Origin: Magnetococcales bacterium
Lineage (GTDB): Bacteria > Pseudomonadota > Magnetococcia > Magnetococcales > UBA8363
Assembly (NCBI GenBank): GCA_015228925.1
Contig: JADGCQ010000012.1
Span: 1-57,521 of the forward strand
Length of the DNA stretch: 57,521 nucleotides
Direction of reading: 5' to 3'
Position 1 is the stretch's first letter. Each line of letters begins with the position of its first letter. A program made the position numbers and the translations under genes. The notes beneath the pieces are model-generated. The model ran no database searches. It had not been told where the DNA came from and worked only from the letters and a program-made list of their open reading frames with translations. Positions 1 to 57,521 of this stretch are shown piece after piece.

Positions 1-223
1 GAGCAAGTTCCGGTCGTGGTGGATTCCCCCTCCACAAGATTCCCCAATTTTCCTGGTGACGATCTGTGTTTCCAATAATCGCATCGAAGGCAAGAATTCT
101 CGCCATGTCCAGAATCAGTTTTTCATCGATGCCTGCAAGAATGGGGTCTGGGGGGGAAAGATCTCCCCCCCAGATTCTAAGGCTATCACGTTTAGGATGG
201 CGTGTTCTCGAAACGTTGCACAC
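1..223 (-). pseudogene. HipA-like kinase, C-lobe fragment, runs off the left edge
   Basis: Reading the minus strand from about 223 to base 1 gives an open frame, different from that of the neighbouring DUF2126 gene, containing AFDAIIGNTDRHQENWGIL. The N-T-D-R-H-x-x-N-W-G arrangement is the catalytic and metal-binding signature of HipA-like and PI3/4-kinase-like protein kinases. The N-lobe expected upstream is missing because that DNA encodes the end of the DUF2126 protein, so this is probably a truncated gene; the only start I see is a GTG at 223 without a ribosome binding site. A G/C palindrome at 143-173 lies in frame just before the conserved part. The rest of the gene is outside the window, so loss of function is inferred. 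Confidence 0.5.
143..173. repeat. G/C palindrome (hairpin)
   Basis: CTGGGGGGG at 148-156 pairs with CCCCCCCAG at 165-173 around an eight-base loop. It is preceded by GGGGT, so the left arm reads ggggtctggggg, as in the interspersed repeats at 21784 and 57480. There is no T-run, so it does not look like an intrinsic terminator. Confidence 0.6.
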
Positions 224-3200
224 GCCGCAAATCCAGCGTGGTGATAAATTCCCGCGTCGTCGTCAACGGATCATCTCGCAACAACGGTTGGCCACTCCCC
301 TCAGGGATAAACCGTCCCCCTGCCGCAGGGGCCGTCGTCGGTTGCCATGGGCCGATGGAATGACCGTGTTCCCAAAATCGACTTAACCGCCGGGATTCCC
401 CCTCCAGGCCATTGACCGGAAAGCCATCATAACTGCGCCCCCCAGGGTGGACAACATGATAGGTACATCCCCCCACCGGACGCTGATTCCATTGATCGAC
501 CAGATCAAACACCAAGGGAGAATGAATGGGCATCAACGGATGCAAACCCGACGGCGGTTGCCATGCCTTGAAACGAACACCCGTGACAAACTCACCCCGC
601 ACACCCGTTGCCCGCAAGGGCAAACGGTGGCCATTGCACACCAAAACATACCGTTCTGGAATCAACCCGGAAACCCTGACCTGCAACCGTTCCACCGAAG
701 AATCGACAAACCGGGCCGTCCCATGCCGCGTCGTCTCTTCACCCAGGACATGCCATGGCTCCAACGCATGGCGAAGTTCCAACATCATATCGCCCAGTTG
801 GACAAAACCCAATACCGGAAAACGGAAACTTAAAAACGGATCCAGCCACCCAAAATCAAAGGGATAACCGGCCTCCCGCAAAGAATCGACCACCTGTTTC
901 ATGTCCGATTCGACAAAGTAAGGGAGCATGAACTGGTCATGCAACGCACTCCCCCAGCGAATCAACGGATGCCGATAAGGTTTTTCCCAAAACCAAGCGA
1001 TCAACGCCCGCAACAACAACATTTGAACCAGACTCATGTGCGGATGCGGGGGCATTTCAAAGGCACGCAGTTCCAACAACCCCAAACGACCCGAAGGACC
1101 ATCGGGTGAATACAGTTTATCCACACAAAATTCGGCACGATGGGTATTGCCGGTGAGATCCACCAACAAATGTCGCAATACCCGATCCACCAGCCAAGGT
1201 TGCGCCACCGGCCCATTGGGAATCTGGCTCAAGGCGATTTCCAATTCATGCAAACTGTCATCCCGCGCTTCATCCACACGGGGGGCCTGACTGGTCGGAC
1301 CAATGAACAGCCCCGAAAAAAGATAGGAAAGGCCCGGGTGATGCTGCCAAAAAGTGATCAAACTGGCCAATAAATCAGGGCGGCGCAACAACGGACTTTG
1401 CGCCGCCGACAAACCACCGATGGTGATATGATTGCCGCCCCCCGTCCCGGTATGCCGACCATCCACCAAAAATTTTTCCGTCCCCAACCGCGCCAGTCTT
1501 GCCTCCTGATAAAGGCCAATGGTTTTTTCTTTCAACCCTTCCCAGGTCAGCGAAGGGTGGATATTCACCTCGATCACCCCAGGGTCCGGGGTGATGAAAA
1601 AACGGTGCAACCGTTCATCGTCGGGAGGTTGATACCCTTCAAGAATGGGATCGATGCCGGTTTGGTTGGCGGTCTCCTCGATGGCCTTGATCAGTGCCAA
1701 GAAACTTTCCAAACGGACCATGGGGGGTAAAAAAAGATACAACCGCCCCTCACGCAGTTCCAAAGTCAAAGCGGTCCGAACAAACCCTTGACGCCAACGG
1801 GCAACGGTCGGCTCCGCCACAAGATCATCCGGTTCGGAAAAGGGACACCGCTCCTTGTCCGGTTCATGCGGATGGGCAGGGTCCACCTCCAAACTGTCCA
1901 ACGGGAGGCGAAATCCCATGGGGGAATCACCGGGGAGGAGAAACAACTGCTTTTGACGCAATCGCCAAGGACCGCTAATCCAATGACCCGTCGCCGCATC
2001 CCGATCCAAGGGCAAGACATAGCCGACAGGTTCCCCCAAACCCCGCTGTAACAAACGGGCCAACCGCCGCCGCTCCAGCGGATCCTTCAAGTCCGCCTGC
2101 AAAGGGTCCACATCGGGGGGAAGGGTCGATTCCTTCCACAGATGATAAAAAGGATCCTCATACGCCGGTTGCATGAAAGGGTCGATCCCCCCCATATGTC
2201 GTCCCAACGCCTGTAAAAAATGTTTCCCTTGGTTCAGGTCAAACGTGGTTTTTTCATCAACGGCAAGGGTTGGTCGGCTCCAAAGGGGCTGACCATCGGC
2301 GCGAAAAAAACAACCATACCGCCACCGGGGTAACTCCTCTCCCGGATACCATTTCCCCTGGCCATAATGGAGCAATCCCCCAGGGGCAAAACGGTCCCGA
2401 AGCCGTTGCAAAAGATCCTGCGCCCGTTGCCGTTTGTGAACACCATCGGCAGCGGTATTCCATTCCGGGGCGTCGTGGTCATCGATGGAAACAAAAGTTG
2501 GCTCCCCACCCATGGAAAGCTGTATCGCCTCCTTTTGGAATACAGCATCCACCTGTTGCCCCAAGCTATCGATCGCTTGCCATTGCCCCTCGGTGTAGGG
2601 TTTGGTGGTCCGTGGCGTTTCACTGATCCGTTCGACTGTGTTATTGAACCGAAAGCTCACTTGGCAAGGATCGGTCAGACCGCTGACGGGGGCGGCACTT
2701 TCATAATGGGGGGTACAGGCGAGGGGAATGTGTCCCTCTCCGGCAAAAAGCCCCGAAGTCGGATCCAATCCCAACCAACCCGCCCCAGGCACGAACACCT
2801 CACACCAAGCGTGCAAATCGGTAAAATCCTTCTCTGGGCCGGATGGACCGTCCAAAGATTTTTCATCCGCCGCAAGCTGAATCAGATAACCCGAAACAAA
2901 CCGCGCCGCCAAACCCAGTTTGCGCATGACTTGGACCAACAACCAAGCACTGTCGCGGCAGGATCCGGTCTTTTTCTTCAAGGTCTCCTCAACCTCCTGG
3001 ACACCCACCTCCAGGCGGATGGTGTAGCTGATCTCCTTCCAAAGACGCTGATTCACCGCCACCAAAAAATCGATGGTCTTGCTCCCCATCTCCCCGTCAA
3101 TTCCCCGCAACCACTGATCGAGGCGTGGGGTATTCTTCTCGATCACCAAATAGGGGGCGAGTTGATGCTTTAACTCCTCTTCGTAGGTGAACGGAAAGGT

Positions 3201-3500
3201 CTGGGCCTCTTCATCCAGAAAAAAATCAAAGGGATTGATGGTCACCATGCGGACGATCAACTCTACGTCGATCACCAATTCCTGGCATTTTTCCGGGAAT
3301 ACGAAACGGGCCAGAAAATTACCGAAAGGATCTTGGAGCCAGTTGATATAATGGTTCTCCGGTCGAACCTTCAGGGAATAGGCCTCGATGGGGGTACGAC
3401 AGTGGGGTGCTGGACGCAAGCGCAGCACATGGGGGGCCAGCATGATCCAGTGATCATAGCGATAGTGGGTGTGATGGCGCACAGCGACGCGGAGGGTCAT
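192..3500 (-). CDS. Transglutaminase/DUF2126 (amidoligase-like) protein
   Basis: A protein of 1102 residues with two parts. Residues 1 to about 280 form a bacterial transglutaminase-like module: a beta-rich N-terminal domain, then a core with Cys near 180 (GSCRDSAW), His near 233 (DLHAWCEVF) and Asp near 247 (GLDPTSG), giving the Cys-His-Asp triad. The remaining 800 residues match the DUF2126 family, regarded as a divergent ATP-grasp/amidoligase-type domain. The length is normal for the family. The start codon overlaps the 3' end of the Anbu gene by 4 bp, so the two are translationally coupled. By family knowledge such proteins sit in Anbu and ATP-grasp/alpha-E loci and are proposed to make or cleave isopeptide or peptide bonds; the substrate is unknown. 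Confidence 0.9.
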   Translation of the reverse strand: MTLRVAVRHHTHYRYDHWIMLAPHVLRLRPAPHCRTPIEAYSLKVRPENHYINWLQDPFGNFLARFVFPEKCQELVIDVELIVRMVTINPFDFFLDEEAQTFPFTYEEELKHQLAPYLVIEKNTPRLDQWLRGIDGEMGSKTIDFLVAVNQRLWKEISYTIRLEVGVQEVEETLKKKTGSCRDSAWLLVQVMRKLGLAARFVSGYLIQLAADEKSLDGPSGPEKDFTDLHAWCEVFVPGAGWLGLDPTSGLFAGEGHIPLACTPHYESAAPVSGLTDPCQVSFRFNNTVERISETPRTTKPYTEGQWQAIDSLGQQVDAVFQKEAIQLSMGGEPTFVSIDDHDAPEWNTAADGVHKRQRAQDLLQRLRDRFAPGGLLHYGQGKWYPGEELPRWRYGCFFRADGQPLWSRPTLAVDEKTTFDLNQGKHFLQALGRHMGGIDPFMQPAYEDPFYHLWKESTLPPDVDPLQADLKDPLERRRLARLLQRGLGEPVGYVLPLDRDAATGHWISGPWRLRQKQLFLLPGDSPMGFRLPLDSLEVDPAHPHEPDKERCPFSEPDDLVAEPTVARWRQGFVRTALTLELREGRLYLFLPPMVRLESFLALIKAIEETANQTGIDPILEGYQPPDDERLHRFFITPDPGVIEVNIHPSLTWEGLKEKTIGLYQEARLARLGTEKFLVDGRHTGTGGGNHITIGGLSAAQSPLLRRPDLLASLITFWQHHPGLSYLFSGLFIGPTSQAPRVDEARDDSLHELEIALSQIPNGPVAQPWLVDRVLRHLLVDLTGNTHRAEFCVDKLYSPDGPSGRLGLLELRAFEMPPHPHMSLVQMLLLRALIAWFWEKPYRHPLIRWGSALHDQFMLPYFVESDMKQVVDSLREAGYPFDFGWLDPFLSFRFPVLGFVQLGDMMLELRHALEPWHVLGEETTRHGTARFVDSSVERLQVRVSGLIPERYVLVCNGHRLPLRATGVRGEFVTGVRFKAWQPPSGLHPLMPIHSPLVFDLVDQWNQRPVGGCTYHVVHPGGRSYDGFPVNGLEGESRRLSRFWEHGHSIGPWQPTTAPAAGGRFIPEGSGQPLLRDDPLTTTREFITTLDLRRVQRFENTPS

Positions 3501-4270
3501 GATCCTTCTCCAGGAGGGGGGGATTTGACTTGGGGGGAATGTTCCCAGTTAAACTCGGGTAATCTTTGAAACAGTCGTTTCAAACCATTGTTCCAACTTT
3601 TGCGTAATGCCCCCAGATACGGGGTGTTCAACTCAAACCGGGTATGAATACCGCCATCAATCTGATCCCGCCGATAGATCAAAAGATCCAGAGGCGGTCC
3701 CACCGAAAGATTGGAACGCATCGCCGAATCCATGGAAACCAGGGCGCAACGGGCAGCATTTTCCAGGGAAAGGGCGGGGACAATGATCCGATCAAGGATG
3801 GGCTTACCATATTTGGTTTCCCCAATTTGCAGAAAAGGGCTATAGGGTGACGGGGTGATGGGGTTACCTTCGGGATAAATGAGAAAAAGTTGCGGAGATT
3901 GCCCGGCAATCTGGCCGGCCAGGATGAATGTGGCATCAAAACGTGCTTCGGCATGGGCTTTGCTGGTATATTGCTCTTGAATAGCAAGGCTGGTACGGCC
4001 AACATGGTGGGCCGCCTCTTCCATACTGCCGAGACTGGCAAGCGAAGGGACGTGGCTATCATTGAGTTGGGCTTCCCGTTGCAGTTGGCTGATCACCGAT
4101 TGCGTCGTCGCCAGATTCCCGGAGGAAAGGAGGGCCATATGTCGTTGCCCCGGCCAAGTAAATGCATGGGTCTTGGTATAACAGGCGATTTGATCCACAC
4201 CGGCATTGGTGCGCGAATCCGAAGCCAGCACAATGCCATCATCCAACAATATTCCGACGCAATAAGTCAT
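3497..4270 (-). CDS. Anbu, ancestral beta-subunit proteasome-type peptidase
   Basis: A 257-residue Ntn-hydrolase. With the residue after Met counted as 1, it shows Thr1, Asp17 (SDSRTNAG) and Lys32, the positions of the proteasome catalytic Thr, Asp and Lys, and the N-terminal sequence MTYCVGILLDDG matches Anbu rather than HslV. The ATG follows a strong AAGGAG site. Anbu is a self-assembling proteasome relative whose substrates are not established. It is the first gene of a leftward pair with the DUF2126 protein and is divergent, by about 80 bp, from the ATP-grasp/alpha-E fusion gene. That arrangement implies one shared regulatory region for the whole locus (inference). Confidence 0.9.
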   Translation of the reverse strand: MTYCVGILLDDGIVLASDSRTNAGVDQIACYTKTHAFTWPGQRHMALLSSGNLATTQSVISQLQREAQLNDSHVPSLASLGSMEEAAHHVGRTSLAIQEQYTSKAHAEARFDATFILAGQIAGQSPQLFLIYPEGNPITPSPYSPFLQIGETKYGKPILDRIIVPALSLENAARCALVSMDSAMRSNLSVGPPLDLLIYRRDQIDGGIHTRFELNTPYLGALRKSWNNGLKRLFQRLPEFNWEHSPQVKSPPPGEGS

Positions 4271-4350
4271 CCCCTTCTCCTTTTATGTCTAAACAAACTG
4301 AGGCTTTCCAACGGCGTGTTGTTCAACCTTTTCGATGGAGTGCGTGATCG

Positions 4351-6894
4351 GTGACCGTTTTTTCGGCACAAGTGCCGTCGGGTTATGACGAGGCTTTTGC
4401 AGCACCCGGGGAGCCACGGGGACATTGGCGATCATTTCTGGATCACCTCTATTCCGGCGGCCCCGAACGACCGGGGCGACTCTGGGACCAAACCTTGCAC
4501 CTCTTGCGCGAATCGGGTGCCGTCTATTCGGGCGCGACCGCCGGTTCCACGCAACGACGACCCTGGGCGTTCGATCCCATACCGATGATTCTCCACCATG
4601 CCGAATGGCAACGTTTGGAAGTGGGGTTGATGCAACGGCATCATCTGTTCACCCTGCTCCTGCGTGACCTGTACGGCATCCAACGGGTGATCTCCGAAGG
4701 GATCATCCCCTCGGAACTGGTATTTGGTCATGGTGATTTTTTGTTTCCCCTCTGGGGTCGGCCTACCCGCAAGCTGACCCTCCCCCTCTATGCCGCCGAT
4801 CTCGTCCGCCTTGCCGATGGCCGCTTTCAGGTCGTCTCCGACAGAACCCAAGCCCCATCCGGTCACGGTTATGCCCTGCAAAACCGACGGCTGACCCATC
4901 GCCTGTTCCCGGACAGGGCCACGTTCGGCCCCATCCAACCCCTGCAACCCTTTTATCGTTCCATGCGAACCGGGTTGATGCGTTTGGCCCCTCATGCCGC
5001 TCAAAATGCCCATATCGTCCTCATGACGCCAGGTCCGGCCAACGAAACCCATTATGAACACACCTTCCTCGCCCACGCCATGGGGTTGACCCTGGCCCAG
5101 GGGAACGATATGACGGTCCGTGGCGGTCGCCTGTGCCTGCGGACACTCCATGGGCTGTTGCCGGTGGATGTCATCTTGCGCCGGGTCGATGAAGCCTGGT
5201 GCGATCCCCTGGAACTCAACGAAGACTCCCTCCTGGGGGTCGTCGGTATGGTGCAGGCGGCACGGGAAGGGTATACCGCCATGGCCAACCCCCTGGGGAG
5301 CGGCATCCTGGAAAACTTGGGACTCCATCCGTTCCTCCCCGCATTGTGCCGCTTTTTCCTCGGTGAAAACCTGCTCCTTGAAAATCCCAAAACCCTGTGG
5401 TTGGGTGCAGAAACTTCTCGAAACCAAGTCATGGAATCCTGGCATCATGACCCATTTCCTTGGTCCATACTCCCCCTGCAACCCGACTTGGCCTTGCCGG
5501 TCAACGGTCTGTCCGTCGATGAATCTTTGCGCCGACAAATCCTGGAAAACCCATCCCGGTTTATTGCCCGCCCCCGGATTCACCCTTCGATGATCCCAGG
5601 GGTGGATGCCCAGGGGATGTGTCAACGACACCTCCTTTACCGCGCTTTCCTGCATCATGACGGCAACACCTCGTATGTCATGCCGGGCGGACTTGCCCGG
5701 GTTTCGCCCCCGGAAAAGGGGCGACACGCCGGTATGCCAGACCATGGTTACCCCTTCTCCCCAAGACAGGGGGGATCGACCAAAGATGTCTGGGTCATGG
5801 ACGACCGCGACCACCCTGAGGTCGCAACCCCGGTGCAATCTCAAGACTCTATCCCTCCCGTCGGGCTTCCCAGCCGGGTGGCGGAAAATCTTTTTTGGAT
5901 CGGACGCTATGCCGAACGGTCCGAAGGGATTATCCGCCTTTTCCGTGAAGCGACCACCCTCATGGAGGAAGATGAAATCGGACTCAGCCGCGAACAACGA
6001 CGCCATTGTCGGCACCGCCTGTTGTCCACATTGACCCATTTTACCGGAACCTATCCCGGTTTTGCCGGTGAAGATGCCCGGTTGCAATGGGCCAATCCCG
6101 ATCAAGAACTGCGCTCCGTGATGCTCGATGCCAACCGAACCGGATCCCTGGCCTTTTCGCTGCAAGCCTTGATCAACGGAGGGTTTTCCCTGCGGGACCG
6201 CCTCTCCTCCGATACCTGGTTGATCTTGGATAATATCAGCACCCATCTGGGACGGTGGCAACGGCAGCGGATGGATGACATGAACCACCTCCTGTGGGAT
6301 CTTGGTCCGCTGTTGCAGGGACTCATGGCCTTTGCCGGTCTCACCTGGGAAAACATGCACCGTGATTTGGGATGGATGTTCCTGGATCTGGGACGCCGTT
6401 TGGAACGGGCGATGTTTTTGGCCCAACTCATGGAAACCTGCCTCGGCAAAGGGGATTCTCAAACCAATGAAATCGCCATGCTCGAACGGTTGCTCGCCTT
6501 GAATGATGGATTGGAAAGTTTCCGTTTTCATTTTCAAACCCGGTTGGAGGTGGAATCGGTATTGGCCAAGCTGCTCCAGGATGATACCGATCCGCGTTCC
6601 CTGGTATTTCAATTAACCCTGATGGAACGCCATGCCCATCAAGCCCCCAGATCCCCAGGGCAAACCCTGTACCGTACCCCATTGGGACGGACAGTCTTTG
6701 AAAGCCTCGCCGCCATCCGACTGGCCGATGCACCCGCATTGGCCCAAACCAACCCCGCAAGTGGCCAACGCGAAAACCTGCTGCAATTGACCCAACGGAT
6801 CCGCAATCTATTGCCCATGTTTTCCGAGACCGCCTCGGACAACTATTTCCGTCATGCCGATGCGACCCATCACCTTTTTACCGCCAGAACCTAA
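4351..6894 (+). CDS. Circularly permuted ATP-grasp/alpha-E fusion protein
   Basis: An 847-residue fusion. Residues 1-470 are a circularly permuted ATP-grasp domain (old DUF404/DUF407), with PFDPIPMILHHAEW-type and LEDN-like segments replaced by more divergent ones. From about residue 505 (PSRVAENLFWIGRYAERSEG) to the end is an alpha-E helical domain (old DUF403). The start is a GTG directly after an in-frame stop at 4345-4347; GGAG at 4337-4340 is a usable ribosome binding site. Family knowledge suggests an ATP-dependent carboxylate-amine ligase that could build a peptide-like product. The transglutaminase gene follows after 9 bp and is likely co-transcribed. The same two domains occur as separate proteins at 7692-10243. 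Confidence 0.88.
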   Translation: MTVFSAQVPSGYDEAFAAPGEPRGHWRSFLDHLYSGGPERPGRLWDQTLHLLRESGAVYSGATAGSTQRRPWAFDPIPMILHHAEWQRLEVGLMQRHHLFTLLLRDLYGIQRVISEGIIPSELVFGHGDFLFPLWGRPTRKLTLPLYAADLVRLADGRFQVVSDRTQAPSGHGYALQNRRLTHRLFPDRATFGPIQPLQPFYRSMRTGLMRLAPHAAQNAHIVLMTPGPANETHYEHTFLAHAMGLTLAQGNDMTVRGGRLCLRTLHGLLPVDVILRRVDEAWCDPLELNEDSLLGVVGMVQAAREGYTAMANPLGSGILENLGLHPFLPALCRFFLGENLLLENPKTLWLGAETSRNQVMESWHHDPFPWSILPLQPDLALPVNGLSVDESLRRQILENPSRFIARPRIHPSMIPGVDAQGMCQRHLLYRAFLHHDGNTSYVMPGGLARVSPPEKGRHAGMPDHGYPFSPRQGGSTKDVWVMDDRDHPEVATPVQSQDSIPPVGLPSRVAENLFWIGRYAERSEGIIRLFREATTLMEEDEIGLSREQRRHCRHRLLSTLTHFTGTYPGFAGEDARLQWANPDQELRSVMLDANRTGSLAFSLQALINGGFSLRDRLSSDTWLILDNISTHLGRWQRQRMDDMNHLLWDLGPLLQGLMAFAGLTWENMHRDLGWMFLDLGRRLERAMFLAQLMETCLGKGDSQTNEIAMLERLLALNDGLESFRFHFQTRLEVESVLAKLLQDDTDPRSLVFQLTLMERHAHQAPRSPGQTLYRTPLGRTVFESLAAIRLADAPALAQTNPASGQRENLLQLTQRIRNLLPMFSETASDNYFRHADATHHLFTART

Positions 6895-6903
6895 CGGGAA
6901 ACC

Positions 6904-7845
6904 ATGCGTTATCAAATCCGCCATACCACCCGCTACCTGTATCCCGAAACGGTGAGCCTTTGTCACAACCGGGTGCAATTGCAACCGGTGGAACGGGCGG
7001 ATCAACGCTGTCTCCGTTTTGACCTCACCCTTCAGCCTGAACCCAACTTGGTCCGTTCCTATAAGGATTTTTTCGGAAATTGGATCCATTATTTTGAAAT
7101 TCACAAACCACACCGCAAGCTTGAAATCACCGCCTTGAGCGAAGTGATGCGGATGATCGACGGCACCCCCACTTTGGCTCCATCGCCCCCCTGGGAGACG
7201 GTCCACGCAACCATTCATCGTGCCGATTCCAACGTGGAAACACGACGCAGCCTTCTTTTTTCCATGCCATCCCCCCTAGTCGCCTCGGAACCGGCATTGC
7301 ATCCCCTGGCTGATCAAGTATTCACCCCCGGTCGCCCCCTGTTGGCGGCGGTCATGGATCTGACCCAGCTCATTCATGATTCCTTCGCCTACGCCCCTGG
7401 CGCGACCTCCATATCGACCCCTTTGGGGCAGGTACTCCAACAAAAAGCGGGCGTTTGTCAAGATTTTGCCCATGTGGCCATTGGCGTTTTACGGTCCAAG
7501 GGACTCGCAGCCCGCTACGTCAGCGGCTATTTGGAAACCCAGCCACCTCCGGGTCAACCCAAATTGCAGGGGAGTGACGCCTCCCATGCTTGGTTTGAAA
7601 CATTTCTCCCCGGAAGCGGCTGGTTTGGTTTTGATCCCACCAACGCCGTTCAAGTCGCTGGACGCCACATCGTGCTGGCGGTCGGACGCGATTATGCCGA
7701 TGTCCCACCCGTGAAAGGGGTCGTCACTGGCGGTCGTGAACATCGGTTGAGTGTGGCGGTGGATGTCGTGCCATTGGCGGAAGAACTGACCATGACCCCC
7801 CCGGCATTTTCCCCAGATGGCGGTGCCACTTTTTTAACCTCCTGA
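6904..7845 (+). CDS. Transglutaminase-like cysteine protease
   Basis: A 313-residue protein with the bacterial transglutaminase N-terminal beta domain (residues 1-80) and a transglutaminase core. The catalytic triad is visible as Cys near 184 (AGVCQDFAHV), His near 227 (ASHAWFETF) and Asp near 244 (GFDPTN). No signal peptide is seen, so it is probably cytoplasmic. It follows the ATP-grasp/alpha-E fusion by 9 bp. Family members in these loci are thought to hydrolyse or remodel amide bonds made by the ATP-grasp ligase. Its last 51 codons overlap, on the opposite strand, the 3' end of the alpha-E gene. Confidence 0.9.
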   Translation: MRYQIRHTTRYLYPETVSLCHNRVQLQPVERADQRCLRFDLTLQPEPNLVRSYKDFFGNWIHYFEIHKPHRKLEITALSEVMRMIDGTPTLAPSPPWETVHATIHRADSNVETRRSLLFSMPSPLVASEPALHPLADQVFTPGRPLLAAVMDLTQLIHDSFAYAPGATSISTPLGQVLQQKAGVCQDFAHVAIGVLRSKGLAARYVSGYLETQPPPGQPKLQGSDASHAWFETFLPGSGWFGFDPTNAVQVAGRHIVLAVGRDYADVPPVKGVVTGGREHRLSVAVDVVPLAEELTMTPPAFSPDGGATFLTS

Positions 7846-8777
7846 TTGAAATAGGTGGCACTGATGGTCATGTGAAGTTCTCCCAACAGAATTTGCAAAC
7901 CATCCAAAAATTCGTGCAACCCTTCATTTTCGGCAAGCCTGGTGATATCGGCCAGATAGAGTTGCGCTTCAATGCGGGCGATAATCCCCTGGACCGCTTC
8001 GGCACCCCCCAGAAACCCCAAACAACCGGCAACCCCCTCGATCCCATAACGAAAGGCCCGGGGAAATGCATTATCTTTCAGAAGGAAGGCCAATACATCT
8101 ACCCCACGGATGCGTGGTCGTACCCGACGCCGATACATTTGATCCCCCGAAAGAGATTTTAATACCGTAAGCCAGAGCGCGTTGCGTAACGGTCGGTCTA
8201 CCGCATCCTGATGCGCCAACATCAACGCCCCCCGAACATCCAGGATTCGCGTCACCATATCCGCCCGTTCCAAATAGCGACCCAGGCGAAACATACGGAA
8301 GGTTTCATCCCGCACCATGCTGGAATCCAGAAGTCCGGTGATCTTGAGACATTCGTTGATCACATTTTCTAGGAATTCCAGTCGGTTGGCTGCATGGAAA
8401 TCGTGGCCGCACGCCGTCCGTGTATCCAGAAACAACCGATTGAGAAATTCCCATGCCTTGCGGGGAAAAAGCTCACGGGTTGTCCGAAGGTTTTCCCGGG
8501 CAAAGTGGAGCGCATTGAGGATGGAACCATGATATTCCTCATCGCGAATCAAAAAGTTAGTAATTTGGAGTTCATCGGGCTGCGTATTTCTTTTAAAAAA
8601 GATTTCACGACTTCCCGTGATGGCCAATAACTGTTCCCAGTTCATCGGTTGCACACGGCTCACGGGAGTCATATCCAACATGGTATGATGGGTCGCCATG
8701 ACCAAGCGCGACGTATCCTCGACCCGTTCCAGATAACGGGCCATCCAATAAACATTTTCGGCGACGCGAGATAGCAT
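7692..8777 (-). CDS. Alpha-E domain protein (DUF403)
   Basis: A 361-residue all-helical protein beginning MLSRVAENVYWMARYLERVED, the hallmark of alpha-E proteins, and matching the family to about residue 325 (ISATYFNQE). The last 35 or so residues are Ser/Thr/Gly/Pro-rich, lie beyond the usual family end, and are encoded antisense to the transglutaminase gene. The ATG overlaps the TAA of the upstream ATP-grasp gene by one base (TAATG), so they are translationally coupled. Function is unknown; alpha-E proteins occur almost always with circularly permuted ATP-grasp proteins and are presumed partners. Confidence 0.9.
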   Translation of the reverse strand: MLSRVAENVYWMARYLERVEDTSRLVMATHHTMLDMTPVSRVQPMNWEQLLAITGSREIFFKRNTQPDELQITNFLIRDEEYHGSILNALHFARENLRTTRELFPRKAWEFLNRLFLDTRTACGHDFHAANRLEFLENVINECLKITGLLDSSMVRDETFRMFRLGRYLERADMVTRILDVRGALMLAHQDAVDRPLRNALWLTVLKSLSGDQMYRRRVRPRIRGVDVLAFLLKDNAFPRAFRYGIEGVAGCLGFLGGAEAVQGIIARIEAQLYLADITRLAENEGLHEFLDGLQILLGELHMTISATYFNQEVKKVAPPSGENAGGVMVSSSANGTTSTATLNRCSRPPVTTPFTGGTSA

Positions 8778-10243
8778 TATTTACCCCTGTGCGTGTCGGC
8801 AATGACCCAAGTGTCTTTGCTGCCGCCTCCTTGCGACGAGTTGACCACATAGGAACCCCGTCGCAACGCCACCCGGGTCAACCCACCCGCAGTAATCCAG
8901 GTGCGTTCACCGCTCAGGATGAATGGACGCAAATCCACATGACGCGGTTCGATGCGACCGTTGACTAAGGTTGGCACCGTCGAGGGTGTCAACGTCGTCT
9001 GGCCGATATAATTGCGTGGGTTGGCTTGAATGAGATCGACAAATTTTTCCCTTTCGGCTGGTGTTGCATGGGATCCCATCAGCATACCATAGCCACCCGA
9101 TTCGTTGGCGGGTTTGACCACCAATTTATCCAGATTGGCCAAAACATGTTGCCGTTCCTGGGGAATATGGCAACGCCAAGTGGGGACATTGGGTAAAATG
9201 GGATCCTCATCCAGATAATATTTGATGATATCCGGCATATAGCTGTAGACCACCTTATCGTCGGCAACCCCCGTCCCCGGGGCATTGGCCAAACCCACTT
9301 TTCCCCGTTTCCAAGCGCGAATCAATCCCGGAACCCCCAATGCGGAATCGGGACGAAATACTTCTGGATCGAGAAAATCATCGTCCACCCGCCGATAGAT
9401 TACATCGATTTGTTTCAAACCATGAATGGTTTTCATCTGGACCGTATCCTGATCATCGACCATGATATCCCTGGCTTCCACCAGGTCCACCCCCATTTGT
9501 TGCGCCAGGTAGGCGTGTTCAAAATAGGCGGAATTATAAATACCGGGGGTCAGAACCACCACCCGCGTTTTATCCCCAGGTCGCGGAGACAACGAGGCCA
9601 GCATGTCGTACAACTGGCTGGGATAGTCATCCACTGGGAGGATACTTTGGGTTTGATAGAACTCTGGGAGAATCCGTTTGGTCAACATCCGGTTTTCCAA
9701 CATATAGGAAACCCCGGATGGGACTCTCAGGTTGTCTTCCAGGACATACATGACCCCATCCCGATCCCGCAACAGGTCGCTGCCACAGATGTTGGCCCAT
9801 ACATGAAACTTGGGCATCATGCCAACCAGTTGCGGTCGCCAATTGCGCGACTTTAAGACGACTTCCCCAGGAAACCGGCCATCTTTCAATATCTTCTGGC
9901 CGTTGTATAAATCATGAATAAAGGCATTCAATGCCTGAGTTCTCTGGGTCAAACCCGACTCCAACCGCCGCCATTCCGATTCGGCCATACATCGGGGGAT
10001 GATGTCGAAAGGCCAAGCGCGGTCGATGTTTTCCCCCTCCGAATAGATGGTGAAGGTGATCCCAAAATTGATGATGGCCATTTCCGCAGCACTCTGACGG
10101 CGCGTCAACTCCTCCTGACCCAGTTCATTCAGATAGGAAACCAGTCGGCACTCCCCATCGGAACGTCCGTTTGCGTTCATGTTGAGTTCATCATAGACCC
10201 CGTGAGGACGATAGGAGCTTGAGGTGCTTGCGATGGCCAGCAT
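8777..10243 (-). CDS. Circularly permuted type-2 ATP-grasp protein
   Basis: A 488-residue stand-alone ATP-grasp protein (DUF404/DUF407). Conserved segments include GITFTIYSEGENIDRAWPFD near residue 65, YVLEDNLRVPSGVSYMLENR near 165, RRVDDDFLDPEVFRPDS in the middle, and KPANESGGYGMLMG near 385, which resembles the nucleotide-binding loop. The ATG at 10243 is preferred because AAGGA lies 8 bases upstream; a TTG six codons earlier is possible. It is the first gene of a leftward pair with the alpha-E gene. It is homologous to the N-terminal half of the fusion at 4351-6894 but more canonical. Confidence 0.92.
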   Translation of the reverse strand: MLAIASTSSSYRPHGVYDELNMNANGRSDGECRLVSYLNELGQEELTRRQSAAEMAIINFGITFTIYSEGENIDRAWPFDIIPRCMAESEWRRLESGLTQRTQALNAFIHDLYNGQKILKDGRFPGEVVLKSRNWRPQLVGMMPKFHVWANICGSDLLRDRDGVMYVLEDNLRVPSGVSYMLENRMLTKRILPEFYQTQSILPVDDYPSQLYDMLASLSPRPGDKTRVVVLTPGIYNSAYFEHAYLAQQMGVDLVEARDIMVDDQDTVQMKTIHGLKQIDVIYRRVDDDFLDPEVFRPDSALGVPGLIRAWKRGKVGLANAPGTGVADDKVVYSYMPDIIKYYLDEDPILPNVPTWRCHIPQERQHVLANLDKLVVKPANESGGYGMLMGSHATPAEREKFVDLIQANPRNYIGQTTLTPSTVPTLVNGRIEPRHVDLRPFILSGERTWITAGGLTRVALRRGSYVVNSSQGGGSKDTWVIADTHRGK

Positions 10244-10261
10244 GGCTGTCTTCCTTTTCAA

Positions 10262-10798
10262 TGTGCAGGTGGATGATCGAACGTTGTCTGCTCAAAAATT
10301 GCGCAGAATGGCACCATCGATCCCGTGGCATCAGGCCACTTGATCATACACCAGCAGAATTGATACCAAGGGGATCCGCTCTGGGAAATGACAGGGGGAT
10401 AAAATCTATCTAAATAGATATGATATTTTGATTTTTTTGTATTCATCGATGATGGCGTGTGATCATCCCATGCACCAGGGGCAACGTTCCATGGATGCAA
10501 AAGGGTGTACTGTTGAAAACAAATAGGGCAGGTCTGCCTGTTATTGAGGCATCCATGTGCGCATCCAAACAGGAACCCGGGGTGGAAATCGTGGCTGTAT
10601 ATTATAAAAAATAATATTTTACATGGAGTTATAATATTTTTTCCCACATGGCACTAATATTGTGTTGCTAGTCCCGTGGTGACAGGGAGTCACCCACAAC
10701 CTTCGGTTGGATCATGTGAAAGAACGTATTGAACGCGATGGGTCTTGGACTGGATTGGAATGGAACCCTTCACCCTTCACCTTGAGCGGGAGTAAGCC
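10262..10798. other. Intergenic region between divergent ATP-grasp and EAL genes
   Basis: No convincing gene. The middle is A+T-rich (10590-10645), including the palindrome TATTATAAAAAATAATA, and probably carries promoters for both flanking genes; I cannot assign -35/-10 boxes. A small hairpin GGTGAC-AGGGA-GTCACC lies at 10678-10694. I compared the region by eye with the c-di-GMP riboswitch consensus because an EAL gene follows, and saw no match. Confidence 0.5.
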
Positions 10799-12112
10799 AT
10801 GTTGAATCACCATAATGAATGGGTTCGGTCATCCGCACCAGCGGGACGGGTTTCTGGTTTTGTCGGGGATTCGGTGTTCCGCGACGGACGGTGGGGGGTG
10901 GGATATTTTGATGGATTGCGTCTGGATGGTGCTTTGCAACCGATTTATTGCCTGTCGCACAAACGTCCCATTGGTTTTGAAGGGCTGATTCGTCCCAAAG
11001 ATACCCTGGGCCAACCGATTTCACCGGGAGAATTGTTTGGTCGCGCAACCAATCCGGAACAAAGGGTCCATCTGGACCGGATCTGTCGTGCGGTTCACAT
11101 CCATAATTTTGTTGAATTGGGATTGGATGAAGGTTGGTTGTTCCTCAATCTTAACCCCAATCTGTTTTGGACGTACAAGCGCGATTTAAGGGCCTTCACC
11201 ATGGATCTGCTGGACCATTTTAATTTGGATCCGCACCGGGTAGTTTTGGAAATTTTGGAAAAGTCCATCCCCGATGAAGGGTTGATGGGGGCCTTGGTAG
11301 ATCACTATCACGAAAAGGGTTGCTTGGTGGCCATCGATGATTTTGGTAGTGGTCATGCCAACTTTGATCGGATATGGCGATTTCGCCCCGATATCGTCAA
11401 GTTGGATCAATCGATCATCACCAATGCCATGCATAATCCGCAAGCACGACGCATGGTACCGGGATTGGTCTCCCTGATTCATCAAGCCGGGGCTTTGGTT
11501 CTCATCGAAGGGATTGAAACCCATGATCAAGCGATGATCGCTTTGGACGCCGAAGCCGATTTTGTACAAGGATTTTATTTTGGCCGTCCCATGAGCGATC
11601 TGGAAGATGTCAACGAACTGAAAAGTGATGCGCTCTATGAACTTGGCATTCGTTTTCGTCACCATTTTCACGGAGAGGCACAAAAACAATTTGCCAAGAT
11701 TCGGTTCTATCTTGATTTATTGCAACGCTGGATAGGCCCAATTGATTCCCTGACGGTTTTGCGGGCCAATGCCTTGGAATTTGCAAAAGAGTCGGGGGTC
11801 AAGCGGTGTTTTATTTTGGATGAATTTGGCCATCAAAACGGACCCAACATGGCTGTCGGTCACCGTTCCCATTTTGCCCATATTGCTGGTGGCGATGGTG
11901 CCGATTGGTCACGGCGCACCTATTATCGACGCGCCATCGTCCGTCATGGCGTACCCCAGGTCATCGGACCCTATTTTTCCCAACCCGATGCCAGCATGTG
12001 TATTACGTTGTCTATGGCCCTTCCGTTGGATGGTGTTGTTTGGGTTTTTTGCGCCGATCTGGAATGGTCTGGATCCGCCGATATGGTGGTTGGCGAAAAT
12101 CGGTTTACCTGA
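10799..12112 (+). CDS. EAL-domain c-di-GMP phosphodiesterase with YkuI-like C-terminus
   Basis: A 437-residue protein. Residues 40-290 are an EAL domain with a signature changed to E-G-L (GFEGLIR). The other catalytic positions look intact: Asn in LNLNP, Glu in LEILEKS, the Asp pair in AIDDFGSGH, Lys in IVKLDQS, Glu in IEGIET and Gln in VQGFYFGRP. Enzyme activity on cyclic di-GMP is therefore plausible. Residues 295-437 resemble the Cache/PAS-like C-terminal domain of YkuI, a possible ligand-sensing module. There are no membrane segments. GGGAG lies 6 bases before the ATG. It is followed after 29 bp by korA, so the two may be co-transcribed. Confidence 0.88.
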   Translation: MLNHHNEWVRSSAPAGRVSGFVGDSVFRDGRWGVGYFDGLRLDGALQPIYCLSHKRPIGFEGLIRPKDTLGQPISPGELFGRATNPEQRVHLDRICRAVHIHNFVELGLDEGWLFLNLNPNLFWTYKRDLRAFTMDLLDHFNLDPHRVVLEILEKSIPDEGLMGALVDHYHEKGCLVAIDDFGSGHANFDRIWRFRPDIVKLDQSIITNAMHNPQARRMVPGLVSLIHQAGALVLIEGIETHDQAMIALDAEADFVQGFYFGRPMSDLEDVNELKSDALYELGIRFRHHFHGEAQKQFAKIRFYLDLLQRWIGPIDSLTVLRANALEFAKESGVKRCFILDEFGHQNGPNMAVGHRSHFAHIAGGDGADWSRRTYYRRAIVRHGVPQVIGPYFSQPDASMCITLSMALPLDGVVWVFCADLEWSGSADMVVGENRFT

Positions 12113-12141
12113 AACGGTTTGATTTCATCCGGGAGCGGCTC

Positions 12142-13863
12142 ATGGAGAAGAAAGACCTTATCATACGAATCGCCGGTCAAGGTGGCGAGGGTGTCATCTC
12201 CATCGGAGACTTTATCGCTGCGGCGTGCGCCCGTGCCGGTCAGGAGGTCACCACTTATAAAACCTTCCCGGCTGAAATCAAGGGGGGATACGCCATGTAT
12301 CAGGTGCGAACCTCTCTGGATCGGATTTTTAATCCGGGGGATGCCTTTGATGTTTTGTGTGCCTTCAATGGCGAGGCTTTCACCAAGAATCAGCATCTGC
12401 TGGTCCCTGGGACCGCTGTTGTCTACGATTATCCGGGTGGTGATTTTGAGCCTGAGATTCCCCCGGGCGTCTACCCCTATCCCATCCCCATGTCCCGGAT
12501 GGCGGGTGAACTCAAAGCCAGTCGCTCCAAAAACATGGTTGCGTTGGGTGCCCTGTCGCATTTATTCAACATCAACGAAGAGACCTTGATCGAGGTGCTT
12601 TCCAAAAAATTTCGTTCCAAGGGACAGGAGGTTCTTGAATTTAACCTGACCGCTTTTACCAAGGGCAAGGCGTTGGCCCAAGAGTTGGTCAAAAACGATC
12701 CCTGGCGCATGGCGGATCCGGTAGCACCCAAGGATGTCATCATCCTATCGGGAAATTCGGCCATCGGACTGGGGGCGGTTTTGGGTGGGTTACAATTTTT
12801 CTCTGCCTATCCCATCACACCCGCCACCGAGATTGCCAAATTTGTCGCCAAGCATATCCCCAAGGTATCGGGAGTCCTGATTCAAGCCGAGGATGAAATA
12901 GCCTCCATTTCCCAGATTTTGGGCGCATCGTATGGAGGAAAACGGGCCATGACAGCAACATCGGGACCGGGTTTGGCCTTGATGAGCGAAATGCTGGGGA
13001 TGGCGACCATGAGTGAAACCCCAGTATTGGTGGTGGATGTGCAACGGGGGGGGCCGGCGACGGGTCTCCCCACCAAACATGAGCAATCCGATCTGTTTTT
13101 GGCGGTTCACGGCAGCCATGGAGATGCCCCACGGATTGTTTTGTCGGTGGAGGATGTCAACGATTGCATCCATATGACCATCGATGCCTTGAATCTGGCG
13201 GAACGTTACCAATGTCCGGTTATTTTGCTTTCCGATGGTTCCTTGGCTTTTTCCACCCAGACGGTGGCGGCTCCTGATCTGGATACGATTCCGATCATCG
13301 ATCGCAAACGTTGGGATGGTGAAGGGGAATTCAACCGTTATGTGATCACCCCAGATGGGATTTCCCCCATGGCCGATCCTGGAACCCCTGGGGCGATGCA
13401 TGTGGCGACGGGGTTGGAACACGGTCCCAGCGGGGCACCAAACCAGTCGGCTGCCAACCATGAAGCGATGCACGCCAAGCGATTTGGCAAATTAAAAACC
13501 GTTGTCGATGTGTTTAAGCCGGTGGAGGTCGATGGCGCAGGGGAAGCGGATATGGGGATCATCGCCTGGGGGAGTACCATTGGGGTTGTCCGCGAGGCGG
13601 TGGCGCGTCTGCGGGATGAAGGGTTTCGGGTCAAAGGGTTTTATCCCAAGCTGATTCACCCCATGCCGGTGAGTCAATATGAAGATTTTGCCAAAACGTG
13701 TCGTAGTATTTTGGTTCCTGAGGTCAACTACCAGGGGCAGTTGTCGTACCTGATTCGAGCGGAGACGACGCTATCGCCCATATCGTTCACGATTTGTGGC
13801 GGAAGTCCCTTCACTCCCATTCAAATTATGCATAAAGTCAAGGAGATCGTATCATGTCCCTAG
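12142..13863 (+). CDS. korA: 2-oxoacid:ferredoxin oxidoreductase, gamma-alpha subunit
   Basis: A 573-residue fusion of the gamma domain (residues 1-190, with IRIAGQGGEGV at the start) and the alpha or pyrimidine-binding domain (from about 200, with SAYPITPATEIA and ATSGPGLALMSE). This layout is typical of KorA, the 2-oxoglutarate:ferredoxin oxidoreductase of the TCA or reductive TCA cycle. The frame is open further upstream, but the ATG at 12142 has GGGAGCGG before it and starts exactly at the conserved gamma domain. The stop overlaps the start of korB by 10 bp. The exact substrate (2-oxoglutarate versus another 2-oxoacid) cannot be read from sequence alone. Confidence 0.92.
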   Translation: MEKKDLIIRIAGQGGEGVISIGDFIAAACARAGQEVTTYKTFPAEIKGGYAMYQVRTSLDRIFNPGDAFDVLCAFNGEAFTKNQHLLVPGTAVVYDYPGGDFEPEIPPGVYPYPIPMSRMAGELKASRSKNMVALGALSHLFNINEETLIEVLSKKFRSKGQEVLEFNLTAFTKGKALAQELVKNDPWRMADPVAPKDVIILSGNSAIGLGAVLGGLQFFSAYPITPATEIAKFVAKHIPKVSGVLIQAEDEIASISQILGASYGGKRAMTATSGPGLALMSEMLGMATMSETPVLVVDVQRGGPATGLPTKHEQSDLFLAVHGSHGDAPRIVLSVEDVNDCIHMTIDALNLAERYQCPVILLSDGSLAFSTQTVAAPDLDTIPIIDRKRWDGEGEFNRYVITPDGISPMADPGTPGAMHVATGLEHGPSGAPNQSAANHEAMHAKRFGKLKTVVDVFKPVEVDGAGEADMGIIAWGSTIGVVREAVARLRDEGFRVKGFYPKLIHPMPVSQYEDFAKTCRSILVPEVNYQGQLSYLIRAETTLSPISFTICGGSPFTPIQIMHKVKEIVSCP

Positions 13864-14732
13864 CCACGACCAGCAAGACCCCTTTAAAATCGCGGGACTA
13901 TAAATCCAAGGTTCCGGTGGTTTGGTGCCCTGGGTGTGGTCACCATGGTGTCCTCAAGGCCATTTATGATGCCTTGGCGGCGGCGGAGGTTGATCCCAGC
14001 AAGCTGGCTTGCATATCGGGGATTGGCTGTTCTTCCCGGACCCCCTATTTTATCAATTCCTACAAGATGCACACCCTGCACGGGCGTGCCGGGGCGGTTG
14101 CGACCGGGACACAGTTGGCCCGTCCCGACTTGACCGTGATGGTCATGGGGGGGGATGGCGATGGGTTTTCCATTGGGGGTGGCCATATGCCACATATGGC
14201 GCGCAAAAATGTCGATATGACCTATGTATTGTTTGACAATGGGATCTATGGATTAACCAAAGGGCAGTATTCCCCGACCTCGCGCCGGGAGATGAAATCC
14301 TACACCACCCCCTATGGTGGGCCGGATGATCCATTGAATCCGTTGTTATACATGTTGACGTATGGTGCCACCTATGTAGCGCAGGGGTTTGCGGGAAAAC
14401 CGGGGATCTGCGCGGAGTTGATCAAGGGGGGATTGGAGCATAAAGGGTTTTCCTATGTCCATATTTTTTCCCAGTGTCCATCGTTCAACACCTTGGATAC
14501 CAATGATTTTTACCGCAGTCGGATTGAAATGGTCCCCCCGGATCATGATGTGACCGACCTGGGGAGTGCCATGGCCCTGGCGCGGATGGGTCATTATGGC
14601 AGCGCACCGATGGGATTACTTTACAAAGAGGAACGGGCGACTTTGGATGAGCGGATGCAGATGATCATCGATGGGACGGGAGGGCATGCGGGTTATGATA
14701 AAAACATGATCATCAATGAACTGCGTCCATAA
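13854..14732 (+). CDS. korB: 2-oxoacid:ferredoxin oxidoreductase, beta subunit
   Basis: A 292-residue thiamine diphosphate-binding subunit. WCPGCGHHG near residue 23 and IGCSS near 58 supply cysteines for an iron-sulfur cluster, and MGGDGDGFSIGGGH near 100 followed by FDNGIYGLTKGQ near 128 is the GDG...N motif that binds Mg and thiamine diphosphate. With KorA it forms the enzyme that couples ferredoxin to 2-oxoacid decarboxylation, or reductive carboxylation in the reverse TCA cycle. Length and sequence are normal for KorB. The gene overlaps korA and ends about 30 bp before the zeta-toxin remnant. Confidence 0.93.
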   Translation: MSLATTSKTPLKSRDYKSKVPVVWCPGCGHHGVLKAIYDALAAAEVDPSKLACISGIGCSSRTPYFINSYKMHTLHGRAGAVATGTQLARPDLTVMVMGGDGDGFSIGGGHMPHMARKNVDMTYVLFDNGIYGLTKGQYSPTSRREMKSYTTPYGGPDDPLNPLLYMLTYGATYVAQGFAGKPGICAELIKGGLEHKGFSYVHIFSQCPSFNTLDTNDFYRSRIEMVPPDHDVTDLGSAMALARMGHYGSAPMGLLYKEERATLDERMQMIIDGTGGHAGYDKNMIINELRP

Positions 14733-14764
14733 TTTTGGTCTTTGCCGTGCCTCAATAAACATGA

Positions 14765-15046
14765 GTACGGGGGGAGATCATCCCCCCAGGCACCCTTGAA
14801 ATCCGATCCGAGCGTGTGGCCGAAAGGGTGGCCCATGGTGGACACAAAGTTCCCGATGACGACATCAAACGACGCTTTCCCCGTAGCCTACGCAATTTAT
14901 TGAAGGGGTATGCTCAAGCCGTGGATCATGCCCGTTGCTTTCTGAACAGCGGTGAAACGCCCAAACTAATCTTTGTGCAGCATGGGAAAGACCGCACTGT
15001 CATGCAACCTGCGCTGTTTGCGCGCCTTTTCAGCGGGATATACTGA
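14765..15046 (+). pseudogene. Zeta-toxin-family kinase, C-terminal fragment
   Basis: An open frame of about 93 codons whose first ATG/GTG-type start (GTG 14816) falls inside the conserved region. It contains RVAERVAHGGHKVPDDDI and RRFPRSLRNL followed by FLNSGETPKLIF, which match the C-terminal third of zeta-toxin-like P-loop kinases. The P-loop and N-terminal two thirds are missing; an in-frame TGA at 14762-14764 lies immediately upstream, so the gene is truncated. A G/C palindrome (14769-14787) sits exactly at the break. Its stop overlaps the start of the next small gene (TGATG), preserving the original operon structure. Confidence 0.7.
14769..14787. repeat. G/C palindrome (hairpin) downstream of korB
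   Basis: GGGGGGA at 14769-14775 and TCCCCCC at 14781-14787 form a perfect seven-base stem with a five-base loop, followed by AG as in the palindrome at 143-173. It may stop transcription from korB but has no T-run. It forms the 5' border of the zeta-toxin fragment. Confidence 0.6.
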
Positions 15047-15258
15047 TGGAGACGATCTCTTTAGAAGATCAACGGATTCTCGACAGCTTGCAAAAGACCG
15101 TAACCGAAGTCCTGGAGCGCAAAAAACGTTTGGGGCAATACGCCGTAGTTTGGCAGGATGATCGTCCGGTGATCATCGGGGGGGCAAATACGGACGATGA
15201 ACTTTCGCCAACACCCAAGCAATACCGCCCCCACCCGAATATTGCCGGAACAAGGTAA
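15046..15258 (+). CDS. Small hypothetical protein, companion of zeta-toxin-family gene
   Basis: A 70-residue soluble protein. Its centre, TEVLERKKRLGQYAVVWQDD, is well formed, with an amphipathic helix followed by a short beta segment and the phrase RPVIIGG. The ATG overlaps the stop of the zeta-toxin fragment by one base. I recall similar small genes directly downstream of zeta-toxin-like kinases, so it may be the cognate partner or antitoxin, but this is inference. With its kinase truncated it may be decaying, though its own frame is intact. Confidence 0.55.
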   Translation: METISLEDQRILDSLQKTVTEVLERKKRLGQYAVVWQDDRPVIIGGANTDDELSPTPKQYRPHPNIAGTR

Positions 15259-15666
15259 ACATTAGGTGATGAAATTGATCCTGATCCTCCATGAAGATGA
15301 TTGGCAGTGCCTTAGAACCATGAACGTCTGAAGACCGCATATCTTTTTCTCTTGTTGGAACTTCATTTTGGATGAACGCAAATGGGAAACCAACAAGGAC
15401 TCCAAAATACCCGATGGACTTCAGACCAGTTGAATTTTCCCACTCCCCGGTAGGGCCGGGGGAAAACTTACTCAGTCACAGATGAAGTGGTCTCCCATCC
15501 TTGGCATCCATTAAATGGATAATAATCGAGTGCCAAGTGTACTGGTTCACTGGGAATGAGCCATCAAGCAAGGTTTGGATTTTGATTTTGATTTTTTTTC
15601 CCGAAGGGTCTATTGTCATCCGCTAGGCACGGCTGTTGGTACAACGACCCTTTCACCGGGAGGAAT
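15259..15666. other. Intergenic region before the glycosyltransferase gene
   Basis: No gene seen. It contains a G/C hairpin at 15445-15461 (CCCCGG-TAGGG-CCGGGG) flanked by TTTTCC on the left and GAAAA on the right, which could extend the stem loosely. An inverted pair CTTGTTGG / CCAACAAG lies around 15352-15405. A run of T (ttttgattttttttc) precedes the next gene. Promoters for the 15667 gene are probably here but not assignable. Confidence 0.4.
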
Positions 15667-16605
15667 ATGGCAAACAAGACTGAGGTGGGGGAAGTCTTTC
15701 TCCAGGAACCCATTCAAGCAATTTCCGTGGTGATCCCTTGCAAAAACGAGGAAGATGCCATCGAAGTGACCATTAAAGATGTCCAGCAGGCCCTTGATGG
15801 CATGCACATCGACTATGAGATCATTGTCGTTGACGACGGATCCACCGACAATACGCGACAACTGGCCTTAAAAAACAATGCCAGGGTTCTTGTCCATGAG
15901 ATCAATCTTGGCTACGGCAATGCCATCATGGATGGCATTCACATCTCCCGTTATCCTCATATCGCCATCCTAGATGCCGATGGCACCTATCCTGCCAGCC
16001 AACTACCCGGATTGATCAAGGCACTATCCCGTTACGACATGGTGGTCGGGCAGCGCATGTGGACGCCAGATAATACCTCCATGCTGGGATTATTATTACG
16101 TAAAGCACTGTATTTCACCATCCTGATTTTGTCCGCCAATCGGTGTCCCGACTTTAACAGTGGATTTAGAGTCTTTCACAAATTTAATATGTTGGACTAT
16201 CGTTCCATCCTGTGTTCCACCTTCTCCTTCACGACCACCATGACCGTATTGTTCCTGCAAACGCATCGTACCATTCATTTTACCCCCATCGAATATTCTC
16301 GCAGAATTGGCCGATCTAAAGTCAGTTATTTCCGGGATGCCTTCCGTACCTTTGCTTTTGTTTTTGCCATTACATCCGTATTTAGGCCCTATCGCATCAA
16401 TCTTCTTATTTTACTGGCCAGCTTTGTTTGTAACGCCCTGATACTGTTTTCTGCATATCTATTCCCTATAGGTGGTGGTATGCAGGTTGGTTTACATCTG
16501 TTTATTTCCATCCCTTTTTTGATCATCTCCTTTTCTGTCGATTCCTTTATCAATTCACGAATTTTTCATAAAAATACATTTGGTCCGTCCAACAGAAGGC
16601 TGTAA
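15667..16605 (+). CDS. Family 2 glycosyltransferase (DPM1/DPG-synthase-like)
   Basis: A 312-residue protein with a GT-A domain in residues 15-230: VVIPCKNEEDAI at the start, VVDDGSTDNT near 57, and the metal-binding LDADGTYP (DxD-type) near 103. Two hydrophobic segments at about 235-285 suggest C-terminal membrane anchoring, as in polyprenyl-phosphate sugar transferases. The ATG at 15667 is chosen because GGGAGG lies just upstream; 18 upstream codons in frame are less likely. It starts a rightward run with two radical SAM genes. A role in lipid-linked sugar transfer for cell-surface glycans is likely; donor and acceptor are unknown. Confidence 0.88.
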   Translation: MANKTEVGEVFLQEPIQAISVVIPCKNEEDAIEVTIKDVQQALDGMHIDYEIIVVDDGSTDNTRQLALKNNARVLVHEINLGYGNAIMDGIHISRYPHIAILDADGTYPASQLPGLIKALSRYDMVVGQRMWTPDNTSMLGLLLRKALYFTILILSANRCPDFNSGFRVFHKFNMLDYRSILCSTFSFTTTMTVLFLQTHRTIHFTPIEYSRRIGRSKVSYFRDAFRTFAFVFAITSVFRPYRINLLILLASFVCNALILFSAYLFPIGGGMQVGLHLFISIPFLIISFSVDSFINSRIFHKNTFGPSNRRL

Positions 16606-16617
16606 CTGGGCATTGCC

Positions 16618-18126
16618 GTGAATATCGTCTTATACTATCCCAAGATGGGCATGTCCGCTTCTCTCGTCAATCACATGCCCCTGAGTCTGTTGTACGCCGC
16701 CATCGACAGCCTGGATGTGGGGGTCAGCGTTCGTGTAGTGGATGGGCGTCTTGCTCCCCGACGGTGGCAACAGGCATTGGAAACCCAAATCGATTCCCAA
16801 ACCCATCTACTTGGTATCAGCGTCATGAGTGGGGCACCCATCACCAATGCCCTAGAGGTTTCCCGTTGGTGCAAGAAACATCACCCCCACATCAAAATAG
16901 TCTGGGGTGGACCCCATACTATGTTCCATGGCCGGGAAGTTTTAAACGAACCCAGTGTTGACTTTTCCATCAGTGGCTACGGTTCTCTCCCTTTGGCACG
17001 TCTTTGCCGCAACCTTCGGGGTGATGCCGATGCCCCTGAATTCAAAGATATCCCTGGTTTGAATTATCGTCATCAGGGCGCGGTCATGACCGTTCCTGTC
17101 GAAAATCGTTTTGAATTTATTGACTATAAGAAAATACCCTATGACCTCATTCGGGCAAACCTGGACCGTTACGGCCAGATGGAAAACGCCGAACGGGTCT
17201 TCTCCATGTACAGTTCCATGGGATGCCCATACCAATGCAGTTTTTGCTCAGCCCCGGCACAATATAAGGATATCCGAAAGAAATTTGAGATTTATCCCTT
17301 TTCCGAAGTCGTGGATCATATAGATCATGTTGTCTCCCGCTATGGTGCGACTTATATTTATTTTATTGATGATGATTCTTTTGTGCGTATCAGTCATATC
17401 GAGGCGATCATTGATGAGATCCAACGACGTGGTATCCGCGTCAAATTGGGGTTTCGTGGTGCGCGCATCAATGAAATCAAAAAAATGTCAGATACTTTTC
17501 TGAACAAACTTGCCGACGCGGGGACCGACATCATGCATATCGGTGCCGAATCGGGTTCTCAAAAGACCCTGGATCTTATCAAAAAGAATTGTACCGTAGC
17601 CGACATCATTGACGTGAACCTGAAAATGGCTAGGCATCCAGAAATCAAGTGTGCGTATAATTGGATCGTAGGTTTGCCGGGAGAGACCATCGAAGATATC
17701 CATGAAACCAGAAAATTGATGATTCGTCTGATTCACGATAATCCCAATGTGATTTTGTTCACTCCAAACATGTTCCGACCATTGCCCCATACTGAACTAT
17801 ACGAGATGGCGGTAGCCCGTGGTTATCACAAGCCTGACCTTGTCAGCGAATGGGCCAATGTGGAAAACAGTGTGGAAGCCAAACGGTACGAAACACTTCC
17901 CTGGGTCGATGAAACGATGCACCGACAAGTGGAAATGCTTCAGATCGTCACCAATTTTATTGATAATAAAATATTTAAAATCGATTTAGGAAACACCTTG
18001 AAGTTCAATATTTTGCGATTCTTGGCCAGACTCTATACACCCATCGCCTGGGCACGGGTTCGGACAGGTTATTCCGGTCTTTTGTTCGAAAAAACCTTGT
18101 TGCAATGGGTTTCCAGGCTGGGCTAG
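16618..18126 (+). CDS. B12-binding radical SAM protein
   Basis: A 502-residue protein with an N-terminal cobalamin-binding-like Rossmann domain (residues 1-140; VWGGPHTMFHG is the typical late-domain turn) and a radical SAM barrel. The cluster motif is C-P-Y-Q-C-S-F-C (CX3CX2C) near residue 202. GAESGSQKTLDLIKK and YNWIVGLPGETIEDI follow, as expected for this class. A GTG start 12 bp after the glycosyltransferase gene is used. The B12-binding domain has no clear DxHxxG motif, so cobalamin may bind base-on or not at all. Substrate unknown; members include methylases and ring-forming enzymes. Confidence 0.88.
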   Translation: MNIVLYYPKMGMSASLVNHMPLSLLYAAIDSLDVGVSVRVVDGRLAPRRWQQALETQIDSQTHLLGISVMSGAPITNALEVSRWCKKHHPHIKIVWGGPHTMFHGREVLNEPSVDFSISGYGSLPLARLCRNLRGDADAPEFKDIPGLNYRHQGAVMTVPVENRFEFIDYKKIPYDLIRANLDRYGQMENAERVFSMYSSMGCPYQCSFCSAPAQYKDIRKKFEIYPFSEVVDHIDHVVSRYGATYIYFIDDDSFVRISHIEAIIDEIQRRGIRVKLGFRGARINEIKKMSDTFLNKLADAGTDIMHIGAESGSQKTLDLIKKNCTVADIIDVNLKMARHPEIKCAYNWIVGLPGETIEDIHETRKLMIRLIHDNPNVILFTPNMFRPLPHTELYEMAVARGYHKPDLVSEWANVENSVEAKRYETLPWVDETMHRQVEMLQIVTNFIDNKIFKIDLGNTLKFNILRFLARLYTPIAWARVRTGYSGLLFEKTLLQWVSRLG

Positions 18127-18193
18127 AAATGACGGGAACGTGATAGAATCGGAGCATACGTTAAAGTAGGAACAATTTCATCAAGGGGTTATC

Positions 18194-19615
18194 ATGAAGA
18201 TGCTGTTTTTGGCCGTTCCAAAGGCCATCTTTACCGGAAAAGTAAAACCACCCATGTTCCGGAATCCCCCCATCACCTTTGTATGGTTATCGGCCTTTTT
18301 AAAGCAGGCTGGTCATGAGCCTGAAATTCTTGACGGTTATTCCCTGGCTTTGACCGAAGAAGAAATCATGGCATATATCACCACGTCCAAGCCCGACATC
18401 GTTGGTTTTACATCGTTCACTTGTGAATACTCAGACATCTGTCATATGGCACAGCGGGTTCGGGAACTTCATCCAAAAATTCGTATCATTGTGGGTGGCT
18501 ACCACGCCAATACCTTTCCCGAAGATTTTTTCAATACCGCTTTTGATTTTGTATTTTCCGGAGAAGCGGAAGAAGGTTTGCCGCGTTTGCTAACACGACT
18601 GGACGGGGAGAAAAAAGATCTCAGCGATATTTCCGGGTTGCATTATCGTCATCACGACACCGGAACATGGATTTCCAACCCCCAAGGGCCGTACATTCCC
18701 AATTTTGATCATACCCCCATGTTGCCATATGCTATGATTTTGAAAAATGATTATGATCCGTGGTGGACCTCCATGAACAGCAAGGAAGGAAAATACATGG
18801 CCACGGTAACGGGCAAGGGATGTCCCATGCAATGTACCTTCTGTGATATTTCAAAAACGGAGGGACCGCGTTATCGTGCCATGAGTGCCCCAAGGGTCAT
18901 TCAGGAGTTTGCGTATCTCTATAACGACCTGGGGGTCACGCATGTAGAGATCAGAGACCCTTACTTCACAGTTGACCTTAAGCGCGTTGCTGAAATTGCA
19001 CAAGGCCTCATTAACCAAAATATCAAACTTGACTGGGGTTTTTCCAGTACGATCCACCGTATCAAGGATCTTGATCTACTCACACTTTTGCGACGATCCG
19101 GTTGCAGCTTCATCTTTTTTGGTGTGGAGAGCGGCAATCCTGCCATCCTAAAACGAGAGAAAAAGGTAACGCCGGATCAGGTCATCAAAGTCATTGCCAT
19201 GACACGGAAGGCGGGAATTTACGCCCATTGTGGGTTTATATTGGGACTTGAAGGAGAAACAGAACAGACGATTCAAGAGAGCATCGATTTAGCCATAAGG
19301 TGTCGCCCAAACGCAGCCAATTTTACCATCGCCGTTCCTTATCCGGGTACGGAGATGTTCAACTCATACAAGGAAAAAAATTTTATCAAAACTTATGATT
19401 GGAAGGACTATCGTCAGGACTACCCCGTATTTGAAACGGATCATTTGAGCCGGGAACAACTGCTTCATTGGCTTGAAATATCCCACCGTCGTTTTTTCTT
19501 CCGACCGGCCTACATATGGGACCGTCTGTTGCAGATTCGCTCCTGGAAGCAATTCAAAGATCATGCACGAATCGGATTGAGCATGTTCAGAGATACCATG
19601 TCTTACAAGACTTAA
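18194..19615 (+). CDS. B12-binding radical SAM protein (second copy)
   Basis: A 473-residue protein of the same two-domain build as its upstream neighbour but clearly divergent. The N-terminal cobalamin-type domain contains IIVGGYHANTFPED near residue 100. The radical SAM cysteines are C-P-M-Q-C-T-F-C near residue 211, followed by GVESGNPAILKREKK and CGFILGLEGETEQTI. No canonical DxHxxG motif is seen. The 67-bp gap to the previous gene suggests a shared transcript. Two related radical SAM proteins side by side with glycosyltransferases point to modification of a lipid or sugar, but the substrate is unknown. Confidence 0.88.
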   Translation: MKMLFLAVPKAIFTGKVKPPMFRNPPITFVWLSAFLKQAGHEPEILDGYSLALTEEEIMAYITTSKPDIVGFTSFTCEYSDICHMAQRVRELHPKIRIIVGGYHANTFPEDFFNTAFDFVFSGEAEEGLPRLLTRLDGEKKDLSDISGLHYRHHDTGTWISNPQGPYIPNFDHTPMLPYAMILKNDYDPWWTSMNSKEGKYMATVTGKGCPMQCTFCDISKTEGPRYRAMSAPRVIQEFAYLYNDLGVTHVEIRDPYFTVDLKRVAEIAQGLINQNIKLDWGFSSTIHRIKDLDLLTLLRRSGCSFIFFGVESGNPAILKREKKVTPDQVIKVIAMTRKAGIYAHCGFILGLEGETEQTIQESIDLAIRCRPNAANFTIAVPYPGTEMFNSYKEKNFIKTYDWKDYRQDYPVFETDHLSREQLLHWLEISHRRFFFRPAYIWDRLLQIRSWKQFKDHARIGLSMFRDTMSYKT

Positions 19616-19642
19616 ATGAATAATAAGTTTCTCCCTGTGGTT

Positions 19643-21538
19643 TCAGTGACTTGTCATCATCAAGTGCCTATTCCAGTTAATAAACTGAAGGATGCCCAGC
19701 AGTGCAAATCCGGTATTGATCCGGCCACTGCGATGCTGCGCCCAAACGTCAGACACTTCCTGCCAACGAAGCCATCCCAGTGCGTTATTTGAAGCCCAAT
19801 CCAAATTTTCCTGGAACACATTGGCCATGGGGCCGGGATTGCGAAACCAAGCATCCACCGGCGGTAAAAAACCCGCTTTCGGGCGATGAAAATGGGCTTG
19901 AGGAACGCAGTGGGCAAGTGCCTGTCTGAGCAAAATTTTTCCTTTGCCATCACGACGTTTTGCAGTATCTGGAAGTTGGAAGCAAAACTCAACGAGGTCT
20001 CGGTTGAGTAATGGAACCCGAACTTCCAATCCATGGGCCATACTCATCCGGTCTACCTTGGCCAGAACGCTGGGGAGAAAATGGTCCAGGTCGGCAACCT
20101 GACGGGCGGTGAGGTAGGAGCGTTGCCCAGGGCAGTCATTCATTTTGGCCACATAGGCATCCAAAGGTTTTGCATCGTGTACCTGTGCCAGAAATTCTGG
20201 TTCGTACAGTCGTTGCTTGAGTGGATCGAAAAAAATACGCCGGAACGAGGCATGATCATATTTTGGACCTGCGGCAGCCGAGAGAAGCAGCCTCTCCAAA
20301 ACAAGACGATGACTATAGCGTTGCGTATCCGCAGGGAGTGTGACTGCCAGCGCGAAAGCGGCATTCCGCACAAACATGGGAATTTTGCGCAACCACGGGG
20401 TCAGGTTGCCTGCCTTGTAGGTATCGTAACCGGCCAATAATTCATCGCCGCCATCGCCTGCCAATATCACAGTTGCCCGACTCCGGGCATGACGTGCCAA
20501 CTGGAACATGGGGAAACAGGAGGCATCGGCCATAAGTTCTTTCATAGCTGCTAACGTGGTCCGTATCTCTTCTTCATTCCAGTTGAACATAATCCGATGG
20601 GATGAAAATCCCAGAGAATGCGCAAACGCATTAGCCAGCGCAGACTCATCAAACCCCGCTTGTTGGAATCCCAACGTAAAAGTTTCCGGTTGACCACCAA
20701 CATCCCGTACCGCAAGGGCAACCATACTGGAATCCAGTCCGCCAGAAAGAAAAAGTCCCAAAGGTGCGTCGCTGACCAGCTGCGAGGAGACGGCATGGCG
20801 AACCTTTTCCTGGAATATTTCCAACATGTCGTGATGAGATAAATGGCTTTGATGGGTCAGAGGAAGTTGCCAATACCGGTGTAACTGCGTTTTTTGCGGA
20901 GATATTTCCAGAAAATGTCCGGGAGGAAGCTGATAGAGATCCTGGATTCCTGAGAACGGAGCCGGCACATAGTTGAAGGTAAAAAACATGTCCAGCGCGA
21001 TGGGATCCGGTTTAGGAACCGACAGGATGGGACCAAACATGGCCAGAGGTTCCGATGCAAAAGAGGTCAAACCATTATTTTGGAAATAAAATAGTGGTTT
21101 TATTCCAAAATGATCGCGCACCAAGAAGAGGCGGCGTTGCTTTGGGTTGTATAGGGCAAACGCGAAGATACCATCCAGCATGTTCAGGCATGCCTCACCC
21201 CATTCCATCCATGCGGCCAAAATCACTTCCGTATCGGTTTCAGTTTTGAATAGATACCCTTTTTGCTGCAATTGGGTGCGCAAATTCCTGAAATTATAGA
21301 TTTCACCATTATAACTGATCACCCAACGGCCATCGGACGATAGCATTGGCTGCCGACCTGCGGAAGAAAGGTCCAGAACCGCCAAACGGGTATGACCAAG
21401 AAAAATACCCGGCTCCACGAAGAAATCGGAGGTATCTGGACCTCTATGCGACAGAGCAGATACCATGTTTTCCATATCTGACCGTGGCCAAGCGACCACG
21501 TTGTGTTCAGGATTAAAGAGTCCAATAACACCACACAT
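19643..21538 (-). CDS. asnB: Asparagine synthase, glutamine-hydrolysing
   Basis: A 631-residue protein. Cys2 (MCGVIGLF) is the glutaminase nucleophile after Met removal. HRGPD near residue 33 and YNGEIYNF near 79 belong to the glutaminase domain, and FLSGGLDSSMVAL near 265 is the PP-loop that binds ATP. The ATG at 21538 is chosen because Cys must be residue 2 and GGGGA lies 7 bases upstream; upstream in-frame codons are not used. Homologues lie in O-antigen or exosortase-type clusters, where they may amidate uronic acids rather than make free asparagine. It is convergent with the second radical SAM gene. Confidence 0.92.
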   Translation of the reverse strand: MCGVIGLFNPEHNVVAWPRSDMENMVSALSHRGPDTSDFFVEPGIFLGHTRLAVLDLSSAGRQPMLSSDGRWVISYNGEIYNFRNLRTQLQQKGYLFKTETDTEVILAAWMEWGEACLNMLDGIFAFALYNPKQRRLFLVRDHFGIKPLFYFQNNGLTSFASEPLAMFGPILSVPKPDPIALDMFFTFNYVPAPFSGIQDLYQLPPGHFLEISPQKTQLHRYWQLPLTHQSHLSHHDMLEIFQEKVRHAVSSQLVSDAPLGLFLSGGLDSSMVALAVRDVGGQPETFTLGFQQAGFDESALANAFAHSLGFSSHRIMFNWNEEEIRTTLAAMKELMADASCFPMFQLARHARSRATVILAGDGGDELLAGYDTYKAGNLTPWLRKIPMFVRNAAFALAVTLPADTQRYSHRLVLERLLLSAAAGPKYDHASFRRIFFDPLKQRLYEPEFLAQVHDAKPLDAYVAKMNDCPGQRSYLTARQVADLDHFLPSVLAKVDRMSMAHGLEVRVPLLNRDLVEFCFQLPDTAKRRDGKGKILLRQALAHCVPQAHFHRPKAGFLPPVDAWFRNPGPMANVFQENLDWASNNALGWLRWQEVSDVWAQHRSGRINTGFALLGILQFINWNRHLMMTSH

Positions 21539-21660
21539 GTTTGATCCCCGTACAGGCAAAGGTCTGTCGCAATCCTTGAGGGACAGTTTAAATGGTTTGA
21601 TTTCACGATGATACCCCCTTACAGGAGTCTGTTGATCCAAACGCTGGTTCCCTCACCCCT

Positions 21661-21684
21661 CCCCCTCTCCCGGGGGGAGAAGGG
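21661..21684. repeat. CCCTCTCCC/GGGAGAAGGG palindrome
   Basis: A near-perfect palindrome of C/T and G/A runs upstream of asnB, of the REP-like kind found between genes in many proteobacteria. It may affect mRNA stability or asnB transcription. Confidence 0.55.
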
Positions 21685-21703
21685 AAAAAACAGCAACAAA
21701 ACA

Positions 21704-21759
21704 GGGGGGATCTGAACGGTTACCTTGAAACCGTAGAAGGGTAACCGTTCAGACCCCCC
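21704..21759. repeat. Inverted repeat with GAACGGTTAC arms
   Basis: The left arm (GGGGGG-A-TCTGAACGGTTACC, 21704-21724) and right arm (GGTAACCGTTCAGA-CCCCCC, 21740-21759) are reverse complements apart from one base; they enclose 15 bases containing ccgtagaag. A third copy of the left arm occurs at 22021. Confidence 0.75.
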
Positions 21760-21783
21760 CTAAAAAACGATTGAAAAGAAAGA

Positions 21784-21820
21784 AGGGGTCTGGGGAATTC
21801 TTTCCCCAGGGTTTTGACTT
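21784..21820 (+). repeat. Interspersed repeat, copy A
   Basis: aggggtctgggg and ccccagggttttgact flank a short core, so the sequence folds as a hairpin and is followed by a conserved tail. The same unit, inverted, is at 21964-22007 and, in direct orientation, at 57480-57521. Copy A is the most divergent of the three in its core. Confidence 0.8.
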
Positions 21821-21887
21821 TAAATCAAAAGCTTCAATTTTTTGCTCTTGAATTTGTTTTTGACTTTGAAATTAAAAGCCTAAATCT

Positions 21888-21973
21888 GGAAATATTTTTG
21901 TTTAAATTCAAAAGAAAGGTCAAAAGCTTAAGCATGGAAACCTTTTTGTTTAAATTCAAAAACAAAGTCAAAA
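21888..21973. repeat. Two A+T-rich tandem units with 48-bp period
   Basis: Two units starting ggaaa and containing tttttgtttaaattcaaaa begin at 21888 and 21936. The second runs into inverted repeat copy B. Together with the preceding A/T-rich stretch they fill the spacer between repeat copies A and B, suggesting amplification inside one composite element. Confidence 0.65.
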
Positions 21974-22007
21974 CCCTGGGGGCAATCCCCCAGACCCCTT
22001 TTTTCTT
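21964..22007 (-). repeat. Interspersed repeat, copy B (inverted)
   Basis: Reverse complement of the unit seen at 57480-57521, nearly identical over about 40 bases (aaggggtctgggggattgcc and the gtcaaaaccctggggg side). With copy A it makes a large inverted repeat of about 225 bp in the gap upstream of asnB. Confidence 0.85.
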
Positions 22008-22020
22008 CCAATAATTTTAA

Positions 22021-22048
22021 GGGGGGGGCTGAACGGTTACGTAGAAGG
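22021..22048 (+). repeat. Third GAACGGTTAC arm
   Basis: gggggggg-ctgaacggttac-gtagaagg repeats the left arm at 21704 and the gtagaagg inside that element, in the same orientation. It ends against the last codons of the minus-strand membrane-protein gene. Confidence 0.65.
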
Positions 22049-23596
22049 AGAACTCAAAAACAGACCTTTAAGAAAGCGACTACTCATGAGGCCGCCGACA
22101 CCGACCAGAATAAAAAAGAAATCAATCGGCATTCGGTAGAGAGCAATAGCAGGGTGAGCAGTGTACGCGGACGACAACATGACAATACCAAACGCTGGTA
22201 TAAACATGGTCAAGATCAAACGTACCTGACGCTTTCGCCATTGCAGGATTAAAGGGATGCCTACCAGAAAAAAGAAGAGCATGGGTGGCAACAGTGTGTT
22301 GAGAAATGTGTTGGTAAAGAGACTGGGCATATAACCGCCTAGTTCAAAGTGTAATCGCAGTAGCCTTTTCTTATAATCTGCTTCCAATCTGTCATACTCC
22401 TGTGGATCAGAATGTCGTTCCTTCCAGCGTTTAATGACAGCCGCATCATGTTCTCTGGATTTTTCTTGCCCCTCCAAGGTGGAACGAAAGGTATGAGGGA
22501 TCCCATTTTGCTTCGTCTTGGCAAGACCCGTTATCCCCATAACGCTACCTGCATCACCGCTTATCGCCAAGCCTAGTGTTTGATAGTGAATCAGCATAAA
22601 ATAGATTTTTTTCATCCAAGTCATGAAGAATGATCCAGGATTCTTGAAAACCACCTCAAAAGCCGCTCTCCTCATGATCCCTTCGTCAAAGACGGTATCG
22701 ATGAAGGTAAGGTCAAAGAAGCTCCGAACATCAGGGTGGGAGAAAAAGGTTTCTACGTTTATATCCAGTTGGGAATAGGGTGGATTATCAAGAAGTTCCC
22801 GTTCCACCAAGGCGAAGATTTTTTCAGAATTCGGCCCGGCTGATCTGTCCATCATACCATTCATGTATATCATAACCCCTGGAAACATATTACTCGCTGG
22901 AGCCAGGAAGAATTGAGCGTTTCGATATAAATTAAGGCTGGCATATCCAAGTATACTGCCAACAAAAACAGATAAAAATACCACACAGTAAATCATGTTT
23001 TTCTTGTTGAACCCATGCGTGACTACCGGGATCAAGGCACAAAAACCAAAAAGAATACCGGACGGGCGGACAATCACCACGAGAAATGTTGCAAATCCCA
23101 GAATGGCATAGGTCGAAGCCTGGTTTTTTTCGTATAACCGCACCACCAAAGCGGACCAAAGAACCAAAAATAATGCCATCAAATTATCACTGGCCAATTG
23201 GTGAAATAACACAGTAACCTGAAAATGGAAAAGGAGGAGTACAGTTACGATTCGAGCTTGGTACAAACCCAAGAGTCTCGCTGTGTAGTATGCAGCCAAC
23301 AGATAGAGGAGATAGAGGAGCAAAAGTGACAGATGGAAGGTATACGCCCCAAGACCTGCGAGAGTTCCAACGATCCATGACGAAAGAAAGGTTCTAAACA
23401 GCGCAGCACCGGGGGCGATGTCAAGATAGGCGCTGAGGAAAGTTGCCGCGTCAGGACCACCTCCTGGGGGAATGCTCTGTGAAATAAAAATAAAAAATAA
23501 ACTTGCAAACACCAGCAATAGCGCAATAAATTTGCCGTCGTCCATGAACGTAGACAAAAAACCATGTTTGGAATCATTCTGCGTATCGCTATACAT
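22037..23596 (-). CDS. Polytopic membrane protein, glycosyltransferase-39-like
   Basis: A 519-residue protein with an N-terminal membrane helix (IALLLVFASLFFIFIS), about eight further hydrophobic helices up to residue 225, a hydrophilic loop (about 240-400) and three C-terminal helices. The general plan resembles dolichyl-phosphate mannosyltransferase/ArnT-like GT-C enzymes, but the family is not certain, and the first extracytoplasmic loop has only a single acidic residue (GGGPDAATF) where GT-C enzymes usually place catalytic Asp residues. It may act as a lipid-linked sugar transferase in the surrounding glycan island. It is divergent from the methyltransferase gene with about 60 bp between them. 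Confidence 0.6.
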   Translation of the reverse strand: MYSDTQNDSKHGFLSTFMDDGKFIALLLVFASLFFIFISQSIPPGGGPDAATFLSAYLDIAPGAALFRTFLSSWIVGTLAGLGAYTFHLSLLLLYLLYLLAAYYTARLLGLYQARIVTVLLLFHFQVTVLFHQLASDNLMALFLVLWSALVVRLYEKNQASTYAILGFATFLVVIVRPSGILFGFCALIPVVTHGFNKKNMIYCVVFLSVFVGSILGYASLNLYRNAQFFLAPASNMFPGVMIYMNGMMDRSAGPNSEKIFALVERELLDNPPYSQLDINVETFFSHPDVRSFFDLTFIDTVFDEGIMRRAAFEVVFKNPGSFFMTWMKKIYFMLIHYQTLGLAISGDAGSVMGITGLAKTKQNGIPHTFRSTLEGQEKSREHDAAVIKRWKERHSDPQEYDRLEADYKKRLLRLHFELGGYMPSLFTNTFLNTLLPPMLFFFLVGIPLILQWRKRQVRLILTMFIPAFGIVMLSSAYTAHPAIALYRMPIDFFFILVGVGGLMSSRFLKGLFLSSPST

Positions 23597-23656
23597 ATAG
23601 ATTGACCTTTTTAACTTCCGTTAACGTAGACGAGCCATAAGCCGTAGGATGATACC

Positions 23657-24769
23657 ATGAAAAACGATCACGTTCACGTATTGCGTTGCGTCGAATGCGG
23701 AGGATCTCTCGACCTCAGGGATGCCACCCTTCAGGATGATGTCGTCATTTCCGGTCGTCTGGGGTGCCAACAATGTGATCGGGTCTATCCCGTCATCGCT
23801 ACCGTGGCGGTCTGCTTTCGACGCAACGTGCTGCATGACTATCTGGAACCTTTTGAACGGGATTTTATTTTAGAACAGGGTTGGCAGGATTGTCTGACAC
23901 ATTCCGAAGGGGGCCACGATCCCTGGCATCAAAAACAGAAGGATGTCTCCGATAATTGGTCCTATCAATGGGGCCTTGTCGCAAAAAATATGGATCAAAA
24001 AGATTTCTCCGGTAGAGGCTACCATGCGCCGGAGGCTTTTTGGAATTTTGTCCGTATTCCCCGCGAAAGTGTTTCCGGAAAAACGGTTCTGGTGACCTGT
24101 GGCGGTTTTGGCCGGGAGGCCTATCACCTCGTGGCTGCAGGGGCTGAAACGGTCTTTTTCAATGAGATCGGCGTTGAAATCTATCAAGCCGCCAAACTGA
24201 TTCCTGACGCAGGTCGTAAACTAGTGCTGTTACGCAGTGATGCCATCCATCTGCCTCTCGCGGACCACAGCGTTGCCTTCGCCATCTGTGACCACGCCCT
24301 GCAACATATCCCCATGTATACGGAAGCCTTTCGAAAGCTTGTCGCATTGACTCAATCCGGTGGCAAAACAATCATTTGCGTCTACAGTTGGGAAAATAAT
24401 TTCCTGATGACGCACTGTGTGGATCCTTCTAAAAAAGTGCTGCACAAAATTAACCTTAAAGTCTTGCGATTCCTGGCCCTTCCCATAACCGCCATGGTTT
24501 TCCTTGCGGCTCATGGGTTCTATGCCCCCCTGGGACGGTTTCTTCCAAACCTTGGCCGCAAGTTGCCACTTTTTGAACATATGATCTTCTGGTCTCAATT
24601 CCCTTTTCCAGTCTTGTGGATATCCATCTTTGATTTGCTGCACGCCCCGGTATCGCACCACTTCCGTCGGGAAGAAGTGGAAAAGTTGGCCCTGGACAAT
24701 GATCTGGTTATCGAAGAACTCCATAACACCAATGGTTCTCTTTGGTCCTTGGTGGGGATAAAACCATGA
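23657..24769 (+). CDS. SAM-dependent methyltransferase with N-terminal zinc-ribbon
   Basis: A 370-residue protein. Residues 10-50 hold two Cys pairs (CVECGG and CQQCDR) of a Trm112-like zinc ribbon. A class I methyltransferase fold follows, with the SAM-binding glycine motif TCGGFGREAYHL near 148, an acidic FFNEIG motif after it, and AICDHALQHIP near 215. Residues 275-330 contain one or two hydrophobic stretches, suggesting membrane contact. Such zinc-ribbon methyltransferases are frequent in polysaccharide and lipid clusters. The acceptor is unknown. Its 3' end is 6 bp from the convergent glycosyltransferase gene. Confidence 0.8.
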   Translation: MKNDHVHVLRCVECGGSLDLRDATLQDDVVISGRLGCQQCDRVYPVIATVAVCFRRNVLHDYLEPFERDFILEQGWQDCLTHSEGGHDPWHQKQKDVSDNWSYQWGLVAKNMDQKDFSGRGYHAPEAFWNFVRIPRESVSGKTVLVTCGGFGREAYHLVAAGAETVFFNEIGVEIYQAAKLIPDAGRKLVLLRSDAIHLPLADHSVAFAICDHALQHIPMYTEAFRKLVALTQSGGKTIICVYSWENNFLMTHCVDPSKKVLHKINLKVLRFLALPITAMVFLAAHGFYAPLGRFLPNLGRKLPLFEHMIFWSQFPFPVLWISIFDLLHAPVSHHFRREEVEKLALDNDLVIEELHNTNGSLWSLVGIKP

Positions 24770-24775
24770 TCCATT

Positions 24776-26095
24776 TCAGGGGTTCCCCGCCATTTTCTTT
24801 CTAATCCCCCCAGCCAAAACGCCATCCAATAGTGCCGCTAAATCCCTGGCCCCCTCGCGCCTTGAATACCTGCGAACCAGATTTTGTTGTGTTTCGTCCA
24901 CCCTGCCCGCAACGAGATCTTCAAGGAAAATCATGAATTTCTCACCAATCGTTTCACGGTTTTCCAAAGGAGCATGATAGGAAACTTCACAACTGTCCAA
25001 AATTTTCCGGGAATCCCCCCCCTCCCCGATCAGAGAAAATACAGGACGCCCCGAACGCAAATATTCAAATAATTTAGCCGGAATCAACCGATCAAAGGCC
25101 TCTCCCTGGAAAAGTAAAAGACCATCCACCCCAACCATTTCCAATAAACTTTCCTTATAGGGCAATGTCGGTTCAAGAAACACTATGTCTCCCAAATCCC
25201 TCGATTGAATCATGGCGTTGATCTCCCCATCATGACCCGTTGCACGAAGAATCACCTGGATGCGGATACCACCATGGGCGCACGCCTGTGAACTACCGAT
25301 TAGACCGCGCCCCCTCAAATCGGTCAAAGCATCCAAAAACGCTGCTGGATTTCGTTCTTCTCGCCCGGTATAGAGGGTACCACCATGTAGCAAAGTGAGA
25401 ATTTTATCGCCACCGGGCTGCCTGGAAGAAGCCGCCATCGCCTGGACCATTTCGGGATCGCTAAACACATCCTCATCATAACCATTGGCAATGATCTGCC
25501 ATTTTTCACGCGGCAAGTTGGGATACCTTTGCTGCAACAGTTCCATGAGACCCGGTGTCGTTACGACAATACGATCACAGCGACCCAAAATCCTCGCCTC
25601 CAGACGGATAAAAAGCCTACGAATCCTGGGATCCACCGGATGCCGACCAATGACCATGGGATCGCGCAAATCCACCACCCAGGGTAACCCCGACCAACGG
25701 GATAAAAACCAACCGATCAACAACGATGTGGCAATGGGATAGGTAGACCAAATCACCTTGGGCCGATAACGACGGATCATCCACAAGCCCGCAGGGATGG
25801 CCCCCAAGAGCCATGAAGACCAGCGGTCCGGCATGGCGAGGATGCGTGCATAACGCCCTTTAATGGACAAATGCCGCGCAGTATCCAACGCAAATGGACG
25901 CAAAACCACCGTACCATGAGGGATATTCTCCCCCTGCCCCGCATCACAGCATTCGTAGGCTCTGGGGTGCGCAGACAACACCAAGGGTTTCCAACCAAAG
26001 TCAGACAAATACCTGGAAAATCCAAGGGTTCTGTGCGTACCACTGGCCTGTGCCGGAGGATAATGATAGGCAACCATCACGATCGATTTTTCCAT
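24776..26095 (-). CDS. Family 4 glycosyltransferase
   Basis: A 439-residue GT-B protein. The N-terminal domain starts VMVAYHYPPAQASGTHRTLG, a typical WbuB-type GT4 beginning, and holds VIWSTYPIATSLLIG and DLRDP near residue 145. The C-terminal domain includes IIANGYDEDVF near 210 and RLIPAKLFEYLRSGRPVF near 345, the EX7E-like donor-binding region. It probably acts in the cytoplasm on lipid-linked sugars. It is transcribed leftward and convergent with the methyltransferase gene. Donor sugar not predictable. Confidence 0.88.
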   Translation of the reverse strand: MEKSIVMVAYHYPPAQASGTHRTLGFSRYLSDFGWKPLVLSAHPRAYECCDAGQGENIPHGTVVLRPFALDTARHLSIKGRYARILAMPDRWSSWLLGAIPAGLWMIRRYRPKVIWSTYPIATSLLIGWFLSRWSGLPWVVDLRDPMVIGRHPVDPRIRRLFIRLEARILGRCDRIVVTTPGLMELLQQRYPNLPREKWQIIANGYDEDVFSDPEMVQAMAASSRQPGGDKILTLLHGGTLYTGREERNPAAFLDALTDLRGRGLIGSSQACAHGGIRIQVILRATGHDGEINAMIQSRDLGDIVFLEPTLPYKESLLEMVGVDGLLLFQGEAFDRLIPAKLFEYLRSGRPVFSLIGEGGDSRKILDSCEVSYHAPLENRETIGEKFMIFLEDLVAGRVDETQQNLVRRYSRREGARDLAALLDGVLAGGIRKKMAGNP

Positions 26096-26149
26096 GGTAC
26101 GCCCCCCTGTAGAAGATTTTTCTCAATGAAGAAAACAGTTGCCCAACCA

Positions 26150-27679
26150 TCATCCGTGCGTCGTCAGCAGCATCCGATTGGTGGAAGAACGGCTTTCCCC
26201 CACCGAAGAGACCCGAATGGCCGCTTCTCCCCCCACCGGACATTTGTTTTCACAAATGCCACAACCAATACACAGATCAGGTTTGACAAAAGGTTGTTTG
26301 AGCGTCACCGATTGTCCATCCCGGTTGGTGATGGTGATGGGACGATACCAGATCGCCTTGGGTGATGTGGGACATACCTCCTCACACACGATACACGGGA
26401 CATCCATGGCCCACGGCAGACAACGCCCCCGGTCAAAAAAGGCGGTCCCCAAGCGGATGGGTTCCACAAACGGGGGACGACCAATCTTTTCATCCACCGA
26501 CAACCGGCGGATCGCCCCGGTGGGACACGCCAATCCACACAAGACACAATGATGTTCACAATACCCCATGCGGTTGATCAGCATGGGAGTCCATAACCCC
26601 TCAAATCCCCCTTCAAGCAACGCCGGTTGCAGCACATTGGTAGGACACACACGCATACAAGCCGCACACTTGATACAACGTTTGGCAAAATCCTCCTCGG
26701 TCAAAGAACCCGGCGGACGAATCAGCATCGGAAAGTCGATCGTCGTTGCCGAAACCGACTGCCGCATCAAGGGGAATACCACCACCGAACCCACAGCGGT
26801 TTCCAACAGACGACGGCGATGGAAATCCAACGGTTGATGCACACTGCTCCCCTTTTTCGGCAGGCCATAGTGCAATGCCCCCTCCGGGCAATGTTCCAGA
26901 CAATTCATACACAAATGACATTCCGACGGTCGCCATGCCCCGTTGGGATCACATCCCCCCTGACAAGATAATAGACATTTATTGCAGCCCGTACATTTTC
27001 CCACATCCCGCTGGATGCCAAACACCGACCAACGCGACAACACACCCAATAAAGCCCCCAAAGGACAAACAACCCGGCACCAAAAACGGGGGAGATAGCG
27101 ATTGGCAAGCAATACCGCCAGGAATACAACCGCAACCACCAGTCCGCCATAAAACACCGGCCCGTTGGGATAAATACCCAACCCCAGCACCACCCCATCC
27201 ACCGCCGGAAGCACCGAGACCACCATGGAGCGAAACACCAGGGCGATGGGATCCAATAGCCCCACCTGCAAACCGCCCCAGGCGGCAACCACCAAAAAGA
27301 CAACCAACACATGATATTTAAATCGGAATAATTTCCGATAGGCATTGCGTTCATATCTCTGTGCTGGCCGCAAACCACCGGCACCCAGGCCGACAATCTG
27401 GTTCATGATCCCCAGCGGACACATCCAGGAACAAAAAAAACGGCCAAAAAACAAAGTCAAAACCACAATGATCACAGAAAAGATCATCCCCTTGTAGAGG
27501 GTTTGACTCGTCAAAAGCCCACCGATAGCGACCAACGGATCCAACTCCAAAAACAACCGGACATTGAATCCCTGCATCCGGCGAAAATCGGCGATGATCA
27601 GCAGAAAGAAAAACAGGGTGAGAAAAAACAGGGCATAAAGCCGTCGTATGGACCGCAGCCCCGGAAGGGTAATCTTCAT
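26150..27679 (-). CDS. NapH/MauN-like membrane polyferredoxin
   Basis: A 509-residue protein. An N-terminal membrane domain (helices at about 12-32, 65-85, 115-135, 175-195) contains CSWMCPLG and CRVVCPLG, as in the NapH/RdxA family. Several 4Fe-4S motifs follow: CTGCNKCLLSC, CHLCMNCLEHCPEG, CIKCAACMRVCPTN, CVLCGLACPTG, CIVCEEVCPTSP and CIGCGICENKCPV. It is likely an electron conduit between the quinone pool or membrane and soluble partners. It is the last gene of a leftward cluster with DUF362, DUF6599-like and aldo/keto reductase proteins (7 bp after DUF362), suggesting it passes electrons to that set. Confidence 0.85.
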   Translation of the reverse strand: MKITLPGLRSIRRLYALFFLTLFFFLLIIADFRRMQGFNVRLFLELDPLVAIGGLLTSQTLYKGMIFSVIIVVLTLFFGRFFCSWMCPLGIMNQIVGLGAGGLRPAQRYERNAYRKLFRFKYHVLVVFLVVAAWGGLQVGLLDPIALVFRSMVVSVLPAVDGVVLGLGIYPNGPVFYGGLVVAVVFLAVLLANRYLPRFWCRVVCPLGALLGVLSRWSVFGIQRDVGKCTGCNKCLLSCQGGCDPNGAWRPSECHLCMNCLEHCPEGALHYGLPKKGSSVHQPLDFHRRRLLETAVGSVVVFPLMRQSVSATTIDFPMLIRPPGSLTEEDFAKRCIKCAACMRVCPTNVLQPALLEGGFEGLWTPMLINRMGYCEHHCVLCGLACPTGAIRRLSVDEKIGRPPFVEPIRLGTAFFDRGRCLPWAMDVPCIVCEEVCPTSPKAIWYRPITITNRDGQSVTLKQPFVKPDLCIGCGICENKCPVGGEAAIRVSSVGESRSSTNRMLLTTHG

Positions 27680-27686
27680 GGTTATC

Positions 27687-28697
27687 TTACGAAACCTGGG
27701 TTTCCGAAATGTTAAGGTTCTGCCAACGCACTTGCCCCAACCCCCGTTTTTCGGCCATGGCCAAAAACGGGATCTGCTCAGGACGCAACGCCAGATAGCT
27801 CAGACAATAACTATCCAACGCCACTTCATCCAGGGAGGCGATCACCGTATTTTCCCGCTGAACATCATCCAGGCTGCCACCCGTAGGGCCATTATGTTTC
27901 AACACACGCACCGCATCCATCACCGTCAAGGTAGGACGTACCGCTGCCGCCAGATCGACGATAGAGGTATGAATATCCTGATGCAACTGATTACGCCGTC
28001 CCCCCAACACCCCATACCAGTTTTTCATCGACAACGTGCAACCGCTCAAAGAATGATGTTTGACGATGGGGAGATTGATCACCTTGTCCACGGCATGAAA
28101 CAAGCGATTGACCGGCCAAACCCGTAAAACGGTTCCCCCCATGTCGGTAGCAAGAAAATCCTCTTTCCCCGGGATCATCACCTGGGCATTGGCCTGAAGG
28201 GCCGCCGCTTCAATCCCGGAGCGGGCAAAACACCGCCCTGGATCATTAAGTGACACATCGGTGACCCACACCGCAGCCGCCCCGGCCTCCTGGCATAGCC
28301 GAGCCATAGCCGCCACCAGTTCCGGTCCGGTATTGGCCGCCTGCTGCGGTTGCCGATCCCAACCGACATTGGGTTTGAGCAACACCCGATCACCCTTGTG
28401 GATAAATCTTGCCAAACCGCCCAGTTTTTGTACCGCCTCACGCACCATGGTCTCGACATTTTCCCCATGCACCACCGCCATGACCGGATACAACCCATTG
28501 GCCGAGACACGAAAATCCTTCAACGTAAGGACTTCCACCGCCCGATGCCGTACCGGTTCGTCGCCATGCAACCAGAGTCCCCCTCCCGCAATCACGGTGG
28601 AGACCCCCGCCAAGGTTCCCACCCGCACCATGAACTGCCGCCGCCCCATCTCTGGTTGGACCTTGATGGGTCTGGTTTTTTTTCTTTCCGCAGTCAT
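27687..28697 (-). CDS. DUF362 protein with Tat signal
   Basis: A 336-residue DUF362-family protein. The N-terminus carries a twin-arginine motif (RRQFMVRVG) and a hydrophobic stretch to about residue 40, implying export in folded form. The body has GDRVLLKPNVGWD near 100 and INLPIVKHHSLSGCTLSMKN near 225, which are family hallmarks. DUF362 proteins are often found with ferredoxin-like genes; their reaction is not established. The start overlaps the stop of the DUF6599-like gene (ATGA). No 4Fe-4S motif is seen within it, so redox partners are presumably its neighbours. Confidence 0.85.
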   Translation of the reverse strand: MTAERKKTRPIKVQPEMGRRQFMVRVGTLAGVSTVIAGGGLWLHGDEPVRHRAVEVLTLKDFRVSANGLYPVMAVVHGENVETMVREAVQKLGGLARFIHKGDRVLLKPNVGWDRQPQQAANTGPELVAAMARLCQEAGAAAVWVTDVSLNDPGRCFARSGIEAAALQANAQVMIPGKEDFLATDMGGTVLRVWPVNRLFHAVDKVINLPIVKHHSLSGCTLSMKNWYGVLGGRRNQLHQDIHTSIVDLAAAVRPTLTVMDAVRVLKHNGPTGGSLDDVQRENTVIASLDEVALDSYCLSYLALRPEQIPFLAMAEKRGLGQVRWQNLNISETQVS

Positions 28698-29638
28698 GGG
28701 TTAAAAAATTCCTTCAAAGGTTGCACAAGGGGTTGCATCTCCATCCCAAAAATTCCCAAAATTTGGGGACCGTGTTCCACCACAAACCAATCCCCCTCGT
28801 AGGGATCCTGAATGCGCAGATAAGGGATCCCCCCATCCTGGACCATCGTGGCGGGAATGTTCTCCTTGGCCAGAAAATCCAACAACGCCTGTTTGCGCTT
28901 GGCCAGTTCTTCGGGAGATCCCGTCAAAAGAAATGATTGAAAGACCGTCTCACCCCGTTTGAATGTCCGTTCAAGGACATTGCCGAAAAATGCAAGTCCA
29001 TGATAATTTTCCTTGATAAAACGGGTTTCTACCACCTCCCCCAACGCCGGAAAACCGAGTACCAACGGAGAACTGCCCATTTTTTTCAACAAACCCGCAG
29101 CAATCTCTCCCCCCCACCGCTCCAGGGGAAGACCCGTGACAAAAGCGGAGATTTTGATAAACAACGATCCCTGAATAAAGTTGATCCCCTCCCCAAAATC
29201 AAACCCCATGGTCCCCACGTTGATGGCTTTGACGTTGGCCGGGGTTTCGTTCATCAACATCCCAAAGGCAAACAGCGGCTCCCCCATATCAAAAACATCC
29301 ATGGTCACCTGCGGTTGGCTCCCTGGATCCAAAGAACCATATTCCGCCACCACCAGCCCTTTGAATCCGGCATTGATATAGGATTCAGCATGGCCATTGA
29401 CGTATTCAAACAAGTTATCCCGGGTGAAATGGCGCAACGGCCCCACACGAGACAGCGGAGGCAATTGCTCGGGAATCCAGGAGGTATCCATCGCTGCCCC
29501 TGATCCATCCCCTTTGGAAAAATCGAGCAGTCCAGGGTCATACCGCTGCCCGTCATACCCAATCACAAGGGCTAATAACCCAAGGATGAGGAGCAATACG
29601 ATCCGAATCCAGGGGTGGGGTTCATTCGATGCTGGCAT
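28694..29638 (-). CDS. DUF6599-like membrane-anchored protein
   Basis: A 314-residue protein with one N-terminal hydrophobic helix (IVLLLILGLLALVIG, about residues 12-28) and a long extracytoplasmic region. The phrase FEYVNGHAESYINAGFKGL fits the DUF6599 family as I recall it. No Cys motif or catalytic residue is visible. The ATG at 29638 is chosen over a much longer upstream frame because it begins immediately before the signal anchor and fits the 41-bp gap from the aldo/keto reductase gene. It lies inside a leftward cluster whose other products are exported redox proteins, so it is probably a periplasmic partner. Function unknown. Confidence 0.7.
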   Translation of the reverse strand: MPASNEPHPWIRIVLLLILGLLALVIGYDGQRYDPGLLDFSKGDGSGAAMDTSWIPEQLPPLSRVGPLRHFTRDNLFEYVNGHAESYINAGFKGLVVAEYGSLDPGSQPQVTMDVFDMGEPLFAFGMLMNETPANVKAINVGTMGFDFGEGINFIQGSLFIKISAFVTGLPLERWGGEIAAGLLKKMGSSPLVLGFPALGEVVETRFIKENYHGLAFFGNVLERTFKRGETVFQSFLLTGSPEELAKRKQALLDFLAKENIPATMVQDGGIPYLRIQDPYEGDWFVVEHGPQILGIFGMEMQPLVQPLKEFFNP

Positions 29639-29679
29639 AGTCTTCTTTGCCCGGAATGATCGATTGATTTCGGTCGATC

Positions 29680-30888
29680 TTACACCAAACCAGTCAACGT
29701 CAAATGGTGATGCGCCTGGCGCAGTTGCGCCACCACATCCAAACCGTGGGGGCAGAGACCGGCACAAGCCTGTGTGCGACAATCCAGGCATGGACGGGCC
29801 GACTGCGGCAGTCTGGCATAGGATTCCATCGCCCGTTTTTCATCCCGATAATCGCTAAAATACATGTTATAGCGCAGGATAGTGGCGATATCGACCTGAT
29901 GGTCACACGCGCCAGAGCAATCACCGCAGCCGGTACGGCAGTATTGATCCCCGTGGAGTGCCGCATAATGATCCAGGGCTTTTTGATCCCTGGCGGTGAA
30001 GGCTTGTCCAGAAGCGGGCAGGTAAAGATCCAAATCCTGGGCCGATTTGAAGGTAATCACTAATCCGGCAATTTCTTCATGGTTTAAAACCCATTTCAAG
30101 GCCGCCTGTTCAAACTGTCCCACATCCAGTTTGGCACCGCTCTCCTTGGCCCCCGCGAGGGTTTTCATGGCGATAACCCCCACCCCCTTTTGTTTGGCCA
30201 GGCGCAAAATATCGGGGATACGGGGAAATTTCATAAAGTTGAACGCAATCATGATCCAATCAAAATGGCCCGAATTGACCGCTTCCACCATGAGGGGTTC
30301 CATGTTGTGTGGACCGTGAGAGGATACCGCCAGATGCCGAACCTTACCCGCTTTTTTCAGTTTTTCTGCGGCGTTCAGCATGTTTTCATCCAACATGCGG
30401 CCTTTTTCCCCCTCCAGATCATTTCTTTCCCCGATGGCGTGTACAAAAACGGCATCCAAATAATCGGTCTTCATCCGTTTAAGGCTGTTATCCACGGAGG
30501 CCATATAATCATTGACGCTGGTTCCCAGAGCTAGGTGACTTTTACCCTCCTGATAGGGGACGGGATGGCAAAATTTGGAGGCAATTTTAATTTTTTCCCG
30601 ATCTTTGATCCGTTTCATGACTTCGCCAAAACGGTCCTCACTGGGGCCATAATCGGGAGCGGTATCAAAATAGTTGATTCCCCGATCGATGGCACGCAAT
30701 ATAAGGGAGCCGGAAGGGACGCTTCCCGCACCAAAAGAGATGTCACTCATGGCGATTCCGGTCTTACCCAAATCACGAAAACGGCGAACGTCCGCGCGCA
30801 CCGATGATTCCTCCCCCTGAGCCGGGGTTCCCACCACCATGGCGGTAGCCGCCAGAGCGGATGATTGCATGAATTCACGACGTTTCAT
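29680..30888 (-). CDS. Tat-exported aldo/keto reductase with 4Fe-4S tail
   Basis: A 402-residue protein. The N-terminus MKRREFMQSSALAATAMVV is a Tat signal; the ATG at 30888 is preferred because GGGAG lies upstream and the twin-arginine is then at the start. The TIM-barrel aldo/keto reductase domain holds the tetrad Asp and Tyr (FDTAPDYG), Lys (ASKFCHP) and His (VFVHAIG). The C-terminal region has CRTGCGDCSGACDH and CLDCRTQACAGLCP, suggesting one or two 4Fe-4S clusters. A periplasmic reductase using iron-sulfur electron transfer rather than free NADPH is plausible. It is the first gene of the leftward redox cluster. Confidence 0.87.
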   Translation of the reverse strand: MKRREFMQSSALAATAMVVGTPAQGEESSVRADVRRFRDLGKTGIAMSDISFGAGSVPSGSLILRAIDRGINYFDTAPDYGPSEDRFGEVMKRIKDREKIKIASKFCHPVPYQEGKSHLALGTSVNDYMASVDNSLKRMKTDYLDAVFVHAIGERNDLEGEKGRMLDENMLNAAEKLKKAGKVRHLAVSSHGPHNMEPLMVEAVNSGHFDWIMIAFNFMKFPRIPDILRLAKQKGVGVIAMKTLAGAKESGAKLDVGQFEQAALKWVLNHEEIAGLVITFKSAQDLDLYLPASGQAFTARDQKALDHYAALHGDQYCRTGCGDCSGACDHQVDIATILRYNMYFSDYRDEKRAMESYARLPQSARPCLDCRTQACAGLCPHGLDVVAQLRQAHHHLTLTGLV

Positions 30889-31169
30889 AACCTGGCTCCC
30901 GAAAGAATGGCTTGGTTTAGAAGAAACAATCAAAAAGCAAACAGTTCCGCGCTATTCTGACAGAATGGCATGCGGTTGTCATGTTTTATGCGAAGCGGAT
31001 CGCGGGGGGATTGCGTGAAAGTTCCTTGACCCCAAGGGGTAAACAGCCCGACCATCCGCCTGACTTTTTTTATGGCTTTTAGGATGCTATCGTTACCATC
31101 CACCTTCAACCCATGACCCCATCGAGCAGTCGTTTGGACTTCATCGTGTGTGGTTAGCATTGATCTATT

Positions 31170-34100
31170 ATGGACGCAACCCCACTTGCCACCCTGTTTG
31201 CTCAACGCCTGGATACTCTACCCCACCGGAAAGGACGCCCCCACGGCATCCTGACCGATCTGCCAGGGGCAACCCTCAGTCTGCTTGCCAAAGAGTGGGC
31301 ACAAGGGTTGGCCGACCCCTTGGTCATCGTCACCGGGACGACCGCCCGCGCCGAAGCCATCTACCGAGAACTTCTGCTATTCCAGGGGGATCGCCATAAG
31401 CCTACCACCATTCTCCCGTTTCCCTCCTGGGAGATTTTACCCTTTGAGCCGTTATCACCCTATGGGCCGATTGTCGGAGAACGGATTGCCACCCTGTACC
31501 GTCTGACCCAAATGTTGGGATTGGGTGCGGTGCGTGCCGAAAATGAACGGGGACAAAAACAGGCCATCATCATCACCACCCCCATGGCGTTGATGCAAAG
31601 ACTCATCCCCCGGCACCTCCTGGCGGCGCATGGCTTTGCCATTCGGGAATCGGATCAGATGGATCTGCCCGCCTTCAAACAATTTTTGATCAGCTCCGGC
31701 TATCGCTCCGCCACCCAGATCGAAGAACCGGGTGAATTCGCCGCGCGTGGCGGCATCATCGACCTGTTCCCACCCGGATATGAAGAACCGGTGCGGATCG
31801 AACTATTCGGCGACCAGGTAGAGACCATCCGCCATTTTGACATCCACACCCAAAGGTCTACCCAAAGGGCCTCCCGGTTGGAAACCCTCCCCATGAGCGA
31901 AGTCCTCCTGACCGAGGAGACCATCCGCTGTTTTCGGACCCAATACCGCGAAACCTTCGGAGGCCAAGCGGCCCAGGATGAACTCTATAAAGTCATTTCC
32001 TCCGGGGCAAAACTCCAAGGGATGGAACGATTTCTCCCCCTGTTCTACGAAACCACCGACCTGTTGACCGATTATCTCCCCGAAGGGAGTCACGTTATCC
32101 TCGATGGCGATGTCGAACCCGTGGCGGTTGCGTTTGCCCAAAAAGTGCAAGCCCAAAGAGAACTTCTGTTGCAGGAAGACCCTGCCGCCCAAAGACGGTT
32201 GCTCCCCGCTGACCGTTTCTATCTGACCGCCAGCCAGCTCATGGAGTCTTTGGACCGTTTTCATAGCGTTGGGATCGACAATCATCCCTCCGAAGGGGGA
32301 TGCTCCCTCGGTTTTGCAGCCATTCCCGAATTTCTCGATCCGGTGAGCGAAGAAGTTCCCGCAGGACATTCGGTTTTGGACAAAGTGGTCGCCTTCATCA
32401 AGGGGGAGAAAAAACGGCGTCAACGCATCATTGTTTCCGCCCGTTCCCTGGGGCAACGCGACCGGGTTGGGGAATTATTGGCCGATCATGGCCAAAAATC
32501 GGAAACCGCCCTGAGCTGGCATCAGGCATTGACGACCGCCACCCATGTGATCCAATTGGTCATCGGTGATTTGGCCAACGGTTTTTCCCATTCCGGTCTC
32601 GGCCTGACGGTGATCCATGAAGATGCAATCCTGGGAACCCGCGCCCGTCGCAAACATACCGACCCCAACTATCTGGACCGGATACTGGCCTCCTTTCGCA
32701 ATTTGAAAGAGGGGAGTTTTGTGGTCCACGCCGATCATGGCATCGGCTGTTTTGGCGGTTTACATACTTTGGCGGTGGGAGGGATCCAAAACGATTTTCT
32801 TCTGCTGACCTATGCCGGTTCGGATAAACTCTATGTCCCGGTGGAAAATCTGGATCGGGTCAGCAAGTATGCCGGTTCCGACGAGGTGATCCTGGATAAA
32901 CTGGGTGGGACCAAGTGGAAAAAGACCCGCCAGAAGGTCAAAAAGAAAATTTTGGAAATGGCTGCGGAACTGGTGGCCATTCAAGCCAAACGGGAAACCG
33001 CCCAGGGGATCCGTTTCTCCCCACCCCATGCCGCCGACCATGAATTTGGTGCCGCATTCCCCTACGAGGAGACCCCCGATCAGGCCCAGGCCATCGAGGC
33101 GGTCCTGGCAGACATGACCTCCCCCCATGCCATGGATCGATTGATTTGTGGCGACGTGGGGTTTGGAAAAACGGAAGTGGCGTTACGGGCCGCCTTTCGC
33201 TGCATCATGGATGGCAAACAGGTGGCGGTCCTGGCCCCCACCACCATTCTGGCGCAACAACATTATGAAACTTTTTCCCGCCGTTTTGCCCCCTACCCCG
33301 TCAACGTCGCGGTCATGTCGCGGTTTCGCAGCGCAAAACAATTGACCGAATTGGTCGAAAAAACCCGCGAAGGGAAAACCGATATCATCATCGGCACCCA
33401 TCGGCTGTTGCAGGAAGATGTCGGATTTAAAGATCTGGGGCTTTTGGTTGTGGACGAAGAACAGCGATTCGGTGTCGTCCACAAGGAACGGATCAAAAAA
33501 ATGCGTGCCAATGTCGATATCCTCACCCTGACCGCAACCCCGATCCCCCGTACCCTGCACATGGCCATGTCAGGCATCCGTGATATCTCCATCATCGCCA
33601 CCCCCCCGACCAACCGCTTGGCCATACGAACCTTTGTCATTGAATATTCTCCAAGCCGCATCCGCGAGGCAATTCTTCGGGAAATTTATCGTGGTGGGCA
33701 GGTTTTTTATGTGTTCAACAAGGTGCAGGAGATCGAACGGATGTCCCATCGACTCCTGGAACTGGTCCCGGAAGCCAAAATCGGCATCGCCCATGGACAA
33801 ATGCCCGTAGGTCGCCTTGAACGGATCATGGTTTCATTTTATCGCCAGGAGTTCAACGTCCTCCTGTGTACCACCATCATTGAAAACGGGGTCGATATCC
33901 CCAGTGCCAACACCATCATCATTCATCGGGCCGATCATTTTGGTTTGGCGCAACTGCATCAATTACGGGGTCGGGTCGGACGATCCCGCCATCGGGCCTA
34001 TGCCTATCTGCTCACCCCCCCTATCCAGGCTCAATCCGCCGATGCCCGAAAACGGTTGGAGGCGATCGAATCGTTGGAAGAGTTGGGATCGGGTTTTATG

Positions 34101-34733
34101 TTGGCCAGTCAGGATATGGAAATTCGCGGCGTTGGCAACGTATTGGGGGATGCCCAATCGGGTCATATCAAGGAGATAGGCTTTGAATTATACAACCAGA
34201 TGCTCAAGGAGGCGGTGGAAGCCTTTGGTGCGGGGACGGTTGTCGATGCCCAGGGGGAGATACCAGAAGAGGAAATCGTCCCGAGCATCAATCTGAGTTT
34301 GTCCACCAACATCCCCGACACCTACATCACCGACATGAATTTGCGTTTGACACTCTACAAACGGGTTGCCGAGCTGAAATCATCGGAGGAGACTGCGGAA
34401 ATGAAGGTGGAATTCACCGACCGTTTTGGTCCTCTGCCTGCTTCGGTGGAAAATTTATTGCGCGTGGTATCTCTCAAGAGAAAATGCATGACCGTGAAGG
34501 TCTTGAAACTGGAGGCGGGTCCCAAGGGGGCGGTTTTCACCTTTCACCCGCAACCCAACATTCACCCGCCGGTGTTGATCGACATGATTCGGAAAGGGGG
34601 AGGCTCAGTGTTATTCAATCAAGAAAAGAACCTGCTTTCATTTCGAGAGCGCAACTGGGAAGACCCCCATGTGCGTCTACAACATCTGGAGCGGATACTC
34701 GACACCCTTGCGGGGAAAAAAGCGGCACACTGA
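31170..34733 (+). CDS. mfd: Transcription-repair coupling factor
   Basis: A 1187-residue Mfd. The N-terminal UvrB-like region spans residues 1-350. The RNA polymerase-interaction (CarD-like) domain is near 510-570 (FVVHADHGIGCFGGLH). The RecG-like motor has Walker A GDVGFGKTEVALRA near 662 and DEEQ near 762, followed by helicase motifs including TATPIPRTLHMA and LRGRVGRSRHRAYAYL. The C-terminal TRCF domain that masks UvrA binding is complete. Mfd removes stalled polymerase and recruits UvrA. Length and motifs are normal. No strong ribosome binding site is visible; the ATG at 31170 begins the conserved region. Confidence 0.95.
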   Translation: MDATPLATLFAQRLDTLPHRKGRPHGILTDLPGATLSLLAKEWAQGLADPLVIVTGTTARAEAIYRELLLFQGDRHKPTTILPFPSWEILPFEPLSPYGPIVGERIATLYRLTQMLGLGAVRAENERGQKQAIIITTPMALMQRLIPRHLLAAHGFAIRESDQMDLPAFKQFLISSGYRSATQIEEPGEFAARGGIIDLFPPGYEEPVRIELFGDQVETIRHFDIHTQRSTQRASRLETLPMSEVLLTEETIRCFRTQYRETFGGQAAQDELYKVISSGAKLQGMERFLPLFYETTDLLTDYLPEGSHVILDGDVEPVAVAFAQKVQAQRELLLQEDPAAQRRLLPADRFYLTASQLMESLDRFHSVGIDNHPSEGGCSLGFAAIPEFLDPVSEEVPAGHSVLDKVVAFIKGEKKRRQRIIVSARSLGQRDRVGELLADHGQKSETALSWHQALTTATHVIQLVIGDLANGFSHSGLGLTVIHEDAILGTRARRKHTDPNYLDRILASFRNLKEGSFVVHADHGIGCFGGLHTLAVGGIQNDFLLLTYAGSDKLYVPVENLDRVSKYAGSDEVILDKLGGTKWKKTRQKVKKKILEMAAELVAIQAKRETAQGIRFSPPHAADHEFGAAFPYEETPDQAQAIEAVLADMTSPHAMDRLICGDVGFGKTEVALRAAFRCIMDGKQVAVLAPTTILAQQHYETFSRRFAPYPVNVAVMSRFRSAKQLTELVEKTREGKTDIIIGTHRLLQEDVGFKDLGLLVVDEEQRFGVVHKERIKKMRANVDILTLTATPIPRTLHMAMSGIRDISIIATPPTNRLAIRTFVIEYSPSRIREAILREIYRGGQVFYVFNKVQEIERMSHRLLELVPEAKIGIAHGQMPVGRLERIMVSFYRQEFNVLLCTTIIENGVDIPSANTIIIHRADHFGLAQLHQLRGRVGRSRHRAYAYLLTPPIQAQSADARKRLEAIESLEELGSGFMLASQDMEIRGVGNVLGDAQSGHIKEIGFELYNQMLKEAVEAFGAGTVVDAQGEIPEEEIVPSINLSLSTNIPDTYITDMNLRLTLYKRVAELKSSEETAEMKVEFTDRFGPLPASVENLLRVVSLKRKCMTVKVLKLEAGPKGAVFTFHPQPNIHPPVLIDMIRKGGGSVLFNQEKNLLSFRERNWEDPHVRLQHLERILDTLAGKKAAH

Positions 34734-34740
34734 CATGATC

Positions 34741-34754
34741 ACCGGATAGCCGGT
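34741..34754. terminator. Short hairpin between convergent mfd and 34754 gene
   Basis: ACCGG-ATAG-CCGGT is a perfect five-base stem directly between the mfd stop and the stop of the leftward gene. It could be a weak shared terminator, but no T-run follows on either strand. Confidence 0.35.
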
Positions 34755-35509
34755 TATTGGCTCCGCCCTTTGCTGGGTTTACGGACTTCGCGCACCCGCC
34801 AGACCATCGCTTCTCTTTCGTCAAACGGCTTATTGTGCCGCCGGATATAGTCAAGATACGTCCCCTCCTCGGGATTGTCCTCGAACGTATCATAGTTGAT
34901 ATCCAAGGATTTTGCGGTACTGTAGAGGGCGTAGAGTTTGGGGAGCCAGTTGACGGTATGCAGATACAGAAAATCCTCGGATATTTTGGGGTCATTCAGT
35001 GCATAATGTTTTTGTTTCAGCATCTTGACGATGGCATCGCGGGTATCATCCACGGCAACGGCATATCGAATGGCCCCGTAGTACAGTCCGCCCACAGCGG
35101 CCAAGAAGACCAAAACTTCCAAAATGAACATTTTGCTGATGACTGGGGCAAAATGCCGTTTTCTTTGAAGTGCTTTATTCCCCTCTCTGTGTTGCCGTGC
35201 GTTGTATCCTTTTTCAAAGAGGATCCTTTCGGGATGGTCTTTGGGCAATTTTTTAATTCTTTCCGGGAGTCCCTGTTTTTTTTCTTCCATGACGACGGGT
35301 GCGTCTTCGATGGAAATTTTCTCGACGGCCTTTTTTTTCCCTTTTTGAGCCTCTTCTTCACGAATCTGGCGAATTTTCTCCGCTTCGGCGTGCAGACGGG
35401 CCTCTTCTTCGCTGTGGCGCGATGCTTCGAGTTCTTTAATCTGAGCCGCCGTCAACTCTTCCAGGGCAGTGCTTGGAGATTCCGTATCGGAAGGGGGTTT
35501 CTTAGCCAT
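34754..35509 (-). CDS. Hypothetical coiled-coil, single-span membrane protein
   Basis: A protein of about 251 residues if the ATG at 35509 is used; a second ATG four codons earlier is possible. Residues 15-70 are Glu/Lys/Ala-rich (LEELTAAQIKELEASRHSEE) and predicted to be helical or coiled coil. Basic segments follow, then one membrane helix (ILEVLVFLAAVGGLYYGAI) near residues 128-147, and a C-terminal domain with several Tyr and Trp residues. I recognise no family and would not assign a function. The orientation suggests an anchored N-terminal cytoplasmic coil with an extracytoplasmic C-terminus. Confidence 0.65.
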   Translation of the reverse strand: MAKKPPSDTESPSTALEELTAAQIKELEASRHSEEEARLHAEAEKIRQIREEEAQKGKKKAVEKISIEDAPVVMEEKKQGLPERIKKLPKDHPERILFEKGYNARQHREGNKALQRKRHFAPVISKMFILEVLVFLAAVGGLYYGAIRYAVAVDDTRDAIVKMLKQKHYALNDPKISEDFLYLHTVNWLPKLYALYSTAKSLDINYDTFEDNPEEGTYLDYIRRHNKPFDEREAMVWRVREVRKPSKGRSQ

Positions 35510-35521
35510 GGTTCGACTCAC

Positions 35522-36138
35522 TCAACAAAGATTTTCGACAAACACAAACCCACCGGAGTGCCGCCAGGGCGGCCACCGCAGCCAGGAGATGTCAACTTTT
35601 TTACGCAAGAGTAACGAGAACTCAACCAATCGGAAGCACTATGCCCAGGATCACCTCCAGACCCCCATCATCGAAGCCAATCGGGGGATCTTTGTGTAGC
35701 CAGCCATAAATCATAACACACAATCCATTAAGTAATTAATTTCATGTCAGCGGACCCCGCACCAACCGTTCACTCTCCTTGGCCAATTATTTTGCCAAGA
35801 ACATTATTTTCACCCTTGACACCAATCATAAGCAATTTTCGTGGCCATTTCAAGCACAATCACAAGCGTCACAGCATCTTTGCGGAATGCCCGTAATGAT
35901 TCCGCCTAATTACAGAACTAATGAATGTTTATTACAATATTGTTTCTATTCCCAGATCACCCAGTAAAGCCATTGATTATCACAACTCAGAAACAGCAGG
36001 AGCGTGCTGCCAACCACAAAGTCCCGTGGATAAACATTTACACCCTTAGTAACGATATTGTACCATACCAGCGGTAGCTTTTGTCACTTAAGTCGAAATC
36101 CGAACGTTTGCCAGATTCACGATGAACCAGCACACACC
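35522..36138. other. Intergenic region
   Basis: About 600 bp with several short open frames but no coding signature or recognised RNA. The right half is A+T-rich (for example ccattaagtaattaatttc), so it may hold the promoter of the 36139 gene. Nothing else can be supported. Confidence 0.4.
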
Positions 36139-37470
36139 ATGGCCCAATTAAAACGCATACTTCTTATCGCCGGACGGTATCTGTCTGAAAATCCCTACCG
36201 GGAGGTGCGAATCAAACGACTCCTGGAAGCCAAGGGGATCGCGGTGACGTTCGCCATCCCTGGCCAAGCCATCAATAAATCGGGATTTACTGCCCAAATG
36301 CGCCATGATCCGGTATTCAAAAAGGAAAATACCCTCTGGATCGAAGGGGATTGGGATTACCAAATCGCGTTGCGCCATTGCCAAGGGGTAGTCCTCAGCA
36401 CTTGGCGATCCTATGATTCCCTGGCCATCCAGGCCCGCAATGCCGGGTTGCCAACCATCAACTTCACCGCCACCAGTGGTCAGGATCATTGGCCAAACAA
36501 TGTGGACCACTGCCTCGTCCGCAGCACCATGGCCATTCGACTCCTTGAGTACCTCGGACGGACAAATCAAACAATCGGTAATGTCCCAGCCAATCAGATG
36601 ACCATCGTCGGTTCCCTCCTCCACGAACCTCTCGATGGTCCCGAAACCCTACCCATTGTAGATAAAGAATCTTTCTGCCAACGCTATGGCCTGGACCCCT
36701 CCAAACGGATCGTCGTTTTGTTTCCCGCCGGCATCGCCCCGTACCGAATCAAACTTACCAAATGGCACCCAGATTGGTCTCCAACACAAGTGGAAGAATA
36801 TATCCGCAAAATGGTCGCGGAATATCTCGCCATCTGTAAAGGGGTAGCAGACGCCCGGTGTAACCTCCTGATCAAACTCCACCCCGCCGCCTACGCCAGT
36901 TATTGGTGCCGCGAAGGTGAAGAGGCAGCGTTCTGGCATCACCAGGTCGCGGCTAAAATACTCCACCCCAACGATACCCGAACCATGTTTCACCACATGG
37001 ATATCGGCGTCGGCATCAACACCAATGCCTCCATGGATACCGGATATTTCAACAAACCTTTCATTTATCTCAGTCCCGAAGCGGTCCCCTTCGCCCCTAC
37101 CCGGGTGGATCGGTATGAAATGGAAGCCTGTTGCGGTATCCCCCTGGGACCATCCACCCGATGGCACACCCAGCCGCAAACCTCACCAACCCCCTGGATG
37201 ACCTCCTGGTTGGGAGACTTCTGCACCACCCAAGAACTTCCCGAACGCCTACAAAATCCCCAAACTTACCATTTGGATCCCGTCCAGAAACAAGCTTATA
37301 TCCAAGAATTTTGGTATCGCAACGACGGATTGACGGGGGTGCGTATCGCCGATGCCATTGTGGAACGCCTGAAATCTGCGCTTGCCCATGCGCCACTTCC
37401 CGTCAAACTACGCCGCCTGCGCCATGCCTTGAACCCCGGCCATCTGGCAACCCGGTTGCGTAACCTTTAG
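36139..37470 (+). CDS. Putative GT-B-like glycosyltransferase or surface-carbohydrate protein
   Basis: A 443-residue soluble protein. The first 90 residues (RILLIAGRYLSENPYREVRI, then VVLSTWRSYDSLAIQARNAG) look like a Rossmann half, and the second half (VVLFPAGIAP and LIKLHPAAYASYW, then MFHHMDIGVGINTNASMDTG) resembles the C-terminal domain of CDP-glycerol glycerophosphotransferase or GT-B proteins. I do not recognise a named family, and no donor-binding motif is certain. ATG 36139 is taken as start; 27 upstream codons in frame are less conserved-looking. It stands alone, convergent with the response regulator gene. Confidence 0.55.
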   Translation: MAQLKRILLIAGRYLSENPYREVRIKRLLEAKGIAVTFAIPGQAINKSGFTAQMRHDPVFKKENTLWIEGDWDYQIALRHCQGVVLSTWRSYDSLAIQARNAGLPTINFTATSGQDHWPNNVDHCLVRSTMAIRLLEYLGRTNQTIGNVPANQMTIVGSLLHEPLDGPETLPIVDKESFCQRYGLDPSKRIVVLFPAGIAPYRIKLTKWHPDWSPTQVEEYIRKMVAEYLAICKGVADARCNLLIKLHPAAYASYWCREGEEAAFWHHQVAAKILHPNDTRTMFHHMDIGVGINTNASMDTGYFNKPFIYLSPEAVPFAPTRVDRYEMEACCGIPLGPSTRWHTQPQTSPTPWMTSWLGDFCTTQELPERLQNPQTYHLDPVQKQAYIQEFWYRNDGLTGVRIADAIVERLKSALAHAPLPVKLRRLRHALNPGHLATRLRNL

Positions 37471-37505
37471 AAAACCCTGAATACAGATCGCCTCCAGACA
37501 AACAC

Positions 37506-37907
37506 TCACCCCCCTGAATCAAGAAGTACCTTGATCCTGTCGAGCAAAATGATCGGTTCCACCGGCTTTTCAAGAAATCCCTGGACCGGGAGAAAATCGG
37601 TGTTGACATCATTTTCAGAAAAATGGAACGATAAACGGCTCCGTTGGTTCACCGCCGACACAATCAACACCGGAATCCTCCGGCACCCCTCATCCTTGTG
37701 CAGAACACGCGCCGCCTTGAATCCCGCCTGCGCATCCTCCGGCATCATGATATCCAAAATAATCAGGTCTGGATGCATGGTTTTGACATCATCCAACAGA
37801 TTCTCCGTATCCCCCTTGACCGCCACATCGTAACCATTTCCCTCCAAAACCATGGTTAAGTTATCCACAATATCCCGGTCGTCATCGATAATGAGAATTT
37901 TTGCCAT
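37506..37907 (-). CDS. Response regulator, receiver-only
   Basis: A 133-residue receiver domain. The acidic pocket IDDDRD, the phosphoacceptor Asp in LIILDIMMPED near residue 53, the Ser in VSAVNQ and the Lys in GFLEKPVEP are all present. There is no output domain. The loop before the Lys is longer than usual (FHFSENDVNTDFLPVQG). GGAGAG is placed well before the ATG at 37907; a longer frame reaches into the kinase gene. It follows the histidine kinase gene by 22 bp, making a likely two-component pair. Without a DNA-binding domain it probably acts through protein contacts. Confidence 0.88.
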   Translation of the reverse strand: MAKILIIDDDRDIVDNLTMVLEGNGYDVAVKGDTENLLDDVKTMHPDLIILDIMMPEDAQAGFKAARVLHKDEGCRRIPVLIVSAVNQRSRLSFHFSENDVNTDFLPVQGFLEKPVEPIILLDRIKVLLDSGG

Positions 37908-37929
37908 GGGTCTCTCCAAAGTTACGGTG

Positions 37930-39309
37930 TCACGGTTCCTCGGCAAAGGTAACGGTAAAACATGACCCTTGCCCCAGTTGACTTACGACATCAATCGTTG
38001 CATCGTGCAGGCGGACAATCTCCATCACCAACGCCAACCCCATGCCGCTGCCGTTGGGATTGAAATGGACGGCATTGTTGGCACGAAAATGTTCCGTAAA
38101 TATCTTGTTCAGGTGTTCATTGGGAATGCCAATACCATGGTCCGTCACTTCAAACGACACCTTGCCACCCCCTTCCACCAAGCAAACCTCGACCGTCCCC
38201 CCCTCCTGGGAATAGTTGACGGCGTTACGCAACAAGTTGGAAATCATGGTCGCAAGATGCTCTTTCGATCCCTGAATGGATACCGCCAGCCCTTGCGGCT
38301 GAAAATGGACACTGACCCTCCGAAGTTTGCCAATCAATCGCGCCTCCGCCACCTCCTGGACAACAATGGCTTGAAGATCGGTTGGCGTTACAATAAATTG
38401 TTCTTTTGTGATGGTCCGTAAATTACTCAGATGAATGATATCGGTTATTTTTTCCATCAACAAATCACAACGCTCACCCATCCGTTGGATCACCTGTCGC
38501 GCCTTCTCCGGTAACGGACCGCAATAACCATCACGCAGGGTATAGACATAACTTTTAATGGCAGCAAACGGGGCCTTCAGCTCATGGGTCGCCCGCATGG
38601 TAATCTGGGATTTTTCCTGATCCAAGATTTTTAACTGCCTGATCGCCTCTTGTAGCGCATGTTTACGCTGTAATAAAATATAAGTTATATCACTGACCAG
38701 ATACCAACAAATCAAAATCCCCCCGGCAATCGCCAGGATAAAACCGGCAGTCACGGTGGCATGAGAACTGATCACGGCATTTTTATGGGTCACATCAAAA
38801 ATGGAAACCACCGGAACCATACGAAAATATTCCAGAAGCGTGGGCAAAATAGCGAAAAAGATTCCAACCCAGGCCATGAAGAAACCATAAATCCGCGAAA
38901 AAAAAAGGGTCGATAAAATAATATGCGGCAAAAATAAAATCACGACGGGGGTTTCCACCCCACCCAAACCATAGGATAAAAAAGAGAGATTCATAAAGTC
39001 AGTTACAACCTGGGCACTGAGGAACAAACACATCCCCCCCTTCGCGGATTGGCGTTGCATCACCCTTTTGGCCAGATCGGCATAGACCAGATTGCTGAAA
39101 ATCAACAACAGACCTACCGTAAAAAAAATGCCGGGTTCCACATGAAAGTTTGCCGTAAAAAGCCACGGCATTGCGGTTCCCCCCAAGCCAACCAAAAGAC
39201 AGATGCCAGCCGCCTTCCAGCGCGTGCGGACGAACCAGGCACTGCGTTCGGATAATTCATCCGCGTGCAAACCCTGGTCACAAATACTGAAATTTCGGGT
39301 CCATTTCAT
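37930..39309 (-). CDS. Membrane histidine kinase
   Basis: A 459-residue kinase. Residues 35-205 hold about six hydrophobic segments forming an integral membrane sensor with no long extracytoplasmic loop. The dimerisation domain contains the phosphoacceptor His in ATHELKAPFAAIKSY near 241. The ATPase domain has SNLLRNAVNYSQ (N box), VTDHGIGIPNEHL (G1) and GSGMGLALVMEIV (G2). The start at 39309 is chosen because it is 7 bp after hypE; a frame extension into hypE is possible. Being directly downstream of the hyp genes, it may be transcribed with them and sense a redox- or hydrogen-related cue (inference). Confidence 0.88.
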   Translation of the reverse strand: MKWTRNFSICDQGLHADELSERSAWFVRTRWKAAGICLLVGLGGTAMPWLFTANFHVEPGIFFTVGLLLIFSNLVYADLAKRVMQRQSAKGGMCLFLSAQVVTDFMNLSFLSYGLGGVETPVVILFLPHIILSTLFFSRIYGFFMAWVGIFFAILPTLLEYFRMVPVVSIFDVTHKNAVISSHATVTAGFILAIAGGILICWYLVSDITYILLQRKHALQEAIRQLKILDQEKSQITMRATHELKAPFAAIKSYVYTLRDGYCGPLPEKARQVIQRMGERCDLLMEKITDIIHLSNLRTITKEQFIVTPTDLQAIVVQEVAEARLIGKLRRVSVHFQPQGLAVSIQGSKEHLATMISNLLRNAVNYSQEGGTVEVCLVEGGGKVSFEVTDHGIGIPNEHLNKIFTEHFRANNAVHFNPNGSGMGLALVMEIVRLHDATIDVVSQLGQGSCFTVTFAEEP

Positions 39310-39316
39310 AGGAAAT

Positions 39317-40321
39317 CTAGCAAATCCTTGGTAAGAGTTCGCCACTCGGGACATCCACCACCCGGTGACCACCGATGACGGTTTCCAGGATCACCCGCCC
39401 CGACTGCCGGATTACCGTACCAATCTCTCTGGCCTCTCTCCCCTCCGGCAGTTCACGCCACCGCGCCAAAATCGCATCGGAGACGTTGGGTGAACAAATC
39501 ATCACCAAACACCCCTCCGAGGCCACATGCAGCAAATCCAATCCCAACATTTCCGCCAAGGCACGCCCACCCGGCGAAAACGGTAGATCACATGCACGTA
39601 TCAGAATCCCGAACGGTTGTCCCACCGTCATTTCATTCAATACCGTCGCCAATCCACCTCGGGTAGGATCCCGCATAAAACGAATTTCGGCGGCCATAGC
39701 GGCAACCCCTGCCACCAAACGGTGTACGGGGCGGGAATCACTCACGGGACCATTTTCAATCTTCAACCCTTCCCGCACCGAAAGCACCGCCATCCCATGA
39801 TCGCCCAACGTGCCGCTGACCAAGATGCGATCTCCCGCAACAACCTGCCCAAGCCCCAAGGAAAACCCCGGAATCGCCTCACCAATGCCCGAAGTCGTGA
39901 TGTACAAGCCATCGCACTGACCGCGCCGCACCACCTTGGTATCCCCGGTTGCGATGACGACACCACAATTTTGCGCCGCCGTTTGGATGGCATCCAAAAC
40001 ACGACGCAGCAGCACCAAAGGAAGCCCCTCCTCCAAGATCAACCCCAGGGAAAGCCATCTGGGGTGGGCACCGGTCACCGCCAGATCGTTCACCGTCCCA
40101 TGGACTGCCAGGTCGCCAATATTCCCCCCAGGAAACTCCAAAGGGTGGACCACAAAACCATCGGTGGAAAACCGAATCCGAGTAGTATCCAAAAGCAGTG
40201 AAGCGGCATCGGGCAGACCATGCAACGGCCCATGACCAAAGCGAGAAAGGATCTCCGTCTGGATCAACTGGTGCGAAAGGCGACCACCACCACCGTGACT
40301 CAACAGGATGCGCTCGTTCAT
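39317..40321 (-). CDS. hypE: Hydrogenase maturation protein HypE
   Basis: A 334-residue PurM-like protein, ending in PRIC: the C-terminal Cys is the residue that receives the carbamoyl group and is dehydrated to thiocyanate, the source of CN ligands. SHGGGGRLSHQLI near residue 8 and ATGDTKVVRRGQCDGLYI near 140 are typical. The start overlaps the hypD stop (ATGA), so it is coupled. It works with the HypF carbamoyltransferase domain upstream and the HypCD complex. Length normal. Confidence 0.95.
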   Translation of the reverse strand: MNERILLSHGGGGRLSHQLIQTEILSRFGHGPLHGLPDAASLLLDTTRIRFSTDGFVVHPLEFPGGNIGDLAVHGTVNDLAVTGAHPRWLSLGLILEEGLPLVLLRRVLDAIQTAAQNCGVVIATGDTKVVRRGQCDGLYITTSGIGEAIPGFSLGLGQVVAGDRILVSGTLGDHGMAVLSVREGLKIENGPVSDSRPVHRLVAGVAAMAAEIRFMRDPTRGGLATVLNEMTVGQPFGILIRACDLPFSPGGRALAEMLGLDLLHVASEGCLVMICSPNVSDAILARWRELPEGREAREIGTVIRQSGRVILETVIGGHRVVDVPSGELLPRIC

Positions 40322-41427
40322 GATGAGACTCCCGAAGCATATTTAAATTCAGCGGCACAACTCCCCTCGGAACTCACCATACAAGGCCCCAGGGGATGAT
40401 CGGGATGACAGCCAGTACCAAACAGCGGACACTCCGATGGGTCAATCTTCCCCTTCAGCACATCGCCACACAGGCAATGGGGGTTGACCCGTCCCGGTTC
40501 GACGACAAAACCAAAACGATGACAGGCATCATATCGGGTGAATTCCTGGCGCAACACCAATCCACTGGCGGGAATCACCCCCAGACCGCGCCAGGAAGCA
40601 TCCACCGGTTCCAAAAAACGGGCGATCACCCGCTGTGCCTGACGATTACCTTCCGGTTTCACCACCCGGTTGTATTGATTATCGACATGGGGATTGTTTG
40701 CCACCAATTGCCGCGCCAAACCATCCAGGCCATACAGGATATCCAGCGGTTCAAACCCGGCCACCACGCAAGCCACACCATGGGTTTCGGCATAGGGACG
40801 ATAGGCATCGGCCCCGATGATGGCACTGACATGGGCAGGGCATAAAAACCCGTCGATCCGTATTTCAGGATCGCCCAGCAACGCCGAAAGGGCCGGAGGA
40901 ACCCGTTTGAAGGCGGTCAACAAAGACAGATTCCCGATAGCTTCCCCGATGACCCCATCCAGCATGGCCATGATGGGGGCCACAGTGGTCTCGAAGCCGA
41001 TGGCAAGAAACACCACCTCGGTTTTCCGATTGTCCCGGGCCAGTTCCAAGACATGCCGAGGTGAATAGCAGATTTCAATCCGCCCCCCTTCCGCTCTGGT
41101 TTTATCCAAGGTGGACCGGGATCCCGGAACACGCATCATATCACCAAAAGTGGCAATGATTTTTCCCTGGTGCGCCAACTGGATAGCGGCATCGATGATT
41201 CCGGGATCGGTCACACACACCGGGCAACCCGGACCACTCACCAAGTCCATGTTGATGGGGAGAAAATCACGAATGCCAAAACGGGCGATGGCCATGGTAT
41301 GACTGCCACAAACCTCCATGAAATGGACGACCCGCCCTTGCCGAGCCAATTGCTGACCATGGCCGCACAGCACCTTGTAAAAATGGTTGGCCGCCTCCAT
41401 GTTTCTAAACCCTTCGATCCCGTTCAT
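40318..41427 (-). CDS. hypD: Hydrogenase maturation protein HypD
   Basis: A 369-residue iron-sulfur scaffold for Fe(CN)2CO assembly. It has the conserved CGSHTMAIARFGI near residue 42, GPGCPVCVT near 69 and the C-terminal Cys cluster CLCGDVLKGK, CPLFGTGCHP and MVSSEGSCAA that holds the 4Fe-4S. It overlaps hypC and hypE by 4 bp each. No oddities. Confidence 0.95.
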   Translation of the reverse strand: MNGIEGFRNMEAANHFYKVLCGHGQQLARQGRVVHFMEVCGSHTMAIARFGIRDFLPINMDLVSGPGCPVCVTDPGIIDAAIQLAHQGKIIATFGDMMRVPGSRSTLDKTRAEGGRIEICYSPRHVLELARDNRKTEVVFLAIGFETTVAPIMAMLDGVIGEAIGNLSLLTAFKRVPPALSALLGDPEIRIDGFLCPAHVSAIIGADAYRPYAETHGVACVVAGFEPLDILYGLDGLARQLVANNPHVDNQYNRVVKPEGNRQAQRVIARFLEPVDASWRGLGVIPASGLVLRQEFTRYDACHRFGFVVEPGRVNPHCLCGDVLKGKIDPSECPLFGTGCHPDHPLGPCMVSSEGSCAAEFKYASGVSS

Positions 41428-41708
41428 GGTCCAACCACCCGTTTTTCCAATGGTGCGATCAAAGTTACCTCGGCACCCATCTGGGCACGATAAGTCGCGG
41501 CCAAGGATGCAAACAAAGCCAAACGGATTTCTGCCTCACGCATATCGAGCTTTTCAATGGCATAACCCGCATGGATCAGGAGATAATCCCCAACCTGGGG
41601 ATCTTCCACCAACATTAAGCCCACCGTCATTTCAATGCCATCCAGTGCGACAACTCCAGCATTATCCCCCTGGACGGATATGAGTTTCATCGGCACAGCC
41701 AGACACAT
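41424..41708 (-). CDS. hypC: Hydrogenase maturation chaperone HypC
   Basis: A 94-residue HypC/HupF protein beginning MCLAVPMKLI, with the essential Cys2 that binds iron, and GDYLLIHAGYAIEKLD in the beta-barrel region. It carries the Fe(CN)2CO unit from HypD to the hydrogenase large subunit. Its first 47 bases lie inside the 3' end of the maturation protease-HypF fusion gene, in another frame, so translation of the two is interlocked. Confidence 0.95.
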   Translation of the reverse strand: MCLAVPMKLISVQGDNAGVVALDGIEMTVGLMLVEDPQVGDYLLIHAGYAIEKLDMREAEIRLALFASLAATYRAQMGAEVTLIAPLEKRVVGP

Positions 41709-43317
41709 ATAATTTCTCCCCCCCGATCATCCAGGTTTGCCCCACGGCAATCGAGAGATCACCCGGTGGAATGCGTTGATGTTGAAAGACACGATACCCC
41801 TCTTGCTCCAATTTCACCCGTAACCCCACTGCCACCAGTTCGTTCATAAAAACGCCACCACTACACACAACAGAACGCAAGCCGGTACATTCATGACCAT
41901 GGTGGACCATTTGCACCATGGCATCGACCATGGTGTGATGAAAGGCCATGGCCCAATAAGCCGTTTCATCCTGGGTCCATCGTCGATCCCCTGGAAATTG
42001 GCGGAACAGGTCTCTCCAATCCACGAGCAACAGGTCATTCTCCTGGCGCAAGGAAAAGGGGAGCCGTTCGACCTGTGAACCATCACCCACGAACCGTTTG
42101 GCCGCCGCTTCCAACAGCATGGCCGGTTCACCTTCGCCCGTGATGGCGGACGGGGCAATACCCAGCAGTGCCGCACACGCATCGAACAGCCGTCCCGCTG
42201 CATGGCTCAAGGGAGCATGAAGGCCATGGCGGCATTGATGGGTCCAGAGTTGCACCTCCGTGGCCGACAATCCCAAAGTCGCACACCAGGCGGGATCGAT
42301 GGCCACACCCGCGTCCAACCAGCGCGCCAGCAGTTGCCGATAAGGATTTTTAACCGCCGCATCACCGCCGGGGAGTGGCACCGGGGCAAACGTCCCCAAA
42401 CGGAGACCATGACCGGGCCGCACATGCAAAAGTTCCGCCCCCCACAGGGTGGCATCCCCCCCCCATCCCATCCCATCGAACACCAACGCCAGGCTCTCTT
42501 GAAGGCCATGCTCGGCCATACAGGCCGCCGCATGGGCAACATGATGTTGGACCGCAACCACCGCCAATCCCCGTTCCTGGGCCAAACGATGGCCCAACAC
42601 TGATGGAAACAGATCGGGATGCAGATCGACCCCGATGATTTGTGGTACCGCATCTCCCCCATCCAACAACCAGCGGGCATGGTCCTCCAACACGGTCCGG
42701 GCTAAAGGATCCGCAGCATCACCCAAAGGTTGAAACAAAAGGATCTCGTCAGTACATCCCAAGGCAAGGGCATTTTTGCTTTCAATCCCCATGGCCAAGA
42801 CCGAACGCTTGAGCGGTATTGCCAGCGGAATACGTGTCTGGATCAAGGGAATCGGGGGGATCAGATGATCGATGGTCTGACACAATCCCTGCTGAATGGC
42901 GGGCAACCGTTGCCGCATCGGGGGTGTCAAGCCGGGGCTTATCGCAAGATCAAAGGGTTGCACACCAAACAGATAGATCGGATGGTCATAGCCCAACTCC
43001 CGCGCCATGGCAATCGCTGCGGCCATCCCCAGACCATGGGTAGAAATCATACCGCGATGGTCGGCAAGGAGATCGTGTTCCAGGGGAAGAAACCGCCACG
43101 AACCCGCTTCCATCCCCATCTCGGCACAATCCACAATGATCACCGGTCCGGGCAATTGCAAAAGATCATGCGCCAGGGTCAAGGCATCGGCATCTTCCCA
43201 CAACAAGGGAACCACCTGGGGTCTGTCAGCGGTTTTCGACAGTGTTTCCACCAACGCCAACCCCACCGCATCATCGCCCGCACTTCGACTGCCAAGGCCC
43301 ACCACCGTCAGAATCAT
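41662..43317 (-). CDS. Maturation protease-HypF carbamoyltransferase (Kae1-like) fusion
   Basis: A 551-residue fusion. Residues 1-150 are a HybD/HycI-type hydrogenase maturation protease: GLGSRSAGDDAVG (acidic nickel ligand), IIVDCAEMG (Asp) and STHGLGMAAA (His) match the three nickel-sensing positions. From about 180 to the end is only the C-terminal Kae1-like carbamoyltransferase domain of HypF: NALALGCTDEIL, VAVQHHVAHAAACMAEHG (metal-binding His), LVFDGMGWGGDATLWGAE and VVCSGGVFMNEL. The acylphosphatase, zinc-finger and YrdC domains that make carbamoyl-adenylate in normal HypF (about 750 residues) are absent. ATG 43317 is taken as start because it begins the protease domain; it lies 19 bp after hydA. 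A fusion of the last and an early maturation step is unusual. Confidence 0.85.
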   Translation of the reverse strand: MILTVVGLGSRSAGDDAVGLALVETLSKTADRPQVVPLLWEDADALTLAHDLLQLPGPVIIVDCAEMGMEAGSWRFLPLEHDLLADHRGMISTHGLGMAAAIAMARELGYDHPIYLFGVQPFDLAISPGLTPPMRQRLPAIQQGLCQTIDHLIPPIPLIQTRIPLAIPLKRSVLAMGIESKNALALGCTDEILLFQPLGDAADPLARTVLEDHARWLLDGGDAVPQIIGVDLHPDLFPSVLGHRLAQERGLAVVAVQHHVAHAAACMAEHGLQESLALVFDGMGWGGDATLWGAELLHVRPGHGLRLGTFAPVPLPGGDAAVKNPYRQLLARWLDAGVAIDPAWCATLGLSATEVQLWTHQCRHGLHAPLSHAAGRLFDACAALLGIAPSAITGEGEPAMLLEAAAKRFVGDGSQVERLPFSLRQENDLLLVDWRDLFRQFPGDRRWTQDETAYWAMAFHHTMVDAMVQMVHHGHECTGLRSVVCSGGVFMNELVAVGLRVKLEQEGYRVFQHQRIPPGDLSIAVGQTWMIGGEKLYVSGCADETHIRPGG

Positions 43318-43336
43318 GGGAGTATCCCCCAATCGA

Positions 43337-44644
43337 TCACGTCGTGAACTGGATATCCAACATATGGACCGAACAGGAGATGCACGGATCATAGGCACGA
43401 AGCAACATTTCCATATGCAAGGTCAAGGCTTCCTGAGACATGGACGGAAGCATTTGCGGCACAAAAGCCTTCATATCCTGCTCGATGTTGTTGATATTCT
43501 GGCTGGTAGGAATAATAGCATTGGCATCACAGCAGCGACCCGATTCATCAAAGGCGTATTCGTGAAATAAAATACCCCTGGGAACTTCCACGGCACCACA
43601 CCCCCGGCCTGCAACGGGTGTATGCTGGATATCCTCCTCCCGCAATCCACCATTCAAAACGGTTTCCATCATGGCCAGACTGTCATAAGTGCAATGGACA
43701 ATTTCGACCACCTGCGCGACCGTATTCATATAGGGATTAAAACAAGGAACTTTGAGACCCAATACTTGGGCCACTTCCTGGGCTTGGGGATGGAGTTGGT
43801 GAAAATTATTATTCACCCGCGCCAACGCCCCCACCGCATAGGCATCCCGATGCCAGCGCGACCAGCGGGTGGTGCAATGGGGGACGGTGAACTCATTGGT
43901 CACCCGAAGATAATCGCGCACCGCCACTCGTTCCTGAGTATCGGAACTGAAAATATCTCCATCATAAAGGGCGTATTCGTCGGGATGTTTTAACGAGACA
44001 AATTCGGTTTCCCGTTGGTAAGGGGGAATCTTCAAGGTTTTGATGATGGCGACCGTTTCCAACAGATCGGGTACGGCAGCCAACAGGCGATCATGGATCT
44101 GGGCAATCGCATCCAACGTTGGCAACCGACGCCACCCTTTCAGGGTATGGCTCATGGGATGCAGGGTACGGCCTCCCAGGACGGCGGTATAGTCATTCGC
44201 TAATTTTTTCAACCGCAAGGCCCGTTTGACGACATCGGGATGGGTTTTGATCAGGGGCATAACGCTGGGGGTGCCGACAAAATCGGGGACTGCCAGAAAA
44301 TAGACGTGCAGGACATGGCTTTGCAAAAACTGCGATTGGTTGAGCATTTTGCGCAACAAAACCGTTTGCGGTGACACCCGAATCCCCTGGGCCGCCTCCA
44401 CCGCTTTGGTAGCGGATAATTGATGCCCCACACAACAAATGCCGCAAATACGTCCCACCACCCACGGAATCTCCTGGGGGGACATGCCACGGGTAAAACT
44501 TTCAAAAAAACGGTTGGCCTCAACAATGCTGAGTTTAACCTCTTCCACCACCCCCTGCCGGGTGTTGATACGGATGTTGCCATGCCCCTCCACGCGGGTT
44601 ACATGATGGAGATCGATGTTGTAGGTTTTGGTCTCGATGGTCAT
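43337..44644 (-). CDS. hydA: Group-3b NiFe hydrogenase large subunit
   Basis: A 435-residue large (alpha) subunit. RVEGHGNIRI near residue 16, RICGICCVGH near 60 (first pair of nickel-binding cysteines) and DPCISCSVH near the C-terminus (second pair and the cleavage-site His) are intact. The extension after the His is only eight residues (MLDIQFTT), to be removed by a maturation protease. Its sequence fits soluble NADP-type sulfhydrogenases. ATG 44644 is chosen because it overlaps the small-subunit stop (ATGA); a 12-codon longer frame exists. The downstream gene encodes the fused protease. Confidence 0.93.
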   Translation of the reverse strand: MTIETKTYNIDLHHVTRVEGHGNIRINTRQGVVEEVKLSIVEANRFFESFTRGMSPQEIPWVVGRICGICCVGHQLSATKAVEAAQGIRVSPQTVLLRKMLNQSQFLQSHVLHVYFLAVPDFVGTPSVMPLIKTHPDVVKRALRLKKLANDYTAVLGGRTLHPMSHTLKGWRRLPTLDAIAQIHDRLLAAVPDLLETVAIIKTLKIPPYQRETEFVSLKHPDEYALYDGDIFSSDTQERVAVRDYLRVTNEFTVPHCTTRWSRWHRDAYAVGALARVNNNFHQLHPQAQEVAQVLGLKVPCFNPYMNTVAQVVEIVHCTYDSLAMMETVLNGGLREEDIQHTPVAGRGCGAVEVPRGILFHEYAFDESGRCCDANAIIPTSQNINNIEQDMKAFVPQMLPSMSQEALTLHMEMLLRAYDPCISCSVHMLDIQFTT

Positions 44645-45423
44645 CGACGGTTCTCCCGGCCCACAAACTGCGCACTGCAAAACAGACGATACCGATGTTC
44701 AATCTGGGCGTCGGAAAGCCCCTTTTCCCGCAACACCGCTTGGTGCGCCACCCGATTGGCCTGGGGCAAAAACCCCCGGCAACCGTCACAGCGATAACCA
44801 TGGGTCACACAAATCGCCTTGCAACCGCCATAGGTGACTTGCCCCATGCACGTTTCCCCCTGATCGAACACACATTCATTCTCAGCCATTTTGCATTCGA
44901 CACACACCGCATTGGCGGGAAAACTGGGAATGCTGCCGACAACCAACGCCTTGACCAGATGGACAAATTCTTCTGGAACGATGGGACAGCCCCGCAGTTC
45001 ATAATCCACGGAGACGATCTCTTTCACCGCCCGAACTCTGGTATGCGCCCACAGGGGCCAAAATTCGGGATCGGACTGTACCAGGTTCCGGTCCGCCTCC
45101 CCGTATACCCGTTTAAAATTTTCCGCCGGGGCAATAAAGTTGGATCGGGCCTGGACGTTTCCGATACAAGCACAGGCACCCATGGCCACCAAAACGGAAC
45201 TGCGGGCGCGAATACCCTGAAGCCTTTGCACATCGATTTCCCGATGGATGCTCCCTTCGATGAAAGCCACATCAAAACGGGGAGCCGTTTCCGACATCGC
45301 CTCACGAAATTCAACGATATCCACCAGATTAAGAATATCCAGGAACGCATCTTCGCAGTTGAGTACCGCGAGTTGGCACCCTTCACAACTGGCAAAATCA
45401 AAAAAGGCGACTTTAGGCTTCAT
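44641..45423 (-). CDS. hydD: Group-3b hydrogenase small subunit
   Basis: A 260-residue delta subunit. FASCEGCQLAVLN near residue 10, MGACACIGN near 80 and RGCPIVPEEF near 145 give the proximal 4Fe-4S ligands, and CVECKMAENECVF with CMGQVTYGGCKAIC and RCDGCRGF supply further clusters. It relays electrons from the NiFe site to the diaphorase subunits. ATG 45423 overlaps the hydG stop; upstream in-frame sequence belongs to hydG. Confidence 0.93.
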   Translation of the reverse strand: MKPKVAFFDFASCEGCQLAVLNCEDAFLDILNLVDIVEFREAMSETAPRFDVAFIEGSIHREIDVQRLQGIRARSSVLVAMGACACIGNVQARSNFIAPAENFKRVYGEADRNLVQSDPEFWPLWAHTRVRAVKEIVSVDYELRGCPIVPEEFVHLVKALVVGSIPSFPANAVCVECKMAENECVFDQGETCMGQVTYGGCKAICVTHGYRCDGCRGFLPQANRVAHQAVLREKGLSDAQIEHRYRLFCSAQFVGRENRR

Positions 45424-46268
45424 TGCAACGCCTCCTGAAGATCCACGATCCGGTCCAACCGAAACACCGGGCCATCCTGGCAACAGGTCAGATGGTTGAT
45501 TTGACAATGGCCGCATTGGCCGATGCCACACTTCATCCGCCGTTCCAGGTCCACGAAGATGTGAGAATGGGCAATGCCACGCCCCGTCAGTTCCATGATG
45601 GCAAATTTATACATCACCGGGGGACCACACAGGGCGACCAGGGTGCGATCAGGGTCCATGGCCAAGTCTGCAATCGGGGCGGTCACCAAGCCGATCCTAC
45701 CATCCCACGGGAGATGGGCCGTATCATCCACCAACCGGATTACCGTGACTGGACGACGTTCCCCACCCATGCGCGACCAGGATTGCAGTTCTTCACGATA
45801 AAGCTCCTCCGCCGGTGTCCGGCAGCCGCTGATGATGGTGACATGACCGAAAAGATCGGGTTGGGCAAGAATGGGTTGAATAAGCGAGCGCAACGGCACC
45901 AATCCCAACCCTCCGACGATAAAAACCACATCTTTGCCGTAGAAATCGGCCAGATGAAACCCAGACCCAAACGGACCGCGCACCCCCACGAATTGACCGG
46001 GTTGCAAACGGTGCAACACCTGGGTCAGACTCCCGGCGTTACGAATCACCATTTCCAGGATGTTATCATCGCGGGGACCGCAGGAGATGGAAATCGGGGC
46101 CTCCCCGATCCCTAGGAGCGACAACATGACAAACTGTCCCGGGCGATGCCCCAAGGGGGCGGGCAATGCGACCCGGAAAAATTTTTCCCGAGCCGTCATC
46201 GCCGTCACTTCCAGAATTCGGGCCATCTGCGGCAAAAATGGTCCATCATGGCAGGCGATGGCATTCAT
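45420..46268 (-). CDS. hydG: Sulfhydrogenase gamma subunit (FAD/NAD(P), 2Fe-2S)
   Basis: A 282-residue ferredoxin-NADP reductase-like protein. The FAD domain has HRPGQFVMLSLLG and EAPISISCG near residue 50-65. The NAD(P) domain has VFIVGGLGLVPLRS near 120 and ALCGPPVMYKF near 225. The end has CGIGQCGHCQINHLTCCQDG, the 2Fe-2S site. GGAGG lies 7 bases before the ATG at 46268; a GTG at 46274 is too close to it. The subunit exchanges electrons with NADP(H). Confidence 0.92.
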   Translation of the reverse strand: MNAIACHDGPFLPQMARILEVTAMTAREKFFRVALPAPLGHRPGQFVMLSLLGIGEAPISISCGPRDDNILEMVIRNAGSLTQVLHRLQPGQFVGVRGPFGSGFHLADFYGKDVVFIVGGLGLVPLRSLIQPILAQPDLFGHVTIISGCRTPAEELYREELQSWSRMGGERRPVTVIRLVDDTAHLPWDGRIGLVTAPIADLAMDPDRTLVALCGPPVMYKFAIMELTGRGIAHSHIFVDLERRMKCGIGQCGHCQINHLTCCQDGPVFRLDRIVDLQEALQ

Positions 46269-46270
46269 AG

Positions 46271-47317
46271 TCACCCCTCCACTTTCTGGATTAGATCATT
46301 GACAATATCAAAGATATCAATGTTTGCCGTACACTGACGGCCACACCGTCCACACCCGACGCAAAAAGCCCCTTCTTCGAAACGTTGGGTCAGATATTGA
46401 AATTTCCGTTTCACCCGGTGGCGTTGTCGCGCCAGGGCCAAAGGACGAAAATCATGTCCCCCGGCGACGATGGAAAACGTCGGAAGCATACAGCCATCCC
46501 AGGTAGCGGTTCGCCCCCCGCTGCTACCATCGGACAATTCAAAATCATCACGCACGTTAAAGCAGTAACAGGTTGGACACACAAGATTGCAACTACCACA
46601 GGAAAAACACCGCTGGACGTGGTTTTCCCACACTGGAGAAGACCATTGACCGGCGATGATCGGGCCAATTTGGGACAGGGGGACAGAAAACTGCCGACCA
46701 AACGGTTTGGAACGCCGCACATCGACCCGTTCTTTGAAGGAGTCTACCGCATCACAGACCGGCAAAGCGGTCCTCTGCACGAGGGTGCGCCCCCGTTCGG
46801 AGAAACTTTCCACCAAGATTTCATCGTCCAACGCCGTCAAGAACACATCGGCATTCTTGCGCCACCCCAAAGAACCGACGGCATCACAAAAACAGGCGTC
46901 ATCACAGGGGTACAGACAATCGCAAGCGATGATGGTGGTATGGGTGCGTCGGGAGAGATAATGGGGATTGGGAACCCCCTCCCCATGCACCCGATCCATC
47001 AAGTCAATCCCTTTAAGATCACACGGACGGACCCCGGCCAGGATCTGTTTGGACGCATCCAGGACCGGCGTCACCACAGGGATTTCATCGCCCATCGTCT
47101 GATAGCGAAAGAGTATTTCTTCGGCAGGAAACAATTTTTTTCCGGGAGGAACGATGGTGGGGCGGTAATGTTCCAACTGGATCAAGGACCCTTCCCTGAC
47201 CTGCTTGAACCGAAATCCCGACCGCCCAGCCCGTTGCGGAAAGTAAACCTGGGATTCCCGTGCCAGGTGTTTGATCCAGTTGGGCAGTTCATCCCTGCGA
47301 AGCAAAAACGGACGCAT
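46271..47317 (-). CDS. hydB: Sulfhydrogenase beta subunit (4Fe-4S)
   Basis: A 348-residue iron-sulfur protein. LAGVRPCDLKGIDLMDRV in the middle and CDCLYPCDDACFC follow the pattern of HydB; two ferredoxin clusters are at CFSCGSCNLVCPTCYCF near 237 and FCVGCGRCGRQCTANIDIFD near 335. With HydG it forms the NADP/sulfur-reducing half of the enzyme. GGAGG lies before ATG 47317; nine further in-frame codons upstream are unlikely. It is the first gene of the leftward hydBGDA-hyp run, so the operon promoter must lie between it and the 3' end of the SNF2 gene. Confidence 0.92.
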   Translation of the reverse strand: MRPFLLRRDELPNWIKHLARESQVYFPQRAGRSGFRFKQVREGSLIQLEHYRPTIVPPGKKLFPAEEILFRYQTMGDEIPVVTPVLDASKQILAGVRPCDLKGIDLMDRVHGEGVPNPHYLSRRTHTTIIACDCLYPCDDACFCDAVGSLGWRKNADVFLTALDDEILVESFSERGRTLVQRTALPVCDAVDSFKERVDVRRSKPFGRQFSVPLSQIGPIIAGQWSSPVWENHVQRCFSCGSCNLVCPTCYCFNVRDDFELSDGSSGGRTATWDGCMLPTFSIVAGGHDFRPLALARQRHRVKRKFQYLTQRFEEGAFCVGCGRCGRQCTANIDIFDIVNDLIQKVEG

Positions 47318-47498
47318 ACGCCACCTCCACCCCGACGAACTCACCCGGTCAGATCACGCACCAGTCGCCATTCCCACACCCAACCATGGTTCAATGCTAC
47401 CACGTTTTACTGACAAGTTTAAGCCAAAACGACACACGCAAAAAAACCGTGATGTTTTTTTATGGAATCGGGTAGACGAGACATCAATCATCGTTCCG

Positions 47499-50400
47499 TC
47501 AACCTCTGCTGCGGATCATGTTCAACAAATCCTCCACGGACAATTTCCCACTCACATCCCCATCTTCCAAAAGTCCATCGGCAAGATCACGTTTATGGCG
47601 GTGCAGTTCCACAATTTTTCCCTCGATGGTCCCCTGGGTGATGAGGCGATAGATGGTGACCGGGCGCGTCTGGCCAATGCGGTGGGCACGGTCCGAGGCT
47701 TGATCCTCTACCGCCGGATTCCACCATGGGTCCATGTGAATCACATAATCGGCAGCCGTCAAGTTGATACCCACGCCGCCCGCCTTTAAACTGATGAGAA
47801 ATAGATCACCTTCTCCAGCCTGGAAAGCATCGATAGAACTCTGCCGTTTCTTTTGAGGGGTACTGCCATCCAGATAGTGATACACCACCCCTTTTTCATC
47901 CAACAGGGTACGCAGGATGGCCAGATGATCCACAAACTGACTAAACACCAGGGCCTTGTGCCGATTCTCCCGCAATTCCTCCACAACATCCCAAAAAAGG
48001 GCCAGTTTGGCACTCTCAATGGGGCTATCGGGCAGCACCAACCGACTGTTGCAACAGGCCCGACGTAAACGCATGATCTCCGCCAAAATCTGAAACCGTT
48101 TTTGTTCCATGGGACCATCCAGACTCTCGATCTGCTCAATGGCCTTGCGGCGGAGTGCCTCATAGAACGCCATCTCCTCGGCACTCATCTCCACGTTCAG
48201 GACAATCTCGGTGCGCGGCGGCAGTTCTTCGAGAACCTGGCTCTTGGTACGTCGGAGGAGAAATGGCTGGAGAAGTTTGCGCAATCTTTTTTGGGCACCC
48301 TTGTCACCAGACCGTTCGATGGGACTGGCAAACCGCTCATTGAATCGTTCCAATGAACCCAAAAGACCGGGATTGATAAATTGAAATAAATTCCAGACCT
48401 CCCCCAAATGGTTCTCCACAGGTGTCCCCGTGGCAATGATCCGAAATGCCCCATCCAACGCCATGGCGGTCTGCGACCGTTTGGTCAGGCGGTTTTTGAT
48501 GGCCTGGGCTTCGTCCAACACGATAACATTCCAATGAACGCCGGTCAGTTTTTCCATTTCCGTTTGCAACAAGCCATAACTACAGACCAAAACATCGAAA
48601 GGTTTCAAAGAATCCAAAGCCTCCTGTCGGGGGCTACTGCCAAAAAGAATACCACAAAGCGTCGGGGCAAAACGGTCCATTTCGCCCATCCAGTTCAAGC
48701 CGACGGACGTGGGGGCGACCACCAGCGAAGGCCCTTCCTGCGCCCTATGGAGGAGCAGCGTCAAAATCTGGAGCGTTTTGCCCAACCCCATATCGTCCGC
48801 CAAACAACCACCGACCCCCCAGGCGGCCAATCGCGCCAACCAACGGAACCCCTCCACCTGATAATCGCGCAACTCGGCCCGTAACGTGGATGGAACTTTG
48901 GGGTCCAAAGTCTGCGCCTTGTCGATTCGTTTGACATGCGTTTGCCAGTGCTTATCCGTCTTGACCTCGCCAGCCTCCGCCAGCATCTCCCGAAATACCG
49001 GACTGGCCAGGGGATGAAACCGCTGACCTTGGGGACTTTTTTCGGAAAACCCATCGAGTTCCGCCAACTGTCGGCGAAAAAGATCCGTCAAAGCCAAAAA
49101 CTTCCCTTCACCCAGGGGGATAAAACGACTCGCCCGGTTGCGCGCCAAGTCCAACAGCCGGGTCATATCCAGAAGATTGTCCGCATCCACAGACAACGTA
49201 CCCGTTACCGCAAACCAATCCTGATCTTTTTGGATTTGAACCCGCAGACGATCCATAGCCAATGGCTGGCTGACCCGCATTTTTTCCCCTTCAGGCCATG
49301 CGATCACCACTTTTTCTGACAAAGCCTGCAATTCCAACAACAGTTCCAGGCAAGATTCAGGATCTTCCAAGACCCACTCCCATGCTTCCCCTTTGGCCCC
49401 CAGCGTGGGACATGCCGCGACAACCTCCCGTGCTTGTTTGGCCTCTTCCCGAAGATCCCGATGGGTTTGTCCCCTTTTTCCTGCAATTTCAGCGATGATG
49501 GTTTTGCCACCGCTGCCAGGCCCAAAGGTGGGGCCTTGGCCAGAAAACGGGGATACAACCATGTTGATTTTTAAACCTTCGCCATACGGAAGAAGATGAA
49601 TATGGGGTTTTGGATCCGCCGGGATATTCTCAACATCACCCAAATCACCCCCGATGCCAGAATGGATGGTCACCAAAGGTGAGACCGCACGCATCGCCTC
49701 CATGACCTGTCCCTTGACCTTAGCAGGAACACGCAACCCCTTGGATCCGAGAATATGCGCGATTTTCCGATGCTCTGCGGTGATTTCCACCAGCGTGCAA
49801 CGTCCAGGATGATCCCGGATGGCCAAAACATCTCCTTCCCCCACCGGACTGGAAAATTGAATACTGAGTTGACCTCCTTTTTGTTCGACAAGCAACTCCG
49901 GCTCGCTTTTGACGATCTCAACGCTCGCCCCGGGAGCATCTACCCAGAAAACCAGGGGATGCCCCACCATGGCCAGCATCGCCTTTGACCAGCTAAACTG
50001 GTAATAAACACCGCTATAATAATCGCTGTACCCGGTGATATAAGAGCATATTTTACGATCCTGCGCAGTCAGATAATCCAACTTACCGGTATTGCGGACC
50101 AATCGTTTCAGGGCAACGGGTCTCCCTTTGGACCAGATACCTTTGGCGGAACGGGTTTGCTCCAAGGGTTGAATGGAGGTGATCACATGTCCACTCTGAC
50201 CGATCAGCCATATCAACCGGCTCTCGGCACGGAGTTTGGCCGTTGATTTTCCCCTGTTACCGACCCCCATGTCGATGAGGGCGTTCAAAGCCCGTTCCCA
50301 CGATTCCTCCCGCACCACGACAGTGACCACGCTCTGCATACCCGTTTCCCGTTGCACCTGGGCGGCATATTCAGCCACTTCTGTCGCATCAGGATCCATG

Positions 50401-51686
50401 GCAGCCATGAGCGTAGCAATCTCCATAGCGGGCCATTTGAAACCATGTTTCTTGGCTTTTTCAAACAGATCTGGCAACCCACTCCCCTGTTTGCGGGCAA
50501 AATCACCATCCAGCCAATGTCGGCCTACGGCATGAAACATCTGCACCCAACAAGGGACAGAATCCACAACTTGTGTCACCAAAGACTTGGCATCATCCAT
50601 TTTATTTTGCTGGGCCAGCAAGGTCGCACCAATACATGCGAAAACCGATGGTATGGGTATGGCGGGGGATTTTCCGGCCATCACCATGAACTCCGACACA
50701 CGAACACGGTGGGCAGGGGTTCCGCTTTTCAGCAAGGCCAAAAGAAAGAAAATCCCGCTCATCGTACCCAATACAATGCGTCTTTTATCGACGATTTTGC
50801 GCGCACCCCGCAAACGCTGTTCATAGGATTGGATCGCCTTTTCATGTTCGCCACGTAAAAAATGCAGCCAACCCCAAAGCGAATCACGCCCCTCAGCGTC
50901 AAAATCTTGTTCCAGAATGGCCTGTCCCTGTTCAAGATCGCCACGAAACAGCATGATGGTGCAGATCAATTTTTGAAACAGGGGATCATGTTCCCCTTCA
51001 GACCGCCCAATCCATCCCTGCAACAGCGAAAGCAACGCGCTGACATCCTCAAACTCTTGCAATCGATAGACAACGATCTGTTCAATCGCCATGATCTGGA
51101 TGGATATGGGGAGATCTTGGAACCAGTCAGCATCGAATGGACTGGCACACAAGGTGACCAATGGTAGCGTCTCTGACATGCGTGTTGAAAACTGCGTCTG
51201 ACATGCCTGAACCAGGGTATTGGCTTGTGCGCTGTCGCGGGCGAAAAGGGCCAAACGCAAATCCCGCAAACCACATTCAAAACTGACCATGCTTTTGGAA
51301 AATGAATAGGGAAAAAGAGGTCGTTCCCGTTGCACCACAGCGACCATGGGGTGAAACCGCCCAGAATCCATAGCAGCCCTGGTGGCGTGAAAGGCGATAC
51401 TGGCATGGCAGGCGTAGTAGGTCGTCTGTCCGAAAGCAACAAGCTTTTTATCGACCAAATTCATGCTGGCCATGTTGTCCAGGAGAGTATCCAAGGCTGA
51501 AGCGGACAAAAACCTGCCGTCGGAATCCCGGATTTCAGCACTGCGAAGGTATCTGGACAGGTTTGCACGGTTGACGGGTTCAAACAGGATGGAAAGAAAC
51601 TGGAGTATAGTCTGCTCCGTGGGTGTCAGACGATCATAACCCGCACGGGCCAGACGGAACGCTTCATCGCAGGGTATAGACATCAT
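47499..51686 (-). CDS. SNF2-family helicase, large N-terminal extension
   Basis: A 1395-residue protein. The C-terminal 500 residues are a SNF2/Rad54-type motor: LADDMGLGKTLQIL near 965 (Walker A), LDEAQAIKNR near 1057, TGTPVENHLGEVWNLF and the QASDRAHRIGQTRPVTIYRL box near 1330. The first 900 residues contain no catalytic motif I know; they start with a winged-helix-like segment (LTPTEQTILQFLSILFEP) and contain alpha-helical repeats (residues 200-450). It probably remodels DNA-protein or RNA polymerase complexes. It is monocistronic. ATG 51686 or 51683 fit equally. Length is above the usual bacterial range of about 1000-1100. Confidence 0.88.
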   Translation of the reverse strand: MMSIPCDEAFRLARAGYDRLTPTEQTILQFLSILFEPVNRANLSRYLRSAEIRDSDGRFLSASALDTLLDNMASMNLVDKKLVAFGQTTYYACHASIAFHATRAAMDSGRFHPMVAVVQRERPLFPYSFSKSMVSFECGLRDLRLALFARDSAQANTLVQACQTQFSTRMSETLPLVTLCASPFDADWFQDLPISIQIMAIEQIVVYRLQEFEDVSALLSLLQGWIGRSEGEHDPLFQKLICTIMLFRGDLEQGQAILEQDFDAEGRDSLWGWLHFLRGEHEKAIQSYEQRLRGARKIVDKRRIVLGTMSGIFFLLALLKSGTPAHRVRVSEFMVMAGKSPAIPIPSVFACIGATLLAQQNKMDDAKSLVTQVVDSVPCWVQMFHAVGRHWLDGDFARKQGSGLPDLFEKAKKHGFKWPAMEIATLMAAMDPDATEVAEYAAQVQRETGMQSVVTVVVREESWERALNALIDMGVGNRGKSTAKLRAESRLIWLIGQSGHVITSIQPLEQTRSAKGIWSKGRPVALKRLVRNTGKLDYLTAQDRKICSYITGYSDYYSGVYYQFSWSKAMLAMVGHPLVFWVDAPGASVEIVKSEPELLVEQKGGQLSIQFSSPVGEGDVLAIRDHPGRCTLVEITAEHRKIAHILGSKGLRVPAKVKGQVMEAMRAVSPLVTIHSGIGGDLGDVENIPADPKPHIHLLPYGEGLKINMVVSPFSGQGPTFGPGSGGKTIIAEIAGKRGQTHRDLREEAKQAREVVAACPTLGAKGEAWEWVLEDPESCLELLLELQALSEKVVIAWPEGEKMRVSQPLAMDRLRVQIQKDQDWFAVTGTLSVDADNLLDMTRLLDLARNRASRFIPLGEGKFLALTDLFRRQLAELDGFSEKSPQGQRFHPLASPVFREMLAEAGEVKTDKHWQTHVKRIDKAQTLDPKVPSTLRAELRDYQVEGFRWLARLAAWGVGGCLADDMGLGKTLQILTLLLHRAQEGPSLVVAPTSVGLNWMGEMDRFAPTLCGILFGSSPRQEALDSLKPFDVLVCSYGLLQTEMEKLTGVHWNVIVLDEAQAIKNRLTKRSQTAMALDGAFRIIATGTPVENHLGEVWNLFQFINPGLLGSLERFNERFASPIERSGDKGAQKRLRKLLQPFLLRRTKSQVLEELPPRTEIVLNVEMSAEEMAFYEALRRKAIEQIESLDGPMEQKRFQILAEIMRLRRACCNSRLVLPDSPIESAKLALFWDVVEELRENRHKALVFSQFVDHLAILRTLLDEKGVVYHYLDGSTPQKKRQSSIDAFQAGEGDLFLISLKAGGVGINLTAADYVIHMDPWWNPAVEDQASDRAHRIGQTRPVTIYRLITQGTIEGKIVELHRHKRDLADGLLEDGDVSGKLSVEDLLNMIRSRG

Positions 51687-52145
51687 GGTTTTCCGTTCAA
51701 TCAGGTTGGATATTACCGAACTATTTTGCCGCCACGCCGACTGACCATCTATTATCCCATACCATGAGAGTGGCTGTCACCCATGGTGACATTCACATTC
51801 AAAACTTGACTGTTCTTGCCGCTTCTTGGAGGATCCACACAGCGATAGGGGGTCACACGCGCCTATTGCCTTAAAATCATGATCGCCTTTGCCGAAAAGG
51901 CGTCGAGCTATACAGCGGCCTGGATCGCAACGGCCTCGAAGCCGACGACCTGTCCTAATGAGGCCACCGTGCGGAATCTGGAGTTGAGAGGATAGAGAGT
52001 GGGATGACGAAATGCGAGAGAAGTGTTAGACTTTCGGGAAAGGCTCTAGGGAATTGGAGAACAGTTTGACGTTCCCTATAAAAATTCATAAAATTCAACC
52101 TATTGCCCTACCCAAAAAAGCTGATAACGACGAACGGCGGTCATC
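51687..52145. other. Intergenic region before prfB
   Basis: No supported gene. It holds a perfect inverted repeat GTCACC-CAT-GGTGAC at 51776-51790 in the promoter region of the SNF2 gene. A short frame around 51885-51955 (ELYSGLDRNGLEADD) looks like the tail of a calcium-type or DUF7151-like repeat, too short to call. Promoters of prfB are probably just before 52146. Confidence 0.4.
51776..51790. promoter_or_regulatory. Inverted repeat GTCACC-CAT-GGTGAC
   Basis: A perfect six-base palindrome with three-base centre, about 90 bp upstream of the SNF2 start on the other strand. It may be an operator; a related GGTGAC-N5-GTCACC occurs upstream of the EAL gene (10678-10694). Without further copies this is weak. 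Confidence 0.3.
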
Positions 52146-53247
52146 ATGGAAGAAAATATTGACAAAGTTTTTGACGCCATCCAGGAGAAACTGGTTCTCC
52201 TAAGGGGGCATCTTTGACTACGAAAATGGCAAAAAACGGTTGGAAGAGGTTTTATCCTTAAGCGAAGATCCCGCGCTGTGGAATAAACCCGATCTCGCCA
52301 AAGCCCTCATGCAGGAGAAAAGCCAACTGGAAAAAACCATCGGCGAATGGGAAATCCTGTGGCGGGAGCTGACAGACCATCGGGAACTCTTCGGACTGGC
52401 CACCCTGGAATCCGACGTGGCGGTGCAACAAGAAATCTATGCCGCAACCAAGGCGATGTTGAGCCGGGTCGAAGATCTGGAACTCAAACGGATGCTCTCC
52501 GAAGAGGCCGACATCAACAGTGCCTTTTTGGAAATCCATCCCGGTGCCGGCGGAACCGAGTCCCAAGACTGGGCAGAAATGTTGCTGCGGATGTATCTGC
52601 GTTGGTGCGAAACCCATGGTTATAAAACCGAAATCCAGGATTATCAAGCCGGCGATGAAGCGGGCTGCAAATCGGTCACCGTCCGTGTCGAAGGGGAATT
52701 TGCCTACGGCTATCTGAAAACCGAAGGGGGGGTCCACCGTCTGGTCCGCATCAGCCCCTTCGATGCCGCCGCCCGCCGTCATACCTCCTTTAGCTCGGTT
52801 TACGTCTACCCAGAAATTGACGACTCCATCGTCGTCGAACTGCAAGACAAGGACATGCGCATCGACACCTTTCGCGCATCGGGGGCGGGTGGACAACACG
52901 TCAACAAAACCAGTTCCGCCATCCGCATTACCCATTATCCCACCGGCATCGTCGTCCAGTGTCAAAATGGCCGCTCCCAACACCGCAACAAGGACGAGGC
53001 GATGAAAATGCTCCGCGCCAGAATCTACCAAATGGAACTGGAAAAACGTCAGGCCGAAGCCCAGGCCATCAACGACGCCAAAAGCGATATCGGTTGGGGG
53101 CACCAAATCCGCTCTTACGTCCTCCATCCTTACCGAATGGTCAAAGATTTGCGTACACAATTAGAAAAGGGCAATGCCGACGCCGTTTTGGATGGCGACC
53201 TGGATGATTTTATCCGCGCAGCACTCGCCCAAAGAATTTCAGGCTGA
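52146..53247 (+). CDS. prfB: Peptide chain release factor 2 (programmed frameshift)
   Basis: RF2 encoded in two frames. The first 23 codons, from the ATG at 52146 to CTT, are followed by an in-frame TGA at 52215-52217; a +1 shift at CTT-TGA-C continues with DYENGKKRLEEV to 53247, giving 366 residues. The downstream part has SPF (RISPFDAAA) near residue 203, the stop-codon recognition motif of RF2, and GAGGQHVNK near 247, the catalytic GGQ. RF2 releases peptides at UGA and UAA, and the frameshift autoregulates its level. Sequence and length are normal. Confidence 0.95.
52202..52218 (+). promoter_or_regulatory. prfB +1 frameshift site
   Basis: AAGGGGG at 52202-52208 is the internal Shine-Dalgarno-like element, three bases before the slippery CTT-TGA-C (52212-52218). 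This is the conserved RF2 autoregulatory arrangement. Confidence 0.95.
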
Positions 53248-53298
53248 TCCCCATCAGTCCACCCCGATCACCGTCTTATGTATTAGGATTATGGTTCC

Positions 53299-54798
53299 AT
53301 GTCCAATGAAGAAAACCACCTGGTCATCGTCAGAAAAGAAAAACTTTCCGCATTGACGCAGGCGGGTGTCCCCAGTTACCCCAATGATTACAGACCCAAA
53401 AACACCCTGGCCTCCCTGTTATCCCAGTTTGATGCCCAGCAAGATAGCGATGTTCTTGCCAAAATCACCGTGGCCGTGGCCGGTCGGATTGTCCTCTATC
53501 GCCATTTTGGCAAACTGATCTTCGCCACCCTGCGTGATGCCTCCGCCGACATGCAAATCGCCGTGCAACGCGATGAAGTCGGTGTCGAACTCTATACCAA
53601 CGTGTTCCGCAAACTTGACGTAGGCGATTGGATTGGTGCCGAAGGAACCCTGTTCCGCACCAAAACTGGGGAACTCACCGTGCGGGTAGTCCGGTTCCAA
53701 CTGTTGGCCAAAGCCTTGCGCCCACTCCCGGAAAAATGGCATGGACTCGAAGATATCGAAACCCGCTATCGGCAGCGGTATCTTGATCTCATGGTCAACC
53801 CCGAAGTCCGTACCCTGTTCAAAACCCGGTCAAAAATCGTCAGTTTGATCCGAGGTTTCATGGAATCCCATGATTTCCTTGAGGTTGAAACCCCCATGAT
53901 GCACCCCATACCCGGTGGTGCCGTCGCCCGTCCTTTCGTCACCCATCACAACGCCCTGGACCGGGATCTGTATCTACGCATTGCACCAGAACTCTACCTC
54001 AAACGGCTTATTGTCGGCGGTTTTGAAAAAGTTTTTGAAATCAATCGAAACTTTCGTAATGAAGGGCTTTCCACCCGCCATAATCCCGAATTTACCATGA
54101 TGGAGTTCTATCAAGCATTTACCGACTATCAGGAGTTGATGGAACGGGTGGAACAATTGATTTGCCATGTCGTCCGCGCGATCAACCATGATCATCTGGT
54201 CGTCCATCATCAAGACCGTCCCATCGACTTCACCCCCCCATGGCCCCGGTTGACCTTGCAGGAAGCGTTGATCCGCTTTGCCGAGGCGACACCCCAGGAG
54301 GTTGCCAACCGTGAAGGACTTCTGATCCTGGCCGACCGCCATGGCCTGGACCCAAAAATCAAGAATACGCTGGATGACGGTGCGCTTTTGCTGGAACTTT
54401 TTGAGTCTATTGTCGAAGAAAAACTTATTCAACCAACCTTCATCAAGGATTATCCCATCTCTGTTTCACCCCTCTCCCGCCGTTCCAGCCAAAACCCCCT
54501 GGTGGCGGACCGTTTTGAATTGTTTATCGGCGGCTGGGAAATCGCCAACGCCTTTTCCGAATTGAATGATCCCCAAGACCAGGAGGAACGGTTTCTTGCG
54601 CAGGTGCAAGCCAAAGATGCGGGCAATCTGGAAGCGATGCATTTTGATGCCGATTACATCCGCGCCCTGGAATATGGGATGCCGCCCACGGGGGGGGCGG
54701 GAATCGGGATCGACCGTTTGGTGATGCTGCTGACCAATTCAGCCGCCATCCGCGATGTCATTCTGTTCCCCCAAATGCGCTCCAAAGATCCGGGTTAA
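53299..54798 (+). CDS. lysS: Lysyl-tRNA synthetase, class II
   Basis: A 499-residue enzyme. The N-terminal OB-fold anticodon-binding domain (residues 50-140) is followed by the class II core: motif 1 around 170-200 (RSKIVSLIRGFMESHDF), motif 2 INRNFRNEG with HNPEFTMMEFYQAF near 255-270, and motif 3 GIGIDRLVMLLTN near 475. It charges tRNA-Lys. It follows prfB by about 50 bp, a pairing seen in many bacteria. Confidence 0.95.
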   Translation: MSNEENHLVIVRKEKLSALTQAGVPSYPNDYRPKNTLASLLSQFDAQQDSDVLAKITVAVAGRIVLYRHFGKLIFATLRDASADMQIAVQRDEVGVELYTNVFRKLDVGDWIGAEGTLFRTKTGELTVRVVRFQLLAKALRPLPEKWHGLEDIETRYRQRYLDLMVNPEVRTLFKTRSKIVSLIRGFMESHDFLEVETPMMHPIPGGAVARPFVTHHNALDRDLYLRIAPELYLKRLIVGGFEKVFEINRNFRNEGLSTRHNPEFTMMEFYQAFTDYQELMERVEQLICHVVRAINHDHLVVHHQDRPIDFTPPWPRLTLQEALIRFAEATPQEVANREGLLILADRHGLDPKIKNTLDDGALLLELFESIVEEKLIQPTFIKDYPISVSPLSRRSSQNPLVADRFELFIGGWEIANAFSELNDPQDQEERFLAQVQAKDAGNLEAMHFDADYIRALEYGMPPTGGAGIGIDRLVMLLTNSAAIRDVILFPQMRSKDPG

Positions 54799-54804
54799 TG
54801 CCCC

Positions 54805-56052
54805 ATGATGGCCAATCACTACGAATGGTTTATCGGACTGCGTTACCTTCGGGCCAAACGGTCACAACATTTTATCTCCGTCATCACACTGTTTTCCATC
54901 GGTGGCGTCACCCTGGGCGTTGCCGCCCTCATCGTGGTGCTGGCGGTTATGACCGGGTTTCGTGAAGAATTACAAAAACAAATTTTGGGAGTCACTGGGC
55001 AAATCAATGTCCGTTCCTATTCGGGCCGCGTCACCCACTATCCACGGCTTTTGGAAAAAATAAAGGAACATCCCAAAGTCACCGGGGCAACCCCATTCAT
55101 CTCAGGCCAAGCCATGCTCCAGGGGGGGCGGAGTTCGCTGGGTTCCGCGTTCCGGGGTGTTGATCCACAACTGGAAAAAAATGTCTCGGCACTGGCCAAA
55201 AATCTGGTCCAAGGTTCCCTTCTGGATCTCCATTCATTTGGCATCATCCTGGGAAAACACTTGGCACTGAATCTGGGTGTGGAACTGGGTGACCATGTGG
55301 CGGTCTTAACCTCTACCGGCAACGTGACGGCGATGGGGACACTCCCCCGAATGAAACGTTTCAAAGTGGTGGGTATTTTCGACTCCGGCATGTATGAATA
55401 TGATTCCGCCCTGGCTTACATCAGTCTGGAGGATGCCCAGACGCTGCTGCGTATGCAAAGCGATGAAGTCAGTGGCATCGATATCCTCACCCCCTCCCCC
55501 GATCAGGCGATCCAGGTGGGCGAAGAGTTATCTGTAGCACTGGGGCCAACCTACAGCGTCCAGGACTGGATGCAGATGAACCGAAATTTTTTCAAAGCGT
55601 TGCAGATCGAAAAGGCGACCATGTTCACCATCCTGTTTTTGGTGGTCGTCGTCGCCGCATTCAATATTATCTCCTCTTTGATTATGGTGGTCATGGAAAA
55701 AGGGAAAGAGATCGCCATTCTCAAGACCATGGGGGCTACCTCCTCCAGTATCGTCACTATCTTTCTCATCAATGGCGGGGTGATCGGCATCACCGGAACG
55801 GTATCGGGGCTGATCCTAGGATTAGTTTTAGCGTTTAATTTGGAAGGATTTTTGGGGCAGATTGAAAAAATTTTCTCCATCCAGATTCTTCATGGTGATG
55901 TTTATTTCATCGACCATGTTCCATCGGTGGTTTTGTGGAACGATGTCGCTTGGATTGTCGGCATCAGTCTGATATTGAGCCTTGGAGCCGCCATCTATCC
56001 GGCTTGGCGGGCGGCAGGGGTGGATCCGGTGGAGTCACTGCGTTATGAATAA
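54805..56052 (+). CDS. LolC/E-type lipoprotein-releasing permease
   Basis: A 415-residue inner-membrane protein. The first helix (FSIGGVTLGVAALIVVLAVM) is near residue 25-55, a periplasmic MacB-type region fills 60-265, and three more helices are at about 272-300, 318-345 and 375-400 (FtsX fold). With LolD it extracts outer-membrane lipoproteins. ATG 54805 or 54808 is possible. Only one permease gene is present here, as in bacteria with a single LolF/LolC-type subunit. The stop overlaps lolD by 8 bp. Confidence 0.92.
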   Translation: MMANHYEWFIGLRYLRAKRSQHFISVITLFSIGGVTLGVAALIVVLAVMTGFREELQKQILGVTGQINVRSYSGRVTHYPRLLEKIKEHPKVTGATPFISGQAMLQGGRSSLGSAFRGVDPQLEKNVSALAKNLVQGSLLDLHSFGIILGKHLALNLGVELGDHVAVLTSTGNVTAMGTLPRMKRFKVVGIFDSGMYEYDSALAYISLEDAQTLLRMQSDEVSGIDILTPSPDQAIQVGEELSVALGPTYSVQDWMQMNRNFFKALQIEKATMFTILFLVVVVAAFNIISSLIMVVMEKGKEIAILKTMGATSSSIVTIFLINGGVIGITGTVSGLILGLVLAFNLEGFLGQIEKIFSIQILHGDVYFIDHVPSVVLWNDVAWIVGISLILSLGAAIYPAWRAAGVDPVESLRYE

Positions 56053-56791
56053 TCCCCCACTCCTTCGCGCTCGTGGACTGACCAAAAGTTTCTCCAGCCA
56101 ATCCCGTACCACCGAGGTACTCAAGGGGGTGGATATTGCCCTGTACCCTGGAGAAATGGCCTGTCTATTGGGTGTTTCCGGTTCGGGAAAAAGTACGCTG
56201 ATACAAATTTTGGGATCTTTGGACCGCCCCACCCAGGGAGAAGTCTTCCTGGATGGGGTGAATGTATTTGCGCTCGGTTCCAAGGAATTGGCGCGACATC
56301 GTAATCTTAAAATTGGGTTTATCTACCAATTTCATCGCCTGTTGCCCGAATTCTCTGCGCTAGAGAATGTGGCGATCCCTTTGTTGATCGGTCGGATCGC
56401 GAAAAAACAGGCCATCGTCCAAGCCGAAGCCACATTGGCGCAGGTCGGTTTGGGGCATCGTTTGCACCATCGTCCGGGTCAACTTTCGGGTGGTGAGCAA
56501 CAAAGGGTTGCCATTGCCCGGGCCATTGTCACCCATCCTGTGTTATTGTTGGCCGATGAACCCACAGGTAATCTGGATCGGGAAAATGCCAAGCAGGTTT
56601 TTACATTGCTCAGAGATTTGAACAAAGACCTCAAGCTAACCTGTCTCATGGTGACCCATAACAGTGAATTGGCCGAACAATCGGACCGTTGTTTTTACCT
56701 GGAAAGTGGCAGACTGAAAGGAATCGCCAATCCATCCGCACAAACGGCCCCTACCGTCAACGATCACAAGGTTTTGGAGTGTCGCCTATGA
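56045..56791 (+). CDS. lolD: Lipoprotein-releasing ABC ATPase LolD
   Basis: A 248-residue ATPase with Walker A GVSGSGKSTL near 43, the Q-loop in YQFHRLLPEFSALENV, signature LSGGEQQRVAIARA near 147 and Walker B LLLADEPTGNLD near 167. The ATG at 56045 overlaps the permease stop. It powers lipoprotein release from the inner membrane to LolA. The stop overlaps the following ATG (ATGA). Confidence 0.94.
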   Translation: MNNPPLLRARGLTKSFSSQSRTTEVLKGVDIALYPGEMACLLGVSGSGKSTLIQILGSLDRPTQGEVFLDGVNVFALGSKELARHRNLKIGFIYQFHRLLPEFSALENVAIPLLIGRIAKKQAIVQAEATLAQVGLGHRLHHRPGQLSGGEQQRVAIARAIVTHPVLLLADEPTGNLDRENAKQVFTLLRDLNKDLKLTCLMVTHNSELAEQSDRCFYLESGRLKGIANPSAQTAPTVNDHKVLECRL

Positions 56792-57462
56792 TGGCGGTCG
56801 AAGATATGGTCGTTGGTATCATCACCTGGGCACCGGGTATTATTTTCGCGGTCACCCTGCATGAATGGGCGCATGGTTATGCCGCCACCCGTTTTGGTGA
56901 TCCCACGCCGGCGCAGTTTGGCCGACTGACTTTGAACCCCTGGCCCCATATCGATCCGGTCTGGTCCATTGCCATTCCGTTGATTATGTTGGTAACGAGT
57001 CTGGCCACCACGGGACATGCCATTGTTTTTGGGGGGGCCAAACCGGTTCCCATCAATCCTAGAAATTTTCCGCCTGGATCTTTTCGTCTTGCTTTGTTGT
57101 CGGTTGCCATTGCCGGGCCGGTGATGAATTTGTTTTTGGCATTGATCTGTGCGATTTTGTTTCGTTTGGTGTTTTATCTCCCGCCGTTCATGGTGGATGC
57201 TTTGGCATCGATGCTGGTGGCAGCACTTCAGATGAATGTATTGTTGGCGGTGTTCAACATGTTGCCGGTCCCTCCGTTGGATGGGGGACGGGTCGCTACG
57301 GCCATCCTCCCTTATCCGCTGAATCAAAAAATTGCTTCGGTGGAAAGATTTGGACTGCCCATTATTCTCATTTTGGCCTTTTCGGGGGGGTTGAGTACGA
57401 TCCTGATGCCGCCGATGCAATGGATACTTTCCTTCTACTTTACGGTCGCGGGGATGAACTAA
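56788..57462 (+). CDS. M50 family site-2 protease-like metallopeptidase
   Basis: A 224-residue membrane protease. HEWAHGYAA near residue 25 is the zinc HExxH motif, and PVPPLDGGRV near 168 supplies the third zinc ligand, within four to five membrane helices. Such proteases cut membrane-spanning proteins. ATG 56788 is taken because it overlaps the lolD stop; longer frames into lolD are shadows. Followed by an interspersed repeat. Confidence 0.9.
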   Translation: MMAVEDMVVGIITWAPGIIFAVTLHEWAHGYAATRFGDPTPAQFGRLTLNPWPHIDPVWSIAIPLIMLVTSLATTGHAIVFGGAKPVPINPRNFPPGSFRLALLSVAIAGPVMNLFLALICAILFRLVFYLPPFMVDALASMLVAALQMNVLLAVFNMLPVPPLDGGRVATAILPYPLNQKIASVERFGLPIILILAFSGGLSTILMPPMQWILSFYFTVAGMN

Positions 57463-57479
57463 ATTAAATAAATTATTAA

Positions 57480-57521
57480 AAGAAAAAAGGGGTCTGGGGG
57501 ATTGCCCCCAGGGTTTTGACT
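57480..57521 (+). repeat. Interspersed repeat, copy C (cut by window edge)
   Basis: The unit aaggggtctgggggattgcc continues with cccagggttttgact, nearly identical to the reverse complement of copy B (21964-22007), and stops at the window end. It lies 18 bp after the M50 peptidase gene. Confidence 0.85.

Follow-up and report, generated by a model that had tools for sequence, protein, structure and literature searches.

The window, a 57,521-nucleotide stretch of a Magnetococcales contig, carries four genes that are all read leftward on the minus strand. In order of transcription they encode an aldo/keto reductase (AKR; 29680-30888, 402 aa), a DUF6599 protein (28694-29638, 314 aa), a DUF362 protein (27687-28697, 336 aa) and an iron-sulphur membrane protein, the polyferredoxin (26150-27679, 509 aa). 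The first three were delimited by open reading frame and Pfam match, and the last by open reading frame and NapH and NapG profiles. An earlier note made from the sequence alone had claimed these four leftward genes, and their place and strand are confirmed. Its spacing of 4-41 bp was nearly right: AKR and DUF6599 are separated by 41 bp and DUF362 and the polyferredoxin by 7 bp, but the junction between DUF6599 and DUF362 is an overlap (4 bp, ATGA) and not a gap. A promoter scan returned 5 sites against 4.4 expected, and a promoter reading was therefore dropped. Neither DUF362 nor DUF6599 has a match in PHROGs, so a phage origin is not indicated.

The AKR matches Pfam Aldo_ket_red (PF00248) at 4e-31, with 108.6 bits against a cut-off of 24. 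Residues D75, Y80, K105 and H150, which we take to be the AKR catalytic tetrad, are invariant in a 19-row alignment, as are eight cysteines (C317, C321, C324, C328, C367, C370, C375 and C379; 29752-29940, minus strand) that make up a C-terminal domain with two [4Fe-4S]-type motifs. The DUF6599 protein is a member of its family (PF20244, 4e-20) and is indeed a single-span anchored protein, as first described, with one hydrophobic span by hydropathy (residues 10-28) and two predicted extracytoplasmic domains. Its predicted structure (pLDDT 90.0) retrieved nothing in Foldseek at E<=0.001; the N domain resembles the PknH sensor (4esq, Z 12.9) and the C domain TM1622 (1vr8, Z 10.2). These sensor- and lipoprotein-like folds of the modelled domains suggest ligand binding or docking and no enzyme. 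The family is named nowhere in the open-access full-text literature searched.

The polyferredoxin matches several Pfam Fer4 families, down to 5e-16. Since its residues 10-271 match NapH (8e-17) and residues 286-491 match NapG (2e-27), it is a NapH-NapG fusion; the initial description as NapH-like was correct for the first part and left out the NapG half. The NapH part has membrane spans, CxxxCP motifs (C83/C87 and C201/C205) and CxxCxxCxxxC at 229 and 254, the latter predicted from their sequence to be two cytoplasmic [4Fe-4S] motifs, while NapG-type cysteine clusters at 335, 374, 429 and 470 are predicted to be periplasmic (29 cysteines in the whole protein). An internal Tat-type segment (residues 288-310; 26750-26818, minus strand), recognized from alignment and hydropathy, begins with RRR at 288-290. 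Across 18 aligned rows R289, R290 and E293 are found in 18/18 and R288 in 16/18, and the segment after the twin arginines stays below the hydropathy threshold of 1.6, as a weak last span. No solved relatives were found at 1e-5. In domain content and expected topology the protein is like the NapGH quinol dehydrogenase of periplasmic nitrate reductase, but here it is one polypeptide that misses the curated NCBIfam cut-offs (96.0 against 269 bits for NapG, 61.5 against 213 for NapH), and no NapA is among the module genes. It is also like the dual Sec-Tat polyferredoxin MLMS-1 PFD (Tooke et al. 2017, PMC5449189), which according to the excerpted text of that paper is a NapH-NapG fusion with twin arginines before a weak last span and periplasmic [4Fe-4S] clusters. 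In the same excerpt, this homologous NapGH-type polyferredoxin is shown to need both Sec and Tat, such a segment being Tat-dependent, and its partner enzyme is unnamed, whereas the polyferredoxin studied here is linked with DUF362, with DUF6599 and with lar genes.

TatC is present in the source genome and, with the Tat requirement described in the excerpt of PMC5449189, it supports the earlier proposal that the module is exported and includes a polyferredoxin of the quinol-dehydrogenase type. The two Tat signals that had been proposed are putative. Twin arginines are present in every row of both alignments, at residues 3-4 of the AKR (19/19) and as R19 R20 of DUF362 (44/44), within a signal or anchor of residues 1-43 (28569-28697, minus strand) that contains a helix at 19-43 in the model. 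However, the Tat profile TIGR01409 reaches only E 0.04 on the AKR, under its cut-off, and no match to it is listed for DUF362.

The DUF362 protein matches PF04015 at 6e-50, its sole Pfam match at E<=0.1. It is a member of the DUF362 family that includes Npun_F2552 (NF052623, 1e-25), and with 90.4 bits against a cut-off of 500 it is not an Npun_F2552 equivalog. No Fe-S motif was found among its 4 cysteines. When its predicted structure (pLDDT 89.9, pTM 0.82) was compared with the PDB (VIA), 12 LarA-family entries were retrieved at Z 14.8-17.5, the next best entry having Z 5.3, and the superpositions aligned 202-210 residues with an rmsd of 2.8-3.2. Foldseek gave 19 PDB matches at E<=0.001 (1.6e-6 to 6.4e-5), all of them from the LarA family, in which one, 4nar, was placed by sequence match. 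As modelled, DUF362 has the fold of the LarA nickel-pincer-nucleotide (NPN) domain. A fold shared in a model shows no function by itself, and we infer that DUF362 probably binds NPN. Pfam clan CL0471 holds both DUF362 and the DUF2088 of LarA (PMC11770544), and one gene, in genome G104, matches PF09861 (2.5e-6) and PF04015 (9e-4, under cut-off) over the same stretch. Profile-profile comparisons of DUF362 with LarA were not significant (E 0.27; 0.53 with another stretch paired; 0.07-0.11 local), nor did PDB sequences yield anything significant when searched by profile. The idea that LarA homology is proven by sequence was consequently dropped, and our claim of a relationship rests on the fold comparison.

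The DUF362 motif H215-x9-K225-x13-H239 (27981-28055, minus strand) is the proposed equivalent of H174-x9-K184-x15-H200 in LarA (numbers recounted on 5HUQ), where H174 is the catalytic base, K184 the NPN-binding lysine and H200 a nickel ligand (PMC11770544). Both H215 and K225 are present in 44/44 rows of the alignment and H239 in 40/44. The pairing is based on spacing, a weak profile alignment and the aligned ranges of the fold, and not on residue superposition: the offsets (41 for K225/K184, 39 for H239/H200) fit the range aligned in the fold comparison (77-305 versus 35-270), and the profile alignment is not significant. Placed by these offsets and not by superposition, DUF362 position 149, near the expected place of LarA H108, is S, T or N, and position 151 is N in 39 rows, R in 4 and H in 1; from the alignment, the second catalytic histidine of LarA appears to be replaced. 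LarA is aligned only to residue ~270 (286 in longer homologues), and its C-terminal domain is absent from DUF362. The LarA superfamily (PF09861, 5HUQ) comprises NPN-dependent 2-hydroxy-acid racemases and epimerases, and holo LarA homologues are reported to be yellow-brown with bands at 420 and 550 nm (PMC12393405). DUF362 is like it in the NPN-domain fold over ~205 residues, in the H-x9-K spacing with a following histidine and in having larBCE in the genome. It is unlike it in lacking a Lar_N match, the C-terminal domain and apparently (by position) the second catalytic histidine, in carrying a Tat-type signal and in being tied to a quinol-type polyferredoxin.

The full gene set is found together in 28/37 loci of the order Magnetococcales, and its grouping is thus not due to chance; contig ends truncate 4 of the remaining loci, and the other 5 have no nearby copy of one partner. 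The core genes for DUF362, the NapH-NapG fusion and DUF6599 recur in five further phyla (Nitrospirota, Acidobacteriota, Gemmatimonadota, Zixibacteria and Myxococcota). We counted neighbourhoods across phyla at 80 DUF362 loci, comprising 19 Magnetococcales-like, 10 Nitrospirota and 51 others. The Fe-S protein lies near DUF362 in 72/80 and DUF6599 in 59/80; gene linkage is kept across phyla, in support of the earlier note. The AKR adjoins the module in 15/19 Magnetococcales-like and 7/10 Nitrospirota loci but in only 3/51 others, which weakens the claim that it belongs to the core and leaves that claim unsupported outside these two lineages.

The source genome has larC, larB and larE on one contig (L184; LarC 124-1338, LarB 1251-2111, LarE 2083-2937). 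Genes of this kind are found at 13/80 DUF362 loci (10 in Acidobacteria, 3 in Magnetococcales), with a gene order in Acidobacteria that differs from that in Magnetococcales, and the module-adjacent LarC, LarB and LarE score over equivalog cut-offs. LarC is present in 40/48 genomes of the order against 10/350 outside, counts that within one order are non-independent events, and canonical LarA (Lar_N, PF09861) in 0/48 against 6/350; DUF362 is single-copy in 36/37 positive relatives. In other phyla LarC is found in 42/50 module-bearing genomes, many of the 8 without it being draft assemblies. Lar_N is also present in 30 of these 50, where it could be the reason for the lar genes; LarC is present in 16 of the 20 without Lar_N. 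For Nitrospirota alone the module-bearing genomes have LarC in 9/10 and Lar_N in 0/10. A control genome, Bacteroides ihuae, has DUF362 and no LarC, and DUF362 does not always accompany NPN synthesis. PF04015 scored over its cut-off in 0/60 chosen Pseudomonadota genomes (10 with LarC, 50 without), and four of these have LarC while both Lar_N and DUF362 are absent. DUF362 is therefore not the whole answer, and we rejected it as the explanation of every LarA-less NPN genome. According to the excerpted text of PMC11796402, some 15% of the genomes in a survey are NPN makers that lack LarA.

We propose, as the probable if not assured reading, that the module forms an oxidoreductase outside the cytoplasm, with DUF362 at its core as an NPN protein. 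Computation shows the gene set and its linkage, the LarA-type fold of modelled DUF362, the presence of NPN genes where LarA is absent, and predicted export signals. NPN would be made in the cytoplasm by LarB, LarE and LarC, and DUF362 would fold there as a LarA-type NPN domain and bind it, with K225 anchoring NPN, H239 ligating nickel and H215 serving as the single acid/base. The loaded, folded protein would then be exported by Tat and, in the periplasm, would take a hydride from a small hydroxy compound, or give one to it. It would not racemise, since it is without the C-terminal domain of LarA and apparently without its second catalytic histidine. The NapH-NapG fusion would connect DUF362 to the quinone pool, DUF6599 would be a membrane-anchored scaffold or ligand-binding subunit, and Magnetococcales and Nitrospirota would add the Tat-exported Fe-S AKR as a second catalyst. 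How the partners dock, which way electrons run and what the substrate may be are inferred. A point against the proposal is that handing the two electrons of a hydride to Fe-S clusters, which take one at a time, generally calls for a flavin, and no flavin domain was detected. The earlier module reading is retained for export, polyferredoxin and linkage, but it had missed the central place of DUF362, with its LarA NPN fold and larBCE linkage.

DUF362 might instead be a periplasmic NPN isomerase (racemase or epimerase) whose polyferredoxin only keeps a labile NPN-nickel active, with no net flow of substrate electrons. The characterised NPN enzymes described in PMC11770544 are racemases or epimerases. 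The excerpted texts of two papers are in keeping with this, describing holo LarA proteins as labile (PMC11796402) and LarA homologues with one catalytic histidine (PMC12393405). We nevertheless judge it unlikely, given the apparent replacement at positions 149 and 151 and the missing C-terminal domain, and a six-motif membrane polyferredoxin kept at 72/80 loci is a lot of machinery for reactivation alone.

It seems a weaker prospect still that DUF362 keeps the LarA fold without NPN, that larBCE linkage is incidental and that the true NPN user of the genome is another protein. The non-significant profile match to LarA, the Bacteroides ihuae genome and the genomes with LarC and without DUF362 would fit such a situation, but the H-x9-K motif is invariant, the lar linkage occurs in two separate arrangements and no other clan member was found where Lar_N is absent (0/48) and DUF362 single-copy. 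We give very little credence to a reading along the lines of the earlier note, in which quinol electrons pass via the polyferredoxin to the AKR as final enzyme in the periplasm, and DUF362 and DUF6599 are accessories. Its first place in the operon, Tat motif, four proposed catalytic residues, eight cysteines and linkage in the order (28/37 loci) speak for it; yet DUF362 and the polyferredoxin persist where the AKR is seldom near the module (3/51 loci outside the Magnetococcales-like and Nitrospirota groups), and NADPH is not normally free in the periplasm.

If DUF362 is at the centre of an NPN oxidoreductase, nickel-pincer chemistry reaches the respiratory chain and not only cytoplasmic isomerases. 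We suggest tentatively, at a little under even confidence, that this is the first NPN-dependent respiratory oxidoreductase and that exported DUF362 proteins form a main group among the NPN users missing from LarA-less NPN makers. With the same reserve, the enzyme may be described as an exported single-domain LarA relative in net redox exchange with the quinone pool via a NapGH-type polyferredoxin. In open-access full text we found no paper with the idea of a DUF362 module as NPN user, and nothing joining DUF362 with an aldo keto reductase or NPN with the periplasm; the DUF362 literature there touches LarA only where DUF362 serves as an outgroup. For bacteria that make NPN without a known enzyme, DUF362 is a concrete and widespread candidate user, testable with the existing E. 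coli co-expression system, and the module offers a candidate partner for dual Sec-Tat polyferredoxins and for DUF6599.

As the earlier note had claimed, four leftward genes are present here, all on the minus strand and with clear Pfam families: an aldo/keto reductase (AKR, 29680-30888), a DUF6599 protein (28694-29638), a DUF362 protein (27687-28697) and an Fe-S membrane protein (26150-27679), separated in that order by a 41-bp gap, a 4-bp overlap and a 7-bp gap. Twin arginines are invariant in the AKR (19/19 alignment rows) and in the DUF362 protein (44/44), and the DUF6599 protein, described as single-span, has one hydrophobic span. The description of the Fe-S protein as NapH-like holds for residues 10-271 but leaves out a NapG match over 286-491 (both below curated cut-offs); these profiles mark the protein as a NapH-NapG fusion, and it contains 29 Cys and, at 288-290, RRR. 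Divergent from the module, a 1187-aa ORF (31170-34733) looks by eye like the transcription-repair coupling factor Mfd.

DUF6599 is present in 38/41 relatives, own genome counted, and DUF362 in 37/41, as a single copy in 36 of these 37. We fetched the loci of all DUF6599-positive relatives other than the window's genome (n=37), inspecting larger stretches where a partner was not nearby. All four genes stand together in 28; contig ends interrupt four (L030, L037, L041, L058), and five have one partner absent nearby, either the AKR (L023, L026) or the Fe-S protein (L024, L025, L046). Among 398 Pseudomonadota genomes, DUF6599 was found in 43/48 of the order versus 0/350 others, and module-type DUF362 in 42/48 versus 0/350. 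Near-identical loci that carry a name belong to Magnetococcales. In two MAGs named Gammaproteobacteria (L103, L104), the module DUF362 shares 63-64% identity with that of the window and is placed among Magnetococcales in the tree; these MAGs are probably mislabelled.

The cross-phylum neighbourhood check that the earlier note proposed was run on the best 80 loci listed from a genome-contig scan (total >80). Within 6 kb and on the same strand as DUF362, the Fe-S protein was found in 72/80 and DUF6599 in 59/80. Magnetococcales-like loci (n=19) had the Fe-S protein in 17, DUF6599 in 18 and the AKR in 15; Nitrospirota loci (n=10) in 9, 7 and 7; and the other loci (n=51) in 46, 34 and 3, respectively. 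From these counts, the core of the module is DUF362, the polyferredoxin and DUF6599, which stay linked in Nitrospirota and other groups, and the AKR is an addition in the Magnetococcales-like and Nitrospirota lineages. A central role of the AKR is not supported outside these lineages, where it is near the module in only 3/51 loci. On a tree of 84 DUF362 proteins (80 from the three groups and four divergent paralogues in none), one label change per group suffices. AKRs scoring at least 600 bits occur almost only in Magnetococcales and Nitrospirota modules (the Magnetococcales loci together with L106, L108-L111, L115, which is truncated, and L116), and linked AKRs elsewhere reach 136-182 bits. 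Both lineages include magnetotactic bacteria; of two magnetotactic representatives, Ca. Magnetominusculus (L116) carries the AKR-bearing module and Ca. Magnetobacterium casense (L113) DUF362 and the Fe-S protein with no AKR nearby. Two further proteins are encoded near the module in several Zixibacteria-type and acidobacterial loci: a radical SAM protein whose N terminus has a twin arginine, and a membrane-type protein of large size with no Pfam match (representatives L127:6661-7800 and L164:6336-8483; clusters C9, in 6 of the best 80 loci listed, and C8, in 8).

The DUF362 protein was modelled from a 44-sequence alignment (pLDDT 89.9, pTM 0.82). Foldseek against the PDB gave 19 matches at E<=0.001, without exception from the LarA family, the lactate racemases dependent on nickel-pincer-nucleotide (NPN). 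VIA-align returned 12 LarA-family entries (Z 14.8-17.5, rmsd 2.8-3.2, 202-210 residues), the next row having Z 5.3. Since model residues 74/77 to 307 align with 35 to 270 of the LarA-family entry 5HUQ, the LarA N-terminal NPN domain alone is present, and the model predicts a LarA-type NPN domain in the DUF362 protein. Pfam clan CL0471 contains both DUF362 and DUF2088, and DUF362 served the LarA authors as an outgroup (both PMC11770544). One gene, G104:C8:39343-39759 (L175, L183), matches the LarA N-terminal profile Lar_N (PF09861) at 2.5e-6 and DUF362 at 9e-4, the latter under the cut-off, and appears from these scores to bridge the two families. LarA1 is described as binding NPN through K184 and R75, with H200 as Ni ligand and H108 and H174 as bases (PMC11770544). 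Its H174-x9-K184-x15-H200 compares with H215-x9-K225-x13-H239 in the window's DUF362; H215 and K225 are conserved in 44/44 rows and H239 in 40/44, the other four being acidobacterial paralogues with a His one place earlier (by eye). The motif offsets (41, 41, 39) are within the range set by the two ends of the fold alignment (42 and 35), and in the profile-profile alignment (A5, A7) H215 and K225 fall opposite the LarA residues, at a non-significant E of 0.27. The three residues are likely equivalent to H174, K184 and H200. No conserved His was found near the expected place of H108 in the 44 rows.

Three families for NPN synthesis adjoin the module among the best 80 loci listed (LarC at 12, LarB at 10, LarE at 9; at least one at 13/80), with representatives at 201, 291 and 312 bits against equivalog cut-offs of 90, 175 and 150. 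The order is AKR-DUF6599-DUF362-FeS-LarC-LarB-LarE in Magnetococcales (L095, L105; LarB and LarE occupy the same place in L101) and LarE-LarC-LarB-FeS-DUF6599-DUF362-DUF362 in Acidobacteria; the linkage therefore exists in two phyla, differently ordered. By search coordinates, LarC and LarE also share a contig with the module and lie beside it in genomes G031, G036, G037 and G040, there on the same strand, and in G024 and G032. The second acidobacterial DUF362 (L117:6434-7435 and similar), which adjoins the first, is very divergent (~50 bits to the module profile) and shares the RR and H-x9-K motifs.

The window's genome carries larC (124-1338), larB (1251-2111) and larE (2083-2937) together on contig C196 (L184), TatC and a single DUF362 gene; a search of it for Lar_N found none. 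LarC occurs in 40/48 genomes of the order versus 10/350 other Pseudomonadota, and Lar_N in 0/48 versus 6/350, all six with LarC; LarE is above cut-off in 36/41 relatives. Of the 61 genomes from which the non-Magnetococcales loci among the best 80 listed came, 50 were searched: LarC was found in 42/50 and Lar_N in 30/50, and LarC in 16 of the 20 Lar_N-negative genomes, absences being soft because many are draft assemblies. In Nitrospirota (n=10) the counts were 9 and 0. In a set of 14 named control genomes, LarC accompanies DUF362 in Synechococcus elongatus and Haloferax volcanii, both without Lar_N; Corynebacterium glutamicum and Methanocaldococcus jannaschii have LarC but neither DUF362 nor Lar_N, and Bacteroides ihuae has DUF362 but no LarC. 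A review lists larBCE-like genes of Haloferax, which in its words 'may contain' an NPN enzyme (PMC8305020). Four Pseudomonadota (G069, G170, G294, G362) have LarC and neither Lar_N nor DUF362; another NPN user may exist there.

About 15% of genomes are reported to make NPN without LarA, and the same paper states that the protein receiving it in them is unknown (PMC11796402). In the open-access literature we found no paper proposing DUF362 as that receiver or tying it to the polyferredoxin. The parts of the module are of known kinds and their combination is new; the novelty would be greater if net redox were shown.

In LarA, NPN is described as holding the substrate hydride transiently (PMC11770544). 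An exported one-base, one-domain relative beside a quinol-type polyferredoxin would handle hydride, whose electrons would pass to, or arrive from, the quinone pool through the polyferredoxin. The DUF362 protein would need folded export by Tat because NPN would be made in the cytoplasm. The polyferredoxin has, by its predicted domains, the same parts as a homologous NapH-NapG fusion whose last span is Tat-dependent in reporter fusions, in a paper that describes NapGH as a quinol dehydrogenase complex (PMC5449189); no solved relative was found at 1e-5. Over 130 residues the first DUF6599 domain resembles the extracellular sensor of PknH (Z 12.9), and over 108 residues the second resembles TM1622 (Z 10.2); the protein may be a membrane-tethered docking or ligand-binding subunit. 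Hydride-to-Fe-S transfer without flavin is the weak link of this mechanism, and the polyferredoxin may merely maintain NPN in its active state. As to the substrate of a hydride-handling DUF362 protein, a slight hint of sugars comes from five acidobacterial loci (L120, L129, L131, L158, L165; cluster C10), where next after the DUF362 pair stands a GH127-like protein (beta-L-arabinofuranosidase family, assigned from one scanned representative) that has a Tat-type start.

Follow-up and report, generated by a model that had tools for sequence, protein, structure and literature searches.

The window, which is the whole stretch of 57,521 nucleotides that was analysed, comes from a magnetotactic-type bacterium of the order Magnetococcales and carries a hydrogenase operon. 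All genes of this operon lie on the minus strand in the order beta, gamma, delta, large subunit, fusion, HypC, HypD and HypE. The structural genes, recognized by Pfam and NCBIfam profiles, encode a 4Fe-4S beta subunit (46271..47344), a FAD/NAD-binding gamma subunit (45420..46274), a small (delta) subunit (44641..45531) and a ShyA-like, group 3b-like [NiFe]-hydrogenase large subunit (43337..44680). NCBIfam places the enzyme among the ShyABCD/HydABCD sulfhydrogenases of the group 3b-like type, with every match falling below the equivalog cut-off. The accessory genes encode HypC (41424..41708; ORF and Pfam), HypD (40318..41427; ORF, Pfam and NCBIfam) and HypE (39317..40321; ORF and NCBIfam), and between them and the large subunit gene there is a frame of 551 uninterrupted codons with an ATG start (41662..43317, minus strand) that joins a hydrogenase maturation protease to the Kae1-like carbamoyltransferase domain of HypF.

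The first 152 residues of this protein (42862..43317) form a HybD/HycI-type protease domain with the metal ligands D16, D63 and H94, as judged from Pfam, TIGR00072 and alignment. A linker of residues ~153-168 (42814..42861), delimited by alignment of the fusions, leads into the Kae1-like domain at residues ~169-531 (41725..42813; Pfam and alignment), wherein H258, H262, D281 and D520 are kept. The Pfam matches, each of which exceeds its curated cut-off, are HycI (residues 23-144), HypF_C (170-269) and HypF_C_2 (278-527). The protease half passes both PF01750 (43.3 bits against a cut-off of 23) and TIGR00072 (89.7 bits against 47.45). The NCBIfam hypF model TIGR00143 gives 208.4 bits, which is below its cut-off of 466.1, and is matched only over model positions 385-739. 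An AlphaFold model has a mean pLDDT of 88.7 and is less confident around residues 85-90 and the C-terminus. Foldseek searches with this model rank HypF crystal structures first, among them 3vti, the complex of HypE with HypF (E 1.3e-30), and also recover HybD 1cfz (E 7.8e-9, target TM 0.77). The initial annotation had read the frame as a complete HybD-like protease followed by a complete Kae1-like HypF domain with no YrdC or acylphosphatase part, and Pfam, AlphaFold and Foldseek agree with this reading. No Pfam match to acylphosphatase, zf-HYPF or YrdC is found in the fusion protein, such that the zinc-finger part is missing as well.

Neither a chance frame nor a frameshift can account for the fusion, because the same arrangement is found at 51-62% identity in five other genomes, namely two from the host genus (G002 and G007) and three from another family of the order (G013, G027 and G046). 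A sequencing frameshift, which had been named as a possible undoing of the initial annotation, is ruled out by this conservation together with the substitution pattern. The protease ligands D16, D63 and H94 and the Kae1 HxxxH...D motif (H258, H262 and D520) are invariant across all six fusions. The linker differs in length and sequence among them and evolves faster than both halves, and no internal start with a ribosome-binding site was seen in it by eye. For the closest pair (G046 versus G027), dN/dS is ~0.22 for the protease half and ~0.27 for the Kae1 half, which indicates that both halves are under purifying selection. The host frame is ~15 residues longer than those of its relatives, and positions 41662-41708 form a 47-base overlap with the start of hypC.

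The large subunit ends in DPCISCSVH-MLDIQFTT, a substrate-like C-terminal extension, and therefore a protease is needed. The N-terminal domain of the fusion would be the endopeptidase that removes this tail from the group 3b-like subunit encoded just upstream. The C-terminal domain would be what remains of HypF, the Kae1-like S-carbamoyltransferase, and would transfer the carbamoyl group to the last cysteine of HypE, the predicted acceptor in the terminal ...LLPRIC. The downstream maturation pathway appears intact from its genes, with HypC, HypD, a HypE ending in PRIC, and HypA and HypB elsewhere in the genome. The latter two are encoded outside the hydrogenase operon on contig 165 (10679-11892), beside genes of the cobalamin-synthesis type, and a loss of HypA/HypB in the host genus is thus ruled out. 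Another member of this genus (G006) has HypA and HypB and lacks HypF.

The host genome (4.25 Mb, 99.39% complete, a draft of 219 contigs) was searched throughout with profiles, and controls with E. coli and other genomes gave the expected results. There is one hydrogenase large subunit, one HycI and one HypF_C, and neither zf-HYPF nor acylphosphatase is found anywhere in this 99.4% complete assembly. No second HypF and no second HycI protease were found genome-wide. Thus, within this assembly, the fusion is the only HypF in the cell, and the separate full-length HypF and separate protease that would have undercut the initial annotation were looked for and are both absent. A split HypF, with its N-terminal half as a gene of its own, is ruled out by the TIGR00143, zf-HYPF and acylphosphatase searches. 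It might be argued from the fragmented state of the draft that the N-terminal half was simply missed by the assembly. Such an artefact is hardly credible, since the assembly is 99.4% complete, the same absence recurs in G002, G007, G013, G022, G026 and G027 (95-100% complete), and the search does detect N-terminal pieces where they are present (G037 and G067). The absence also recurs in closed or near-complete genomes of other families, and the closed cases exclude an artefact in practice.

The only HypF in the cell is Kae1-only, and therefore carbamoyl-adenylate would have to come in trans. The genome encodes two YrdC proteins, which we assign from sequence and neighbouring genes to YciO (contig 117) and to Sua5/TsaC (contig 43, beside purE), and no YrdC gene is linked to the hydrogenase operon. 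Of the separate YrdC/acylphosphatase protein that the initial annotation had asked for, acylphosphatase is absent, and YrdC is present only as these housekeeping proteins. We propose that a housekeeping YrdC-family protein acting on carbamate makes the carbamoyl-adenylate, most plausibly Sua5/TsaC and less likely YciO, an arrangement that would resemble the separate TsaC and TsaD of tRNA t6A synthesis. Overall, the explanation that we favour as the probable one is a two-domain maturation enzyme that carries the sole, reduced HypF of the cell, is fed in trans, and arose by fusion of adjacent genes.

Counts of YrdC proteins bear on the identity of the donor. Across the Magnetococcales and family f18, near-complete genomes with a Kae1-only HypF encode two YrdC proteins. 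A full-length HypF adds its own YrdC domain to this pair, and the count is again two in most genomes that lack HypF, with three in G006. In other families, no YrdC protein beyond the expected number is found in Kae1-only genomes. These counts rule out a dedicated extra YrdC partner. The suggestion in the initial annotation that another protein supplies carbamoyl-adenylate thus fits the data, but its alternative of a dedicated donor does not, as only the housekeeping Sua5/TsaC and YciO are available. Because there is no dedicated partner, Sua5/TsaC would be the common denominator if a YrdC enzyme is needed.

YciO could take the place of Sua5/TsaC as the synthase, as its active site resembles that of TsaC, its activity on threonine is very weak and its true substrate is unknown (PMC12506659), and it is present in the host and its relatives. 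However, its gene neighbourhoods point to RNA metabolism (PMC12506659), and second copies of the YciO type are found equally in genomes that lack HypF. In addition, G161, rated 100% complete, combines a Kae1-only HypF with a single YrdC protein, which is encoded in a 347-aa frame of Sua5 size. Judging from this YrdC count, YciO may be the donor in most genomes but not in G161, and we consider it quite unlikely to fill this role.

Kae1-only forms of HypF are not confined to the Magnetococcales. Among 398 near-complete Pseudomonadota genomes, HypF_C is found in 85. The match is single in all but one of them, and there it is divided between two frames at the same locus. In 22 of the 85, Magnetococcales included, HypF is represented solely by a Kae1-only or fused frame. 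Where enough flanking sequence could be read, these genes are located in hyp operons or beside hydrogenase genes, and the associated hydrogenases belong to groups 1d, 3b and 3d. The contexts are group 3b in Magnetococcales, the NAD-reducing HoxFUYH in G080, G104 and G125, and the membrane-bound HoxKG type in G090, with accessory genes indicating the latter type in G402, G412 and G211. The flank in G161 is a short stretch in which the hypF gene alone is seen. A tree of 75 rows, computed with the motif columns left out, requires six changes to the Kae1-only state, which are forced by well-supported branches and constant over bootstraps. As judged from this tree, Kae1-only HypF arose at least six times in Pseudomonadota.

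One residue accompanies these changes. The histidine of the SxHxGDL motif is present in 45 of 47 full-length HypFs (the other two have Tyr) and in 0 of 27 Kae1-only proteins, and in the host fusion alignment with full-length HypF places it at codon 197 (42727..42729, minus strand), which encodes Pro. This column was chosen after looking, but it is the extreme of the 45 positions that are conserved in at least 90% of full-length HypFs, the next most affected of which is still kept in 56% of Kae1-only proteins. The loss accompanies truncation in all six independent pairs (sign test 0.03, the minimum attainable with six pairs). The same histidine is lost each time while nearly all other conserved positions and the catalytic residues are kept, and therefore the pattern is one of adaptation rather than decay. 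We read the loss as a mark of life without the YrdC domain, perhaps of an interdomain or channel contact that has disappeared, with the transferase itself kept under selection.

The main rival to a donor in trans is that the Kae1-like domain is self-sufficient and uses carbamoyl phosphate directly on HypE, with or without ATP. Perhaps the loss of the near-invariant His197 in six lineages signals an altered active site and not the loss of an interface. A dedicated adenylating partner is absent from every Kae1-only genome examined, and N-transcarbamylases do transfer straight from carbamoyl phosphate (PMC6022934). However, the conserved Kae1 positions are kept apart from the histidine and a few others, which argues for the same reaction, and both HypF and TobZ use an adenylate intermediate. 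Moreover, HypF1 of Cupriavidus showed no activity in E. coli, a host that has carbamoyl phosphate available. We consider direct use of carbamoyl phosphate unlikely, if deserving of attention.

Another proposal is that the Kae1 half has left cyanide synthesis altogether and persists only for a structural role, such as holding HypE. The Cupriavidus protein, seemingly without activity, competed with the HypF of E. coli (PMC9100943), in keeping with such a role. Against this, the Kae1 half is under purifying selection (dN/dS ~0.27) with conserved metal ligands, the hydrogenase operon is otherwise complete and has no HypF but the fusion, and about twenty near-complete genomes whose hydrogenases are of group 1d, 3b or 3d likewise have a Kae1-only HypF as their only one. 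A purely structural role is thus improbable.

Returning to supply in trans, a bolder form of this proposal is that Kae1-only HypF is a recurrent and fully functional minimal HypF. Cyanide-ligand synthesis would then have been re-wired to Sua5/TsaC, the universal enzyme of tRNA t6A synthesis, which would provide carbamoyl-adenylate from bicarbonate and ammonia as the one adenylating enzyme of both hydrogenase maturation and tRNA modification, and the loss of the histidine would mark each switch. We regard this only as a tentative possibility. Speaking against a working supply in trans, Cupriavidus HypF1 failed to complement an E. coli hypF mutant, with uncertain expression (PMC5350229), and lowered activity in oxygen-limited conditions (PMC9100943). 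Carbamoyl-adenylate is also labile and is normally channelled inside HypF (PMC6022934).

The genomes of relatives suggest how the fusion was assembled. An acidobacterial and a deltaproteobacterial MAG have the same operon with the protease followed by an overlapping full-length HypF, after which HypC, D, E, A and B come in the deltaproteobacterial MAG. Protease and Kae1-only genes are adjacent but separate in G020, G022 and G026, and in G037 and G011 the protease is alone in the operon with a full-length HypF elsewhere. In a Kae1 tree, the Kae1-only forms of Magnetococcales all group in a single clade (100/98), which excludes the full-length proteins of G037 and G047. Within it, the fusions group (99/93) together with the Kae1-only genes of G003 and G043, which lack a neighbouring protease of the fusion type. 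Because of this tree, the loss of the N-terminal domains is placed first (once) and the fusion later (once). Comparison thus shows a series of arrangements that ran from a protease beside full-length HypF, through a protease beside Kae1-only HypF, to the fusion; the acylphosphatase, zinc-finger and YrdC domains were lost while the HypF gene adjoined the protease gene, with both genes joining afterwards.

On the simplest reading, G003 and G043 may represent later separations after a single fusion. In G003, a member of the host genus, the Kae1-only gene (contig 172, 2662-3676) is preceded by a gene for a sensor-like protein and not by a protease, which here seems to have become detached from a Kae1 domain to which it was fused before. 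In G043 (1752-9244), the Kae1-only HypF, from within the fusion clade, is located in the operon of a different hydrogenase (510-aa large and 310-aa small subunit), one with a small protease-like protein of its own.

No fusion is found outside Magnetococcales among the 398 Pseudomonadota genomes, nor in a wider contig scan whose queries were protease peptides of the host lineage only. A 616-aa frame in G073 (~7942-9687) is not a protease fusion but a different, internally deleted HypF with a partial acylphosphatase, the end of YrdC and a Kae1 domain with an SQH motif. This frame may be a decaying gene or a deletion in progress, and the genes around it appear broken too.

The initial annotation had viewed the fusion as a scaffold that couples early and late maturation steps, and a neutral fusion of two neighbouring genes explains it equally well. 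Probably the fusion followed merely from the genes being adjacent, and its effect would be a fixed stoichiometry and not catalytic channelling. More unusual than the fusion is the repeated, sole-copy use of Kae1-only HypF, and the minimal HypF that evolved repeatedly as a sole copy, with its residue signature, is the stronger result. No description of the protease-HypF fusion, of a sole-copy Kae1-only HypF or of the histidine loss was found in the literature covered, which included a minority of subscription papers.

In the standard view, HypF has four domains and produces its labile intermediate internally. In at least five lineages besides Magnetococcales, the cell's only HypF (a second one in Cupriavidus) is without the parts that make this intermediate, and the hydrogenase operons are otherwise complete. 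This intermediate is then either supplied by a housekeeping enzyme or dispensable for the transferase, and both outcomes would change the scheme of cyanide-ligand synthesis. A stripped HypF, possibly as a single fusion with its protease, could also simplify heterologous hydrogenase production.

Among known systems, canonical HypF (TIGR00143; E. coli 3tsp/3tsq, and 3vth/3vti) shares with the fusion the Kae1-like fold, the metal ligands and the operon context with HypC, HypD and HypE, but has the acylphosphatase, zinc-finger and YrdC domains that the fusion lacks. Similarly, the HybD/HycI endopeptidases share the fold, the metal ligands and the gene position directly after the large subunit, but have no HypF domain fused at their C-terminus. 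TsaC and TsaD of t6A synthesis also place an adenylate-forming YrdC enzyme and a Kae1-fold transferase on separate proteins, as proposed here, whereas their substrate is tRNA, their intermediate is threonylcarbamoyl-AMP and no HypE is involved.

Kae1-only HypF is itself already known from Cupriavidus necator, whose HypF1 has been called unusually truncated (PMC5350229), and the status as sole HypF is what differs here. HypF1 (394 aa, pHG1) has the same Pfam content as the HypF part of the fusion, and, like the latter, it is reduced to the Kae1-like domain and misses the SxH histidine. It has been described as inactive or competing under oxygen limitation, and a need for external carbamoyl adenylate, perhaps sufficient only in aerobic conditions, has already been proposed for it (PMC9100943). 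Unlike the host protein, HypF1 is unfused, represents a separate loss event on the tree and shares its cell with a full-length HypF2. The genomes described here have no such back-up, and a natural system with a sole copy avoids the masking by a full-length HypF2 that has complicated the study of HypF1.
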